Below are positions 1 to 64,000 of a stretch of DNA of 64,000 nucleotides, in pieces. The position numbers and the translations under genes are program-made. A model generated the notes under the pieces. The model saw nothing but the letters and a program-made list of their open reading frames with translations. It searched no databases and had not been told where the DNA came from. Numbering within the stretch: the stretch's first letter is position 1; each line of letters opens with the position of its first letter. Origin of the DNA: Zanthoxylum bungeanum (Eukaryota; Streptophyta; Magnoliopsida; Sapindales; Rutaceae); contig SKCR01049639.1 in assembly GCA_019454045.1 (NCBI GenBank), positions 1 through 64,000 on the forward strand, in the 5' to 3' direction.

Positions 1-960
1 AAGCTATGTAGGGGAGTGAGAGTGAGACCTTAGCTCACAAATTTATGGAGTGTAATGGGCTCACCCATCAAAAGCCCATAACAAATCCAGAGCCCGCTCT
101 AATATCCGCACATCAAATAATATAGAGTTGCAGCCCACTTTATTAGATCAAACAATTGAGCTTCACAGTTTCTATTACAAAACCAATTATCTTAGCGCTT
201 TATATTAAAACCCGTATCACAATTAATATAAGCCCATAATTAGAATAAAATATTCTAACAACTTATACCCCTCAGGAATTACATGCCATTAGGGCCAAAT
301 CCAATGCCCCATTTCTGGTCAAGGTTCTGTTAATCACCCAAGTATTAGTCAGTTATTCGGTGCAACACATGGCATGGGCAAGATTGCCATAGTATACAAA
401 GCATAACAGTGCCACCAAGAAGTTCAAGATCAGCGATAATACACACCCCGACATAGAGACTTATAGCTCTTAGGAATTGTAGGCCATTAGGGCAAAATCC
501 AACAGCCCCTTCTCTTGTCAAGGTTTATTTAATCACCCATGTATCAGTCAGTAATTCAGTACAACACATGGCATGATAAGATTGCCCGTAATATGCAACG
601 TATATCAGATGCCATGAATCAGTTAGTGGAGTTGTTTAATCATCGATAACAGCAACAATTCATGTAACGTCCGACATGATTCCGACCCTGTTGTCTTAGT
701 ACCTATCCCTAATGATAAACAACCACCCAACTAGACTCCATATGAACCAAGACAATTAGAAACAACAACACCCAGAGTTTCAGCATGATTACAGTTCCCA
801 CCCGTCTCAATACCTTTATGGTGTCAATTACTTGATCAGACCCAGTTGAATCCAAGTCAAGTAGTAACAATAGCCTTTCTAGATTTCCGCATGATACACC
901 TTCGTATATTTGGTATTGTAGGAGCGAAGCATGGTTTACCGATATGCCTATGACGTCAGA
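1..960. other. Degenerate repeat-derived sequence, no gene
   Basis: No reading frame here resembles a protein I recognise; the longest open frame (minus strand, 709-993) has no motif. The composition and the elements to the right suggest an old retrotransposon interior, but this is inference. The one clear structure is a diverged direct duplication, listed separately. Confidence 0.4.
262..655. repeat. Diverged ~197-bp direct tandem duplication
   Basis: The block starting near 262 (CAGGAATTACATGCCATTAG, then a shared order of GGTCAAGGTT, AATCACCCA, CAACACATGGCATG and AAGATTGCC) recurs near 459 in the same order with about 20 percent difference and small indels. Period is about 197 bp. It is an old duplication inside a non-coding or decayed element. 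Confidence 0.6.
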
Positions 961-1939
961 TGACACACTTACAAAATGGTTCTTTACTCCCAAATATAAG
1001 AGTGTCGAAGTACTAAAATAACCCAGTGAGTCCGGGGTCGATCCACAGAGAATAAATTTAATAGGATAAAATAATAATTCAACTATAAAATAAAAATAAT
1101 AAAATAAAATACTAGGGTTAGATGATCCACTCTTGATATTTCAAATATAAAATAATTTTTACTTTTTATAAAATATAAATATAATTATTTCTCAATCAAT
1201 TTATTTCATAATTATCCGGTATTAATTATGCCAACACATGTAATTCGTCCTGTCGATAATTAGTAATGTCAAGGTATTAAATATGCCAAAATATATAAAT
1301 CAGCCATAAAGACGGTGAAACATTTGTCTATAATAAGTCGAGTTAGGTACTTAATTATGCCAAATATATAAAACCACCCATAAAAGTGGTAACAAAATTT
1401 GTCAATGATTAATATAGATATTTAATAGTCCACTCTCTCTCATTTATGAGATTCAAGTATTATCTATGCCAATCGGAGACTGTCTACAGCTAGTCAGGAG
1501 TCCTCAATAAACTGGAAAAAGTATGAGTTTTATTTGAGAAATTATCACAATTTATAAAAATATAATATAAATAAAAATCACATATATTTTCATAAAAAGA
1601 GCTTCACCCTTTATCCTAACAGGATACAAATTTATAGAATAAGATATAAATAAAAACACCAATGATTTTATTAATAAAAGAAAAAGAAATTACAAAAAAA
1701 AATAAAATAAAACACACAAGATACTTACCCCAAATCTCCAGAAAGAGGAAAATGAAATAACGCATCTGGACTAGAGGAGAGCTCTCCATTTTCTCCCCCC
1801 TTTACTGAAGTGCTGAGCACCTTATTTTATATGAGGCCTCGGCAAATTGCATTTGCAATTTGACAATGCATTATATTTTTATAATATAATATAATATAAT
1901 ATATTATATTTACATATATAATAATGGTGGAACCTCCAA

Positions 1940-1978
<39 letters not shown>

Positions 1979-2370
1979 TATATATATAATCTCGGTAGGA
2001 CCTTCTGAATATTTTTTTTTATATATTATATATAATAATAATAATAATAATACAATACATGTGTAGCTAAATACATTATAAGCTCATTTTGTTGTCAATC
2101 TAAACATGATGAATATTTTCCAAATCCGATTTGAATTTAGCTGTCACACTCTTTTTGGTTTCCTAGAATTCATATCCCATATCCAATTTTTCTGTTGAGC
2201 TTCCAAAGCAGTATTTTACCTACACGATAAATAAAAAACACAATAAAAATATACAAAATATAAATTTAATTATTATTTCATAAATGTTCTAAATTAAGGG
2301 GATTAATAAACTACAAATGTAAAATGATTAATTTTTCTTATAATAAATTTGTACTTTTTAGTGTTCATCA
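960..2370 (-). mobile_element. Athila/Tat-like LTR relic, minus strand
   Basis: Read on the minus strand this AT-rich block has the architecture of the LOG-element LTR found elsewhere in the window. It has a TATA-like CATATAAAATAAGG near 1825, then a series of short units containing GGC(A/T)TAATT and (A/C)CC(A/G)CC-type blocks spaced 60-70 bp (about 1220-1470), then an end with a GGATCGAC-type motif near 1035. The plus-strand sequence around 1020-1140 (GGGGTCGATCC, then AGGGTTAGATGATCC) parallels the U5 of the LOG element. It contains (TA)n at about 1945-1975 and (AAT)n at about 2033-2052. Boundaries are approximate, no partner LTR is visible, and lineage is inferred from layout. Confidence 0.45.
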
Positions 2371-2373
2371 TCA

Positions 2374-3923
2374 GCGATCATCACATTGTTGGGCTCGCAA
2401 CTCGTATAGAGGACAAATAGTCTCACATGGGGACTAACAGGAGAATAAGGGAGTCGCACCCAATATGAAACACTTGGAATGATTTAAAGCCGCACTACAC
2501 TCCTCGCAAGGTTCGACCTTAAACCCGTTTGATTTCAGAATGGTCTCTTACTGATGCCAGTATAATATTTACGCTTAAAAGAGATATCTCCATATCTTAT
2601 AATGCAAGAGCACGCAAAACAATTTATATAACACAAAATAGCGCAAACATGAATAGTAAAAGTAATATAAGAGAGGTAAGTATCCATAAGTTACAAATGA
2701 CTAGAAATTATTAAGGCAATAATGAAATGCAAATCAAAATATCAGAATGCATATCTTTCTGGCCTGGCTTTGGACAAATTTTTTTTGGATACTTAATGTC
2801 CAAATATTTTTATCAATGTCCGGCCAGACTTGATATAAGTCCAACCAAAGTACTACGTGGATCAGAGAACAAATAATGATAAAGTAAACAAAAAGAGGAG
2901 CATGCATATCAATGGTAAAATAACAGCGCAAAGATACATGCGTAAGATAAAATAAAGGATAATAATGGATTAGTAATAGAATAACAAGGTGTAGTAATTG
3001 AATAACTAAATAACAATAGGATAATAAAAGGCAATAATGAACAGAAGAAAAAAGTAAACGCGGCCTACTATGTCTATCGCCGGCCGTATACGTGTGCATG
3101 TCCGACAAGATGTACAGAAATACTGTGTTAATACATAAACTCCAAAGCATAGAAATAACAGAATATGGTGCCCTCAGGTTGTACTTCTTAGGGTAGTTTA
3201 CCTCGAAGATCACTTTAGGATTCTGGGTGGTTGTTTGGATGCTTTCCGAGAAGGAATGAACTTCAAAGATTTTAGGATTTCTTAAGCTATTGTTTTCTCT
3301 CTCTCTAGGATTTTAGTATTTCAGCATGTAGTTTTCAATTTTCCCAGATGGTCCTTTGTGAAAGGGAAGCCCATTTTTATAGGGTTAGAGCAGGCTATGG
3401 AAATGGGAGGGGGAGACAGAATCCATTCCCTCTCTCGCTTCTATCTGGACTGATTGTCAATCTGTCATCAGTTACAACTCGTCATATAACCAGTCGATTG
3501 TGTAACTTGAGATATAATCAGTACTTATTATGCCTGTGATTTCAGGAATGGAAGATCTGCACACTCGATACATATCCGACTGGACATATATTTTGAATTA
3601 TATATCCGGCCGGACATATATTGTGAATTACATATCCAGCTGGACATTAATTGGATTTGTGATCGCATGGATTGATAATCAACACACTCACTGAAAACTG
3701 TATTATATTTGACCGGATTTAGGGTTTCAAGCGTATATCCAACCGATCTTTATGGTCTAATACAAAGTAGGTCGGACATAGGTGATATTCGATTTGTATT
3801 TGGCTGTTTCCCTTGTAGTTTCTTTCCATTCCGATATTAATCTTTGCAACTTTCCAAGTTTTTCAAAGAGTGTCCCCATAAGAGACTCATCATCAGGCTA
3901 TGTATAAAAATACAATGTCTACG
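2374..3923 (-). mobile_element. Ogre/Tat-like LTR relic, minus strand
   Basis: On the minus strand this block follows, in order, landmarks of the LTRs at 30923 and 48601. These are a diverged GTAGACATTGTA start (3923 inward), GATGATGAGTCTC and TATGGGGACACTC near 3880, a TATA box CCTATAAAAATGGG near 3380, the phrase CTGAGGGCACC near 3170, then GGTTTAAGGTCGAACCTTGCG and GTGCGGC(T)TTAAATCATT near 2490-2530 and GCGAGCCCAACA near 2395. It is therefore an older relative of the same LTR family in opposite orientation. The first base of the LTR is mutated (CG for TG). No convincing target duplication was found, so solo LTR versus fragment is open. Confidence 0.65.
3571..3658. repeat. Three ~30-bp tandem units in LTR U3
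   Basis: Three consecutive units of the form CATATCC(G/A)(A/G)C(T/C)GGACATA, followed by an AT-rich tail, lie upstream of the minus-strand TATA box of the LTR relic. Similar promoter-side short repeats are common in plant LTRs. Confidence 0.6.
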
Positions 3924-6900
3924 GGTACATAATCTAGTAAGACCCAGTGGCCACACTAAGGAACCCAGGACACGTAGCGCATTGATAGCGTGCCAATCAG
4001 ATCAGTCAAACTCATGAGGAATCCTACATGACCCATATAGAGTGGGCAATATACCAGCTAGATTTGTGGAGCAGTGAGATTCCGATTACGATAAGTGTTT
4101 AACCCTACTGTGGACACAAGATACGCCTAAGACTCGGCCGAATCTTAGTAAAGTGAGTCTAGGCCGTTTACTAACTTAAGATGTCAGAGCTCGGAAGTCT
4201 GAGCACTTAGGACATATGGAACATCTGACAGTGACATGGATACAACACGTACCATATGAGGCCTTCCTAATGAGTGTAAATGAGTCTCGAAATAAGAGTA
4301 AGACTGAATCAACTAGAGAAAAGTAGTTAAGAGGTTACATGAAGGCTCGGTGTGAGTCTATAGCTCATGCGATTTTCATTTAGAAGTGTATGGCCACCAA
4401 TAGAGAGCCAGACCTGCTATCAAGATAAAAAGTTGCTTTTGAGTGACTCATTTAGTACCAGCAATTCCGTACAACAACCATACATAGTAGACCTTCTAGT
4501 AGGGGCACCCAGGATTATACATGGGTAGTTTACATAGCAGTCCATAGTATAACAAGTCAGGAAATGCAAACAGGAAGCATCCTCAGTCCGTTGACCCCTT
4601 CCAGATTGAATAAGGTAGCATCAACAGTAGTGTCAGCATGACCCATAAAGGTTAAGGGTATAGTAATAGATACATATATCCAACAAGTAAAGACATAACT
4701 CAGTGAGTGCAAGCCAGGTCCTAATTACGTAAGGGAGTATAAATTTTAGGCACATCCCTTTTTGGCTGTCATTTTAATAAGTGTGTAGCTCCAGCATGTA
4801 TGGTCGCTAGAGACATACAGTCCGAAGTGAACAACAACACCTTGAATTGTTTCTCTTCGTGTATGAGAATATATGACGATGCGTGTTGTCAGTAGGTTTT
4901 GAGAAATGGGAAGCTCCACGTCTATTTTTTCCAAATGAAAATATAGCCTTCCGTAAGGCATATATTATAAGGCAAGTTATTACGAGGTATGTGATTTCAG
5001 TGAGCCTAGAGAACTGAAGAGGTATAGAACCAGCTAGGCACACAAGTACTATATAAATCTAAAGCTCATAGGGTTTAGCGAGATGCCAATATAGCTGTTG
5101 GAGAATGTTTGACTCTCGTGGTCAGGATTAGATGGATAGAGCCTTATTACACATGATGGCAGATGACTACATCACCTGTCTTGACGTTACTCTCGAGAAC
5201 AAGTAAATCCATGGCATATCGCAAAGCCTTCGTATGGATACGACATGGTAAGGCCATTGGCTATGCTACCAGAAAGATAGAGGGGCACATATGGAAATAC
5301 CTTATGCATGACTAGTAGATGACATAAATCATATTTGGCTTTTTAGGATAGAGACGTTATCCTGGTGAGAGACAATTGAAGCCCCACCCATAGTATAAAA
5401 TAGAAGAGAGATAGTCTTGGTGAGAGACAATTAAAGCCTCACTCATAGTACAAAACAGAAGAGAGATAAACTCTAAGAAGGGTGTTGGGGTGTTGGAAAA
5501 ATACCATTGCTCAACCCTTAGTTATCCAGAGAAGGCTAATGAACTTGCTGCCATCTACAGTGGAAAACTCATGGGCAGACTATCTCCGTGACAACAAACA
5601 CATGATTACCAGACAGGCAGAAATAGACGTACATAAGAAGTAAAGTACGAATCTCAGCTATTAGATATAACAATGATAGCTACTCACGTATAAGTCAGGT
5701 CATTGAATGTTTGGCATGACTTAAGAGGTTCAGAGTTGAACCTTATCATTTAAAAGTTATAAGAGAAAGGACAATATGACAGTAGCTATAATATATATGT
5801 CAGTGGACTCTTCAGGTTCAGAACAGAGTGTCATTCCACCAGTCTCAGACGTGCCATATATGAAATAGGGTAGTGGCATGAGTAAGAGCATGGTATGCTA
5901 GCGATTCATGTGTAGCAGAATGATAACAGAGCATCAGATAAACGCAGAAAGTCCTCATAGTTCAGATATCATGAAGTAGAACTATAGTGGTAAGCTACAA
6001 CTCTCGTAGTGGATATGCCAAGGAATCAAATGAGTTATGGTTCCATCCAGGATATAGTTGACATGCTTTTCCTAGCCAGTGTACCTCTCCCAGTCTAGTT
6101 GATGATCTTAACAACTCAATATGTTCAGATTTATATAGTATGGTCTCAACAAAGAGTTTCTTCTTGTATCACTTACAATGGAGACTCACTATTCACCTCC
6201 AAGTTTTGGTAGTCAGATCGACATGTACCAAATTCATAATTACATCTCAATGAAATTTTCCAGCCTTAAACCTTTGGCCACTTAGGAAAAAGCTAGTCAG
6301 ACCTAAGGAAATGTATTCAAGATTAGTGCCTTAGACTTTGGAAGTTACACTAAGGTCTAGTGCCTTAAGCTACGAGGGCAGTTGAGGTCAGCAACTATCG
6401 CTCTAGTATTCAGATGACCCCGATCGAGTTCGTACATGATCATAAGTGTAGATCTTGTGTAGAGCAGTTCAATGTAAGTGAATTAAGGATCTTAGGTTCA
6501 GGCTTAGATATGGACTCAAGATAGGATAAGAATAGCTAATAGTAGACTCAGGTTCTCTACAGAACACCGACCATGTCATGACTACAGTTCTAGTCCATGA
6601 TAAGATATTTAGTTCATGATTCAATTTCCAGTCCATGTTATAGTTGAACAATAGAAATTCAGTTGAGATTTTCTTATTACAGTTATATTTACACTTCTAG
6701 CTCATGTTACAGTTTCCCAACCCATATCTTATAGACTTCAGTAAGCCTATAGCTTTCAGCTCAAGTTATAGATTTTGAATTTTATTGGATAATATCAATG
6801 GTGTAAGTTATGTTTCCATTTTTAGAAATTTCCAACATGACGACTCACAATTATTATAGCTTCAGTTCATAGTAGTCATCCAGGACATGTCATATCATGA

Positions 6901-7104
6901 ATCCTCTAAGATTCAAGGTTGCAGAACAAATCAAATAGATACGGACCGATGATGTTCTATCAGTATAGGTCAATTGGTGACATTACAATGGATCAATGAG
7001 CATAATAGGATCTGATAACGCTATGAAGCGATATAACCCCTATAAATTCAAAAATTTAACCTTTGAGAGGATTCGAGGATAAATCCTATTTAAGGAGGGA
7101 GGAA
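3924..7104 (+). mobile_element. Decayed interior of a gypsy-type element
   Basis: This 3.2-kb stretch has no frame longer than about 80 codons and I cannot recover protease, reverse transcriptase or integrase motifs with certainty. Its right end is diagnostic: GAGGATTCGAGGA at 7068-7080, then AAGGAGGGAGGA immediately before the LTR start. This matches the usual C-terminal FEDE-type end plus polypurine tract of plant Ty3/gypsy chromovirus-like elements. It is therefore read as the ancient pol region belonging to the LTR at 7105. The rest is unresolved. Confidence 0.4.
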
Positions 7105-9507
7105 TGTAAATCCCCAGTTATACGACAAGTTATTATGGGCTTGGTTGGGTCCTCGTTCTGACCAAGCCCGTATCAAGTCAAGTTCAGTTGAGTTGTAAAT
7201 GTTGAATTTTCAGGATTCGCGTTTGTGTAGCGTACGTCCCAACATTCAAACGAGACTAGAGTTCGTGTTTATGCCATATTCTTCTCACCGTTCGAATGAA
7301 GCCAGTTAGAAGATTCACATTTATGGGGCGTGCGACATAGTGTTCGAATGAGATTAGACAGAATATACACGTTTGATTTGCGTTCAAGGAGGCGTTCGAA
7401 TGCTGCTGTGATTTTTATCCCAAATTAGATCAGAACACTCTAGAAATTGGGCTCACTATAAATAGACCATTCCCCTTCTCATTCACCATTTTTACCCACG
7501 TCTCTAGCCTCTCTCTTCCTCTATTGTTGGGCTTTCCTAGAATCTTTTCAAGCTTGATCATTGGATGACTCCTAATAACTTCAAGAGCTAGTGTAGCAAG
7601 ATGAGTTTCATATCATTTATTTTTGCTTTTCTTCATGATTTTCAAGGTCATCACGGAGACCCATAAAAACCCAAGCACGACCCACGATCATTGTGCATAA
7701 TAGAATCATTTCCTATGCTAGTTATGCTTAGATTGAAGTTTATTTCATAGATTGTGTAATATTGATGTGAGATTGAAACCTAGAGTTTAAGTTTTAGTGC
7801 CATATTTTTCTCATGGGTATTTTAACGGAATTGGAGCATAAGGATGATGATGTGGGAGATGTTTTGAATATGGAAATTTGGTAGTGTTTGACTTATTTAA
7901 TGTGTTGGCCTTTATGTGATGATGGGCTTGTTAGCCAAATGTAGTTTTTGTTAATTGAACATGCTTAATTAATGATATTGCTATGGTTTGTTCTTAGATA
8001 AACTAGAAATATGAGAAATTATCGTGTTTGATATAGTTATAGGTAGTTGTTGTAGCAGTAAGGTTTGTTGTGGGGGATATCGTTTGATGTTGGTGATGGT
8101 GATGTTGTGATTAACCAAGAAAGGTTAAGGATCATGATATGATGGTTGGGTGTGTTATAAACCAAGCTAGAATGTTTCTTGACGATCCCTTATAGGAATA
8201 TTATGCACGTGTACGAATAGCTAGTAACTTAGCTATAAGAATATCTCAAATAGATCATGGTGTTAGGAGAGCACTTTTAGTTTCTCTTGTCAATATTAGT
8301 TCATGATCGTTCACGCAAGCATGTAGCTTTGTTAATCCTCAAGTATACTAATCGTATACCTACCATATGTTTATATTTCTATGTAGAAATTTCTAGCCAG
8401 TTCCATATGCCAACTCAGTCTTTAGAATTATTCCCAACTCTGTGAGTGGATGTTATATCTTTTAAGTTTTCAGCCCTATGTGTTTTTATAGCTCAATATT
8501 TTCCTTTATGTATCTATGAACTTCATATTTATAAAACATGTTTAAGCTTAGTTATGTTTTATGATCAACAACTCAAGGTTCAGTGGTATTTGCAAAGTAT
8601 GATAGTTTTATTAGTTTCAAGTTAAAGTTATGAATTCACTATATTATGTGATTTTAAATCAGTATGTTTAAGATTTTATTTTAGATTTATCTTAAACTCA
8701 GTTTAGCAAGAAATTAAATATTTTCAAACAACTATATAGTACCGCCCTCTCAGCATAACGACCTGGGTATACTAAGTTCAACATACTTAATGGTTCAGAT
8801 AACCCTCTTAGCCCATTACATATACAGATCAACAAGTCTAATGGTTTAAATAACCCTCTTAGACTATTATAGTTTCATCTCAGCTTCCCATGCCTACGTG
8901 GTGTTAGGTCCCGCTAAGTAGGTTTCATGGCCTCAGGTTACATTACTGGTGAAATTTTCATGATAACTTTCTTTCAACATGCTTTTTATTTCAGAAAGTA
9001 GTTGATTTCAAGAAAAGGAAACGTTTCTTTTACAACTCAATTATTTTGCGAGATATTATGTTTATATTGTTTTACTTTCAGTGTTCACTCACTAGGTCGT
9101 TCTAACGACTTATCCCCTCCCCACAGTTTCATTTTTGGTTGCAGGGATCACAGATTGCCATGGTTGGCATTCCAAATGCTCAGTTCGAAGAAGATGGATA
9201 CCAACTGCAGTTTTAGGGACGCATGGTCAGGGTCTACACACATGTTAGTCACCAGGGTAGGCCGTGGGCCCGAATAGTATCTTACATATGATGCATGGTG
9301 TATAAATATATTTACAGTCACATTAAACAGTCCATGTGTACATGATAAGCATGTATGTCATCATTCATAATGTATTCATACATTGTTAGCATTACAACAC
9401 AGATTTAACTTAGCTCATGACACGTCACACAGTCAGATAAGAGGCTCAGGGAGATGGCTTTCACTATTTCTTTGCGGTCACGTCCTTGATATACTGGGGT
9501 GGTGACA
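7105..9507 (+). mobile_element. Gypsy (chromovirus-like) 3' LTR
   Basis: The block starts TGTAAATCCC right after a purine tract and ends GGGGTGGTGACA. It has a TATA box CTATAAATAG at 7456-7465 with a pyrimidine-rich transcript start region after it, and a TCACTAGGTCGTTCTAACGAC / CCCCTCCCCACAG stretch at about 9090-9125 typical of the ends of Tekay/Del-type LTRs. Length 2.4 kb. U3 (7200-7420) contains several TTCGAATG/TTCAAACG motifs related to the arrays at 30671 and 58087. No 5' LTR partner is in the window. Confidence 0.6.
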
Positions 9508-9809
9508 CTAAATGTTAAATATAAAAATTAATTTGAGAATTTATCCACTTCGAAAAAATAAATTCCTCTCTATACAAAAAACCCTTTTTGAGGGTTGCTA
9601 TAAGCCAGAGAGAATTTTTTTGAAGCAAGTAGTTGTTACGCTAACAGGAAAAGATTCGAACTTCCCTAAAAAGCTTCTAATATTCCAAGCTGGCTTGTCA
9701 CTCTAGGAATGCTGGGAGCCTCCGAGTGAGGCTGAATGCTTACTCTTCGTAGTTTAGTACAAGTCTTTTTACTAACTCAACGGCTTCAGTCTATATAGTC
9801 TTCACGGGT
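9508..9809. other. Spacer between two LTR elements
   Basis: About 300 bp without a supported gene. The open frame at 9512-9706 is AT-rich with no recognisable motif. The last five bases (9805-9809, CGGGT) are the left flank of the LOG element. Confidence 0.5.
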
Positions 9810-11626
9810 TGATGAGTGGTAAAACTATCAATATTTCCCACTCATTTAACTTAATATTTTGTATAGTTTCTTGAGTTTTGTGAATATTTTGATGTGTTTT
9901 GTGTTATTTTGTAGATAAATAAAGTTTCAGGACATTCTGGAGGTGATTTGGGCAAAACTGTGAAATTTGGCAAAAACAGTATTTTGGTAATTTTGGGCAT
10001 CCTGACAAAAAGGGTATTTTGGTAATTTTGGACATCCCGACACCAAAAATAAAGTTTCAGGACATTCTGGAGGTGATTTGGAGCAAAACTGTGAAATTTG
10101 GCAAAAAGGGTATTTTGGTAATTTTGGGCGTCCCGACACCGAGGGTATTTTGGTATTGCACCGCATGCCACGTGTCAAAAATTCAACGAGCTGTTTTTTT
10201 AGCCACCATGCCACGTGTCGAAAATTCAGCGATCCAAAAAAAAAATATAATAAAATAATAAAATAATAAAAAATAAAAATCAGAAAAATAATAATAAAAA
10301 TTAGATTTTTTTTTTTTTGCCTATAAATAGATTTTGAATTTCTTAGTTTCAATGTACCTCATCCTCTGAAATCCTTATAAATAAAAGAGAGTTCTTCTTA
10401 TTTTCTTCTTATATTCAGTTTTATTTACGCTTTGTAGTAGTAATTCTATCCATCTATGAGTGGGTAACTTCTCTATGCCGAGGTAATAAGGTAATACTTT
10501 TACTTTTGCTATTTAGATTAATCTCCCTTAAAATATAATATAAACTATTTAAAACCTGACTTAATAAAGGATACCGCTATTCTCCGACGGTTGGTTATTC
10601 AATTTAAATTGGTTAAACCTGACTTAATGAGGATACCGCCATACTGGACGGTTGGTTTAAGTTTATAATTCTGTTCCGCCTTATGGCTGGTATATTTGAA
10701 TTTGACTTAATCAGGATACCGCCATTCCGGACGGTTGGTTTAAAATATCACAAGATATATATTATTTTATGGGAAACATCTAAATAGTAAATAGTAGAAG
10801 TTAATTCCTTTTACCTTAGCATTTTATTTATTTTCCCGCATTTACTTTTTAGTAATTTTTATGTTTTTTTTTATTTGTACTAACTATGTGTTATAACTAA
10901 GTTAGTTTTCTAGGTTGTGATGAAATCTAATATCACCGGTTTATAAGAGATTATTTTATAATTTGAGTAATTTAAAGGTTTACTTATTAAGTCTTAAATG
11001 CTTCTTGTTGTTTGATCACCGATAAGATTGATGTGGTAAATCTAAATGAACTAGACATAGAGATTTTAGGTTTCAACCTTTGATTTAATAGCCCACGATA
11101 TTCTTTGAGGATAGATAACCCTTTAATAGATTTCCTTACAGGATAGACATATACCTGTCGGGCGGGGGGGGTAACCATAATTGGAACTTAAACTTAATGA
11201 ATTCAGGTAATTTAATTGACATAGACATATGGTTCAATTGGATTAAACTGGGTATTTGTGTCTGACCATCGACAGATGCTTTCACATAAATTCATGTTCC
11301 AGGTTAGTAAACTGATTTATTACACAAACTTAAAATAATACTTCATCTTTTTAAGATATTAGAATGATTCACAACCCTAGATCTTTTATTTTCCTTTTAG
11401 TTTTCTTTTGTTTTTTTTTTTTTTTATCTTTTTTATTTTATTTAGCAAATCTACAAATCAAATCATTCAAGCAATCAATTCCATTCTCCCTCAATTAGAT
11501 ATTTGTAAATAAATAGTATCAACAATTAATAACAACAGTAGGAATTAAGTCCTCGTGAGATCGATATTTTTATACTACTTGAACGATACGTGCGCTTGCG
11601 TTATACGTGTGTGTTTACGCCTGTCA
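9810..11626 (+). repeat. 5' LTR of LOG element copy 1
   Basis: Starts TGATGAGTGG, ends CCTGTCA, 1817 bp. U3 holds a ~130-bp duplication (9917-10048 and 10050-10170), two GCCACGTGTC G-box motifs (10167-10176 and 10210-10219) and a TATA box CTATAAATAG (10321-10330). Downstream of the transcript start, three ~65-70-bp units ending (G/C)GACGGTTGGTT lie at about 10555-10740. Over sampled stretches it differs from the 3' LTR at roughly 2-3 percent of positions plus small indels. Confidence 0.9.
10321..10330 (+). promoter_or_regulatory. LTR TATA box, LOG copy 1
   Basis: CTATAAATAG, repeated at 16332-16341 in the 3' LTR and, on the minus strand, at 60731-60740 in copy 2. It marks the start of R and separates the promoter-side U3, with its ACGTG motifs, from the transcribed part. 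Confidence 0.7.
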
Positions 11627-11632
11627 AGTTTT

Positions 11633-11650
11633 TGGCGCCGTTGCCGGGGA
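11633..11650 (+). promoter_or_regulatory. Primer-binding site, tRNA-Asp type
   Basis: TGGCGCCGTTGCCGGGGA begins six bases after the 5' LTR and is complementary to the 3' end of plant tRNA-Asp(GUC) including CCA, as I recall it. This primer is known from Athila-type elements. Confidence 0.8.
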
Positions 11651-11763
11651 CTTATTTTTCTTGAGTTATTAATTTTGAAGCTATCTAATTTACTTGTATC
11701 TAATTTTCTTTATTTTTATCTGTAATTTTTTATTACTTCCTTTTGTTTTCAGGTGATTAAAAA

Positions 11764-12189
11764 ATGGAACATTTTGAAATATTACGAGCTTTACAAGATA
11801 CACCCCAAATCCGGGAGCAACAGTCTAGTTTTCTGAGGCCTGTTGTCCAGCCCAACAATTATCACTGGAATCCAGAACCAAGCAACACTACATTTGCTCA
11901 TCAGAATGAAATGGGGAGATGTGTAATATGTGATGGTAACCACCCGAGCGATCAATGTATATACCTTTCAGAGTGGCAGAATTATTGGAATCATTCAAGG
12001 TATGAAGAATCATCACATTTTCCATCTTATCCACCATCTATCTACGATCTTCATCAAGAACCAGAACCATCAGAGGAAGATCAGTTGATTCACATGCTCA
12101 AAAATTTGTTCGAGGAATGGGAAGCTCTATTTGATGTACAAATTCAGAGTCAAACAGCGTCTATACAGAGGATGACAAATCAAGTTTGA
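11764..12189 (+). pseudogene. Gag C-terminal remnant (Athila-like)
   Basis: A 141-codon frame starting ATG just after the leader. It carries CVICDGNHPSDQC (about residues 53-65), which fits the zinc-knuckle-like C-x2-C-x4-H-x4-C block in Athila/Tat Gag proteins. A proline- and tyrosine-rich region follows, then QSQTASIQRMTNQV at the C-terminus, which parallels the conserved Gag segment near the protease junction in that lineage. A full Gag is several times longer, so the N-terminal and capsid parts are missing. The frame stops at 12187-12189 and decayed sequence continues to about 13000. It is a relic rather than a functional Gag. Confidence 0.6.
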
Positions 12190-13052
12190 GAATTAACAGA
12201 TAACTGAATCACATTTCTCACAGAGCAAATTCAAATACTACTGAAGAAGCCTTTCATATCCTGAGATTCATCATGACATCATAACAGAGGACGAGGCTGA
12301 ACAGTATCAAGAATCTGAGGTATCAGTTCAGGAGCCTGCACCAACAAAGTCTCAATTTGATTTTTATTATTCTGACTCTGACGAGGATGAAAAAACTGAG
12401 CTTTTTGTACAAATTGCACCAACAAGAAGGATGATGGAACTTTCCATCCTCAGAATGAAGATCTTGGAGCATGCTTTGCAACGATGTTTGAAGAAGATCT
12501 TCCTGAACCATCCCCATTCCAGTCATATCAGATGAAGACCAAAATATGACATTTCTTTTCATCCTCAGGTTGATAATTTTGAAGCATGTATTTCAAAGAT
12601 GACAGATGAAGAGCTGAATACAGAAATTTTAAAATACATCTGTGAAGAAAATGTGGAGCAAGAAGCAGAGCAAATGGAGGAGCAACTGTAAGACAAAATT
12701 GAAAATTCAGAGCATTCAGGCGAAACATCACTGTATTGGGGGTGTATAAATCAAGAGATATCGCCCAGAAGATTGACAGAATGGAACTTTCCATTCCAAG
12801 TCAAGCACCATACGAGACACCTCCTGATTTTCTTTCTTTCTTTTCAGGAACCAATGGAGCAACAAAGATTAAAAAGGTGGCACGAGCACTGAATGAGACA
12901 AAACTCTTTTTGCTACCTTACCGTTGGAAGAGACCCTTCAAAAGCAACGCACATGAGAATGTCTTTAATAGGACATCCAAAATGACGCTGAAACCTCCTT
13001 GACAGATAGATTTCAGTCACGTCTGGCTGGAGACGTAAAATTAGCGCTAGCA
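12190..13052 (+). other. Decayed element interior, pol absent
   Basis: Short broken frames rich in E, Q and S and no reverse transcriptase or integrase motif. The segment bridges the gag remnant and the Athila-type junction at 13053. The usual 4-5 kb of pol is gone, so a deletion at or near this region created the non-autonomous form. Confidence 0.5.
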
Positions 13053-13065
13053 GGGAGGCAACCCA
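13053..13065 (+). other. Athila-type post-pol junction motif
   Basis: GGGAGGCAACCCA, preceded by GACGTAAAATTAGCGCTAGCA. A near-identical phrase follows pol in many plant Athila-like elements, ahead of the env-like region. Here it precedes the captured LOG sequence, which places LOG in the env position. Confidence 0.6.
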
Positions 13066-13533
13066 TGCAATTTTGTTGTAATTTTTTGTATTCATATTTT
13101 GTGTATACATGTTGTAGAATTTTTAATTTTGTGTGTTGTTTTGTAGGAAAAAGCACAAACGGAGCATTTTAAGACAGAAGGAATGGTGTTTGGCAATCAT
13201 GAAGATGAGAACCAATTCATTAGCGATGGCTGAGTAGGAATGAAATCTTGAGACACATCCTAATTGATTTATATACCAAACGAGTGGCGTATTGCATACA
13301 CAATTCCGTTGCCTTAATTATTGCTTTGATTTGCTTTCTGTTGTAATTATCTTTATTTTCGTAGACAGGATCCAGACTTTTTGACATTTCCACGATTTCT
13401 TTTGTTTGTTTTGCTAACAGCTCCTCCTTGAAGATACTAGTGCTATTATTACTCACCCTTTTTCAGCTACTATAAATTCAGCCCGTCATTGCACTTTTGA
13501 AGGCATCAAGAGTTGAGAAAGAAATACATAAAC

Positions 13534-14174
13534 ATGGAAGCCACTTCAAGAAGACGAGTTGAAAACATTTGTGTGTTTTGCGGTATTAGTGTTGGTATTA
13601 AACCACAATACGTAGAAGCAGCAAAGGACTTGGGTCGAGTCTTAGCTGCAAGGAATATGCACTTAATATATGTCGGAGGAAATCTTGGACTTATGAGGAT
13701 CGTTTCAAAGGAAGACATGTTTTGGGAATCATCCCAAAACCCTTGGCAGAGGCAAATCTGATTGAACCATCAAACGGAGAGGAACTGATCGTGCCAGGTA
13801 TGTCTGAACGACTAGTGGAAATGATTAACCGTTCTGATGCTTTTATTGCTTTGCCAGTGGCTTGGGTACATTGGAGGAAAAATTTTTATAGTACTATCTG
13901 GGCGAACCTGAACATACACCAGAAACCGCATGGACTGCTCAACGTTGATGGATTTTTATGATTTTCTTTGTGTGTTTCTTGATGATGCCCGGAGAAATGG
14001 GTTTCGTGGCAAAACCTATGAAAGAACTCCTTTTATACTGCCAGGTCTGCTCCGAATCTAATAGACCAATTCTTAGCCTATGAACCACAAGTTGATCATA
14101 TCATTTCAAAGATAAAATGGTCCGATGATGATCGTGGTAAGAAGAGTCGATTAAATATGGATCTTAACCTTTAA
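13534..14174 (+). pseudogene. Captured LOG (cytokinin phosphoribohydrolase) pseudogene, copy 1
   Basis: LOG enzymes release active cytokinin bases from cytokinin riboside 5'-monophosphates in the cytosol and nucleus. The frame starts ATG at 13534 and soon reads ICVFCGISVG, the usual LOG N-terminus. Then come NMHLIYVGGNLGLM (Rossmann-type loop, degraded GGGxxGLMG), IPKPLAEANLI, DAFIAL, NIHQKP and GLLNVDGF, and further C-terminal LOG sequence to the stop near 14172-14174. Lesions visible against copy 2 are a ~16-bp deletion after 13708, and loss of one G with gain of A at 13857-13880, which destroys the catalytic PGGxGTxxE block. An extra T near 13955 shifts the frame before the C-terminus. There are no introns, although plant LOG genes normally have several, so capture of a spliced transcript is likely. 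Non-functional as it stands. Confidence 0.85.
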
Positions 14175-14258
14175 TTTGCTTGTAGTAATTCAGCTAACCA
14201 GGTACTATCTTCTAAACTCTTATTCTCTGTTTAAAACATTGAGGACAATGTCTCATTT

Positions 14259-14271
14259 AGGTTTGGGGGTG
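14259..14271 (+). other. Central polypurine tract
   Basis: AGGTTTGGGGGTG follows ACATTGAGGACAATGTC, 85 bp past the LOG end. The same 13-mer recurs at 15801-15813 immediately before the 3' LTR. Copy 2 also has two purine tracts of this kind at equivalent places. Confidence 0.55.
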
Positions 14272-14387
14272 AGGAATAGTTAATAGTACTTGTTTGTATT
14301 GTGTTTTTATTTTTAGTCCAAATTTTTCTAAAATACAAAAAAATTAAAAAATTTTCAAATATTATAACAAAATTATTTGCATTTTTA

Positions 14388-14646
14388 TCAAAGGCATATT
14401 AAAGCTAGGTGATGGTTTGGTGTCTTCCTTCACTTACTACCTCTCTATAAGGAAAAGCTGTGAAGGCACCTAGATAATCATTCACCGTAGCTTTGTTGTG
14501 ATAGACTAGTTTGGAGGACTTTGTTGTTTATATTCCTGACACCAAGCGATAAGAGCCTAAGAGGCTAGGGTACTTAAGAGAGCCTCGCTCCACCCTCATT
14601 TGGGGAATCTACAACGGGAAGTCTATTCGACAGTTAGTCACACACC
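14388..14646 (+). repeat. 259-bp shared module (insertion in LOG copy 1)
   Basis: Runs from TCAAAGGCATATTAA to GTCACACACC and contains AAGCGATAAGAGCCTAAGAG. The same module, about 90 percent identical by eye, lies at 33359-33615 in the unrelated tandem-repeat element. LOG copy 2 lacks it: the sequences flanking it here (TTTGCATTTTT and TTTATGTTGACTAAAA) are almost adjacent there (about 62590-62640). ATTTTT at 14381-14386 and 14663-14668 could be a target duplication of a 276-bp insertion, but the area is T-rich. No terminal inverted repeats or coding frame were seen. Confidence 0.65.
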
Positions 14647-15018
14647 ATGACCAGTAGTAGTTATTTTTCTTTATGTTTTTGTTTTGTTTTTATGTTGACT
14701 AAAAAGATGGAATTGGTAAGAAATAGCTGTGTAAGGAATTTCCACTCCTGAGACGTATTTCAAACCTATATTTCGAAACAAGTTAATTTTTGTTTATTTC
14801 CTTTTGAATTATTTAATTTGTAAATTCTCCATAAAACTGACTAAAATGGATCTTCATATACTTAGTTGGCAGATATTATCAACATACATGGTAACATACA
14901 GACATAAGATAAAATTGAAAAGATTGTAATATTGAGTGCTATAGTTTAATTGGAGAAGCATCTAAAAAAGTGATGGAATAAAACAACAAAAAATACATCT
15001 GAGATCTGAGTTATTAAG

Positions 15019-15108
15019 TCTGTAAGGGTGTTTTAACACCTAGTGCTCTAAAACCAACTGGTTTGGGAGTCATTGGCCCAAAACTCGTTACATGGATAAA
15101 AAATAATG

Positions 15109-15149
<41 letters not shown>

Positions 15150-15248
15150 CTGAAGTCTGGGTAATTAAGTCCGTAGGGGTGTTTTAACACCTGATGCCCT
15201 AAAACCAACTGGTTTGGGAGTCACCGACCTAAAGCTCGCTACATAGAT
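15019..15248 (+). repeat. Two ~80-bp direct repeats, 151 bp apart
   Basis: GGGTGTTTTAACACC followed by CTAAAACCAACTGGTTTGGG occurs at about 15027-15066 and again at about 15178-15217, with an (AT)n tract (15111-15144) between. Copy 2 retains the same pair on the minus strand at about 62060-62280, so the duplication predates the split of the two copies. GGTGTTTTAACACC is itself a near-palindrome. Confidence 0.7.
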
Positions 15249-15800
15249 GGAAGATATTGTATATAATAAAAAATAGAGAAAAAAATCGAAGAAAAAAAAT
15301 CAGAAAAATCAGAAAATTTATTCCATTACTACAAAAGATGTGAACTTTGATAAACTTTAGGACAAAAATATTATTCTCTTATCAACTGCACTTATGACTG
15401 TTGTGGGCAAAAATGAGTTGAAAAACTTTGTTAGCTTGTGTTGTGATATGAAAAATGGTAAATAATCGGAGATTTACTTATTCAGTAATTTAGAATGAAA
15501 CAAAATAACTAGTAAACTTGGAGTATAAGTTTCATCTAAATTAGTCACTAACTTCTTTATTTTCTTTTCTCTTGTCTTTTTGCTTTTGTGTGCATTAGTT
15601 TCACTTCCTTTTTTACTTTTATAAAATATTTGTGGGTATCATTGCTGTAAACCCTCACGAGACTACAACTCGTCCACTAGGGACACCTAGGGGGTTTAAA
15701 GGCTTGTTGCATATGCTAAATGCAATCGTGATCTCTATGAAAGTGGCTTAGTTAAATTTTATTATGTTATTTTATTTTGCTACAGGACTAGCAAAATGTT

Positions 15801-15813
15801 AGGTTTGGGGGTG
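15801..15813 (+). other. 3' polypurine tract
   Basis: AGGTTTGGGGGTG directly abuts the 3' LTR start at 15814, the normal place for the plus-strand primer. Confidence 0.75.
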
Positions 15814-17629
15814 TGATGAGTGGTAAAACTATCACTATTTCACACTCATTTAACTTAATATTTTGTATAGTTTCTTGAGTTTTGTGAATATTTTGATGTG
15901 TTTTGTGTTATTTTGTAGATAAATAAAGTTTCAGGACATTCTGGAGGTGATTTGGAGCAAAACTGTGAAATTTGGTGAAATTTGGCAAAAACAGTATTTG
16001 GTAATTTTGGGCGTACCGGCAAAAAGGGTATTTTGGTAATTTTGGACATCCCGACACCAAAATAAAGTTTCAGGACATTCTAGAGGTGATTTGGAGCAAA
16101 ACTGTGAATTTGGCAAAAATGGTATTTTGGTAATTTTGGGCGTCCCGACACCGAAGGTATTTTGGTAATTGCACCGCATGCCACGTGTCAAAAATTCAAC
16201 GAGCCGTTTTTTTTAGCCACCATGCCACGTGTCGAAAATTCAGCGATCCAAAAAAAAAATATAATAAAAAAATAAAATAATAAAAAAATAAAAATCAGAA
16301 AAATAATAATAAAAAATTAGATTTTTTTTGCCTATAAATAGATTTTGAATTTCTTAGTTTCAATGTACCTCATCCTCTGAAATCCTTATGAATAAAAGAG
16401 AGTTCTTCTTATTTTCTTCTTATATTCAGTTTTATTTACGCTTTGTAGTAGTAATTATATCCATCTATGAGTGGGTAACTTCTCTATGCTGAGGTAATAA
16501 GGTAATACTTTTACTTTTGCTATTTAGATTAATCTCCCTTAAAATATAATATATAAACTATTTAAAACCTGACTAATAAAAAGGATACCGCCATTCCGGA
16601 CGGTTGGTTATTCAATTTAAATTGGTTAAACCTGACTTAATGAGGATACCGCCATACTGGACGGTTGGTTTAAGTTTATATTTCTCTTCCGCCTTATGGC
16701 TGATATATTTGAATTTGACTTAATCAGGATACCGCCATTCCGGACGGTTGATTTAAAATATCACAAGATTATATATTATTTTATGGGAATATCTAAATAG
16801 TAATTAGTAGAAGTTAATTCCTTTTACTTTAGCATTTTATTTATTTTTCCGCATTTACTTTTTAGTAATTTTTATGTTTTTTTTTTTATTTGTACTAACT
16901 ATGTGTTATAACTAAGTTAGTTTTCTAGGTTGTGATGAAATCTAATATCACCGGTTATAAGAGGTTATTTTATAATTTGAGTAATTTAAAGGTTACTTAT
17001 TATCTAAATGCTTAAATCTTGTTGTTTGATCACCAATAAGATTGATGTGGTAAATCTAAAATGAACTAGACATAGAGATTTTAGGTTTCACCTTTAATTT
17101 AATAGCCCATGATCTTCTTTGAGGATAGATAACCCTTTAATAGATTTCCTTACAGGATAGACATATACCTGTCGGGCGGGGGTAACCATAATTGGAACTT
17201 AAACTTAATGAATTCAGGTAATTTAATTGACATAGACATATGGTTCAATTGGATTAAACTGGGTATTTGTGTCTGACCATCGACAGATGCTTTCACATAA
17301 ATTCATGTTCCAGGTTAGTAAACTGATTTATTACACAAACTTAAAATAATTACTTCATCTTTTTAAAGATATTAGAATGATTCACAACCCTAGATCTTTT
17401 ATTTTCCTTACTATTTTCTTTTGTCTTTTTATCTTTTTATTTATTTAGCAAATCTACAAATCAAATCATTCAAGCAATCAATTCTCTTCTCCCTCAATTA
17501 GATATTTGTAAATAAATAGTATCAACAATTAATAACAACAGTAGAAATTAAGTCCTCGTGGGATCGATATTTTTATACTACTTGAACGATACGTGCGCTT
17601 GCGTTATACGTGTGTGTTTACGCCGGTCA
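15814..17629 (+). repeat. 3' LTR of LOG element copy 1
   Basis: Starts TGATGAGTGG, ends CCGGTCA, 1816 bp. It matches the 5' LTR throughout, with scattered substitutions and indels, so the insertion is fairly young. TATA box at 16332-16341. The same three GACGGTTGGT-ending units lie at about 16565-16750. Confidence 0.9.
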
Positions 17630-17634
17630 AGGGT

Positions 17635-18018
17635 AATATATTTGTGAGCTCCTCTCTGGGATATTGATCGTGGTAATTTTGCAACTCACGGGTAATTTAT
17701 TTTCAGAATGATGAAGAGTACTCAGACTCAATCCGTTGTAACTTTAAATTTATATAAATTTATTTATATATAAGTGACGTAATATCATTAATTAATAATT
17801 ATATAACATATAAAATTATTTTAAATAAAGCTATCAATTATTTAGTACCATTATTGCATAGTGAATTTTTTTAATTAATAGACAATTTACGTACCATGCT
17901 TCGCAGCCCAACACACATGTAATCTTGCTTTTGTACTAATCTTTCTAGTCCCGATCGAACAATATAATACCAATGTCAACTCATACATCGCACAATTGCA
18001 ACTAGGAGACATGATATT
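17635..18018. other. AT-rich spacer, no gene recognised
   Basis: About 380 bp with no supported frame or element. A TTTTCAG acceptor-like site near 17704 followed by about 45 bp of higher-complexity sequence could be an exon edge, but nothing confirms it. Confidence 0.35.
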
Positions 18019-18110
18019 GGTTCTGATACCACTTATGGATAAAGGGAGCCCATGGGCTTATACGTACTAGCTAATCCCTATACTTACCGATGTGTGACAA
18101 ATGGACTATC
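18019..18110 (-). mobile_element. TRIM-like fragment with tRNA-Met primer site (minus)
   Basis: GGTTCTGATACCA at 18019-18031 is the reverse of a TGGTATCAGAACC primer site, the initiator tRNA-Met type. Sequence to its right, read on the minus strand, includes GTCACACATCGGTAAGTATAG and TATAAGCCCATGGGC. This resembles the CCCACATCGG-type promoter region of plant short terminal-repeat elements (TRIMs). Probably the LTR end plus primer site of a fragment. Confidence 0.5.
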
Positions 18111-18330
18111 ACACATGTTGGGTGTGCAAACAAAGTTCTAAAGTCCCACGTTGGTTAGAATTGGGGAGGATCATGAGCATATAAGGATGGACATGTATCT
18201 CCATTGGTATGAGGCCTTTTGGGTATAACCCAAGAGCAAATCCATGAGGGCTTAGGCCCAAAGTGGACAATATCATACCAATGTGGAAATAAGTGGTGTC
18301 CAAGGTTCCTTACAACACATAATGACACAA
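18110..18330 (+). mobile_element. TRIM-like LTR (plus)
   Basis: Contains AAAGTCCCACGTTGGTTAGA, then GAGCATATAAGGATGG (TATA-like), then GGGCTTAGGCCCAAAGTGGA and CAATATCATACCAATGTGG. This order is characteristic of short plant TRIM LTRs. It abuts the minus-oriented fragment at 18019-18110, so the two lie head to head. Boundaries are approximate and it carries no coding sequence. Confidence 0.55.
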
Positions 18331-21068
18331 AATCTTGAAATACCTGGAGACCTTTGATCATGAGAGAGGATCTTAATTCTAGTGACACAGGATCTTAATT
18401 CTGCCGACGACAAAACATGAAAATTTTCTTGTGGGGTTAAGAATATAATTAAGAAGTGAGAAACATCATTTATGATCATTTTGTTACATAAAATTGTTTG
18501 TTTTTGGTACCACTCTTCGAATCGTAAGCGTCAAAGGTCAGTAGCACATGTATGGGGCAAATTGTATATGTTAGTTTCGCATTAGAAAACTGATTCACAA
18601 TAATTCAATACCATTAAAGGTTTTGTGTAATGCACAATGATTCATTTATTGGGGGCTTATTCCTGTCGTTTCTTATGAACTTTTGGGAAAGTGGACAAAC
18701 TTAACCACCATAACCAATATTATCTCTAAAGCACATGCTGGGGCTGCTTATTATTTCAATAGCACCGCTTTTAATAATCATTCATTGATCTGGACCCTTA
18801 ATAATTGTCAGGAAATGACTAGTACTTCTTGCTAAGGGTTACCTGAGGATTAAACCAGAAAATCAGAGAAAAAAAAAATTAGCTTATTTTGCATGAAGGA
18901 ATTTGGAGAGAGATTGTTCTGTGAACTCTCAACCTCAATGGCACCTCTAGAAAGCACTATTTGAGGAGACAGTTCAATAAAGATACGGTAGCTCAGGTAT
19001 GTCATGACTCATCTCCAAGTTTTGCTATTCTGCGGTATTTCAGTCTGCATAGCAGTGAACTGAGTTATTTATAATTTTACGTCATGTATGCTTTAATAAT
19101 AATGAACAGTTAAGATTCAGTAATATTTAAATTATTATTCAATAATTTATCAATTATAATTTATAAAAAGTCAATATAAAGTTGAGTTGGCACCTAATCC
19201 AAATCCATTATCATAACGCATATTTCTCTTGAATCAACTCATTTGGTGCACACATAAGTTTATTCGTTTATAATTAATGAAGGCAGCATATATGTTGTTT
19301 GTCAGCTGATCGACTTACCATAATAAATCTTCAATATCGAACACTGACTGCTAGCTTGCTGATTAGATGAATTTTGACCTTCAAAAACTTTAAAATATAT
19401 ACTAGTTAAAAATTTAATCACAGATGTGCCACTTATAGTGATGCTTCTGGGCAAGGGAATGAGAGGGGAGAGAAACACAGTGAAGGATCAAGCGTCATCA
19501 TTGAGCCAAAAGTTTAAGGTAATAGCTAAGGCATAATTTATTTCCTTTTACAAAGCGATTGGTGGGCATGAGAGGCTGCACTACGTAGGAGTGCCACGGA
19601 CCATGTCTCAGGTTCCCCCCTCGCTCGAGTCAAAGGGTGATTGATGACCCCAAAAGCCAACGCAATTAAAGTATATGCGCACCCTAGTTTTGGGGCTATT
19701 TATGAACTGTTATCCTAATATTTCAAAAATACCTTATTGCCCGATGATAGAAAAATCTGAACCTAGATAAACCTGGGTATTTTATATCCGAGTTCGGGTC
19801 AATACAACCCGGATTTCTTCAGAAATTTAGTTAAATGATTAAAAATAAAAATATTACACTATTTACGTTTGTGGATAATTTGTTTATTTGGGATTTTTGT
19901 TGTGTAATATATATAATTCTTATTGTATTGTTAATAATGAAAATTTATAAAAATAAATAAAAAAACTGAAATTGTTAAAAAAAATAATTAAAAAGAAATT
20001 CATGTTCGAAACCTGACCCTGATATACATTGAGTCGGTCCCGATTGACTCGACCTGAACCCAAATTCATAAAATCTAGATTTTCATCCGGATCCGGTATA
20101 CAAAAAAGTGATCTGTGTCCGGGAAGGTAATACCTAGACCCGGAAATTCCCAACCTTACTGCTGTTAGCTTAGTTACCTATAGTTGAAGCTTAATTGTTT
20201 AGGGGAAAAAAATATATGTTAACATAAAAACAAATTAAAAGCTTACAATCGTACAGTACAAAAGGAATTTTACTTATTTCTATGAGTTCTCTTATTAATG
20301 TTGTATAAATTTTCCAATATCATAGGATAATAACAAAAGACACTGGATTAAATAAATAAACCTACGATGGACTTTTCGATAAACGTCGAAATAATATGAG
20401 TCATTGCCATGAAGTTTCTTTCGAAGTCCCTTTCATCATTTGACAACCAATCCTGAAACAGCATGGTCTTTGTTATGCATGTCATGGCCAATAAGAACGT
20501 AAAAGCAAAAGATAAAATAAAATACAAAAATAATAATATTATTAGCAGCTAATCTCTCTCCATTAATACTTTCTCACCCCACACCAAGCAAATAGATGAT
20601 TAAAAAAACTAGGGTTTTTTTTTTTTTGACATGGAGATCATAATTTTGAGAGGTAATATTTTCTTAACTCTCTCCCTCAACGGCCCCTAGGCTAATAATT
20701 ATTTTTTATGAATTGGTTACAGACGCGGCCGTTGCTGGAGGAAGTTTAAGGAAATAAGGGCTCTCAGCTGCATATTACAAATTAAGATGAGAGCAGGATC
20801 AGATCAGTTGCAAATTCTGAAAGATTTATATGATATATGTATGGTGGCACCTGCAGGTATGTTATTTTCGATCAGTTCCAATTTTGGCTGCTTTATAAAA
20901 GCAGGAGTAATTCATTATATTTAGCCAGTTTATTACACCATATAGCCTTATCTCTAATATAATATCCATATCATCAGTATGTTTTTTTTTTTTTTTTTTC
21001 ATTTTAATTTATCACCCACATGCATTTTTTGCACTATTTTCTCAGTTATAAATTGAAGCCAACTTCCA
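18331..21068. other. Low-repeat region without a recognised gene
   Basis: This 2.7-kb stretch is the least repeat-like part of the window. A 65-codon open stretch at about 18640-18834 (plus, in the frame containing LGKWTNLTTITNII) and a segment at about 20720-20860 ending CCTGCAGGTATGT (donor-like) have some coding character. Neither matches anything I know. 19760-20150 is rich in (A)CCCGGA and CGACCTGAACCC phrases, common in plant repeats. Long T-runs occur at about 20607 and 20983. Confidence 0.3.
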
Positions 21069-21070
21069 CT

Positions 21071-21195
21071 GCGGTCATAGCTCAATGGTGAATCACTATC
21101 CTCACCATTAGTTTGAGCCCCAATGGATTTCAATTTCAGTCTCATTCTTTATAGATATGAACAAATAAATTTGAGTTGTAAGAGTATTTATATTT
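21071..21195 (+). mobile_element. tRNA-derived SINE-like fragment
   Basis: GGTCATAGCTCAATGGT (from 21073) resembles an RNA polymerase III A-box region, and GTTTGAGCCCC at 21111-21121 resembles a B-box at the expected ~25-bp spacing. The downstream part ends in TTGAGTTGTAAGAG, similar to the 3' ends of some plant SINEs. No clear target duplication. It could also be a tRNA pseudogene. Confidence 0.45.
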
Positions 21196-21203
21196 AGGGC
21201 AAA

Positions 21204-21452
21204 ATGGTAAAACGAAGATGGATTTTGCTCGGATTGATTTGGCTCATTCAGTTCTCTTTCGTTGTTGCAAATAATAATGACACAGAATTATTAGAGCTCC
21301 GCAAAACCACCATGGCACCTGCACCGTCAGTCTGCTATATACAATCCTCGTTTAAGAAAAATCCTACTGTCACTAACCAAGATGCAAAATTTAAGTTCAT
21401 GCCCTTTTCTTTATTTTCATTCGTTCATTCAGTCATTGAATTAACTCATTAA
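21204..21452 (+). CDS. Small ORF with predicted signal peptide, unknown
   Basis: 82 codons from ATG at 21204. Residues 1-22 (basic MVKRRW, then a hydrophobic core rich in L, I, W and F, ending VVA) look like a secretory signal with cleavage before NNNDTE. The following 30 residues are polar with one cysteine, and the last part turns hydrophobic and AT-rich, which may be intron read-through. This could be a first exon of a secreted protein or peptide gene, or a chance frame. No family is recognised and no neighbouring exon could be assigned. It starts just after the SINE-like fragment. Confidence 0.25.
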   Translation: MVKRRWILLGLIWLIQFSFVVANNNDTELLELRKTTMAPAPSVCYIQSSFKKNPTVTNQDAKFKFMPFSLFSFVHSVIELTH

Positions 21453-21734
21453 TATTAATATTATTTATTATTTGTTTAATTAATGGTATATATACTGAAG
21501 TTGCGTGGGAGAGATGCGTGCGTGAGGAAGAATTTTTTAATTTTTAAAAAAATAAATATAAAACGATAATGAGAGACTTGGCTCTATATAGAAGGCGTAC
21601 TCGTTGAGTATATCTATCATTGTTTGATTGCAAAAACGGGGCTGAACCATGGATTCAGTGCAATGTAGTGTAAAAGATAAGAGTATAAGCAAGCTATAAT
21701 TGTCATTAATGCTGCTAAGATCTTCCCTGCCTAT

Positions 21735-22077
21735 TGAAGGATCTAGCTGCCCTCAATCTTTGTTCTTTCATTGTTAAAGATTGATCTCAATTATTGTCAC
21801 CATTTTCAAAGTTTGGTACAATCACGAAAAATGACCAAAATAACTTTAAGAGGGAACTATTACTTTGTTGATAATTTGAGCCAGAATTTTACTATAAATA
21901 GGAAGCTCGTTTGAAAGCTCAAATCATCCCAACAATTAAGCTTCATGTAAAGAAAACTTAGAGAATGTAAATAGTAAGGTTTTTGTAGAGTTGCAAACAC
22001 TTGTAAATTCCATTATTGTAGTAATAGAATTCGGTTATTCCTCATAAACACTCTTAAGTGATCAGAGAATTACAACA
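21735..22077 (+). repeat. 5' LTR of copia at 21735
   Basis: Starts TGAAGGATCTAGCTGCC, ends TTACAACA. TATA box ACTATAAATAGG near 21891. The partner LTR begins TGAAGGATCCAGTTGCC at 29639. The next bases, TGGTATCATAA from 22080, are a degraded initiator tRNA-Met primer site. Confidence 0.8.
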
Positions 22078-22324
22078 AGTGGTATCATAAACTTTTATTA
22101 TACATTGGGGGGTCATAAAATCGAAAAACGAAACTCAGTTCGGAAAATTTAAATTTTGGGAAAGTTCTCAAAAATCAATTTTGAGCATACCATCAGCTTG
22201 TTTATGTCGATACGAGCACGATGATATTTTTCGATGATCAAACAGAGCTCCAGATATTCTTCACGCGCCGTCCAGAAGCTTCCCAAGTGCTTCATGCGTT
22301 CCAGTGGTTGAAGACAATACACGG

Positions 22325-22560
22325 CAGCGCCACGTCATGTAAACGTAAGCGCACGTCATCAACAGTCATAAGACAAGTCTGCGATGAGTCAACAACCTTG
22401 TTCCGCCACATCATCAACCATGTCAGCTTTTCCAGTCCCGTTAACTCCCACGTCATCTCTCACGTGTCAGACAAGCCATCGGTATGTCATCTGCCATGTC
22501 AGCTTTTCAGGCCCCACTTTTTCACGTCAACAGCCACGTGTCTCCCATGTCAGCATACCT
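22325..22560 (+). promoter_or_regulatory. ACGT-core motif cluster in copia leader
   Basis: Six CACGT(C/G) motifs (near 22331, 22352, 22449, 22460, 22523 and 22535) and three CATGTCAGC phrases lie between the 5' LTR and gag. ACGT cores are typical bZIP/bHLH binding sites in plants. Regulatory activity is inference only. Confidence 0.35.
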
Positions 22561-22770
22561 GATAAATTTCATTGAGCCCCCTGAAGTTTATGAAATTTAT
22601 AATCTGGCCCAGTAAGTTTCTGAAATTTATAAATCGGTCCATATTTCGGATTTGGACCAACGACGAGTCAAATCCACTATTTTCAACCATTTCGGACGCA
22701 ACGATGACTTTCGATTTGTGAAAATCAATCCTGATTTTGTCATATTTTCATTTTAAATCTTAAACTTAAA

Positions 22771-25700
22771 ATGGAAATGGAAGATTCACATTCAGATGCA
22801 ATGATTAAGCTAACGACAACCAATTACTCTCTCTGGAGACCTTGAATGATATATTATTTACACTGCAAAGTACGATGTGATCAAGAAAGAGGGAGTGAAA
22901 CTAGATTTTGTCAAAGAGAGTGATTGAAACAAACTCAACAATAAAACTCTGGGTCAGATTGGGCAGTGGATCAGCCATAACGTCTTCCACCACATAGTAC
23001 AAGATATGAATGCTTATGAAATATGGATGAAGCTGGAAGGCATGTACCAGGCCAAGACAGCTCAGAATAAAGCCTTAATAATGAGGCGTTTGGTGAACTT
23101 GAAGTTAAATAGTAGAACTTCAGTAGTAGAGCACACCAATGAGTTCCAGATCCTAGTGAACTAGTTGTCTGCAGTAGACATGCAACTGGGAGATGAAGTG
23201 CAAACCCTCCTACTACTCAGTTCTCTTCCTGATAGTTGGGAGACATTGGTGGTTACTCTTAGTAATTTGGCTCCAGAAGGCAAACTTACAATACCTATGG
23301 TAAAAGATGCCTTGTCAATTGAGGAGGTCAGAAGAAAAGACGTGGGCATAGATCAGACACAAACCCTCGTCACAGAGAATTGAGGAAGACATTGAGATAA
23401 AAATCGAGGTAGAGGGAGACGTGGAAAGAAAAGTAGAGGTAAATCCACAAACGAAAGAAAATCTACTTATAAGTGCTACTATTGTGGCATATAATGCCAC
23501 TTAAAGAAGAATTATCGAAGCTACAACGAGAGAAAGGTCAAGGCAATTCCCAGCCGGAGAACAACGATGTAGAGACACTAGTAGTTGTCTAAGGAGATGT
23601 AGCCATCTACTCAATCCAAGAAGAGACATGCCTCCACACCGCAACCCAAGATGTTGAATGGGTAGTAGATACTGCAGAATCCTACAACGTCACTCCTCAC
23701 ATGGATTTCTACACAACATACAAAACATGAGACTTTATTGTAGTGAAGATGAGAAATACTAGTTCCTCTCTGATATTGGCAATTTGTGATATTCAGATGC
23801 AAACAAATACAGGGTGTACAACCCTGAAAAATGTGAGATATGTTCTAGAACTTCGGCTCAATCTACTCTCGGTTGCAGCCCTTGAAAAACAGGACTATGC
23901 TAGCCACTTTAGCAATGACACTTTGAGAATGATGAAAGGTGTCATGGTCGTCGCCCGATGACATATTTGCCGTATTTTATACAAGACTTATTTGAAGATG
24001 TGTGCAGAGAGCCTTAGTGTAGCTGAATGGGAGGATTCTTAAAATCTGTGGCACTAGAGACTTGGTCACATGAGTGAGAAAAAAGTTTTCTATATTGACA
24101 AGAAGGATCGAATCACTGTCTCCAAGAATAATGTTATAGATCCTTGCAATCACTGTCTGTTCGGTAAGCAACATAAAGTCTCATTTTATTTATCTTCTAC
24201 AAGAAGATCAGAGTTGCTCAGTCCGGTACACTCTGATATTTGTGGTCTCTTGGAGGCTAATTCACCAGGTGGTAACAAATACTTTATGACTTTCATAGAT
24301 GATGTTTCTCGGAAAGTATGAGTGTATTTTTGAAAAATAAAGGATCAGGTCCTCGATCATTTCAAACTGTTTCATGCCATGGTAGAGCATTAAACAAGGA
24401 AGAAACTAAAGTGCTTCCGCACAGATAATGGAGGCAAGTACATTTCCAGATAGATTGATGCCTACTGCGAAAGACACGACATTCGCATAAATGACTGTTC
24501 TACGCACCCTACAACACAATGGTATTGCTGAAAGAATGAACTGCACCATTTTGGAGAAAGTCATAAGCATGATCAGCATGGCTAAGCTGCCAAAGCCATC
24601 ATGGGGAGAAGTTGTTCATGCCGCCTGCTACCTGATCAATAGATCACCATCTATACCGTTGAATTTTGAGATTCCTGAGAATGTGTGGTCTGGTAAGAAT
24701 CCCTCATATTCTCACATTAGAATATTCAGCTAATTAGCCTTTGCACACGTATCCAATGAGTTTAGGCGGAACCTTGATGCAAGGACCACTCCATGCATCT
24801 TCATAGGCTATGGAGACTGTTGGGGTGAAATCAGGGAGGCGCAGCGGAATGAGCGCGTTTCGGGCGAAATCGTAGTTTAAAATTTTTAAACTTACGAATA
24901 AATTATTAAATATCAAATATTAATAATTCATTCATATTTCACCTAAACATATTTATTCAATATCATATAATGACATAAATAATATAGAAACACCGCGAAA
25001 CTTTTACGAAAACGTTTTTCCGCAAAATACATAAACGCATTTCCGGCCGAACCGACCGACCATGCTCATGGGGACTGCCCAGGTCAGCCCCTAAAATATT
25101 TGGACAGTACGTAGGCTGCCTGAACAGTGACAAGTTCGCTGTTTGGGCTGCCGTTACCCGGTAACTCCGTTTTTCACCGTTTTCGCTTAATTTTACTCTG
25201 AAGTAATTTCCGATAAATATTTTTCTTGGGCAATTAAAATAAACTAATTTATTCTAATTACTCAATAAATAAAAACTGAATTTTTATCAGAAAAATCAGA
25301 TTTATCATTAATTACAATAAGACCCCAAAGTTTTACAATTTAATCATTTTAGTTTCTTTAAATATGTCAATTACATATTTAATTGATTCTAAATCAATCC
25401 CAAAATAATTTTTACAATTTTGCAACAAAACCAGGAACTTTTCCAGATTTGCGCAAACTGCCCAGTAATTTTCCAGAATTACGAAAACAGCCCATAACCT
25501 TTCATTAATTGTAATTTGGCCCAATTTGTTCAAAACACATCAAGATCAAATCCAATCAATCCCAAATTTGACATACATCAAATATACATCAAATTATAAC
25601 ATATATATGAAAAGCCCCAAAAATTGAGTGGGTTAAGAACCCTAATTTCACAAATTACTCAAATTGGACAATTTACATTAAATTGACAAAATTCAATACT

Positions 25701-28700
25701 TTAATCTTCAAATTACAACACCAATTAAATCTCACCATCATGAAATTAATTAAGAACAATTCTAGGCTAATTATGAATGGCTAATTAACTCTAGAATGAC
25801 AACTTTAATTTTTAATCAATTTATTAAGCTTAATTACACTAATTAGCTTTATAAATTAATTATACATGCTAATCACATCCAACAAGCTTCCAACAAATTT
25901 AATTACAAACTTAAGAGTATATAGATCAATCTTAACAACACAATTGAAGAGAAGATTAATAGAAACAATTTCTTATTTAAAGAAAATTGAAGAGTACTTA
26001 CAAAAATTTCCAAAATAAGCTTTCCCCTTTTATTTTCTTTCAAAACCTCTCAATTCTCTCTTTGCAATTTTGTTTTGGAAATGTCTTAATGTTGTTTTCT
26101 GTTTTTGGGCGTGTATATGCCCACTGGAAATTCAAAAACAAAACACCCCCTTTTTGAATTTTTATTTGGCCGATTATTGGCTTAAAAAACAAAAAACAAT
26201 TATTTTTATTTTTGTTTGATTTTAATTGGAATAAGTTTTGCTTTAATAAAGTAACAATTATCTTTAATAAAGTAAATCAAAAAGTGTTCCAATAATATCA
26301 AGCCAAATAAAAGTAAAATCATTACAAAAGATATTTATTTTATTAATTAATTTAATTATTTAACAATTAAATAATTAAAGAATTAAATACAAATATCTTA
26401 AATATATGTATTATATTTACATTAAATATCTCAAATACATATATTAATGATATATGCCAAATACCACAATTTGATATTTAATTAAAGTGTATTTTAATAA
26501 TATCAAATATTAAATACAAATACAAATACACATTAATTCGGGAATGACCGTTAGGTCCTGATTGCATGTATTTTTCGTTTAACCATTAAACGAGTTATAA
26601 ATAATCAATATTATTCATAACAGTTGCCCTAGTGCTCTACGAGTATATTTCATTAGTGAGACTCTCTAGATTCAGGCATATCCGTCACAAAATCTAATTT
26701 CGTGTTCATAATTCACACACCCGTAAATTATGACGACCACAGATAAACTCACTGAATCATACAGGTCGAGGTCACTGCATACGTATAATCCATCCGTCAC
26801 ATGTATCCGGATTATCCTAGAGATATAGATATAAACATCAAATCTCTATAGGAATAATCCCGTCGACGTATCTATTAGCAATCTCTAAATTAACATTCGA
26901 AACTCACTTCCGAATTGTACTATGGCCATAGATTTAACAGATTGCTAATCACATGATGGACTACCTATGCTCTGTACACAGAACTGACAGATCCTTTCTT
27001 GATACAAACAGGATATCATGAGCATGAGTCCACACCCAACGAACATATGGAGGTCTAATCTAAATAGATCGGTGACGTGGCTGCCATCTAAGTGTGGAGG
27101 ATAACTCATATATCCACAGTGGTATCTCAAGTCAAAGAATCACTATGCTACTCAACCCGAGAAGATTCCTATTGACGTTGGTGTACCATCTATTAAGAAA
27201 TATTCGGTGAGTCGTTCAATGTTTATCAAATAAACACCTACACGTCTATACGAGTCTCCCAAGACTCATGGTTCATTGGGATAAACCATCAGATCAAGTC
27301 TGATATACGAAATGTACTGGTCTCAACGGATTTTACTAACTGACCCGTGTCAGTAAATCTTGACCAAGAACTTAATTTAAGGATATACAACTTATACTGA
27401 CACTTCCCAATGTCAATTACAAGCTATATTGTAACCGTGCACTATGTTGTAAATCCTAGGGTTTTTTTTTCTAATATATACATATCACTAAACTAAATTT
27501 AGTTTTAATCTAATCAAAATTAGATCGAATACGTATATAAAAGACAAGAGGTGCTTCCATTAAATTAGTAATATTATGGAAAAATGTATTGCTCGTATTC
27601 ATGAATCAGACATAAATACGATCCGGATTGGAGCTCAGAGCACCAACCCTAACAGAGATGAGGAATTCAAATATAGGTTATTGGACCCGAAGAAAAAGAA
27701 GGTTATCCGAAATAGAGATGTAGTGTTTCTTGAAGACATACAATATAAGACATTGAAAAGCCTAAGATATCTTCTAATTCCAGTGCCGATAAAACCAATT
27801 CAAATTTAGACACAACCCGAGCACCAACACGAGTGGCTATAAATAATGATAAGGTGCATGATATGTCAGAAGCAGAACCAGATGATGAAGAATATGTTGT
27901 TGATCCGGAGGAGTCGCAACCCACTCCATCAGAGGCTACATGATCATCCGCAGTCTGGATGATGACAGACCTCTAGAAACCAATGAACCTCAGGTATAAA
28001 AATCTGAGCGAGGCCAGATTCTATCGAAAAATATTCTGCTTACTGAAGAGGGGGAGCCATAAAATTTCAAGGAAGCTGTATCTCATAAAGACAAAGGAAA
28101 ATGGTTGCACGTAATGCAAAATGAAATGGAATCTCTGAAGAAGAATCATATTTATGAGATAGTCAAGCTCCCGCAAGGCAATAAGACACTGAAGAATAAA
28201 TATGTGTTCAAGCTGAATAAAGATGGCAGCGAAAATATGGTGAAACACAAAATACGATTTGTAGTCAAAGGATTCCTATAGAAAAAGAGAATCGACTTTG
28301 ATGAAATTTTTTCACTAGGTGTAAAAATGGCTTCAATCTGAGTTATCATAGGATCAGTAGTCAGTTTGAACCTAGAGCTTGAGCAGATGAATGTTAAGAC
28401 AATCTTTCTCCATGGTGATCCACATGAAGAAATCTACATGGAGCAGCCAGAAGGTTTCAGGAAAAAAGAACATTGTTTGCGAGTTGAAGAAGAGCTTATA
28501 TGACCTCAAGCAAGCACCAAGGTAGTGGTACAAGAAGTTTGACTCGTTCATGGTGCGTCAAGACTACAAAATAACTGCAGCAGACCGGTGTATTTACATT
28601 CAAAGGTTTCCGGATGGAAATTTCATTGCTCTTCTATTATATATAGACGACATGTTGATCATTAGACAAGATACAGCGAAGATCAGACAGTTGAAGAATG

Positions 28701-29610
28701 ATCTCTCTAAGTATTTTGACATGAAAGATTAGGACCAGCTCAACAGATTTTGGGAATGCAAATAGTTCGAGATAGACAGAACAAAATATTGTGGCTTTCA
28801 CAGGAGAATTATATTGAATGGGTGATCAGGAGATTTGATATATAGAATGCCAAACCTGCCATTATTTCGCTAGTGTACCACTTCAAACTGAGTAAGAGTT
28901 CGTGTCCCTTATCAAAGAAAGAGATAAAAGAGATGTCGTCAGTACCATTTTCTTCAGTAGTTAGAAGCCTAATGTATATTATGGTATGTATCAGGCCAAA
29001 TATTGCTCACGCAGTGGATGTAGTGAGCCATTTTCTCTCTAACCCAGGAAAAGAACAGTGGGAGGCAGTCAAATAGATTCTCAGGTACCTACAGGGTACA
29101 TCGAAGTTATGTCTGTGCTACAGGAGAGCTGATCCAATCTTGGAAGACTATGAAGATTCAGATATGGCAGGAGATCTTGATAGTAGAAAATATACATCAC
29201 GTTTTCTCTACACTTTTACAGAGGGAGCTGTGCCATGACAGTCAAGATTGTAGAGGTATATTGCATTATCCACAACAAAAGCTGATTATATTGCAATAGC
29301 GGAAGCATGAAAGGAAATATTATGGTTAAAACATTTTCTCCAAGAATTATGGTACAAGCAGCCATAATACAAGATACATTGTGATAATCAAAGTGATTTG
29401 GACTTGATCAAGAACTCAATGTATCATTCCCGGGCGAAGCATATCGATATTCGCTACCATTGGATACGCGAGGTGATGGATCAACAACTGCTGAGACTAG
29501 TGAAGATCCACACAGATGAGAATCCAGCCGATATGTTAACAAAAGTGGTTACCCATGACAAGGTAGAGTTGTGCAGAGACATAAGCCGGATTAGCTATCA
29601 AATGACAATT
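22771..29610 (+). pseudogene. Copia gag-pol pseudogene (interrupted)
   Basis: Gag starts ATG at 22771 (MEMEDSHSDAMIKL, then NYSLWRP and a stop). The zinc knuckle near 23470-23515 is broken (CYYCGI, stop, CHLKKNY with the last Cys lost). The protease site reads VDTAES (for DTGAS) near 23670. Integrase shows HSDICG (24231), FMTFIDD (24290), FRTDNGGKY (24417) and HNGIAERMN (24518), so DDE residues survive, but with stops between. After the solo LTR, coding resumes at 27655. The reverse transcriptase box is YIDDML near 28640. RNase H runs over about 28870-29560, including ADYIAIAEA and NPADMLTK. At least ten in-frame stops and several shifts make it non-functional. Confidence 0.85.
24818..27654 (-). 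mobile_element. Solo copia LTR inserted in copia pol
   Basis: 2837 bp, TG...CA bounded (TGTTGGGGTG at the left, CCTAACA at the right). It interrupts the integrase/RT linker exactly between GGCTATGGAGAC and GATGAGGAATTC. Flanks GAGAC (24813-24817) and GAGAT (27655-27659) are a 5-bp target duplication with one transition. No primer site, purine tract or coding frame lies inside, so it is a solo LTR left by LTR-LTR recombination. On the minus strand the end reads CTGATTTCACCCCAACA, a usual copia U5 end, which sets the orientation. Confidence 0.8.
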
Positions 29611-29638
29611 ATTTCGGATGCAGTTGGAGTAGAAGAAT

Positions 29639-29978
29639 TGAAGGATCCAGTTGCCCTCAATTTTAGTTCTTCATTGTTAAAGATTGATCCCCACCATTGC
29701 CACCATTTTAAGTTTGGTGCAATTACGAAAAATGGTCAAAATAACTTTAGGTGTGAACTATTTATTTGTTGACAATTTGAGCTAGAATTTTACTATAAAT
29801 AGGGAGCTCATTTTAGAGCTCAAATCATCCCAACAATTAAGTTTCATGTAAAGAAAGATTAATTAGTGTAAAGAGGGAGGTTTTTTTAGAGTTGCAAACA
29901 CCTATAAGTTCTGTCATTATAGTAATAGAATTCAATTTTTCCTCATAAATACTCTTCAGTGATCAGACAATCACAATA
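29639..29978 (+). repeat. 3' LTR of copia at 21735
   Basis: Starts TGAAGGATCCAGTTGCC, has TATA box ACTATAAATAGG near 29791, and ends near TCACAATA, running into a (TA)n tract. It corresponds to 21735-22077. Confidence 0.75.
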
Positions 29979-29992
29979 TATATATATATATA

Positions 29993-30568
29993 TGTTGTAA
30001 ATTCTTCAAATTTTGTTGGTTCAGATGGAGGAGGGACATGTCCCCTGGATGGTACCCTATAGAGACATGTCCTCCAATGAGTATAACATGCTTCTAGGCT
30101 CCAATGGATGCATGTGAGGGGTATAACCATTTGGAGGGTTGCACCCCAACCTAAAGGGTGCCCTTAAGGCACCATTCCATGCCTTTATAAGGAGGCCTCC
30201 ATGTTCATTCTCGAGATCTGAAATCAATCCAAAAATTACAGTAGTAAGAAGTCTCATTTCATTGTTTTGAGTCAGAGAGAGTTTCACCATATTCCAAGTT
30301 CAAACACTTGTTAAGGAGTGCCACTTGAACAAGAAGTATCCAAGGAATCATGGTAGAACGTTAGCCACATTACATTCGTATAGCACCGTGACGGAGGCTA
30401 ATAAGTTCTTAAGGACAGAGAGATCTCGACTTGGATCCAGTTTTAATTTTTCCTGGTTTTTCATTATATTTCAAGTTTTAGGGTTTTGCATAATTTGGTT
30501 GGATTTTCTAGTTTTGATCTGTTTGGTTGCATGCTAATTTTCCGTTTAATGACACTATATCACCAACA
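29993..30568 (+). mobile_element. Copia-type LTR (solo or truncated)
   Basis: Starts TGTTGTAAATTCTTC and probably ends ATCACCAACA. TATA-like TTTATAAGGAGG near 30184. Its first ~265 bp match 59138-59395, where a polypurine tract (TTTGTGGGGGAT) precedes the LTR start, which confirms the 5' boundary. No target duplication found (TATAT against ATCTT). Confidence 0.65.
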
Positions 30569-30670
30569 ATCTTAAGAACTTATTATTTTAGTGTTGTTAG
30601 ATAAAAATTCGCATGCTTAGATAAGAAAATTTTCTGAAAAATATAGTATGTGCATGAAAAATATGTAAGG

Positions 30671-30922
30671 GCGTTCGAACGCCCGACGAACGCAAAGGCT
30701 AAAATCTGAATTTTCGTAAGAACGTTTGAACGCGCATTCAAACGCAACTCGAACGCAAGCCTTCCGCCTTAGAATGTTCAAACGCGCATTCAAACGAAAC
30801 TCGAACGCAAGCCTTCTGCCTTAGAACGTTCGAACGAATGTAAACCCTCTGGAATATTTCGTTCGAACGTGTTTTCGGACGCCACACGAACGTAAACTCT
30901 TTGGAATATTCCGTTTGAACGC
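30671..30922. repeat. CGTTCGAACG-type tandem array, left half
   Basis: About five imperfect ~50-bp units, each with GTTCGAACG, a second CGAACG and a short spacer such as CCTTCTGCCTTAGAA or ACTCTTTGGAATATTC. The array is cut at 30922 by the element starting at 30923 and resumes at 40660. It is homologous to the array inside the LTR at 58087. Confidence 0.75.
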
Positions 30923-33249
30923 TGTAGGCACTGCATTTTTGCATATAAGTCCCGATGATGAGTCTCGTATGGAGACACTACCTCTTTAGTTGTGAAAGTC
31001 GCGGGAAACGAACGTTGGAAGGGTAAAGTTGGAAATTGGAATTTTTGCGGGATTTAATCCCGTTGTTTAGCTTCGGTTGCTCGTTGGATCTCTGTTTCAA
31101 AGCACACACCTAACCCAAGCCCATTAAATCACATCCAAATTAAATTAAAACATTTAAAACACATCTCACAAATTAAATAATTAAAACATTTAAAATACAT
31201 GTCACAAATTAAATTAAAACCAATTAAATTAAACTTAAATTAAATTAAATTAAAATCTAATTAAATTAAAATTCCTAATTTAAATAAAACACATTCCTAA
31301 TTTAATTAAATCACCTACCAATTTAAATAAATCTCATGGATCCCTTGCCTAATTAAAATAAATCATATCCTTAACTAAAAAGAAAAAATCAAATCAATTC
31401 CCCTAAATAAAGATTTTCCATATCACATTTTAATTAAAAAATATCTCACAAATCCTATTTCTTCTCCAACAAGGTAAACCCCCTCCATTGGCCTATAAAA
31501 ATAACCCTTCTCCACACATTCAAACCCTGGCTGATTCTCACAAAAAACACATCAAATAAACCCTAAACACTCGGCCTTCACTCCTCAAGCCTTTCTCTCT
31601 CTCCCATCTCTCACGTAAACAAACACAAAGAAAACCCTTCTCACAACCCTTCTCACAGCCCTCCACTCACGCCACTTCCACAAGTAAACAGCCTTCTGAC
31701 CTAGCAAATCAACGCACAATCACCACGTATCTTTGCCATTCAACGCCACCTGCACCCTTGCTTCGCGCCTAACCTCACTCAACCCTTAACTTCGTAGCAA
31801 CACGTCCCTAAGCCTTCGCACACACAAAGCCCTACAGCCCACTAATCACTGCCACACACCCACGCCATCAACAAAAGCAAACCACACTGCCACAAAGACA
31901 CCTGCACTCCACTCATACAAAACACACACTTGCAATCAACACACACATACGTCAAAGCCGCACCAAGCATACGCCCCACTCACAGATCCCTTAGCATTCA
32001 CGCACCATAAGCCAACAGCCCCCCTGACCTAGCTCACACTCACGCTAAAACCACATTCAACAGCAACTTCACGCCTAGCCACCTTCAATAGCCGCATATT
32101 ACCCCTGAAATCCCCCCTGAAACAGCCGCATATTACCCTCACAAACACTCCTAAAATAGTCCCTAAACTGCCTCACGAAACTCGTAAACTGCACTTAAAA
32201 AAACTGCACAAAACAGTCCCCAAAAACCCGCACAAACAGTCCCCAAAAACCCACAAAATAGTCCCCAAATTAACCCAAAACAAGGACCAGAAAATACCCT
32301 TAAAACAACAGTGAAACGGAGTGAAAACAGCAGTCCAAACAGCAAAACAACGAGGAAAAATGTTGGATTAGTGAACCAGAAAAGTTGTGGAACATCAACC
32401 CTTCCGACGGCCGTGTAACGCGCTTTTGTGAGACGACAAAAGATGTTAGACCTGAGGGCACCTTTTTATTTATTATCTTTCGTTTATTTTAAAAATATTA
32501 TCGCATGAGAGTCGTTTGAAGCATGATGTGATTGTTGGATGAGCGGAATATGTGTTCCTTTTGTGGTATATAGGATGGAAACCCGGACGTAAATTCCGTA
32601 GCCGAATCCGAATGGACGGTAGTGCAGTTTGTACTTGGGATACAACGCCACGTACCACTTAAGAGACACATATTTCATCTCATCCAAACTTGTGTTTGAT
32701 CATGTTGTAGTTCGTAGGTTATTTATTTGTTATTAAAGCATGATTAGGTTGTTAGCATGTTATTTATCTTAAGCATGATTTAGTCGATAGAAAGTTATTT
32801 CTTTATGCATGATTAGGTTGTTTTCACATTAGGGATTTAATTTATATTTATGCTTAGATTCTTATTTATTTTCCGCATTAGATAATTGAGCATGCTTGTG
32901 TGATGATTGTATGCTATTGCGTGTTTGCCGCTATGACAACTTACTTCGAAGTATGCGAACTTAGATATAGGTTCTCATTGTTATTATTATGCATGCGGAC
33001 TTAGGCGTAGATTACCCATGAGCATGAATGTTGAATAGATTCGGTTAGTTTATCGCACAAATCATATCATCACAAGTGATATAAGTAAGGGACCATTCCG
33101 AACCCAACAGTTTGAGGTCTTCCCTTGTGAGGGGTGAGTGCGACCTTAAATATTTGTCCCGGTTTACACCGGGTGGTGACTCCATGTTATTTCGTACTCC
33201 CAACTAGGCCGCGAGCCTAGAACAGCGTCGTCAAGTTCTGTGTCCTACA
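30923..33249 (+). repeat. 5' LTR of element at 30923
   Basis: 2327 bp. TATA box CTATAAAA at 31493-31500; C-rich transcript region after it. It carries a 24-bp stretch near 31791 (GTAGCAACACGTCCCTAAGCC within it) and an extra CCCTGAAATCCCC copy near 32103 that are absent from the 3' LTR. Confidence 0.9.
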
Positions 33250-33252
33250 GTC

Positions 33253-33270
33253 TGGCGACTCCACTGGGGA
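33253..33270 (+). promoter_or_regulatory. Primer-binding site, probably tRNA-Arg type
   Basis: TGGCGACTCCACTGGGGA begins three bases after the LTR end. The same 18-mer is at 45534-45551 in the related element. Primer sites of this form, assigned to tRNA-Arg, are known from Ogre/Tat elements; I assign the tRNA from memory. Confidence 0.65.
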
Positions 33271-33358
33271 TAGAGAATCGGCCCCGAAATCATGTCTTGT
33301 GATGTTTATGATTTGTGCTTTAATTAATCGTTTCTATAGTAGGTTGAAAAGTGTGTAG

Positions 33359-33615
33359 TCAAAGGCATTGTTAAGGCTAGGTGATGGTTCAATGTCTTCC
33401 TTCACTCACTACCTTTTCTTAAGGAAAAGCTGTGAAGGCACCGATATAATCATTACCCGTAGCTCGTTGTGATAGACTAGTTTGGAGGACTCGTTGTTTA
33501 TTCATGTCACCAAGCGATAAGAGCCTAAGAGGCTTGGGTACTTAAGATAGCCTCGCTCCACCCTCCCTCTGGGGAATCTACAACGGGAAATCTATTCGAC
33601 AGTTAGTCACACACC
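33359..33615 (+). repeat. 257-bp shared module, second copy
   Basis: Same module as 14388-14646, located 90 bp after the primer site. The related element at 45534 lacks it at the corresponding place: its sequence goes from TGTTTGTGGTTTATAC to CATCATGTTAACCC without it. Confidence 0.65.
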
Positions 33616-35215
33616 GTAACTTGTTGGCACATACCTCAACGTATAAAAAGGGTACGCTCACTTGGTCGCTTGGACCCTTGAGTAGGGAGACCTAGTTGTG
33701 GGTAACCCTTCATCGACGAGAGCCTTTGTCTACACTCCTATAAACCCACATGTGAACCATAGTTATATTACCTATATGAGCCACCCTTTTATACTTTTGA
33801 TAACCACATGTATATTTTATCTCACACATCACGCGCATCTCATGCATCTCATGCAAACACGCATCACGTTAACCCTCGTGTCTTAAAAGCCATCATAGAT
33901 ATTCGTTGGGTTAGGGATAAAAAAAGACCTGTCAAGAAGAGTTTAGTAAACATTGATATTGAGGAGAGGAAATCGAGAAACAGAAAACCTTACAGCAATG
34001 ATAGAAAGACCATGGTGGGCCCAAAAAAAAGAAAAAGGAAAAAAAAGAAAAAAAAAAGAAAAAAAAAAGAAAAAAAAATTGTTTGTTTTTAGTCTTTGAT
34101 AGTTAGACATAAGTCCGATGATGAAATCATTTGGTTTAGGGTGAAATCTTAGAAATGATAAACCCTTTACGTGTTTTTATCTGATGCTTTGAGTAATTGA
34201 TCTATGTTAGACTTGTAAGCATTTGATTATGGTTCTTAGCAGTGAAAACCTGAGTAGTTAGCAAAGTGACTAGTTGAAGAAATTGTAGGTCGGTGAATGA
34301 CCGTTTGCCTAGATGTCTATCTTGATTTGCTTATGTTATGATGTGTGGTATGATTGAAAATGAAAGAAAAGTCTCTAAAGAAAAGAATGGAACCACCTAT
34401 AATCGATAAGCGTGAAGCTACCCATGGGCGAGTATTAGGACCACCATGAGGAGAAATGCTACCTTAAAGGGTAGGTGTGTTGAAAAGAAAAAAAAAAAAA
34501 AAGAAAAAAAGAGAAAAAAAAGAGAAGAAAAGTTCAAAAGAAAGAAAAGAAAGAGACTAAAGAGAGAAAGAAAACTATACCACATTGAGCACAAAAAAGC
34601 AACTGCAGGCATAATTGAGACATCTAGGTTGGTTTGACCCATCGATCCCAATTTTTTTGACGAAATCATTGAGTTGGCTTACCTGGGGATGAATCTGCGA
34701 AAGAACCTTTGCACACACACACTTTGAGTCTGGCTTAGATCGTTTATTCAAAGACTTATATTTGAGTTGCGTTGAAAGTTTTGAAGGTTCTCTGGTTTCA
34801 TTACTGAGCATTCTTTGAGGACGATGATATGTATAACTATGGGGACTATTTCATAGCATGTAATATAGTATGATGATATGGAAGGCCCCACCATGTGGTT
34901 CATCTTGACCAAGTACAAACAGCGGAGAGCAGAAAGGTAAACCAAGACTGGGGGCGACCAGTCTCCCACATCGCGAATCAGGGACATAACAAGATATTGA
35001 GTCATGAGACCAGAGAGAAGACCGAGCAGTCACTAAGGGAATTGACCGAAGACCTAATCCAACAAAATAGGAACTTCATTCATGCATGCATGCATACACG
35101 TAACATATTTTGCATTCTTTTTTGTGTTTGTTTTATTTTATATTCACAGGTTTCAAAGAAGAAAAAGAGAAAGCGGCAAAGACAAGCTAACCAGAATCAG
35201 CAACATATGAGTAGT
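33616..35215 (+). other. Non-coding leader-like interior with purine runs
   Basis: Shares order with 45600-47500 of the related element: CGTGTCTTAAAAGCCATCATAG, a long A/G tract (about 34020-34080 and 34485-34560), GGTGAAA(C/T)CTTAGAAA, then ACCACCATGAGGAGAAATGC and TGAGACATCTAGGTTGGTTTG. Frames made of K/R runs here (for example 33808-34092) are products of the purine tracts and are not genes. Confidence 0.6.
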
Positions 35216-35575
35216 AGTTTTGGGGATGAGTCCCAGGGTTAAGGCCCATATCAGTTTCAGTATTGGGGATGAGTCCCAGGGTTGAGGCCCACGACAGTAT
35301 CGGTCTCGGGGATGAGTCCCAAAGTCGAGGCCCACATCAGCATCAGTATCAGTTTTGGGGATGAGTCCCAGGGTTGAGGCCCACATCAGTATCAGTTTTT
35401 AGGGATGAGTCACAGGGTCGAGGCCCACGGCAGTATCGGTTTCGGGGATGAGTCCCAGGGTCGAGGCCCACATCTTAAGAGTTTTGGAATGAATCTGGGA
35501 ATGAATCCCAGGGTCGAGACCCGTATTGTTAGTTGTTTTGGGAATGAATCTCATAGCCGGGGCCCACATCGTTAG
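35216..35575 (+). repeat. Tandem array A (GGGATGAGTCCC units)
   Basis: About seven units of 45-65 bp built on GGGGATGAGTCCCAGGGT(T/C)G and AGGCCCAC, followed by ATCAGTATCAGTTTT-type spacers. Each unit contains a GGGA...TCCC and a GGG...CCC hairpin. Confidence 0.85.
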
Positions 35576-36005
35576 AATTTGGAATGAATCCCAGGGCCGA
35601 GGCCCACGTCGTCAGAATTTGGAATGAATCCAGGGAATGAATCCCAGGGCCGAGGCCCACATCGTCAGAATTTGGAATGAATCCAGGGAATGAATCCCAG
35701 GGCCAAGGCCCACGTCGTCAGAATTTGGAATGAATCCCAGGGCCGAGGCCCACGTCGTCAGAATTTGGAATGAATCCAGGGAATGAATCCCAGGGCCGAG
35801 GCCCACATCGTCAGAATTTGGAATGAATCCAGGGAATGAATCCCAGGGCCGAGGCCCACATCGTCAGAATTTAGAATGAATCCAGGGAATGAATCCCAGG
35901 GCCGATGCCCATGTCGTCAAAATTTGGAATGAATCCCAGAGCTGAGGCCCACGTCGTCAGAATTTGGAATGAATCCAAGGAATGAATCCCTGGGGCGAGG
36001 CCCAC
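35575..36005 (+). repeat. Tandem array B (GGGAATGAATCCC units)
   Basis: About eight units alternating ~35 and ~53 bp: GTCAGAATTTGGAATGAATC, optional CAGGGAATGAATC, then CCAGGGCCGAGGCCCAC. The longer unit results from an internal duplication of the GAATGAATCC part. Confidence 0.85.
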
Positions 36006-36430
36006 ATCAGCATCAGTCTGGGGCGAGGCCCATATCAGTATCAGTTTGGGGCGAGGCCCATATCAGTATCAGCATAGGGGCTAGGCCCGTATCAGTATCC
36101 ATTGGGGCGAGGCCCATATTAGTATCAGCATAGGGGCGAGGCCCACATCAGTATCCGTTTGGGGCGAGGCCCATATCATTATCAGTTTGGGGCGAGGTCC
36201 ACATCAGTATCAGTTTGGGGCGAGGCCCACGTCAGTATCAGTTTGGGGCGAGGCCATATCAGTATCAGTCTGGGGCGAGGCCCACATCAATATCAGTCTG
36301 GGGCGAGGCCCACATCCGTATCATTTTGGGGCGAGGCCCACATCAGTATCAGTTGAGGGCGAGGCGGCCCACATCAGTATCAGTTCAGGGTCGAGGACCC
36401 ACTACATCATCAGTTTGAGGGCGAGGCCCA
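36000..36430 (+). repeat. Tandem array C (28-bp GGGGCGAGGCCC units)
   Basis: About fifteen near-perfect 28-bp units: AGTATCAGTTT, then GGGGCGAGGCCCACATC. Long open frames across it (for example 36187-36864) arise because units in a multiple of no stop codon stay open; the translated GEAHISIS-like repeat has no known counterpart and I do not call it a gene. Confidence 0.9.
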
Positions 36431-37085
36431 CATTTGCAACAGTATTGGGATGCGTTCCAGGGTCGAGGTGCCCCCGTTGTCGGTTGCAGTTCCGGGATGC
36501 GTCCCAGGGTCGAGGGCCTACTACATCATCTGTTGTAGTTTCGGGATGCGTCCCAGGGTCGAGGACCCACTACATCATCAGTTCGAGGGCAAGGCCCACA
36601 TTGTCAGCGGTATTGGGATGCATCCCAGGGTCGAGGTCCCCCGTTGTCGGTTGCAATTTCGGGATGCGTCCCAGGGTCGAGGGCCCACTGCATCATCATC
36701 AGAATCAGTCTTGCCGGGTATGGCACTCTGGGGGCGAGGCCCACATTAGCATCAGTAACAGTCTTACCGGGTATGGCAATCCGGGGGCGAGGCCCACATT
36801 AGCATCAGTAGCAGTCTTGCAAGGTATGGCAATCTGGGGGCGAGGCCCACATTATTATCAGTAGCAGTAAAACTCGGTATGGCAATCTGGGGGCGAGGCC
36901 CACATTAGCATCAATAGCAGACTTGCCGAGAATGGCATTCTGAGGGTGATGCCCACATTAGTTCAGCATCAGTAGCAGACTTGCCGGGTATGGCATTCTG
37001 GGGGCGAGGCCCACAATGGTTCAGTATCAGTTCTGCCAGGTATGGCATTCTGGGGGCGAGGCCCACATTGGTTCAGATCAGTTTT
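36430..37085 (+). repeat. Tandem arrays D/E (GGGATGCGTCCC and CCGGGTATGGCA units)
   Basis: 36430-36700: about five units with GGGATGCGTCCCAGGGTCGA and CCCAC(T)ACATCATC. 36700-37085: about eight ~56-bp units with TTGCCGGGTATGGCATTCTG and GGGGCGAGGCCCACATT. Both keep the GGGGCGAGGCCC or GGGTCGAGG(G)CCC core of the neighbouring arrays. Confidence 0.85.
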
Positions 37086-37134
37086 GCCAGGTACGACACT
37101 TCGGGGATGGAGACATCAGATCAGTTCAGCCAGG

Positions 37135-37860
37135 TACGGCATCTAGACAACTGCGACACCCTAGGTACGGGGTTAGCACTCAGACATTCGTGGCTCTCTA
37201 GGTACGGAGACGTCACCGCGACACCCTAGGTACGGGGTTAGAATTCAGACATTTATGGCTCTCTAGGTACGGAGACGTCACCGCGACACCCTAGGTACGA
37301 GGTTAGCATTCAGACATTTATGGCACTCTAGGTATAGAGGCGTCACTGCGACACCCTAGGTACGGGGTTAGCATTCAGACATTTGTGGCTCTCTAGGTAC
37401 GAAGACGTCACCGCGACACCCTAGGTACGTGGTTAGCATTCAGACATTTGTGGCACTCTAGGTACGGAGGCATCACCGTGACACCCTAGGTATGAGGTTA
37501 TCATCCAGACATTTGTGGCTCTCTAGGTACGGAGACGTCACCGCGACACCCTAGGTACGGGGTTAGCATTCAGACATTTGTGGCACTCTAGGTACAGAGG
37601 CGTCACTGTGACACCCTAGGTACGGGGTTAGCACTCAGACATTTGTGGCTCTCTAGGTACGGAGAAGTCACCGCGACACCCTAGGTACGAGGTTAGCATT
37701 CAGACATTTGTGGCTCTCTAGGTACGGAGACGTCACCGCGACACCCTAGGTACGAGGTTAGCATTCAGACAACCAACATCATCACTGCGGCACTCTAGGT
37801 ATAGAGACGCAACCGTGACGCCCTAGGTACGGGGTTTAGCACGCCATGAATGGCACATCA
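37135..37860 (+). repeat. Tandem array F (65-bp units, 11 copies)
   Basis: (G)CG(A/T)GACACCCTAGGTACG-type starts fall at 37153, 37218, 37283, 37348, 37413, 37478, 37543, 37608, 37673, 37738 and 37815, a strict 65-bp period except the last. Units alternate TGGCTCTCTAGGTACGGAGA and TGGCACTCTAGGTA(C/T)AGAGG, suggesting a partial 130-bp higher order. CCTAGG is a palindrome within each. Confidence 0.92.
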
Positions 37861-38280
37861 TCAAATCAGTTCGGGAACAAAGCCCACAGGTGGTTCGGGA
37901 ACAAAGCCCAGAGGTCGAGCCACCTCGCCATCACATTCAGCTCGGGAACAAAGCCCAGGGAACAAAGCCCACAGGTGGTTCGGGAACAAAGCCCAGAGGT
38001 CGAGGCACCTCGCCATCACATTCAGCTCAGGAACAAAGCCCACAGATGGTTCAGGAACAAAGCCCAGGGGTCGAGGCACCTCGCCATCACATTCAACACA
38101 ACATGGAACAAAGCCCATAGATGGTTCGGGAACAAAGCCCAGGGGTCGAAGCACCTCGTCATCATAATCAGTTCAATTCGGTAGTGATTCCTAGAGATCG
38201 AAGCATCTTACAGGGATGAACCTCGAGGTCGCGACACCTCACCACATCATCAAATCAGCTCGGAACAACAGGCAAGTCAA
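37860..38280 (+). repeat. Tandem array G (GGGAACAAAGCCC units)
   Basis: About four ~74-bp units, each with two GGAACAAAGCCCA phrases and AGGCACCTCGCCATCACATT. The last unit decays into GGGATGAACCTCGAGGTC. The same GGGAA(C/T)AAAGCCC monomer dominates the array at 47530 in the related element. Confidence 0.85.
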
Positions 38281-38360
38281 GTGGCAGCTGGCGAGCCAGG
38301 TAAGTGAAAATGCATTGCACGTACTTTCATAGAATTGTCATTGTCACACACTACACAAGT

Positions 38361-38380
38361 CCCATCAAAGTGGGGGCGAC
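38361..38380 (+). other. Polypurine tract of element at 30923
   Basis: CCCATCAAAGTGGGGGCGAC immediately precedes the 3' LTR. The same phrase precedes the LTR at 48601. Confidence 0.7.
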
Positions 38381-40659
38381 TGTAGGCACTGCATTTTTGC
38401 ATATAATTCCCGATGATGAGTCTCGTATGGAGACACTACCTCTTTAGTTGTGAAAGTCGCAGGAAACGGACGTTGGAAGGGTAAAGTTGGAAATTGGAAT
38501 TTTTGCGGGATTTAATCCCGTTGTTTAGCTTCGGTTGCTCGTTGGATCTCTGTTTCAAAGCACACACCTAACACAAGCCCATTAAATCACATCCAAATTA
38601 AATTAAAACATTTAAAACACATCTAAAACATTTTAAATAATTAAAAACATTTAAAATACATGTCACAAATTAAATTAAAACCAAATAAATTAAACTTAAA
38701 TTAAATTAAATTAAAATCTAATTAAATTAAAATTCCTAATTTAAATAAAACACATTCCTAATTTAATTAAATCACCTACCAATTTAAATAAATCTCATGG
38801 ATCCCTTGCCTAATTAAAATAAATCATATCCTTAACTAAAAAGAAAAAATCAAATCAATTCCCCTAATAAAGATTTTCCATATCACATTTTAATTAAAAA
38901 ATATCTCACAAATCCTATTTCTTCTCCAACAAGGTAAACCCCCTCCATTGGCCTATAAAAATAACCCTTCTCCACACATTCAAACCTGGCTGATTCTCAC
39001 AAAAAACACATCAAATAAACCCTAAACACTCGGCCTTCACTCCTCAAGCCTTTCTCTCTCTCCCATCTCTCACGTAAACAAACACAAAGAAAACCCTTCT
39101 CACAACCCTTCTCACAGCCCTCCACTCACGCCACTTCCACAAGTAAACAGCCTTCTGACCTAGCAAATCAACGCACAATCACCACGTATCTTTGCCATTC
39201 AACGCCACCTGCACCCTTGCTTCGCGCCTAACCTCACTCAACCCTTAACTTCGCACACACAAAGCCCTACAGCCCACTAATCACTGCCACACACCCACGC
39301 CATCAACAAAAGCAAACCACACTGCCACAAAGACACCTGCACTCCACTCATACCAAACACACACTTGCAATCAACACACACATACGTCAAAGCCGTACCA
39401 AGCATACGCCCCACTCACAGATCCCTTAGCATTCACGCACCATAAGCCAACAGCCCCCCCTGACCTAGCTCACACTCACGCTAAAACCACATTCAACAGC
39501 AACTTCACGCCTAGCCACCTTTAACAGCCGCATATTACCCTCACAAACACTCCTAAAATAGTCCCTAAACTGCCTCGCGAAACTCGTAAACTGCACTTAA
39601 AAATTGCACAAAACAGTCCCCAAAAACCCGCACAAACAGTCCCCAAGAACCCACAAAACAGTCCCCAAATTAACCCAAAACAAGGACCAGAAAATACCCT
39701 TAAAACAACAGCGAAACGGAGTGAAAACAGCAGTCCAAACAGCAAAACAGCGAGGAAAAATGTTGCATTAGTGAACCAGAAAAGTTGTGGAACATCAACC
39801 CTTCCGACGGCCATGTAACGCGCTTTTGTGAGACGAAAAAAGAGGTTAGTCCTGAGGGCACCTTTTTATTTATTATCTTTCGTTTATTTTGTTTATTTTA
39901 AAAATATTATCGCATGAGAGTCGTTTGAAGCATGATGTGATTGTTGGATGAGCGGAATATGTGTTCCTTTTGTGGTATATAGGATGGAAACCCGGACGTA
40001 AATTCCGTACCCGAATCCGAATGGACTGTAGTGCGGTTTGTACTCGGGATACAACGCCACGTACCACTTAAGAGACACGTATTTCATCTCATCCAAACTT
40101 GTGTTTGATCATGCTGTAGTTCGTAGGTTATTTATTTGTTATTAAAGCATGATTAGGTTGTTAACATGTTATTTATCTTAAGCATGATTTAGTCGATAGA
40201 AAGTTATTTCTTTATGCATGATTATGTTATTTTCACATTAGGGATTTAATTTATATTTATGCTTAGATTCTTATTTATTTTCCGCATTAGATAATTGAGC
40301 ATGCTTGTGTGATGATTGTATGCTATTGCGTGTTTGCCGCTATGACAACTTACTTCGAAGTATGCGAACTTAGATATAGGTTCTCATTATTATTATTATG
40401 CATGCGGACTTAGGCGTAGATTACCCACGAGCATGAATGTTGAATAGATTCGGTTAGTTTATTGTACAAATCATATCATCACAAGTGATATAAGTAAGGG
40501 ACCATTGCGAACCCAACGGTTTGAGGTCTTTCCTTGCGAGGGGTGAGTGCGACCTTAAATCTTTGTCCCGGTTCACACCGGGGTGGCGACTCCATGTTAT
40601 TTCGTACTCTCAACTTGGCCGCGAGCCTAGAACAGCGTCGTCAAGTTCTGTGTCCTACA
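38381..40659 (+). repeat. 3' LTR of element at 30923
   Basis: 2279 bp, starts TGTAGGCACTG, ends TGTCCTACA, TATA box at 38953-38960. Followed by the target duplication AACGC. Confidence 0.9.
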
Positions 40660-40835
40660 AACGCGTTCTCGAATGCTACATGAACGTGAACTCTCTGGAA
40701 CTATACGTTCAAACTCGTTTACGAACGCTACACAAATGTGCACACACTGGACAGTCTCATTCAAACGTAGATACGAACGCGACACTAACGAAATCAGTCT
40801 TGGAATTATTTTTAAAATTGATATTAACTTAGTAA
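40660..40835. repeat. CGTTCGAACG-type tandem array, right half
   Basis: Continuation of the array cut at 30922. It ends with GTGCACACACTGGACAG, the same last unit as in the array at 58087-58370, so both arrays descend from one LTR-borne array. Confidence 0.75.
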
Positions 40836-41380
40836 ATCATATACTGTATCATAATAATCTTAGTAGTATAGATTCAAGCTAATATTAGGGTATTCAATTA
40901 TCACAAACATACACATAATGATAAAGTTGAAAATTAATTGTGTGTTGCATACTTGGTTGAGAATTTAAATTTTAATCATACACAAGTAATTGCATCTAAT
41001 CTTGATTGACACATACACATATATCTACACATATCGAATATTGTATTGTAAAATTAAAAGTGTAATACCAAGTTTTGAATTGCTAAGAGATTCTATTGTG
41101 GAAGTGTTTAAAGGATATTCTGTCAAAAGGCGATAAGAGCCTAAGTGGTCAGGGATTTCAGTGGTTACTCCGGACCCCCCTCGTCCTCTGGGAATATTCA
41201 TTTATTTACTTTTCATAAGAAACTTTAGCTGCAATTCAAGGATTTGTGTTTATTGATACTACCGTCCAATAGAACAACGATTGGATACTTGGTATATCAC
41301 TTGAACAAGATCATTTGTTGATCGTTGTGCAATTTATCTTTTGTAGACTTGTTAATCTCTGTTGGTTTTTCCAGTTACAC
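40836..41380 (+). other. Copia leader or decayed LTR, non-coding
   Basis: AT-rich, with AAGGCGATAAGAGCCTAAGTGG and TCGTCCTCTGGGAATATTC near 41130-41205, then TTGGTATATCACTTGAACAAG near 41290 upstream of gag. This matches the leader of Tnt1-type copia elements. The LTR edge itself is not identifiable. Confidence 0.45.
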
Positions 41381-44300
41381 ATGGCTAGCGGAAACATCAC
41401 AGTACCGGTCTCTCATGGAGAAAAGCCGGAAAAGTTTGGTGGGGCAAACTTTAAACAATGGCAGAGCAAAATGTTGTTCTACCTGACAACTCTCCAATTG
41501 GCTAAGTACCTCAAAGATCCTCCGGAACCTATGGAGGGTGAATCGGCAACAGCCAAGCAACTGCGAGAAGAGACATGGTCGTCTGGCGACTTCTTGTGAA
41601 AGAATTACCTTTTGGGTGGACTTGACAATACCATGTACAATGTGTACCAAGGCATGACTTCTGCAAAGATCCTCTGGGAATCTCTCGAGAAGAAATACAA
41701 AAATGAGGATGCCGGGCAAAAGAAATTTATCGTGGGTAGGTTCTTAGACTATAAAATGGTAGATTCAAGAACAATAATGTCTCAGTTGGGTGAAATGCAA
41801 TTGATTATTCATGAAATACTGGATGAAGGAATGAAACTCTGTGAGACGTTTCAAGTTACCACCATAATTGAAAAGTTACCTCCATCATGGAAGGACTTCA
41901 GGAGCTATCTGAAACACAAAAAGAAGCAGATGGGCATTGATGACCTTTGAGTTTGATTGAGGATCGAAGAGGACAACATGAAGTCCGAGAAGGCCAGCTA
42001 CAAGACTATGGAGTCTGAGGCCAACATCGTCGAGGGTGTAAATGGTAGCAAGAAGAGAAAGAACAGTGGAACTGATTCTTCCCAAGCTAACAAGAAGTTC
42101 AAGGAGAAATACTACAACTGTGGAAAGAGCGGTCATATAGCAAAGGACTGCAGAAACAAGAAGTCTCATGACAAGGGCAAGAAAAAGAAAAATGAGGCCC
42201 ATGTCACTGAAGATGAGAAGCTGACTGAAGAGATCTCAGAGATGAACCTATCAGCAGTGGTAACTAAAGCCAACTTGGTTGGGAATCCGAGAGAATTGTG
42301 GGCAGAAACTGGGGCTACTCGTCATATCTGTGCTGACAGCAAGATTTTTTCCTCGTATCACAAGGTCGATGGCGGCGATCATCTGACAATGGGAAACTCA
42401 TCTACCTCCAGGGTGGTTGGACAAGGCATAGTGGTTCTGAAGATGACATCCGGAAAAGAGCTTACATTGAAGAATGTATTGCATGTTCCAGATATTCGGA
42501 AGAACTTGGTCTCGGGCTCTCTTCTTAGCAAGGCTGGTTTTAAGCTTGTATTTGTTTTTGATAAATTTGTATTGACAAAAATGATGTGTATTTAGGAAAA
42601 AGATACCTCACTGAGGGCATTTTCAAATTCAATGTAATGACTGTCAATCGACACAGTGCTATTAATAAAGCTACAACTTCTACTTATATTATTGAGTCAC
42701 AAAATGTGTGGCATGGGAGGTTGGGACATGTTAATTATGATACAATGCGTAAATTAATTAACATGGACCTTATACCTAAATTTGCAATTGATAGCCAACA
42801 TAAGTGTGAGGCATGTATTGAAGCAAAAATGCATAGAGCATAATTTCATTCCATAGAACGAAGTTCTGATCCCTTGGAACTTGTACATACTGATGTGTGT
42901 GATATGAATATTGTGCAAACAAGAGGCGGTAAAAAGTACTTTGTCACTTTTATCGATGATAGCACAAGATTCTGTTATGTGTATTTGCTGAGAAGCAAAG
43001 ATGAAGCTATTGAGAGCTTTGTACACTATAAGAACGAAGTTGAAAATCAACTTGGCAAGAAAATCAAGAGAATCAGGAGCAATAGAGATGGTGAATATGT
43101 GTCACCATTTGGTGAATATTGTTCCAATCATGGAATTATTCACGAAACCACTGCTTCTTATTCGCCTCAACAAAATGGAATTGCTGAGCGCAAAAACCGA
43201 ACTTTGAAGGAAATGATGAACGCCATGTTGACAAGCTCTGGTTTACCCCAGAACTTGTGGGGGGAAGCCTTGCTTTCCGCGAACTATGTTCTGAACAAGC
43301 TTCCTCATAGAAGATTGGACAAGACACCATATGAGTTGTGGAAATGTCACGTACCTTCCTACAAATACCTAAAAGTATGAAGGTGTCTTGCCAAAGTAAT
43401 AGTTCCTAAACCTAAGAAGGTTAGAATATGACCCAAAATTGTTGATTGTATATTCATTGGATATGCTCAGAACAGTAGTGCATATCGATTCTTGGTACAC
43501 AAGTATGAGATTCCTGACATCAATCTGAATATGATAATTGAGTCAAAGAATGCGACATTTTTTGAAGAGACATTTCCTTGTAAGGAAAGACAAAAAACAA
43601 AGTCTCTCAAAAGAACTATTGATACTGTCAAAGACAGTGATCAGGTTGACCAAGAATCAGATCAACGTGCAAACATTGAGACAATCGAACCTAGACGTAG
43701 CAAACACGTTAGAACGTCTAAGTCGTTTGGTCCCGATTTTCTAACATACTTGTTAGAAAATGAACCTCAAAGCTATAAGGAAGCAATGTCTTCGCCGGAG
43801 GCACCTTTGTGGAAATAGGCTATCAACAGTGAGATTGATTCCATCCTACAGAACCATACTTGGGAGTTGGTTGATCTTCCTCCAGGTTGTAAGCCATTGG
43901 GCTACAAATGGATATTCAAACGGAAGATGAAACCGGATGGATCAATAGATAAGTACAAGGCAAGGCTTGTCATAAAAAGTTATAGACAAAAATAAGGCCT
44001 TGATTACTTTGACACCTATTCACCAGTGACTCGTATCACATCGATAAGAATGGTCATAGCCATAGCAGCTATATTTGGTCTTGAAATACATCAAATGGAT
44101 GTAAATGCGACATTCTTGAATGGTGAATTGGATGAATAGATTTACATGGAACAACCAGAAGGGTTTAATGTTCCTGGACAAGAACAGAAGGTGTGCAAAC
44201 TTGTAAAATCCTTGTACGGATTAAAGCAAACACCTAAACAATGGCATGAGAAATTTGACAAAGAGATGTTGTCAAATGGGTTCAAAACCAATGAGTGTGA

Positions 44301-45302
44301 TAAGTGTGTGCACACCAAATCAACTCAAAAAGGATATGTCATTGTGTGTCTCTATGTAGACGATATGCTGATAATTGGTAGTGATCATGAAATGATTCAG
44401 TCTACCAAGAACGTGTTTTCCAGCAGATTTGATATGAAAGATTTAGGCGTAGCTGATGTGATCCTAGGAATTAAGATTTCTATGACATCATAAGGATATA
44501 TATTATCTCAGACTCATTATATTGAGAAGATACTTGAGAAATATAACAAACGAGATCTAAATATGGCTAGAACTCTTGTAGACCTAACTCTTCATCTATC
44601 AAAGAATACTGGCTCAAGCGTATCACAATTAGAGTATTCGAGAATCATCAGAATTCTGATGTATCTCACGAATTACACACGACCTGATATCGCTCAAGTT
44701 GTGAACAGACTTAGCAGATATACGAGTAATCCAGGACACAACCACGGGAAAGCCATAGTAAGGGTTTTGAGGTATCTGAGAGAAAATTCAAAATATGGGC
44801 TACATTATGAGAGATATTCTGCTGTTCTAGAGGGATACAACGATGCTAACTGGATATCTGATACAGTGGATTTCAAATCTACGAGTGGATTTATTTTCAC
44901 ACTTGGTAATGCAGCCGTGTCATGGAAATCCTCGAGGCAAACTTGAATTGCCCGGTCTACTATGGAATCAGAGTTCATAGCATTAGACAAAATAGTGGAA
45001 GAAGCAGAATGGCTTCGAAATTTCCTGGAGGATATTCCTAGTTGGCCCAAACCGGTGCCAGCGATAAGCATACATTGTGATAGCCAATCGGCTATTGGGA
45101 GAGCCTAAAATACAATGTATAATGGTAAGTCTCGACACATACGTCGGAGACATAATATCATACGTCAACGGCTCTCAAGTGGCATAATATCGATCAATTA
45201 TGTTAAGTCAAAGGAAAACCTAGCGCATCCACTTACTAAAGATTTACCTAGAGAGCAAGTTGATAAGTCATCGAGGGAAATGGGCTTGAAGCCTATAAAT
45301 TA
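41381..45302 (+). pseudogene. Copia gag-pol pseudogene (Tnt1-like)
   Basis: Nearly full-length copia polyprotein in the order Gag (MASGNITVPVSHGEKPEKFG, 41381 on), zinc knuckle (about 42113: [13 protein letters not shown], first Cys replaced by Tyr), protease ([10 protein letters not shown] near 42303, catalytic Asp to Glu), integrase (HTDVCDMN at 42886, FIDDST, then RSNRDGEY near 43074 where the catalytic Asp is Asn, and NGIAERKNRTL), reverse transcriptase (LYVDDMLIIGSD near 44352) and RNase H to HPLTKDLPREQ near 45225. At least ten in-frame stops (for example 41597, 41948, 43816, 44491, 44944) break an otherwise mostly constant frame. Start chosen at the conserved Gag MASG. Both LTRs seem lost. 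Inactive. Confidence 0.88.
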
Positions 45303-45533
45303 AGAATTATCACTGTGGAAACCCAACCTAACTGACTGGAGATCCCAAGATCTAGGTTCAAAAGGGACAATTGAAACTTTGTGCAATTCAAAACAAGCAC
45401 TGAAGAGTTTTGTACTCTTTCCCATTCCGATAATGACGCTGAGTGCTGCCTGTCAAGGTTAGGATAAGCTAAGGCTTTTAATGATCACTATATTAGGAGA
45501 TTTTAGACACGGCCACAGAGGTGGGCGACGCTC
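45303..45533 (+). other. Copia 3' tail abutting second tandem-repeat element
   Basis: GTGGAAACCCAACCTAACTG and GGAGATCCCAAGATCTAGGT after the RNase H stop are usual for the 3' untranslated end of this copia type. No 3' LTR follows; the sequence runs straight into the primer site of the next element at 45534, so both a copia LTR and the 5' LTR of the next element are missing, probably by a deletion. Confidence 0.5.
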
Positions 45534-45829
45534 TGGCGACTCCACTGGGGATAGAGAATCGGCCCCGAAATAATGCCTTGTAATGTTTGTGGTTTATACT
45601 TTGGTTTTCCAGGTCTCATATATTTTGCATCATGCATACATGCATCATGTTAACCCCCGTGTCTTAAAAGCCATCATAGATATCCGTTGGGTTAGAAAAG
45701 AAAGAAAGATTTGTCAAGAAGAGTTTAGCAAACATAGATATCGGGGAAGCGGAAGTCGAGAAACAGAAAAATTTACGGCAAGAATAAAAAGACCATTGGG
45801 GGCTTTCAGCAAAAAAAAAAAGAAAAAAA

Positions 45830-46842
45830 GAGAAGAAAAGAAAAAAAAGCAGAGAAAAAAAAAAGAAAAAGAAAAAAAAAAGAAAATTTTTGTGTGTGTG
45901 TTCTTAGTCCTTAATAGTTAGGCATAAGTCCGATGATGAAATTGATTGCTTTAGGGTGAAACCTTAGAAACGATAAATTCTTGCTGTGCTTTTATCTGAT
46001 ACTTTGAGTAATTGATCTATGTTAGACTCGTAAGCATTTGATTATGGTTCTTAGCAGTGAAAACCTGAATAGTCGACAATATGACTAGTTAAAAAAATTT
46101 GCAGGTCGATGAATGACCGTTTGCTTAGATGTCTATCCTGATTTGCTTGTATTAGGATGTGTGGTATGATTGAAAATAAAAGAAAAGTCTCTAAAGCAAA
46201 AAAAAAAAAAATTAAACCACCTATAACCGATAAGCGTGAAGCTACCCATAGGCGAGTATTAGGACCACCATGAGGAGAAATGCTACCTTAAAGGGTAGAT
46301 GTGTTAAAAAAAAAAAGCAAAAAAAAAAAAAAAAAAGAGAAGAAAAGAAAAAAAAGCAGAGAAAAAAAAAAGAAAAAGAAAAAAAAAAGAAAATTTTGTG
46401 TGTGTGTTCTTAGTCCTTAATAGTTAGGCATAAGTCCGATGATGAAATTGATTGCTTTAGGGTGAAACCTTAGAAACGATAAATTCTTGCTGTGCTTTTA
46501 TCTGATACTTTGAGTAATTGATCTATGTTTGACTCGTAAGCACTTGATTATGGTTTTTAGCAGTGAAAAACTGAGTAGTCGACAATATGACTAGTTAAAA
46601 AAATTTACAGGTTGATGAATGACCGTTTGCTTAGATGTCTATCCTGATTTGCTTGTGTTAGGATGTGTGGTATGATTGAAAATAAAAGAAAAGTCTCTAA
46701 AGCAAAAAAAAAAAAAAATTAAACCACCTATAACCGATAAGCGTGAAGCTACCCATGGGCGAGTATTAGGACCACCATGAGGAGAAATGCTACCTTAAAG
46801 GGTAGGTGTGTTAAAAAAAAAAAGCCAAAAAAAAAAAAAGAA
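45830..46842 (+). repeat. 506-bp direct tandem duplication
   Basis: TTCTTAGTCC plus the following phrases (GCATAAGTCCGATGATGAAA, TTGATCTATGTT, ATGACCGTTTGCTTAGATG, ACCACCATGAGGAGAAATGC) occurs at 45901 and again at 46407, with only a few differences. The junctions lie in A-rich purine runs, as expected for unequal exchange or template slippage there. Confidence 0.85.
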
Positions 46843-47529
46843 AAGAAAGAGAGACAAAAGAAAAAGAAAACCATATCATATTGAGCACAGAAAAGCAATT
46901 GCAGAGCATAACTGAGACATCTAGGTTGGTTTGACCCATCGATCCCGATTTTTTGAAACGAAATAATTGAGTTGGCTTACTTAAGGATCAAGCTGTGAAA
47001 GAACCTTTGGACACACACACTTTGAGTCTGGCTTAGATCATTTATTCAAAGACTTGGATTTGAGTTGCATTGAGTGTTTTGAAGGTTCTCTAGTTTCATT
47101 ACTGGGCATTCCTTGAGGACAATAATATGTATAACTATTGAGACTAGTTCATAGCTTGTAATATAGCATGTTGATATGGAATGCCACACCATGTGGTTCA
47201 CCTTGACCAAGTGCAAATAGCGGTGAGCAGAAAGCTAAATCAAGTCTGGGGGCGATTAGTCTACCACCCCGCGAATAAGGGACACAACGAGATCTTGAGT
47301 CATGGGACCAAAGAGAACTGACCAACCACCAGAAAAGAACTGGTAGAAGGAAATTGTAAGTAGACCCAGGGGGCGATCAAATACTTTTGTAGGCAAAGGG
47401 CACCAAAAAGCACCAGCAAGGCCTAATCCATCGGAATAGGAAATACATCCATGCATACATGCATACACGTCACATGCACGCAATCTTTGTCTTGTTTTTA
47501 TCGCAGGTTTTGAAGAAAAGCGGCAAAGA

Positions 47530-48060
47530 CAAACAATTCGGGATTAAAGCCCACAATCAGCACAGTTCGGGAATAAAGCCCACAATCAACACAAGTTCGG
47601 GAACAAAGCCCATGGAATAAAGCCCACAATCAGCACAATTCGGGAATAAAGCCCACATTCAGCACAGTTTGGGAATAAAGCCCACATTCAGTACAACTTG
47701 GGAACAAAGCCCATAGTCAACACAGTTCGGGAATAAAGCCCACACTAAGCGCAGTTCGGGAATAAAGCCCACTCTAAACTCAGTTCGGGAATAAAGCCCA
47801 GGGAACAAAGCCCACTCTCTACACAGTTCAGGAATAAAGCCCACAATCAACAGTTCATGAACAAAGCCCACCTCAGTCACAGTTCGGGAATAAAGCCTAG
47901 GGAACAGAGCCTACATTCAATACAGTTCGGGAACAAAACCCACTTTCTACATAGTTTAGGAACAAAGCCCACAATCAACAGCTCGGGAATAAAGCCCACA
48001 CTCAGCTAAATTCGAGAACAAAGTCCAGGGGTCACAAGCACATCGCCATCAATTCAATAC
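47530..48060 (+). repeat. Tandem array (~30-bp GGGAATAAAGCCC units)
   Basis: About sixteen units of CAGTTCGGGAA(T/C)AAAGCCCAC followed by 5-12 variable bases (often AATCAACA or ATTCAGCA). Shares its monomer with array G at 37860. Two units are locally doubled without spacer. Confidence 0.9.
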
Positions 48061-48124
48061 AGTTTGGGAACAAAGCCCAAAGGTCAAAGCATCTCCCACT
48101 CGGTGGTTCGGGAACGAAGCCCAG

Positions 48125-48400
48125 GGGTCAAAGCACCTCTCCATCATCTCTCATCAGTAACGGTTCGGAAATGAACCATCACCTCATACAGTAACGGTTC
48201 GGGAATGGACCACCTCATTCAGTAACGGCTCGAGAATGGACCACCTCATTCAGTAACAGTTCGGGAATGGACCACCTCATTCAGTAACGGCTCAGGAATG
48301 GACCACCTCACAGTAACGGTTCGGGAATGAACCATCCACCTCTTAAGTAACGGTTCGGGAATGAACCACCACCTCACATCAGCTCAGTTCGGTAATGAAT
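48125..48400 (+). repeat. Tandem array (~31-bp GGGAATGGACCAC units)
   Basis: About eight units of AGTAACGGTTCGGGAATG, then (G/A)ACCACCTCATTC. Diverged relative of the neighbouring array. Confidence 0.85.
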
Positions 48401-48600
48401 CCTAGAGATCACAGCATCTTGCAGGGATGAACCTTAGGGGTCGCATCACCTCACCACCAGATCAGCTCAGGTCAAAGCATCTCGCAAAGCAGCAGGTAAG
48501 TGCGACAACCGGAGAACCGGGTAAGTAAAAAATGCATGCATAACTTTGATAGGGTTGTCATTGTCATACACTGCACAAGCCCCATCAAAGTGGGGGCGAC

Positions 48601-49164
48601 TGTAGACACTGTAATTTTTGCATAAAGCCCAATGATGAAGCTCGTATGGAGGCACTACCTGATAAGTCACGGAAGTTGCGGGAAACAGACGCCGGAAGGG
48701 AAAATTCTGAAGTTAATGGGTCGTCAAATTTAAACTCGCTAGTTGGCCGCGGATTCGCTTAGTTGATTCTTGTTTTAAACATTAAATCTTGACCCAAAAC
48801 CACCGTACCCATCCAAAGCCCATACGCACCCATCCAAAACCCTAACACAACCAAGAAACCCTAACCCTAATTCACCACTATATAAAGACCAATAAACTAA
48901 ACCTATCCCCTCTCTTCTTCCCATCAAACTCACTGCAAAATAAAACCCTAAGTTGCACCTCAACCCTAGGGAGATCTCCCGTCACTTTCCTCTTCTCCAA
49001 CTCACAGTCACGCCTCTCTCTCTCTCTCAAATCGTGAACTCTAGACATCCCCCTCTCTCATTCTCTCCATCAACTAACATGAAATCATATTCCTAAACCC
49101 CTTGAACCGTGAACAGTAGTCGGCAGCCTACAAACAAAACAACACACAGAAACGTAGTCCACAC
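48601..49164 (+). repeat. LTR of second tandem-repeat element, first part
   Basis: Starts TGTAGACACTG after the polypurine tract. It matches the LTR at 30923 in order (GATGA, CTCGTATGGAG, GCACTACCT, GCGGGAAAC) but is much more diverged. TATA box CTATATAAAG at 48878-48887; (CT)n near 49015. Interrupted at 49165. Confidence 0.75.
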
Positions 49165-51242
49165 TGTTGGACAATTATGACCCATAGCGTCATTATTTGT
49201 ACAGATCATGGTGTTGTTGTACAAATTAACTATGTGACAAAGGAGATTGCTATCTTATCATTTGTTATTAGATCACCTTAGATATATAAATGATAGGAGG
49301 TCCCTATGATTAGTTCCTGGATTGAGAATGATATGAGACAGTATCAGTCCATAAAGGATTAATCATTAAATATCCCTAGTCAGAGTATTATCGAGATTGG
49401 ACATCGGTAATGCGTAAAAGACTAGTATTGCACTTGTGCACGTTGTGAGGGCATAACATGCATAGTTCTCATATATTTAAGTATTGGATACTTATGCAAG
49501 TGCGGTAGGAGGTTGTGTTTCACCGATGGTACGGGAAACAGCTTCGCTCTGGATAGACCCCCTCGGAATCCCATTGGTAGTTTGATTATGTGTCTATGGG
49601 AGTCCGACGTCAGGGTAGGTGTATTTAGTCTTAACTTGAGACTTGCACCGCTAATACTTATGACAATCAATATACTTTGGTTGAGGTCGTCCAGGGCTTT
49701 AACTGGTTCTGTGTACGCCAATACTGGGTATATTGAGAATCGTAGAGTATTGGGTGTGATGTCAAGACAGAAGTATCACTCCAGTCATAGTGGAGATGAT
49801 GTCACGTAGGATACGGTATTAGTGCTCTTAAGTGCTGCGCGGCCATCGGGATATTATGACTAGGTCATGTATATCCGATTATAGAGACTAATTACCAGAA
49901 ATCCGACATGTGCTTCGTACGGGGCAGACACAACTCCAGCCCCAGGCCTAGCACGTGACCATCCGATACTAGATCGATATGCACTATACGATGTATACTA
50001 CGCCTGATACAGATCAATATATTCCTGTAAGGATATTTCTGGAGATTGGGTAGGCATGGCGCTTTGCTAGAAGCCAACCTTGTCTTGTGAATCGGTAAAA
50101 CGTAGTACTTGGTACTTACGTGTTCGGATAGTCCGACGACCGAATTTACTGCCAACATATCCGGAGATCTCATGGGTCGCTTCCCAATGATACACCGATG
50201 ACGTATGACTCGCACTTTAATTAATCTGGGATTATTTCGATGAGAGAGAAAATTAATCTGGGATTAATTACGGATATATTTATCTGGGATAAAATATCGT
50301 CTAAAGAGAGAGAACGCGATTAATTTGGAATTAATCGGTAAAATAAATTTAATAGTTAAATTTGATTTTTCTATTTAATTTATTCGAATGGGCTAAAATT
50401 AATATATCGATATATATAATATGAATTGGATTTCATTACGAAATTAAAGTCGGACTTTAATGCGAACGAACGAATTAATTTAGAATTAATTCGTAAACGA
50501 CGTTCGTAATATATTTGCGTCGCATCGATATTTAATTAAATTAGATTTAATTATTTAACGACGGAAGTTCGTTTAATCGGATTAAACGGAACCGAGCCGC
50601 GGCAAATGTTCGTAGAGATATTTGAATTTTGAATTCAAATATGTGGGGCCCATGTGTGGTAGGTGTACCTACCACCCAACTACCTTTTTTTGCTTTTGGA
50701 AAACCATTTACCCACACCTACCAAGTTTAGGGTTAAGGTAAATGGGTGAAATGGTTTTACCTAAAGTATATAAACAAAATCTCTCTCTACACTTTGATAA
50801 TTATTATTATTCATTAGATGAATTTTAGTAAACCCTAGACAACTCTATCTCTCTCCCATCTCTTCTCATTCACGCCCAAGGGGCTGCTCACTGTCAAGAA
50901 ATTGCGTGATGATGATGGAGCATATTTGTGGATTTTGTGGCAAGATCCAAGTGCTAGTACACTTCTAAGAGGCATACGAAGGTGTTAGGGAAACCCACCA
51001 CGAGCCGGGAATCATTAGACGAAGATTGGAGCTTGAAATCTTGGATTCTTGAAGACTCAAAACTGAAATTTTTGAGCAGTGGACTGCATGCAGTGGGCGC
51101 ACCTTGGAGGGCTGAAAAATGGTTTTGTTTGTCTTCAAATCGTCTCAACCGATCAATGTAAGTATTCCGCAACTTCTTTGATATGTATTTCACACATCTT
51201 CATGCTTGTTTGATGATCTTGGGACCTAGAATAAAACCAACA
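49165..51242 (+). repeat. 5' LTR of copia at 49165
   Basis: Starts TGTTGGACAATTATGACC, ends ATAAAACCAACA, 2078 bp. TATA box TATATAAAC at 50767-50775 followed by CTCTCTCTACAC. The next bases, TGGCATCAAGAGCC from 51244, are a variant initiator tRNA-Met primer site. Confidence 0.75.
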
Positions 51243-52968
51243 ATGGCATCAAGAGCCTAGGTTCAAGCATGAAATTTTTAGGGCTTAAAATTGGGTATTT
51301 TGAATTTGAGCATGATTTTATGAAATTGGATGATTAAGTATGCTTTATACATGTTGTATTGAAGATTGATTGGATCAATTTCAAGAAATTATGTTTGGAA
51401 CAAATTTCCCCTAAATTTATGTGTTGGCCGAATACATTAGGCATTTTAGAATTCTTGGAATTTTTTCATTTTGATTCATTGGATGAGTTGTAATGATGTT
51501 GGATGATGATGTTAATTTAAGATTGAATTGGATTTAATATTGAATTGAACAAAATCCCCAAAATGCTTATGATGGCCGAAATAATATGCCCTTTAATGTC
51601 TTGGTATTTTTGATTTTTGAACATTGGATGTGTATGAAATCATTCGGGAAGTTAATTCGATGTCGATTGTGTAATTAATTGGATTGAATTCAAATCGGAC
51701 AATATTATCTCCCTTGGCCGAGACTTGAAGCATGTGTAAATGGGTTTGATTTTTCATTAAATGTGTTGGACATGTGATAATGAAATTGAGCATGATTAAT
51801 TGGACTAATTTGATGTTTTGGAAATATTGATTTGGGTGATTAATCATGATATACACTTTAGGTAATTAAATTGGAAATTTGGAATTTGGTAATTTAATTA
51901 TTTGGGCCTTAAAATTTGATTTGGGCTTTTTTTTAAAGTGTAAATGGGCTTATTGGGCTTTGTTGTACAAAGTTGGGTTTAGGCAAATTGGATTGGATCC
52001 AATTGGGCCCAAAACCAGTTCCTTAAAGCCCAAATGTGACTTATAAACCTTTAAAGTTTAATTGGGCCTAATGGGCCGAAATTGATTTCTTGGCTTATGG
52101 GTTACTCCTTGATTGGGCTTTGGTTGCCAAAGCCCATGCCTTAAAGAAATTAATTTAAAGCCCATTGGACTTGAATTAAATTGACGTTGGACGTTAATCG
52201 GGCTTTGAGACCCGTAAAGATTAAATTTGGAATTTAAGTCGTAAAAGGTTTATTAATAAAGTGTAATATTTAATTTGGAATTAAATAGTGAATTAGTATT
52301 AAATACATATTAAATTGGATTTAATGTTGTAGTTTAATTTAATTCGAGAATTCGTACTTTGAGTACTTATTCGCAAAAACGAGTTTGACTTGCGCAAAAT
52401 CAAATCGTTGTTTGAACATTGGATGATCACTAATTATCAGATTAATTAATTTGATTAGATTGATTGATAACATGCTTGTGTGAATACATGGTTGTGATGA
52501 ATGAATAATGTATATCGGATGGATATTAGTCGGGTGGGGGAAATTTTGGAAATTGTTGTTGTAATAAATTCGATTTATTAAATTGGACCTGCGTGTCCAG
52601 CCTTATCACCTCTATTCTCTTTGTATTCTCTTCTCACCTATTCCCCTCAATGTAAATGAGGTTTCTTTAGTAGTGTCTTAGTAGTTAAGTAGAGAGTAAT
52701 AGAAGTAATACAAGTGCTAGTTTGAGAGAGAAAGTGAGAGATTTGATCTAGGATCAATGTGTTAAGTATCCATCCGCATATCATTATTATTTATTTTCAT
52801 ATGCGCTTTATTATGTGTTTAGAATGCATGTTTAAGGGTGTATGATGATGAGACCTAAATAAATAATATAATTGGTAGCCAATTTGCACGCGAAAAACCC
52901 TCATAAAATATCATGCGTTTTTCCTTCCATTGAGTGATTCTTACTCAAGATCCGAGACTGGCATTGGG

Positions 52969-53345
52969 TTGTTGGCCAAAGTCAAGCCCTTTGTCCGTCG
53001 AAGATGTGTTTGAATCACGAGAGTTTTGTTCTATATTGGTGTCTTGTCCAAGTTGTGGTTTGTTGGCCAAAGTCAAGACCACTTCTTGTCCATCGACATT
53101 GATTACGAAGCTTTCCATGGTCAATGGGTCGCGCTTGACTGGGATCATTAGGTTTGTGTGCCAAAGCCAAACTTAGTTGATTCAGAGGAAAAAAAGTTAG
53201 GTAATACATTGGATGTATTGGCATATATGAGATATATGTTTCGGACTTGGATGTCTCCCTACCGGATCTAGGAATTGGATGAGATCCAATTGATCTTAGA
53301 GATCTACCTAGTTAATTATCATACAATTTGTTGGCCAAAGTCAAG
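52969..53345 (+). repeat. Dispersed 18-bp repeat TTGTTGGCCAAAGTCAAG
   Basis: Exact or near-exact copies begin at 52969, 53060, about 53155 (degraded, GTGTGCCAAAGCCAA) and 53328. Spacing about 90-170 bp. TTGGCCAA is an 8-bp palindrome. Confidence 0.75.
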
Positions 53346-53554
53346 ATTGTGTGATATTTAACGGGATCCTAGCCCACTAGGAAACACGGTTTCCCGAGTA
53401 CTCGACGACAGAGGGTTAGAGGCTCGCCGAAAAATAGTGGGAGGCAAGAATTGAATTTGCAATATTCATAATTACTTGCCATACGCGCTCATTCAAATTA
53501 TTCGTCATATAAATTAATGTTAGTTGGACTAATATTTAAATTGTTGTTTTAATA

Positions 53555-53775
53555 AGCAGTTGGACTGTATTATAGTTGATTATATAATTGGATTATAGTA
53601 ATCAATATATTTGAATTAATTAATTTACAGTTGATTTTATAATTGGATTATAGTAATCAATGTAATTGAGGTTAATTGATTTAAATTATATTTGATTGTA
53701 TAGTTGGACTATAATAATCAATATAATACATAGTACCACGAATCGTTGATTAAATAGTTGGACTATTAGAATCAA
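53555..53775 (+). repeat. Four ~57-bp AT-rich tandem units
   Basis: Units with TTGGA(T/C)TATA(G/A)TAATCAAT preceded by GTTGATTATATAA-type sequence start near 53575, 53630, 53690 and 53746. Confidence 0.7.
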
Positions 53776-54739
53776 GATGAATGAAAGATTAGTGTTTAAA
53801 ACATAATCCTAGGTGAAAATGTATTTAAACGACTATATTTTAATTGGGAATAATTTCAGGATGGTCCTGGAAATAAATAATAAGTTACTTTATTTGATAA
53901 AATAATCTATTATGCCTAAGCCAAGAATTAAGCAAATAGTAGAGCATAATCTTTGGAAGATTTATGTGATGATAACTTAAGTGCTTAATTCGATATACTT
54001 GTCATAAATCTATGTTTAGATTTAAGAAGTATTAAAATTGCAATAAATAACTCTTGGAGGGTTAAAGACTATTCTCGAGGAGATAAAGTCAAACTTTGCA
54101 ATTAGGTAAATGGCGCAAGGCGCACCATACTTCAATATTCTAGAAACCCAAGGCTTGGCCAAAGGCTTCTGAAATATTTGGAAGGGCAAAGGCAAAATCA
54201 TTATGATCTTCTGGGAAGATAAATGACATATCCTAAAGTGACTGCCGTTTGGATATGGCAGACATGGAGGAATTAAAGAAAGGGCAAGGCTCTGACTTTA
54301 AGAATGTTTGTCAATATTATGTCCATTACTAGTATTAAAATTGGATTTTAAAATACTTAGTATGGTACATAAATTGTATGGATTGATGTTCAGAATCTGC
54401 TGTGAGCAGGATACTGACTTCAAGCTGAGATTAATCTGCGAATCGGAAACAGGATGAAAGTTGCTGTTTCGACCGTAGATACCTAAATTTAGGAACTACC
54501 CTTTTGGGTGTGTACTTAAATTGGGAACTGTTATAATGTAACTAGTTTGACTAGAAACATGATCTTTATATCAGTGTTTAATTCGTTGCGAATAGACCTT
54601 TATATTCTAGAACACTAAATTGTTTCATTTTATAAAGAATGATATTAAGATAAACACATTAGATTGAGTAACAGAATTTATATTTTGAATATAATAAATC
54701 TCAAACATATAAAATGACAAATAATAGCTCAAACTGATT

Positions 54740-56670
54740 TGATCAGTAGAGACTTATTTGTGGCATTGTTGTCTGGGACACAATTAAACAAGACTCGTAT
54801 ATCCACGCTTTTGAAGAGTGGGTACTAGGACTGATTTGACTATTCAAATAAAGTCTACGAATCTAGTTTACTAGGTAAAGTACCTGAAACGCTATTTACT
54901 TGGTAATAGTAATAGTGCCATCGATCTGTTAGCCATATTCATAGTGAAGTAAGTGGGCCCATATCTAGCAATACTAGATATGAATATGAATATTTCGTGA
55001 CCTTAACGGATGTGGCATCACATTATGGTTATGTGTTTCTTTTGAAGAACACAAATCGATAACTTTTAGAGTTTCGACACGAAGTAGACAAACAGATCAT
55101 CTAAAGTATTAAACCATCGCGGTAAGACCGTAATGGAAAATACTTAAGCAATAAGTTTCAAACATACGTGAAAGAGTATAGTATTCTTTCAATGATGACT
55201 CCTCCTAGGACATGTCAGTTTGACGGTGTGTCCGTACGGAGAAACCGAATTTTGTTGGACATGATAATGTTAATCATGAGTCGCTCTGAGCTACCATTTC
55301 CTTCAACGGATATGCATTAACAGTGCAATACTTATTTAGAATAAGGTTCCATATAAATCTGTTTGACATATATCATATTAGATATGAACGGGAAAGAAAC
55401 CGGGTTTCTCATTCCTGATGATTTGGGTATGCTAGGCATATGTTTGGATGATACCAAACTAAAACCCAAATAGGATAAGTGCCAATTATAGGTTATCCTA
55501 GGGGAAACCATAAGTATAGTACTTTTGCATCTCACGAGAGAACAATGTTATTGTTGCTCACCATGCGGTTTTCCTAAGAGGAATACCGATATGCAGTGGT
55601 AAGTGGGAGGATGGTATAACTCGATGAAAGTCGGAGTAGTAATACTGTTCAAGGCACGAAGTCCTTAATGGAACACAGATAGTTCATCAAGGATGAAACT
55701 ATACCATTAATCTTCGAATACACAAGAACCGCGTAGATCGGAGAGAATCAGAAAACAACCTGGGGTATGGGTTTCTGATCTCACCTCATAAAGATGTCAA
55801 TGTTATTAAGGTAGACCAACCGACTACGTTTGAGGAAGTGATACAAGGTATCGACTCCCTATTATGGCAAAGTGTCATGAGTCCAAAATGGATTCCATGT
55901 ATACCAACTATGTTTGGACACTAGTTGAAGTACCACAAGGCATTATGCCTACTGGTACAGTATAAGTCTTCAAGGAAGACATACATGGATGGCAACATAC
56001 CAACGTATAAAGCTAGGCTTTTAACGAAAAGGTATCGTTATCAACATTGTGTTGATTACGGTTCAATCTTTTACATGTTGCCACGGTAAATCCATTTGGA
56101 TAATGCTTGCTGAAATTGTACATTTAAGAAATGTGTCAGTTAAAGTTCAAAATCGCTTTCCTTAAACGAAAACCTTTTGGAGGATGTTTATAACATCCTG
56201 ACGATTTTGTTATACCTAAACCAGCAAACTAGGTTTGCGGGTTGTTCGATCCATGTTTGGATTGAAGCAAGCATAAGGTTCTTGGAACTGACGTTTTGAT
56301 GTAATCATAATGATTTATGATTTAATTCAAAACGAAAATAATTCTTGTGTATATAAGGAGGTTAGTAGGGGAGCGCACTGACAATGAATGTCATGTATAA
56401 AATAATGATAATATATGTCATTTCTTGGAAATGATATTCCCATAAAACAATCGGCGAAAGCTTGGCTTTCGAAATAATTCTCCGTTAATTCTTAGGAGTA
56501 ACAACCTTTATTCTAGGAATAAAGATCTATTGGAATAGATTTAAAGTTGTTAACACTCTCTGAGAAATTGTACATTTAAAATGTACGTGACCTGGTGTCT
56601 CATACGCTTTGAGCGTATGGAGACACAATCAGACTAATCCGAGTGAAGCAGCAATATTGGTGTGAGCGTA
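54740..56670 (+). pseudogene. Copia pol pseudogene (integrase, RT, RNase H linker)
   Basis: Fragments readable by alternating frames: an integrase core near 54945-55055 (HSEVSG, with the catalytic Asp as Glu, then YEYFVTLTDVASHYGYVFLL); an RT N-terminal region near 55815-55920 (DQPTTFEEVIQGID, SLLWQSVMSPKW); TYKARLLTKRY near 56005; an RNase H linker near 56485-56660 (LGVTTFILGIKIYW, then PGVSYALSVWRHNQTNP). Stops and shifts occur every 30-80 codons. Order integrase before RT fixes it as copia. Sequence stops matching soon after the linker. Confidence 0.7.
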
Positions 56671-56760
56671 GCGATATTGTAAGCCTGGACGTGTAAGAGA
56701 GATCTGGACGTGTAAGCCTGGAATGTGAAGCAGCAATATTGGTGTGAACCACTTGGACAT
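56640..56760. repeat. 85-bp direct repeat at truncation junction
   Basis: GAAGCAGCAATATTGGTGTGA occurs at about 56644 and 56729 with GTAAGCCTGGA(C/A)(G)TGT between. It lies where copia similarity ends and LTR sequence resumes, so it probably marks the rearrangement that deleted the copia 3' end. Confidence 0.55.
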
Positions 56761-58798
56761 GAAGCACCGGCCAGCAAAGGGAAGACAGTACAAAAACACA
56801 TGCAGCCACGTGAAGACTGAGAAACCCCACTGACCGAACCAAGAAAACATAAACGCACACAGGCCCCTCTCACCCCCATCAAATCGAGATACCACGTTAA
56901 GACACACAAATCGACCCATAACCAGACCACTCACTAAGCCCTGGCCGACTGCTCACAAGAAAACAAATAAACCCTTACCACAAAGACCCACTCGGCAACA
57001 CATTTCCTCTGAACCTTACGGCCAATACACAAAAGAAAAAAAAAAAAAAAAATAGTTTCTCATTCACCAAACATAAATGCACACAAGCCTCTCCACAAAC
57101 AAACTGACACACACTGTCCACTCACACAAGCACACACGTCAACATTCACACACAGCCCTTTAACCTCACATGCGACAACAAACCATTATCCTTCTATTCT
57201 CACGCCATGAAGACACACTAAAGTGACATACACTCTGCCAACGATCCAACACAGCCCATCCACTCACTGACTCACACACACAAAGTTTAATTGCCCACTT
57301 GTCCACTAGACCGAATCAACATACAACCCCTAAACCAAATCAACACGAGCCCTGGCCGACTAAATCAACGCACACAGTCAAAAAATCATCCCAAAATAGT
57401 GAATAAATAACCCAAAAATAGTCCCCCGAACACCCTAAAAAATAGTGAACAAAACAGTGAAATAACGAGTGAAAATAGAGAAAACAGCGAGTGAAAACAG
57501 CGAACCAGCGAAACAGCAGAAATGTTAACCCTTCTGGCGACGTCCCCAACGCACTCCCGAGAAGCGACTTAAAAGGTAAGAACTGAGGGCACCCTTTGTT
57601 ATATTTTATTTTGTCGTCCTGGAAACGACATGCTTGGTTGGACGTGGAATACGTCCAACCGGGCATGCGAAGTCCTACATTGAAAACGACCAAATTATTT
57701 CGTCACATATTTATTATTCCGTATTTATTTTGTATTATTAGTCTTTTATTATTTCGCATTTAATTTACATTTATTGTTGTTTTATTATTCCGCATTTTCA
57801 TTTTGTGTTATTTATCCTCCTTGTTATTTCGCATGTTTGTCTCTTCGGTTATTTATTGTTATATGCATTATCATATTTCATGTATGTCAACATTGGGTTA
57901 ATGATTGCGTTGTGTTAATGATTGCGTGTTATCCCTTGCGGTATATCGGATGGAAACCCAGACATAAATTCCGTAGCCGAATCCAAATGGACGGTAGTGC
58001 GGTCTGTACATGGGATACAACTCCACGTACCGCTTGAGAAACACTCATGCATGTGTTTGAGTCATTATAGATGCCGTTTTGTAATCTCGCTCGAACGGTT
58101 CCTGAATGCCACACGAATGTATGCATTCTGCCTCACTCCGTTCGAACGTGTTTACAAACGCTACTCGAACGCATGCATTCGGCATTACCCTGTTCGAACG
58201 CGTTTACGAATGCTACTCGAACGCATGATTTCTGTCGTGTCATGCATCACATCCCATCCCGTTCGAATACGTTTCCGAACGCTACACGAACACGTGCATT
58301 CTGCCTCATTCCGTTCGAACGCGTTTCCGAACGCTATACGAACGCGCACACACTGGACAGATTCCTTTATCATGTTTTATACATGCTTGTCTCTTTAGTT
58401 ATTCCTTTCTGCATCATGTGCTTAATTATCTGTCATTATTGTTAACGTTTCTATTTGTCATTGCCGCACATCTCTGATTAACATGTTTTTAGAATCATGC
58501 ATTCGTTTTCACTCACATTTATGTTTATGGGTGTGCAAACTTGTATGTCATTTGAATTATTTTGCATGTGCTGCATAAGACTTGGTTATATTATTGCATA
58601 AATCATTTCATTACAATTGGCATAAATAAGGGACCATTCCGAACCCAACGGTTTGAGGTATTCCCTTGCGAGGGGTGAGTGCGGCCTTAAATCATTTCCC
58701 AATTCACACTGGGTGGTGACTCCATTTATTCTCCGGTTTAGTCCCCAGCGGGCTACTCCGTATTCCCGACGGGCAGCGAGCCCGGACAGCGTCGCTAA
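56760..58798 (+). repeat. LTR of second tandem-repeat element, second part
   Basis: C-rich transcribed part resuming the LTR cut at 49165. Landmarks shared with 31500-33249: AACCCTTCTGGCGACG, CTGAGGGCACC, TATATCGGATGGAAACCCAG, AAATTCCGTAGCCGAATCC, GGGACCATTCCGAACCCAAC, GTGAGTGCGGCCTTAAATC. It ends near GAGCCCGGACAGCGTCGC, short of the TGTCCTACA end seen in the other element. Small open frames inside it are shadows. Confidence 0.7.
58087..58370. repeat. CGTTCGAACG-type array within LTR
   Basis: Five ~52-bp units: CCGTTCGAACGCGTTTCCG, AACGCTACACGAACGCATGC, then ATTCTGCCTCATT. The third is extended by ~16 bp. It ends GCGCACACACTGGACAG, as at 40730. The array sits in the R/U5 part of the LTR and is absent from the LTRs of the 30923 element. 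Confidence 0.85.
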
Positions 58799-59137
58799 AG
58801 AGATGAGTCATAATGGGGGTAAATGCAGATTACCACTTCATAATAGATCATCTATTTCAAGTAAGAAGTAATGACGCTTCCATTGGATTTTATAGGCTGA
58901 TTTCCCTAAAGTGCTTGATGAATCCAGGACCGCTGTTCATGGCCGAAATGAACACAATCATGGAACGAGAAATGGTCGAAGTAAAGCCGTGACTATGGGT
59001 CACTGGTTTGCCAAGTTAATCCGATTGTCATTCACTAGGAAAGGTTCAAGGCGAAAGCTACCTATTTCGATGCAGCTTTAGTTCACAGAAACTCTCTCAA
59101 GTGTCTGCATGAATATTTGAAGATTTGTGGGGGATTG
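58799..59137 (+). mobile_element. 3' internal end of another copia-type element
   Basis: No readable pol domain. Ends with CTCTCAAGTGTCTGCATG and the purine tract TTTGTGGGGGAT directly before an LTR start. This is the tail of the element whose LTR follows at 59138; upstream parts are missing. Confidence 0.5.
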
Positions 59138-59395
59138 TTGTAAATTCTTCAAATATTTTTGGTTCAGATGGAGGAGGGACATGTCTTCCAATGAGTATAA
59201 CATGCTTTTAGGCTCCAAGGGATGCATGAGAGGGGTATAACCCTTTGGAGGGTTGCACCCCAACCCAAAGGGTGCCCTTAAGGCACCCTTCCATGCCTTT
59301 ATAAGGAGGCCTCCATGTTCATTCTCTAGATCAGAAATCAATCCGAAAATTACAGTAGTAAGATGTCTCATTTCATTGTTTTGAGTCAGAGAGAG
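59138..59395 (+). repeat. Truncated copia-type LTR
   Basis: First 258 bp of the LTR seen complete at 29993-30568 (TGTTGTAAATTCTTC start, TTTATAAGGAGG TATA region). Cut at 59396 by insertion of the LOG element. The remainder should lie beyond the window, on the far side of that element. Confidence 0.75.
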
Positions 59396-61506
59396 TGACC
59401 AACGTAAACAAACACGTATAACGCAAGCGCACGTATCGTTCAAGTAATATAAAAATATCGATCCCACGAGGACTTAATATCTAATCTATTAATTTATGAG
59501 GTCAAATGATTACTAGTATCTAACAGGTTGTTTTATTGATTTGAAATGGTGACGATTCTAAATTTTAAAAACAAGTAAATAAAATTATTTGAAAGTAGGT
59601 TTTAAGAAAATTCAAAATTAAAAACTATATAGAGTTGTGATTTCTTCCAATATCATTTAAAAGATGAAGTGGTTATCTTAAAGTTGGGTAATATATTGAT
59701 TTATTAACCTCGAACACTAAATTATGTGTAAGCCTCTGTCGATGGTCAGACACAAATACCCAGTTTAACCCAATTGAACCATATGTCTATGTCAACCAAA
59801 TTATCTGGATTCATTAAGTTTAAGTTCCAATTATGGCTACCCCCGCCCGACAGGTATATGTCTATCATGTAAGGAAATCTATTAAAGGGTTATCTATCCT
59901 CAAGGAAGATCGTGGACTATTGAGTCTAAGGCTGAAACCTAAAATCCCTATGTCTAGTTCATTTTAGATTTACCAGATCAATTTTATTAATGGTCAGTTA
60001 ATGAAAAAGAATTAAGATTAAGACTCAATAAATAAATCTTTATAATACCCAAATTATAATCTAACCCCTTATAAACCGGTGATATTAAAAGTCATCACAA
60101 CCCCAGATAACTAATTTAGTTACAACATATAACTAGGGCTAGTAAAAACTTGAAAATAAAAGACATAAAGTAAAAATACGGTAAAGTAAATACTGAAAAG
60201 TAAATTAGAATAAAATAAAATGCTAAGGTAAAAAGAATTACTTTTACTACTACTAATTTAGATATCTCCCATAATATAATATATAAACTTGCGATAACAT
60301 TACCAACCAGCCATATAGGCGGTATCCTAATTAAGTCAAATTAAGTCCAACCAGCCATTAAGGCGGTAAAAAGATTTGTCCATGAATCTGCCATATAGGC
60401 GGTAAGAAAGTTTAATTACCAACCGACCAATCTGGCGGTATCCTTGATTAGTCAGTATTTTAAATAGTGAATATATTATATTTAAGGGAGATTAATCTAA
60501 ATAGCAATAGTAAAAGAATTACCTTTCACCCTAGTTGGGGAAGTTACCTCCTCATGGTGAATAGTAAAAACTGTAAAAAGTAAAAAAGTAAATTACTATT
60601 ATTACAAAGCGTAATTAAAATTAATTATAAAACAAAAAACTAAAAATTAAAAGAAACTAGAGAGAGAAACTCCCTCTTTACATCAAAGAGATGAGAGAGA
60701 GTGGTACAACTGAAACTGGGATTTCGTGCTCTATTTATAGGGGTCAGTAGGGGTCCGGCGTCGCGACGCCCAGCTCGCGTCACGACGCACGTTTTGTCGA
60801 TGTGGCACGCTCTGGTTTGTCGGTTGAAGATTCTGGATAAGGTGATAAGGCGACACGTGGCAAGGTGGTTGGGGCTTAATTATTGTGACACGTGGCGGCT
60901 TCTGATTGGTCGGCTAGATTCTTATCCGCCACGTGTCAGATATGGATAAGAGAGCCAATAATTGATGCTGACGTGGCACTGACGTGGCGGTGACGTGGCA
61001 ATTGGACTGTCGGTACCATATAATCACGACACGTGGCATCTGTCATTGGTTGATGATGACGTGGCAGTGAGGTGGCATGTTGACTCAGTCAACCTGGTGA
61101 TGTGGATGATGACGTGGCAATGACGTGGAGTGACACGTGGCGATGGTGACTGTCGGCACCATAGGATGATGACACGTGGCACGGCGCATGTTAGCAGATC
61201 GGCTGTGGTGGTGACACGTGGCATGATGCACGTTAGCAAAGTCAAACTTTTCTCAGATTCTGATTTGTGGACCCGGTGCACGTTAGCACTGTTCGGCGAA
61301 CGTTAGGCGTCGCGACGCGGCAAATTATCAAAATGCCCTTTTTTTCAATTTTCACGGTTTTGGCTCAAGTCACCTCCAGAATGTCCTGAAATTTTATTTA
61401 TCTACAAAATAACACAAAATACATCAAAATATTCACAAAACTCAAGAAACTATACAAAATATTAGGTTAAATGAGTGGGAAATAGTGATAGATTTACCAC
61501 TCATCA
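59396..61506 (-). repeat. 3' LTR of LOG element copy 2
   Basis: 2111 bp, minus-strand start TGATGAGTGG at 61506 and end GGTCA at 59396. TATA box CTATAAATAG at 60731-60740 (minus). R/U5 aligns with copy 1, including GACGGTTGGT-type units at about 60300-60450. The U3 between 60741 and 61330 is largely unlike copy 1, with an ACGTG cluster and two GCGTCGCGACGC palindromes (60758-60769 and 61307-61318). It is thus a different LTR subfamily. Confidence 0.85.
60854..61222 (-). promoter_or_regulatory. Cluster of 13 ACGTG (G-box/ABRE-like) motifs in U3
   Basis: CACGTGGC or TGACGTGG boxes occur near 60854, 60889, 60928, 60969, 60980, 60991, 61030, 61058, 61110, 61121, 61134, 61173 and 61214, about one per 28 bp, upstream of the minus-strand TATA box. 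In plants such ACGT-core boxes bind bZIP and bHLH factors (ABA, light and stress responses). The sequence shows the motifs; activity is inferred. Confidence 0.6.
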
Positions 61507-61519
61507 CACCCCCAAACCT
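61507..61519 (-). other. 3' polypurine tract, LOG copy 2
   Basis: Minus strand AGGTTTGGGGGTG, identical to 15801-15813, next to the LTR start. Confidence 0.75.
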
Positions 61520-62801
61520 AACATTTTGCTAGTCCTCGAGCAAAACACAAAATAATAAAATTTAACTAAGCCACTTTCGTAGGGATCACGGTTGCATTTA
61601 GCGTATGCAACAAGCCTTTAAACCCCTAGGTGTCCTTAGTGGACGAGTTGTAGTCTAGTGAGGGTTTACATCAATGATACCCACAAACATTTTATAAAAG
61701 TAAAAAGGTAGTGAAACTAATGCACACAAAAGCAAAAAGACAAGCGAAAAGAGAATAAAGAAGTTAGTGACTAATCAGGTGAAATTTCTACTCCAAGTTA
61801 CTAGTTGTTTTCTTTCTTTCTAAATTACTGAATAAGTAAATTCTCCGATTATTTTTACCATTCTTCATATACACAGCCAACAAAATATTAAACAACTCAT
61901 TTATGCCCACAACAGTCACAAGTATAGTTGATAAGAGAGTAATATTTTTGTTCTAAAGTTTTATCAGAATTCACACCATTATGCAGCAATGGAATAATTT
62001 TTCTCATTTTTCTGATTTTTTCTTTGATTTTTTTTTCTATTTTTTATTTATATACAATATCTTCCATCTATGTAGCGAGTGTTGGGTCGGTGACTCCCAA
62101 ACCAGTTGGCTTTAGGGCACCAGGTGTTAAGGCACCCCTACGGACTTAATTACTCAGACTTCATATAATATATTTTTGCAGCATCTTTGATCCATGTAGC
62201 GAGCTTTGGGCCAGTGACTCCCAAACCAGTTGGTTTTAGGGCACTAGGTGTTAAAACACCCTTACACACTTAATAACTTGGATCTCAGAAATTTTTTATT
62301 TTTTTTTTTTTTTATTTTTTTTTATTCCATTGCTTTTTGAGATGTTTCCTCCAATTAAACTAGAGCACTGAATATTAAAAACTTTCTAATTTTAGCTCAT
62401 GTCCGTATGTTACTATATATGTTGATAATACCTCTCAACTGAGCATATGAAGATCCATTTTAGTCAATTTTATGGAGAATTCACAAATTAAATAATTCAA
62501 AAGGAATAACAAAAAAATTAACTTGTTTCGAAATAGTTTGAGATACGTCTCAGGAGTGGAAACTCCTTACTCAGCTATCTCTTACCAATTTCGCCCTTTT
62601 AGTCAAAATAAAAACACAAAAATGCAAATTTTTTTTTTGTAATTTTTGGACTAAAAATAAAAATAACACACAAACTAAAAACAAAGTACTGATCAACTAA
62701 TTTCCTCCCCCAAACCTAAATGAGACATTGTCCCCAATGTCTTAAACAGTAGAAGAAGAGTTTAGAAGATAGTACCTGGTTAGCTGAAATTCTACAGGAA
62801 A
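61520..62801 (-). other. Non-coding region between LOG and 3' LTR, copy 2
   Basis: Aligns with 14175-15800 of copy 1, including the repeat pair with AACCAACTGGTTTGG-type cores (62060-62280) and a central purine tract near 62705-62720. The 259-bp module is absent. No reading frame of note. Confidence 0.65.
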
Positions 62802-63454
62802 TTAAAGGTTAAGATCCAGATTAATCCGACGCCTCTTACCACGAACGTCCTCAGACCAATTTATCTTTGAAAGAATAGGATCAACTTGTGGTTCATAGGC
62901 TATGAGTTGATCAATTAGATCCAGAGTAGTTCTGGCAGTAAAGAGGAGTTCTTTCATAGGTTTTGACACGAACCCATTTCTCCGGGCATCATCAAGAAAC
63001 ACACAAAGAAAATCAAAAAAATCCATCAACGTTAAACAGTCCAAGCGGTTTCTGGTGTATGTTCAGGTTCGCCCAAGAAAGCACTATAAAAATTTCCTCC
63101 AATGTGCCCAAGCCACCTGGCAAAGTGATAAAAGCATCAGCATGGTTAATCATTTCTACTAATCGTTCAAACATACATGACACAATCAGTTCATCTCCGT
63201 TTGATGATCCAATAAGATTTGCCTCTGCCAAGGGTTTTGAGATGATTCCCAAAACATAAATGCCTCCTTCCTGTACAGCCTTTGAAACGATCCCCATTAG
63301 TCCAAGATTGCCTCCGCCATATACTAAGTGCATATTCCTTGTAGCTAAGACTCGACCCAATTCTTGTGCTGCTTCTACATATTGTGGTTTAGTACCAACA
63401 CTACTACCGCAAAACACACAGATGTTTTCACTCGTCTTCTGAAGTGGCTTCCAT
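62802..63454 (-). pseudogene. Captured LOG (cytokinin phosphoribohydrolase), copy 2
   Basis: Intron-less LOG coding sequence, better preserved than copy 1. On the minus strand it reads ENICVFCGSSVG, NMHLVYGGGNLGLMG (63292-63318, GGGxxGLMG intact), ISKPLAEANLIG, DAFITLPGGLGTLEE (63094-63120, catalytic PGGxGTxxE intact) and NIHQKPLGLFNVDGF. After a one-base shift in a T run near 63015 it continues DFLCVFLDDARRNGF to KINWSEDV and a lysine/arginine-rich end. Without that shift it would be close to the usual ~210-residue LOG length. A second shift lies just after the ATG (63454-63452), though the frame is open further upstream. Probably a pseudogene with few lesions; a sequencing or homopolymer error cannot be excluded. 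Confidence 0.82.
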
Positions 63455-63589
63455 GTTTTACTCTGGATGTCTTCAAAAGTGGAATGATGAGTTGAATTTA
63501 TAATACCTGAAAAGGGTGTGTGTAAAAATAGCACTAGTATCTTCCAAGGACGATTGTTAGTTAAACAGTAATAAAACAAATCGTGATAG

Positions 63590-63898
63590 TCAAAGGTTTG
63601 GATCCCGTCGGTGAAAATAAAAGAAAACAACAAAACAAATCACAATTATCAGGAAAAGACAAAGAGATATAATATTTACAAAAAAGTAACGGCTTGATTG
63701 ACGTCTATGCGTCAGGGACAGCTTCCCATCCAATTTTCTTATAAATTGGCAAACATGGTCTTTTTGAGTCAGATTCCCGAGACTTAACATTTGTCTTTCC
63801 TTTTGGAATTGTGCATATAACATGCGAATTTCATGATACACACATCCACTGGGATGCGTCTCAAGAGTTTTAGATATGTCATCCAAAGACTCCTTACT
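63590..63898 (-). CDS. Unknown ORF upstream of LOG, hydrophobic C-terminus
   Basis: A ~100-codon frame open from a TAG near 63899, with no ATG at its head, so it may be the tail of a longer frame interrupted by a stop. It reads LSKESLDDISKTLETHPSGC, then a basic, Q-rich part, then a ~22-residue hydrophobic stretch (IISLCLFLIIVICFVVFFYF) and HRRDPNL at the end. The hydrophobic part could be a membrane segment or simply T-rich untranslated or intron-like sequence. Copy 1 has a shortened, broken counterpart near 13230-13370. No family recognised. Confidence 0.25.
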   Translation of the reverse strand, partial: SKESLDDISKTLETHPSGCVYHEIRMLYAQFQKERQMLSLGNLTQKDHVCQFIRKLDGKLSLTHRRQSSRYFFVNIISLCLFLIIVICFVVFFYFHRRDPNL

Positions 63899-64000
63899 CA
63901 GCCATCCCTAATGAAATTAATCTTATCTTCGCGGTTATCAGACACCATTCCTAAAGAACGACAACGAGTATTACAATACATACGAGCACATTTATAACAA
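63899..64000 (-). other. LOG element interior, cut by window end
   Basis: Contains GGAATGGTGT(C)TG and CGATGGCTGAGTA-like phrases aligning with 13180-13235 of copy 1. No gene visible. Confidence 0.5.

Follow-up and report, generated by a model that had tools for sequence, protein, structure and literature searches.

A LOG-type gene and a virus-type ORF in a family of LTR retrotransposons from Zanthoxylum bungeanum

Two LOG-bearing elements in the window

The window analysed here is a stretch of 64,000 nucleotides from Zanthoxylum bungeanum (contig SKCR01049639.1). It contains a complete LTR retrotransposon at 9810-17629 (element 1) with a broken gene of the cytokinin-activating LOG enzyme family inside, and part of a second element at 59396-64000 on the minus strand (element 2), which is cut by the window end and has LOG in the same place (Table 1). 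All the hallmarks of LTR retrotransposons are present in element 1, namely the paired LTRs, the TG...CA ends, the primer-binding site, the polypurine tract and the target-site duplication. The reverse complement of the primer-binding site is the 3' end of tRNA-Asp. The two LTRs of element 1 differ by 36 substitutions over 1786 aligned sites (K2P 0.0205). A first-pass annotation had placed a LOG gene, in sense orientation, within a complete LTR element and the same gene at the same place in a second one, which is borne out by the LTRs, the primer-binding site, the polypurine tract and the Pfam and NCBIfam matches. The two LOG copies share 86.8% DNA identity, and the flanks on both sides match between the two elements in pieces of 75-91% identity; unrelated sequence around the two genes, the case that would have spoken against a common carrier, was therefore not found.

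Table 1. Features of the two elements in the window
Feature	Positions	Strand	Basis or remarks
Left target-site duplication, CGGGT	9805..9809	.	Sequence; right copy AGGGT at 17630-17634, 4/5 bases equal
5' LTR of element 1, TGATGA...CTGTCA	9810..11626	+	
Primer-binding site	11633..11650	+	
Multi-frame gag remnant, one piece of which has CVICDGNHPSDQC, plus end of pol; other pol absent	11761..13002	+	ORFs; common to other copies
GGGAGGCAACCC junction, read as coding end of pol (...LALAGRQP)	13053..13064	+	
LOG copy 1, intronless	13534..14174	+	7 frameshifts and 5 deleted codons when aligned to the intact relative P0003; catalytic motif lost in its own frame
Conserved non-coding stretch 3' of LOG	14388..14646	+	Common to other copies
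Polypurine tract AGGTTTGGGGGTG	15801..15813	+	Directly before the 3' LTR
3' LTR of element 1	15814..17629	+	
3' LTR of element 2	59396..61506	-	
LOG copy 2	62805..63454	-	3 frameshifts in all, no stop; open frame 63013-63639 with PGGLGTLEE
Virus-type nucleic-acid-binding-like ORF, 3' part, two pieces including the zinc-finger region	63719..63999	-	Similarity to the ORF of L039; ends at the window edge

Pfam scans gave no match for three gag-region pieces of element 1, nor for a 32-aa piece of the virus-type ORF of element 2 taken alone, and no Rfam family was found in the 64-kb window at gathering thresholds. A structured RNA in the conserved stretch 3' of LOG was also considered, but with z -1.9 and an equally good fold in 7 of 200 shuffles the case for it is weak.

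Even in its broken pieces, LOG copy 1 can be recognised. The second frame matches Pfam PF03641 at 1.5e-11 and NCBIfam TIGR00730 at 4.1e-12, and the first matches TIGR00730 at 1.2e-9, both TIGR00730 scores being below the cut-off; against the Arabidopsis LOG-family chain 2a33, the frames give 8.2e-16 and 3e-12. The open frame of copy 2 matches PF03641 at 2.6e-26, and the intact P0003 scores 173.7 bits with TIGR00730 versus a cut-off of 96.35, above which P0002 and P0023 are also found. The cut-off of the CtkRMPhLog equivalog (NCBIfam, 300 bits) is not reached by P0003 (114.4) or P0002 (109.6); since the ordinary plant LOG P0087 (132.7) is also below it, this model is an unfair test for plant LOGs. 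The structure of the element LOG was modelled with pLDDT 85.1, and its best PDB match is again 2a33 (E 8.3e-20). The catalytic motif PGGxGTxxE is present in P0003, in window copy 2 and in 17 of the best 30 genome copies; among 26 aligned proteins, P113, G114, G115, G117, T118, E120 and E121 do not vary and R98 hardly varies. Judged by sequence and model, the genes in the window elements belong to the LOG sequence family and are predicted to take the LOG fold.

A longer family member and its additional ORF

In the one longer member of the family that was read (L039, C28299), an intact LOG is preceded by domains of gag, reverse transcriptase, RNase H and integrase, and the order is gag-pol pieces, extra ORF, LOG, polypurine tract and 3' LTR. 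The domains were identified as Retrotrans_gag (1.8e-22), RVT_1, RT_RNaseH, Integrase_H2C2 and pieces of rve, each of the latter below the cut-off, and pol is distributed over several broken frames. Because of these domains, element 1 seems to have arisen by deletion within a family that has gag and pol, and the non-autonomous carrier proposed in the first-pass annotation is wrong or at least incomplete. In element 1 and in L002-L007, the gag remnant is followed by LOG with no space for pol between them. The K2P distances of five LTR pairs range from 0.0022 to 0.0349, which points to young insertions.

Within Ty3/gypsy, the family looks Athila-like. According to the excerpted text of PMC6317226, Athila elements are alike in the tRNA-Asp-type primer site, which is one of several primer sites of non-chromoviruses, in the extra ORFs from pol to the 3' LTR and in the long non-coding parts. 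They are unlike in what the extra ORFs encode: the Athila ORF-1 domain is named there, as against LOG and a Carla_C4/Viral_NABP-like protein in the present family. In the same excerpt, an additional RNase H marks Tat; the scanned ORFs of L039 gave the usual RT-linked RNase H alone, although a further one might be concealed by the broken frames. The Athila/Tat-like assignment made at first is right in so far as the family looks Athila-like. The env position assigned to LOG is right in so far as the gene lies between pol and the 3' LTR, but the first ORF past the GGGAGGCAACCC junction in L039 is the virus-type ORF, with LOG second.

This second conserved ORF, about 182 aa long and located between pol and LOG, matches Pfam Carla_C4/Viral_NABP, cysteine-rich proteins of plant viruses among which silencing suppressors are known. 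Of 8 genome copies of the ORF scanned, 7 score above the curated cut-off of at least one of the two families. At E 0.001, 53 of 67 relatives match Viral_NABP and 52 match Carla_C4, and precomputed PF01623 matches are present on all 120 relatives listed. In P0121, the matched stretch covers residues 38-120 of 182, and a conserved C-terminal part lies beyond it. The ORF occurs upstream of LOG in 23 of 30 copies, the other 7 having no trace of it within 1.5 kb upstream; stops are contained in 4 of the 15 copies compared. The extra ORF is under constraint. Its structure model is of low confidence (pTM 0.34), and none of its BFVD matches reaches E 0.001, ranks 1, 2, 3, 6 and 7 of 18 (none significant) being plant-virus silencing suppressors or nucleic-acid-binding proteins. 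Viral-contig scans with P0003 and with the extra-ORF alignment A2 gave no relatives. As in the cysteine-rich proteins of carlavirus type (PF01623, PF05515), a basic stretch is followed by four close cysteines, whereas here the protein is in a retrotransposon, has about 182 aa and has the conserved C-terminal part added. According to the excerpted text of PMC10219291, silencing is suppressed by one such protein, that of potato virus M.

LOG copies across the genome

Among the best 150 matches per query, taken from 58,664-70,454 first-look candidates and therefore biased upward in their open fraction, those of P0003 all cover 215-217 of its 217 aa and are 87-100% identical to it, with 125 free of stops, and those of P0087 all span at least 198 of 229 aa, with 145 free of stops. 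The two lists have 5 places in common (contigs compared, positions by eye). The genome search suggested in the first-pass annotation thus yields at least 295 different places with an intronless LOG of full or nearly full length, 265 of them without an in-frame stop, with the proviso that some may be two haplotypes of one insertion and that LTRs were checked in only a few. A piece of an ordinary LOG gave a further list of 150 matches, of which 18 begin at query residue 15-17 and end at 64, with 71-90% identity, and 127 continue through both end points at 40-48% identity. The 18 are taken as host exons, with fixed ends as at introns; the host-type matches listed are exon-sized only.

Codon statistics show that LOG is under purifying selection and is no mere relic. 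Among 30 copies chosen by protein similarity, which lowers pN, pN/pS is 0.62, 0.43, 0.33, 0.23 and 0.15 as pS goes from 0.04 to 0.39. The differences by codon position are 5604/3254/10130 in LOG and 8213/8102/9232 in the non-coding flank, where the third-position excess is far weaker. For 6 copies chosen regardless of protein score, the pooled pN/pS is 0.43, and for the two window copies alone it is 0.47 (0.28-0.82). The closest pairs exhibit no constraint (ratio 2.75, 7 pairs), and dN/dS is 2.8 between window copy 1 and its near relative L002. Stops occur in 18 of the best 30 copies. As 6 of these share a stop at one motif site, it seems that some lineages multiplied although their LOG was dead.

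Most element-type LOGs carry a short, predicted disordered basic tail ending in LxLxL. This end is kept by 26 of 30 genome copies and by 56 of 70 element-type proteins (complete C-terminus by filter), and none of 11 ordinary LOGs has it; 10 Sapindales-type rows are without it. LxLxL is an EAR-like motif, and the EAR motif is linked to a host corepressor.

A tree of host and captured LOGs, also suggested in the first pass, places the element-type LOGs in one clade apart from the 11 ordinary plant LOGs. Populus and Sapindales proteins are included in that clade, and open 217-aa LOG proteins of Populus and Z. bungeanum fall together in it. Citrus belongs to the same plant family as Zanthoxylum, Rutaceae. 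The excerpted text of PMC9289625, citing Steinbauerova et al. (2011), reports Ty3/gypsy elements with a YgdH/LONELY GUY domain for Citrus sinensis, C. clementina and Populus trichocarpa. Based on the clade and on these published elements, the LOG capture is probably older than this element family, instead of a single capture by this element as was first supposed.

Possible roles of the LOG gene

Among the papers searched by title, abstract and terms, PMC9289625 is the one relevant to LTR elements with LOG, YgdH or lysine decarboxylase. Its Citrus and Populus elements are alike in the LOG-type domain within gypsy-type LTR elements, and unlike in that detection was at consensus level; the text consulted describes neither an ORF beside the domain nor a test for selection nor derivatives with deletions. 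The same text describes orchid gypsy elements with an m6A-demethylase (AlkB-like) gene, again a host-type enzyme gene fixed in an LTR lineage; the enzyme is another one, with activity measured there, whereas the activity of LOG here is putative. Consequently, LOG in LTR elements is known in kind and not the unusual case first assumed. The pairing of LOG with a Carla_C4/Viral_NABP-type ORF in retrotransposons was not found in the literature searched, whose listings also gave nothing relevant on a link between carlavirus-type proteins and retrotransposons.

We consider it probable that LOG and the extra ORF are accessory genes kept by a large, recently active Athila-like family, with the window elements as decayed members. 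In the long form, the 5' LTR is followed by gag and pol, the extra ORF with its roughly 182 aa, LOG, a conserved non-coding region and the 3' LTR. An older lineage of such elements would have acquired LOG as a processed, intronless sequence, and selection on the element would keep it as an accessory gene, while single copies would decay once inserted, and shortened forms like element 1 could still spread. LOG may still make cytokinin bases; cytokinin would push element-expressing cells to division or meristem-like states, which would favour new germline insertions, and the extra-ORF protein might bind nucleic acid and blunt silencing. It counts against the accessory-gene reading that the pol frames of L039 are broken and that no working element is among the members read, as do the copies with stops or without the extra ORF and the closest pairs with their lack of constraint. 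A hormone-activating enzyme in hundreds of open retrotransposon copies beside a suppressor-family protein would make it testable whether plant retroelements, like viruses, manipulate the hormones and silencing of the host. Annotators should be aware that retroelement genes may be behind some of the 'LOG' or 'LOGL10-like' models of Populus, Xanthoceras and related plants, which would inflate LOG counts.

It is possible, if rather doubtful, that the two genes form a cassette under selection, in which a silencing-countering virus-type protein and a cytokinin-activating LOG with a basic, EAR-like tail would bring about a transposition-permissive cell state. The analogy is with plant viruses, which use suppressors, and gall-forming microbes, which use cytokinin.

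By contrast with accessory genes under selection, a neutral passenger would be a LOG captured by chance, copied along with the element and useless to it. Captured gene pieces are frequent in plant LTR elements according to the excerpted text of PMC13317346, both window copies and many others are broken, and the shared motif-site stops (6/30) and the dN/dS of copy 1 against L002 fit such a passenger. However, it is unlikely in view of the 265 open places, the much weaker third-position excess in the flank, the pN/pS of 0.15-0.43 in diverged pairs or sets and the long-lived open 217-aa proteins of Populus and the Zanthoxylum host in one clade. The LOG domain might instead be kept for another job, such as nucleotide binding or corepressor recruitment through the tail. 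The distribution of the LxLxL end and its presence in most of the 13 of 30 copies without the exact catalytic motif would suit this, but the invariant motif residues with the nearly invariant R98, the Sapindales-type rows lacking that end, and the short, disordered nature predicted for the tail make it improbable.

The version first proposed is that a non-autonomous element of this lineage captured LOG a single time and was amplified in trans, and the gag remnant and LOG without pol space in element 1 and L002-L007 agree with it. It is refuted as stated by LOG after gag-pol in the longer member, unless pol was regained by recombination, and since 23 of 30 other copies have the extra ORF ahead of LOG and the LOG clade is shared with Populus and Sapindales proteins, we regard it as highly unlikely. 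What holds of it is that LOG was amplified with the element. L001-L007 (two of them near-duplicates of others) have LOG in the same position between the same element-specific flanks. Finally, although the element LOG is intronless and retrogene-like, host LOG genes or retrogenes hit by element insertion can be practically dismissed, given that constant position, the fixed-end host-type exons so much closer to the ordinary query than the element-type matches, and the separate clade of the element LOGs.

LOG-bearing elements and their anatomy

The first-pass annotation had described a complete LTR retrotransposon holding a LOG (cytokinin-activating enzyme) gene, together with a second element carrying the same gene, and both descriptions were borne out. 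Paired LTRs (K2P 0.0205 over 1786 sites), a primer site, a polypurine tract and an imperfect 5-bp duplication were identified in element 1, and the LOG family identity is plain from family models and solved structures. Its interior consists of a gag remnant, the pol end and the LOG gene, no further pol parts being recognised there. Element 2 extends from 59396 to the window end on the minus strand, and its LOG (copy 2) is 86.8% identical to copy 1 at the DNA level. Copy 1 has seven frameshifts and has lost five codons; copy 2 has three frameshifts and retains an open frame, including the PGGxGTxxE motif. The LTR of element 1 also contains a 131 bp internal repeat (1.8 copies, 9917-10155), and words such as TTTTGGTAATTTTGG recur inside it.

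Features of the two LOG-bearing elements in the window
Feature	Position	Strand	Basis
5' LTR of element 1	9810-11626		
3' LTR of element 1	15814-17629		
Primer site of element 1	11633-11650		
LOG copy 1 in element 1	13534-14174		
LOG copy 2 in element 2	62805-63454	minus	
3' part of extra ORF in element 2	63719-63999		similarity to extra ORF

On contig C28299, where the flanks of an intact LOG were read as two separate stretches, the order is 5' LTR, primer site, gag, pol pieces, GGGAGGCAACCC, extra ORF, LOG, polypurine tract and 3' LTR. The gag is a 713-aa frame (Retrotrans_gag, 1.8e-22), pol is represented by reverse transcriptase, RNase H and integrase pieces with broken frames, and the LTR pair gives a K2P of 0.0022. 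Therefore, the gag-pol family has LOG in its env slot, and element 1 is a deletion derivative of this family. The env position proposed previously is thus retained, but not the non-autonomous nature of the family, since gag-pol lies upstream of LOG in C28299. The previous account of the element contents also included LOG rightly and missed the extra ORF, a frame of about 182 aa between pol and LOG. The primer site is of the tRNA-Asp type; this site and the position of LOG and the extra ORF would fit Athila. In addition, contig C30059 (L041 1380-10000 with L042) shows a tandem LTR-LOG-LTR-gag-LOG-LTR arrangement lacking pol, which is probably a product of unequal recombination.

LOG copies across the genome and their origin

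A plastid-derived matK piece is 91% identical to Zanthoxylum calcicola, followed by Calodendrum at 87% and Skimmia at 86%, both also Rutaceae, so the host is probably a Zanthoxylum (Rutaceae, Sapindales). The genome containing the window (3.956 Gb, 51,709 contigs) was searched with the element DNA; 29 of 45,111 candidates were scored and yielded 78 matches. The flanks of LOG are alike: the whole or long copies (L001, which is the window copy, and L002-L007, with LOG identical in L003/L004 and likewise in L005/L006) carry it at one position with matching flanks. P0003, an intact element-type relative of 217 aa, is 100% identical to two places in the genome. Among the best-scoring 150 of many more candidates, all matches to P0003 cover 215-217 aa and 125 have no stop, while all 150 best-scoring matches, again of many more, to P0087 (an ordinary plant LOG) cover at least 198 of 229 aa and 145 have no stop. 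The two lists have 8 contigs in common, 5 at the identical place, and merge into at least 295 distinct places, 265 without a stop within the matched stretch. Because best-scoring matches were taken and haplotype duplicates may be among them, these counts overstate the open fraction and leave the insertion number uncertain; despite this bias, there are hundreds of open LOG frames in the genome.

In a tree rooted on the ordinary LOGs, with 90 rows (window copy 2 and 89 of the 120 listed relatives, those of 195-260 aa), 11 ordinary LOGs split from the remaining 79 rows (SH-aLRT 100). Populus and Sapindales proteins are among these 79, and the rows without a name may include element-borne ones. 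With a 70-aa ordinary LOG piece as query, 18 of the 150 scored matches begin at residue 15-17 and stop at 64 (71-90% identity, two with a stop), and are taken for host exons bounded by introns, whereas 127 continue past both points at 40-48% identity. Of the remaining five, two match in full at 67% and three contain stops, two of these at 77% identity and the third at 62%. The two at 67% (C2730:2267-2476 and C42560:158954-159163) match all 70 residues unbroken, unlike host exons and element copies, and are possibly a separate LOG retrogene. The element LOG is a single 651-bp frame, so it most likely derived via spliced RNA. A tail made of a basic stretch and a final LxLxL, predicted to be disordered, is present on 56 of the 70 element-type LOGs with a complete C-terminus after filtering and on 26 of the 30 genome copies. 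In 10 Sapindales-type rows the LxLxL is missing and just the basic part is there, and none of the 11 ordinary LOGs has the LxLxL-ending tail.

The first-pass annotation considered LOG inside an LTR element unusual. However, LOG-type domains are already known in gypsy elements, including Populus and Citrus elements (PMC9289625), so the main observation is not new. The literature searched, which lay mostly outside subscription papers and included PMC7264820, PMC11963269, PMC6317226 and PMC13317346, gave no report of a Carla_C4/Viral_NABP-type ORF linked to LOG, of this many open frames, of such a selection pattern or of the tail.

The extra ORF between pol and LOG

Seven of the eight genome copies scanned score above the curated cut-off for Carla_C4 (PF01623) and/or Viral_NABP (PF05515), the eighth (L013) being slightly under both. 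The protein search returned 211 relatives at E <=0.01 among 236 candidates; PF01623 is precomputed for all 120 among the matches listed, and those with a name belong to Xanthoceras, Populus, Acer, Rhamnella and three Orobanche species. At E 0.001, Viral_NABP was found in 53 and Carla_C4 in 52 of 67 aligned relatives, with no other family reported, and four cysteines (85, 88, 93 and 97) behind a KKRRAK stretch are kept in at least 90% of them. Of 30 genome loci, 23 show traces of this ORF in the 1.5 kb upstream of LOG. Among 15 of these 23 loci (105 pairs), pN/pS is 0.38-0.41 in diverged pairs and 1.20 in the closest 10, and 4 of the 15 copies contain stops; the extra ORF thus looks constrained at the codon level. 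Structural comparison against BFVD gave nothing significant; among its 18 weak, non-significant matches, plant-virus proteins that suppress silencing or bind nucleic acid hold ranks 1, 2, 3, 6 and 7. A potato virus M carlavirus protein of this kind is a silencing suppressor, according to PMC10219291.

Selection on LOG and its possible role

For 30 genome copies (435 pairs), LOG pN/pS is 2.75 in seven very close pairs and 0.62, 0.43, 0.33, 0.23 and 0.15 in the rest as pS rises. Differences per codon position are 5604/3254/10130, versus 8213/8102/9232 for the non-coding flank at these loci, which is also more divergent (9.2%) than LOG (6.7%). Since these copies were picked by protein score, the count was redone on six others, two from the window and four found by DNA: pooled pN/pS is 0.43 over 15 pairs, with single pairs at 0.25-0.56 and the closest at 2.8. 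Such a pattern marks a gene under constraint within the replicating lineage, with free decay after insertion. The exact PGGxGTxxE motif is kept in only 17 of the 30 copies, and six (L015, L020, L021, L022, L030 and L037) have a common stop at one catalytic-motif site, which speaks against LOG being strictly required in cis. L020-L022 look like one insertion or recent duplicates. For many copies LOG could be a passenger, but this explanation leaves the codon pattern unaccounted for. The analysis shows the sequence, the predicted fold and the constraint; by inference, the element most likely retains LOG as an accessory enzyme, which would raise active cytokinin wherever the element is expressed and would help it enter dividing or germline cells. 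The extra-ORF protein would bind nucleic acid and may weaken silencing.

Other sequences were also observed. Across 21 aligned copies of the non-coding stretch after LOG (the one at 14388-14646 plus 20 more), column identity averages 90%; folded as a single sequence, the stretch does only slightly better than its shuffled versions (z -1.9). A stray copy (89%) of it at 33359-33615 is possibly a piece of a different subfamily, because five loci (L016, L017, L027, L032 and L033) match it across about 410 bp. Copia-type pol pieces (Pol_BBD, zinc knuckle and integrase core, in separate frames) lie at 41957-44946. Several tandem arrays with periods of 28 to 199 bp and GGCCCA/AAGCCCA-type words occupy 35216-38175 and 47541-48370, with a repetitive 259-aa open frame at 36085-36864.
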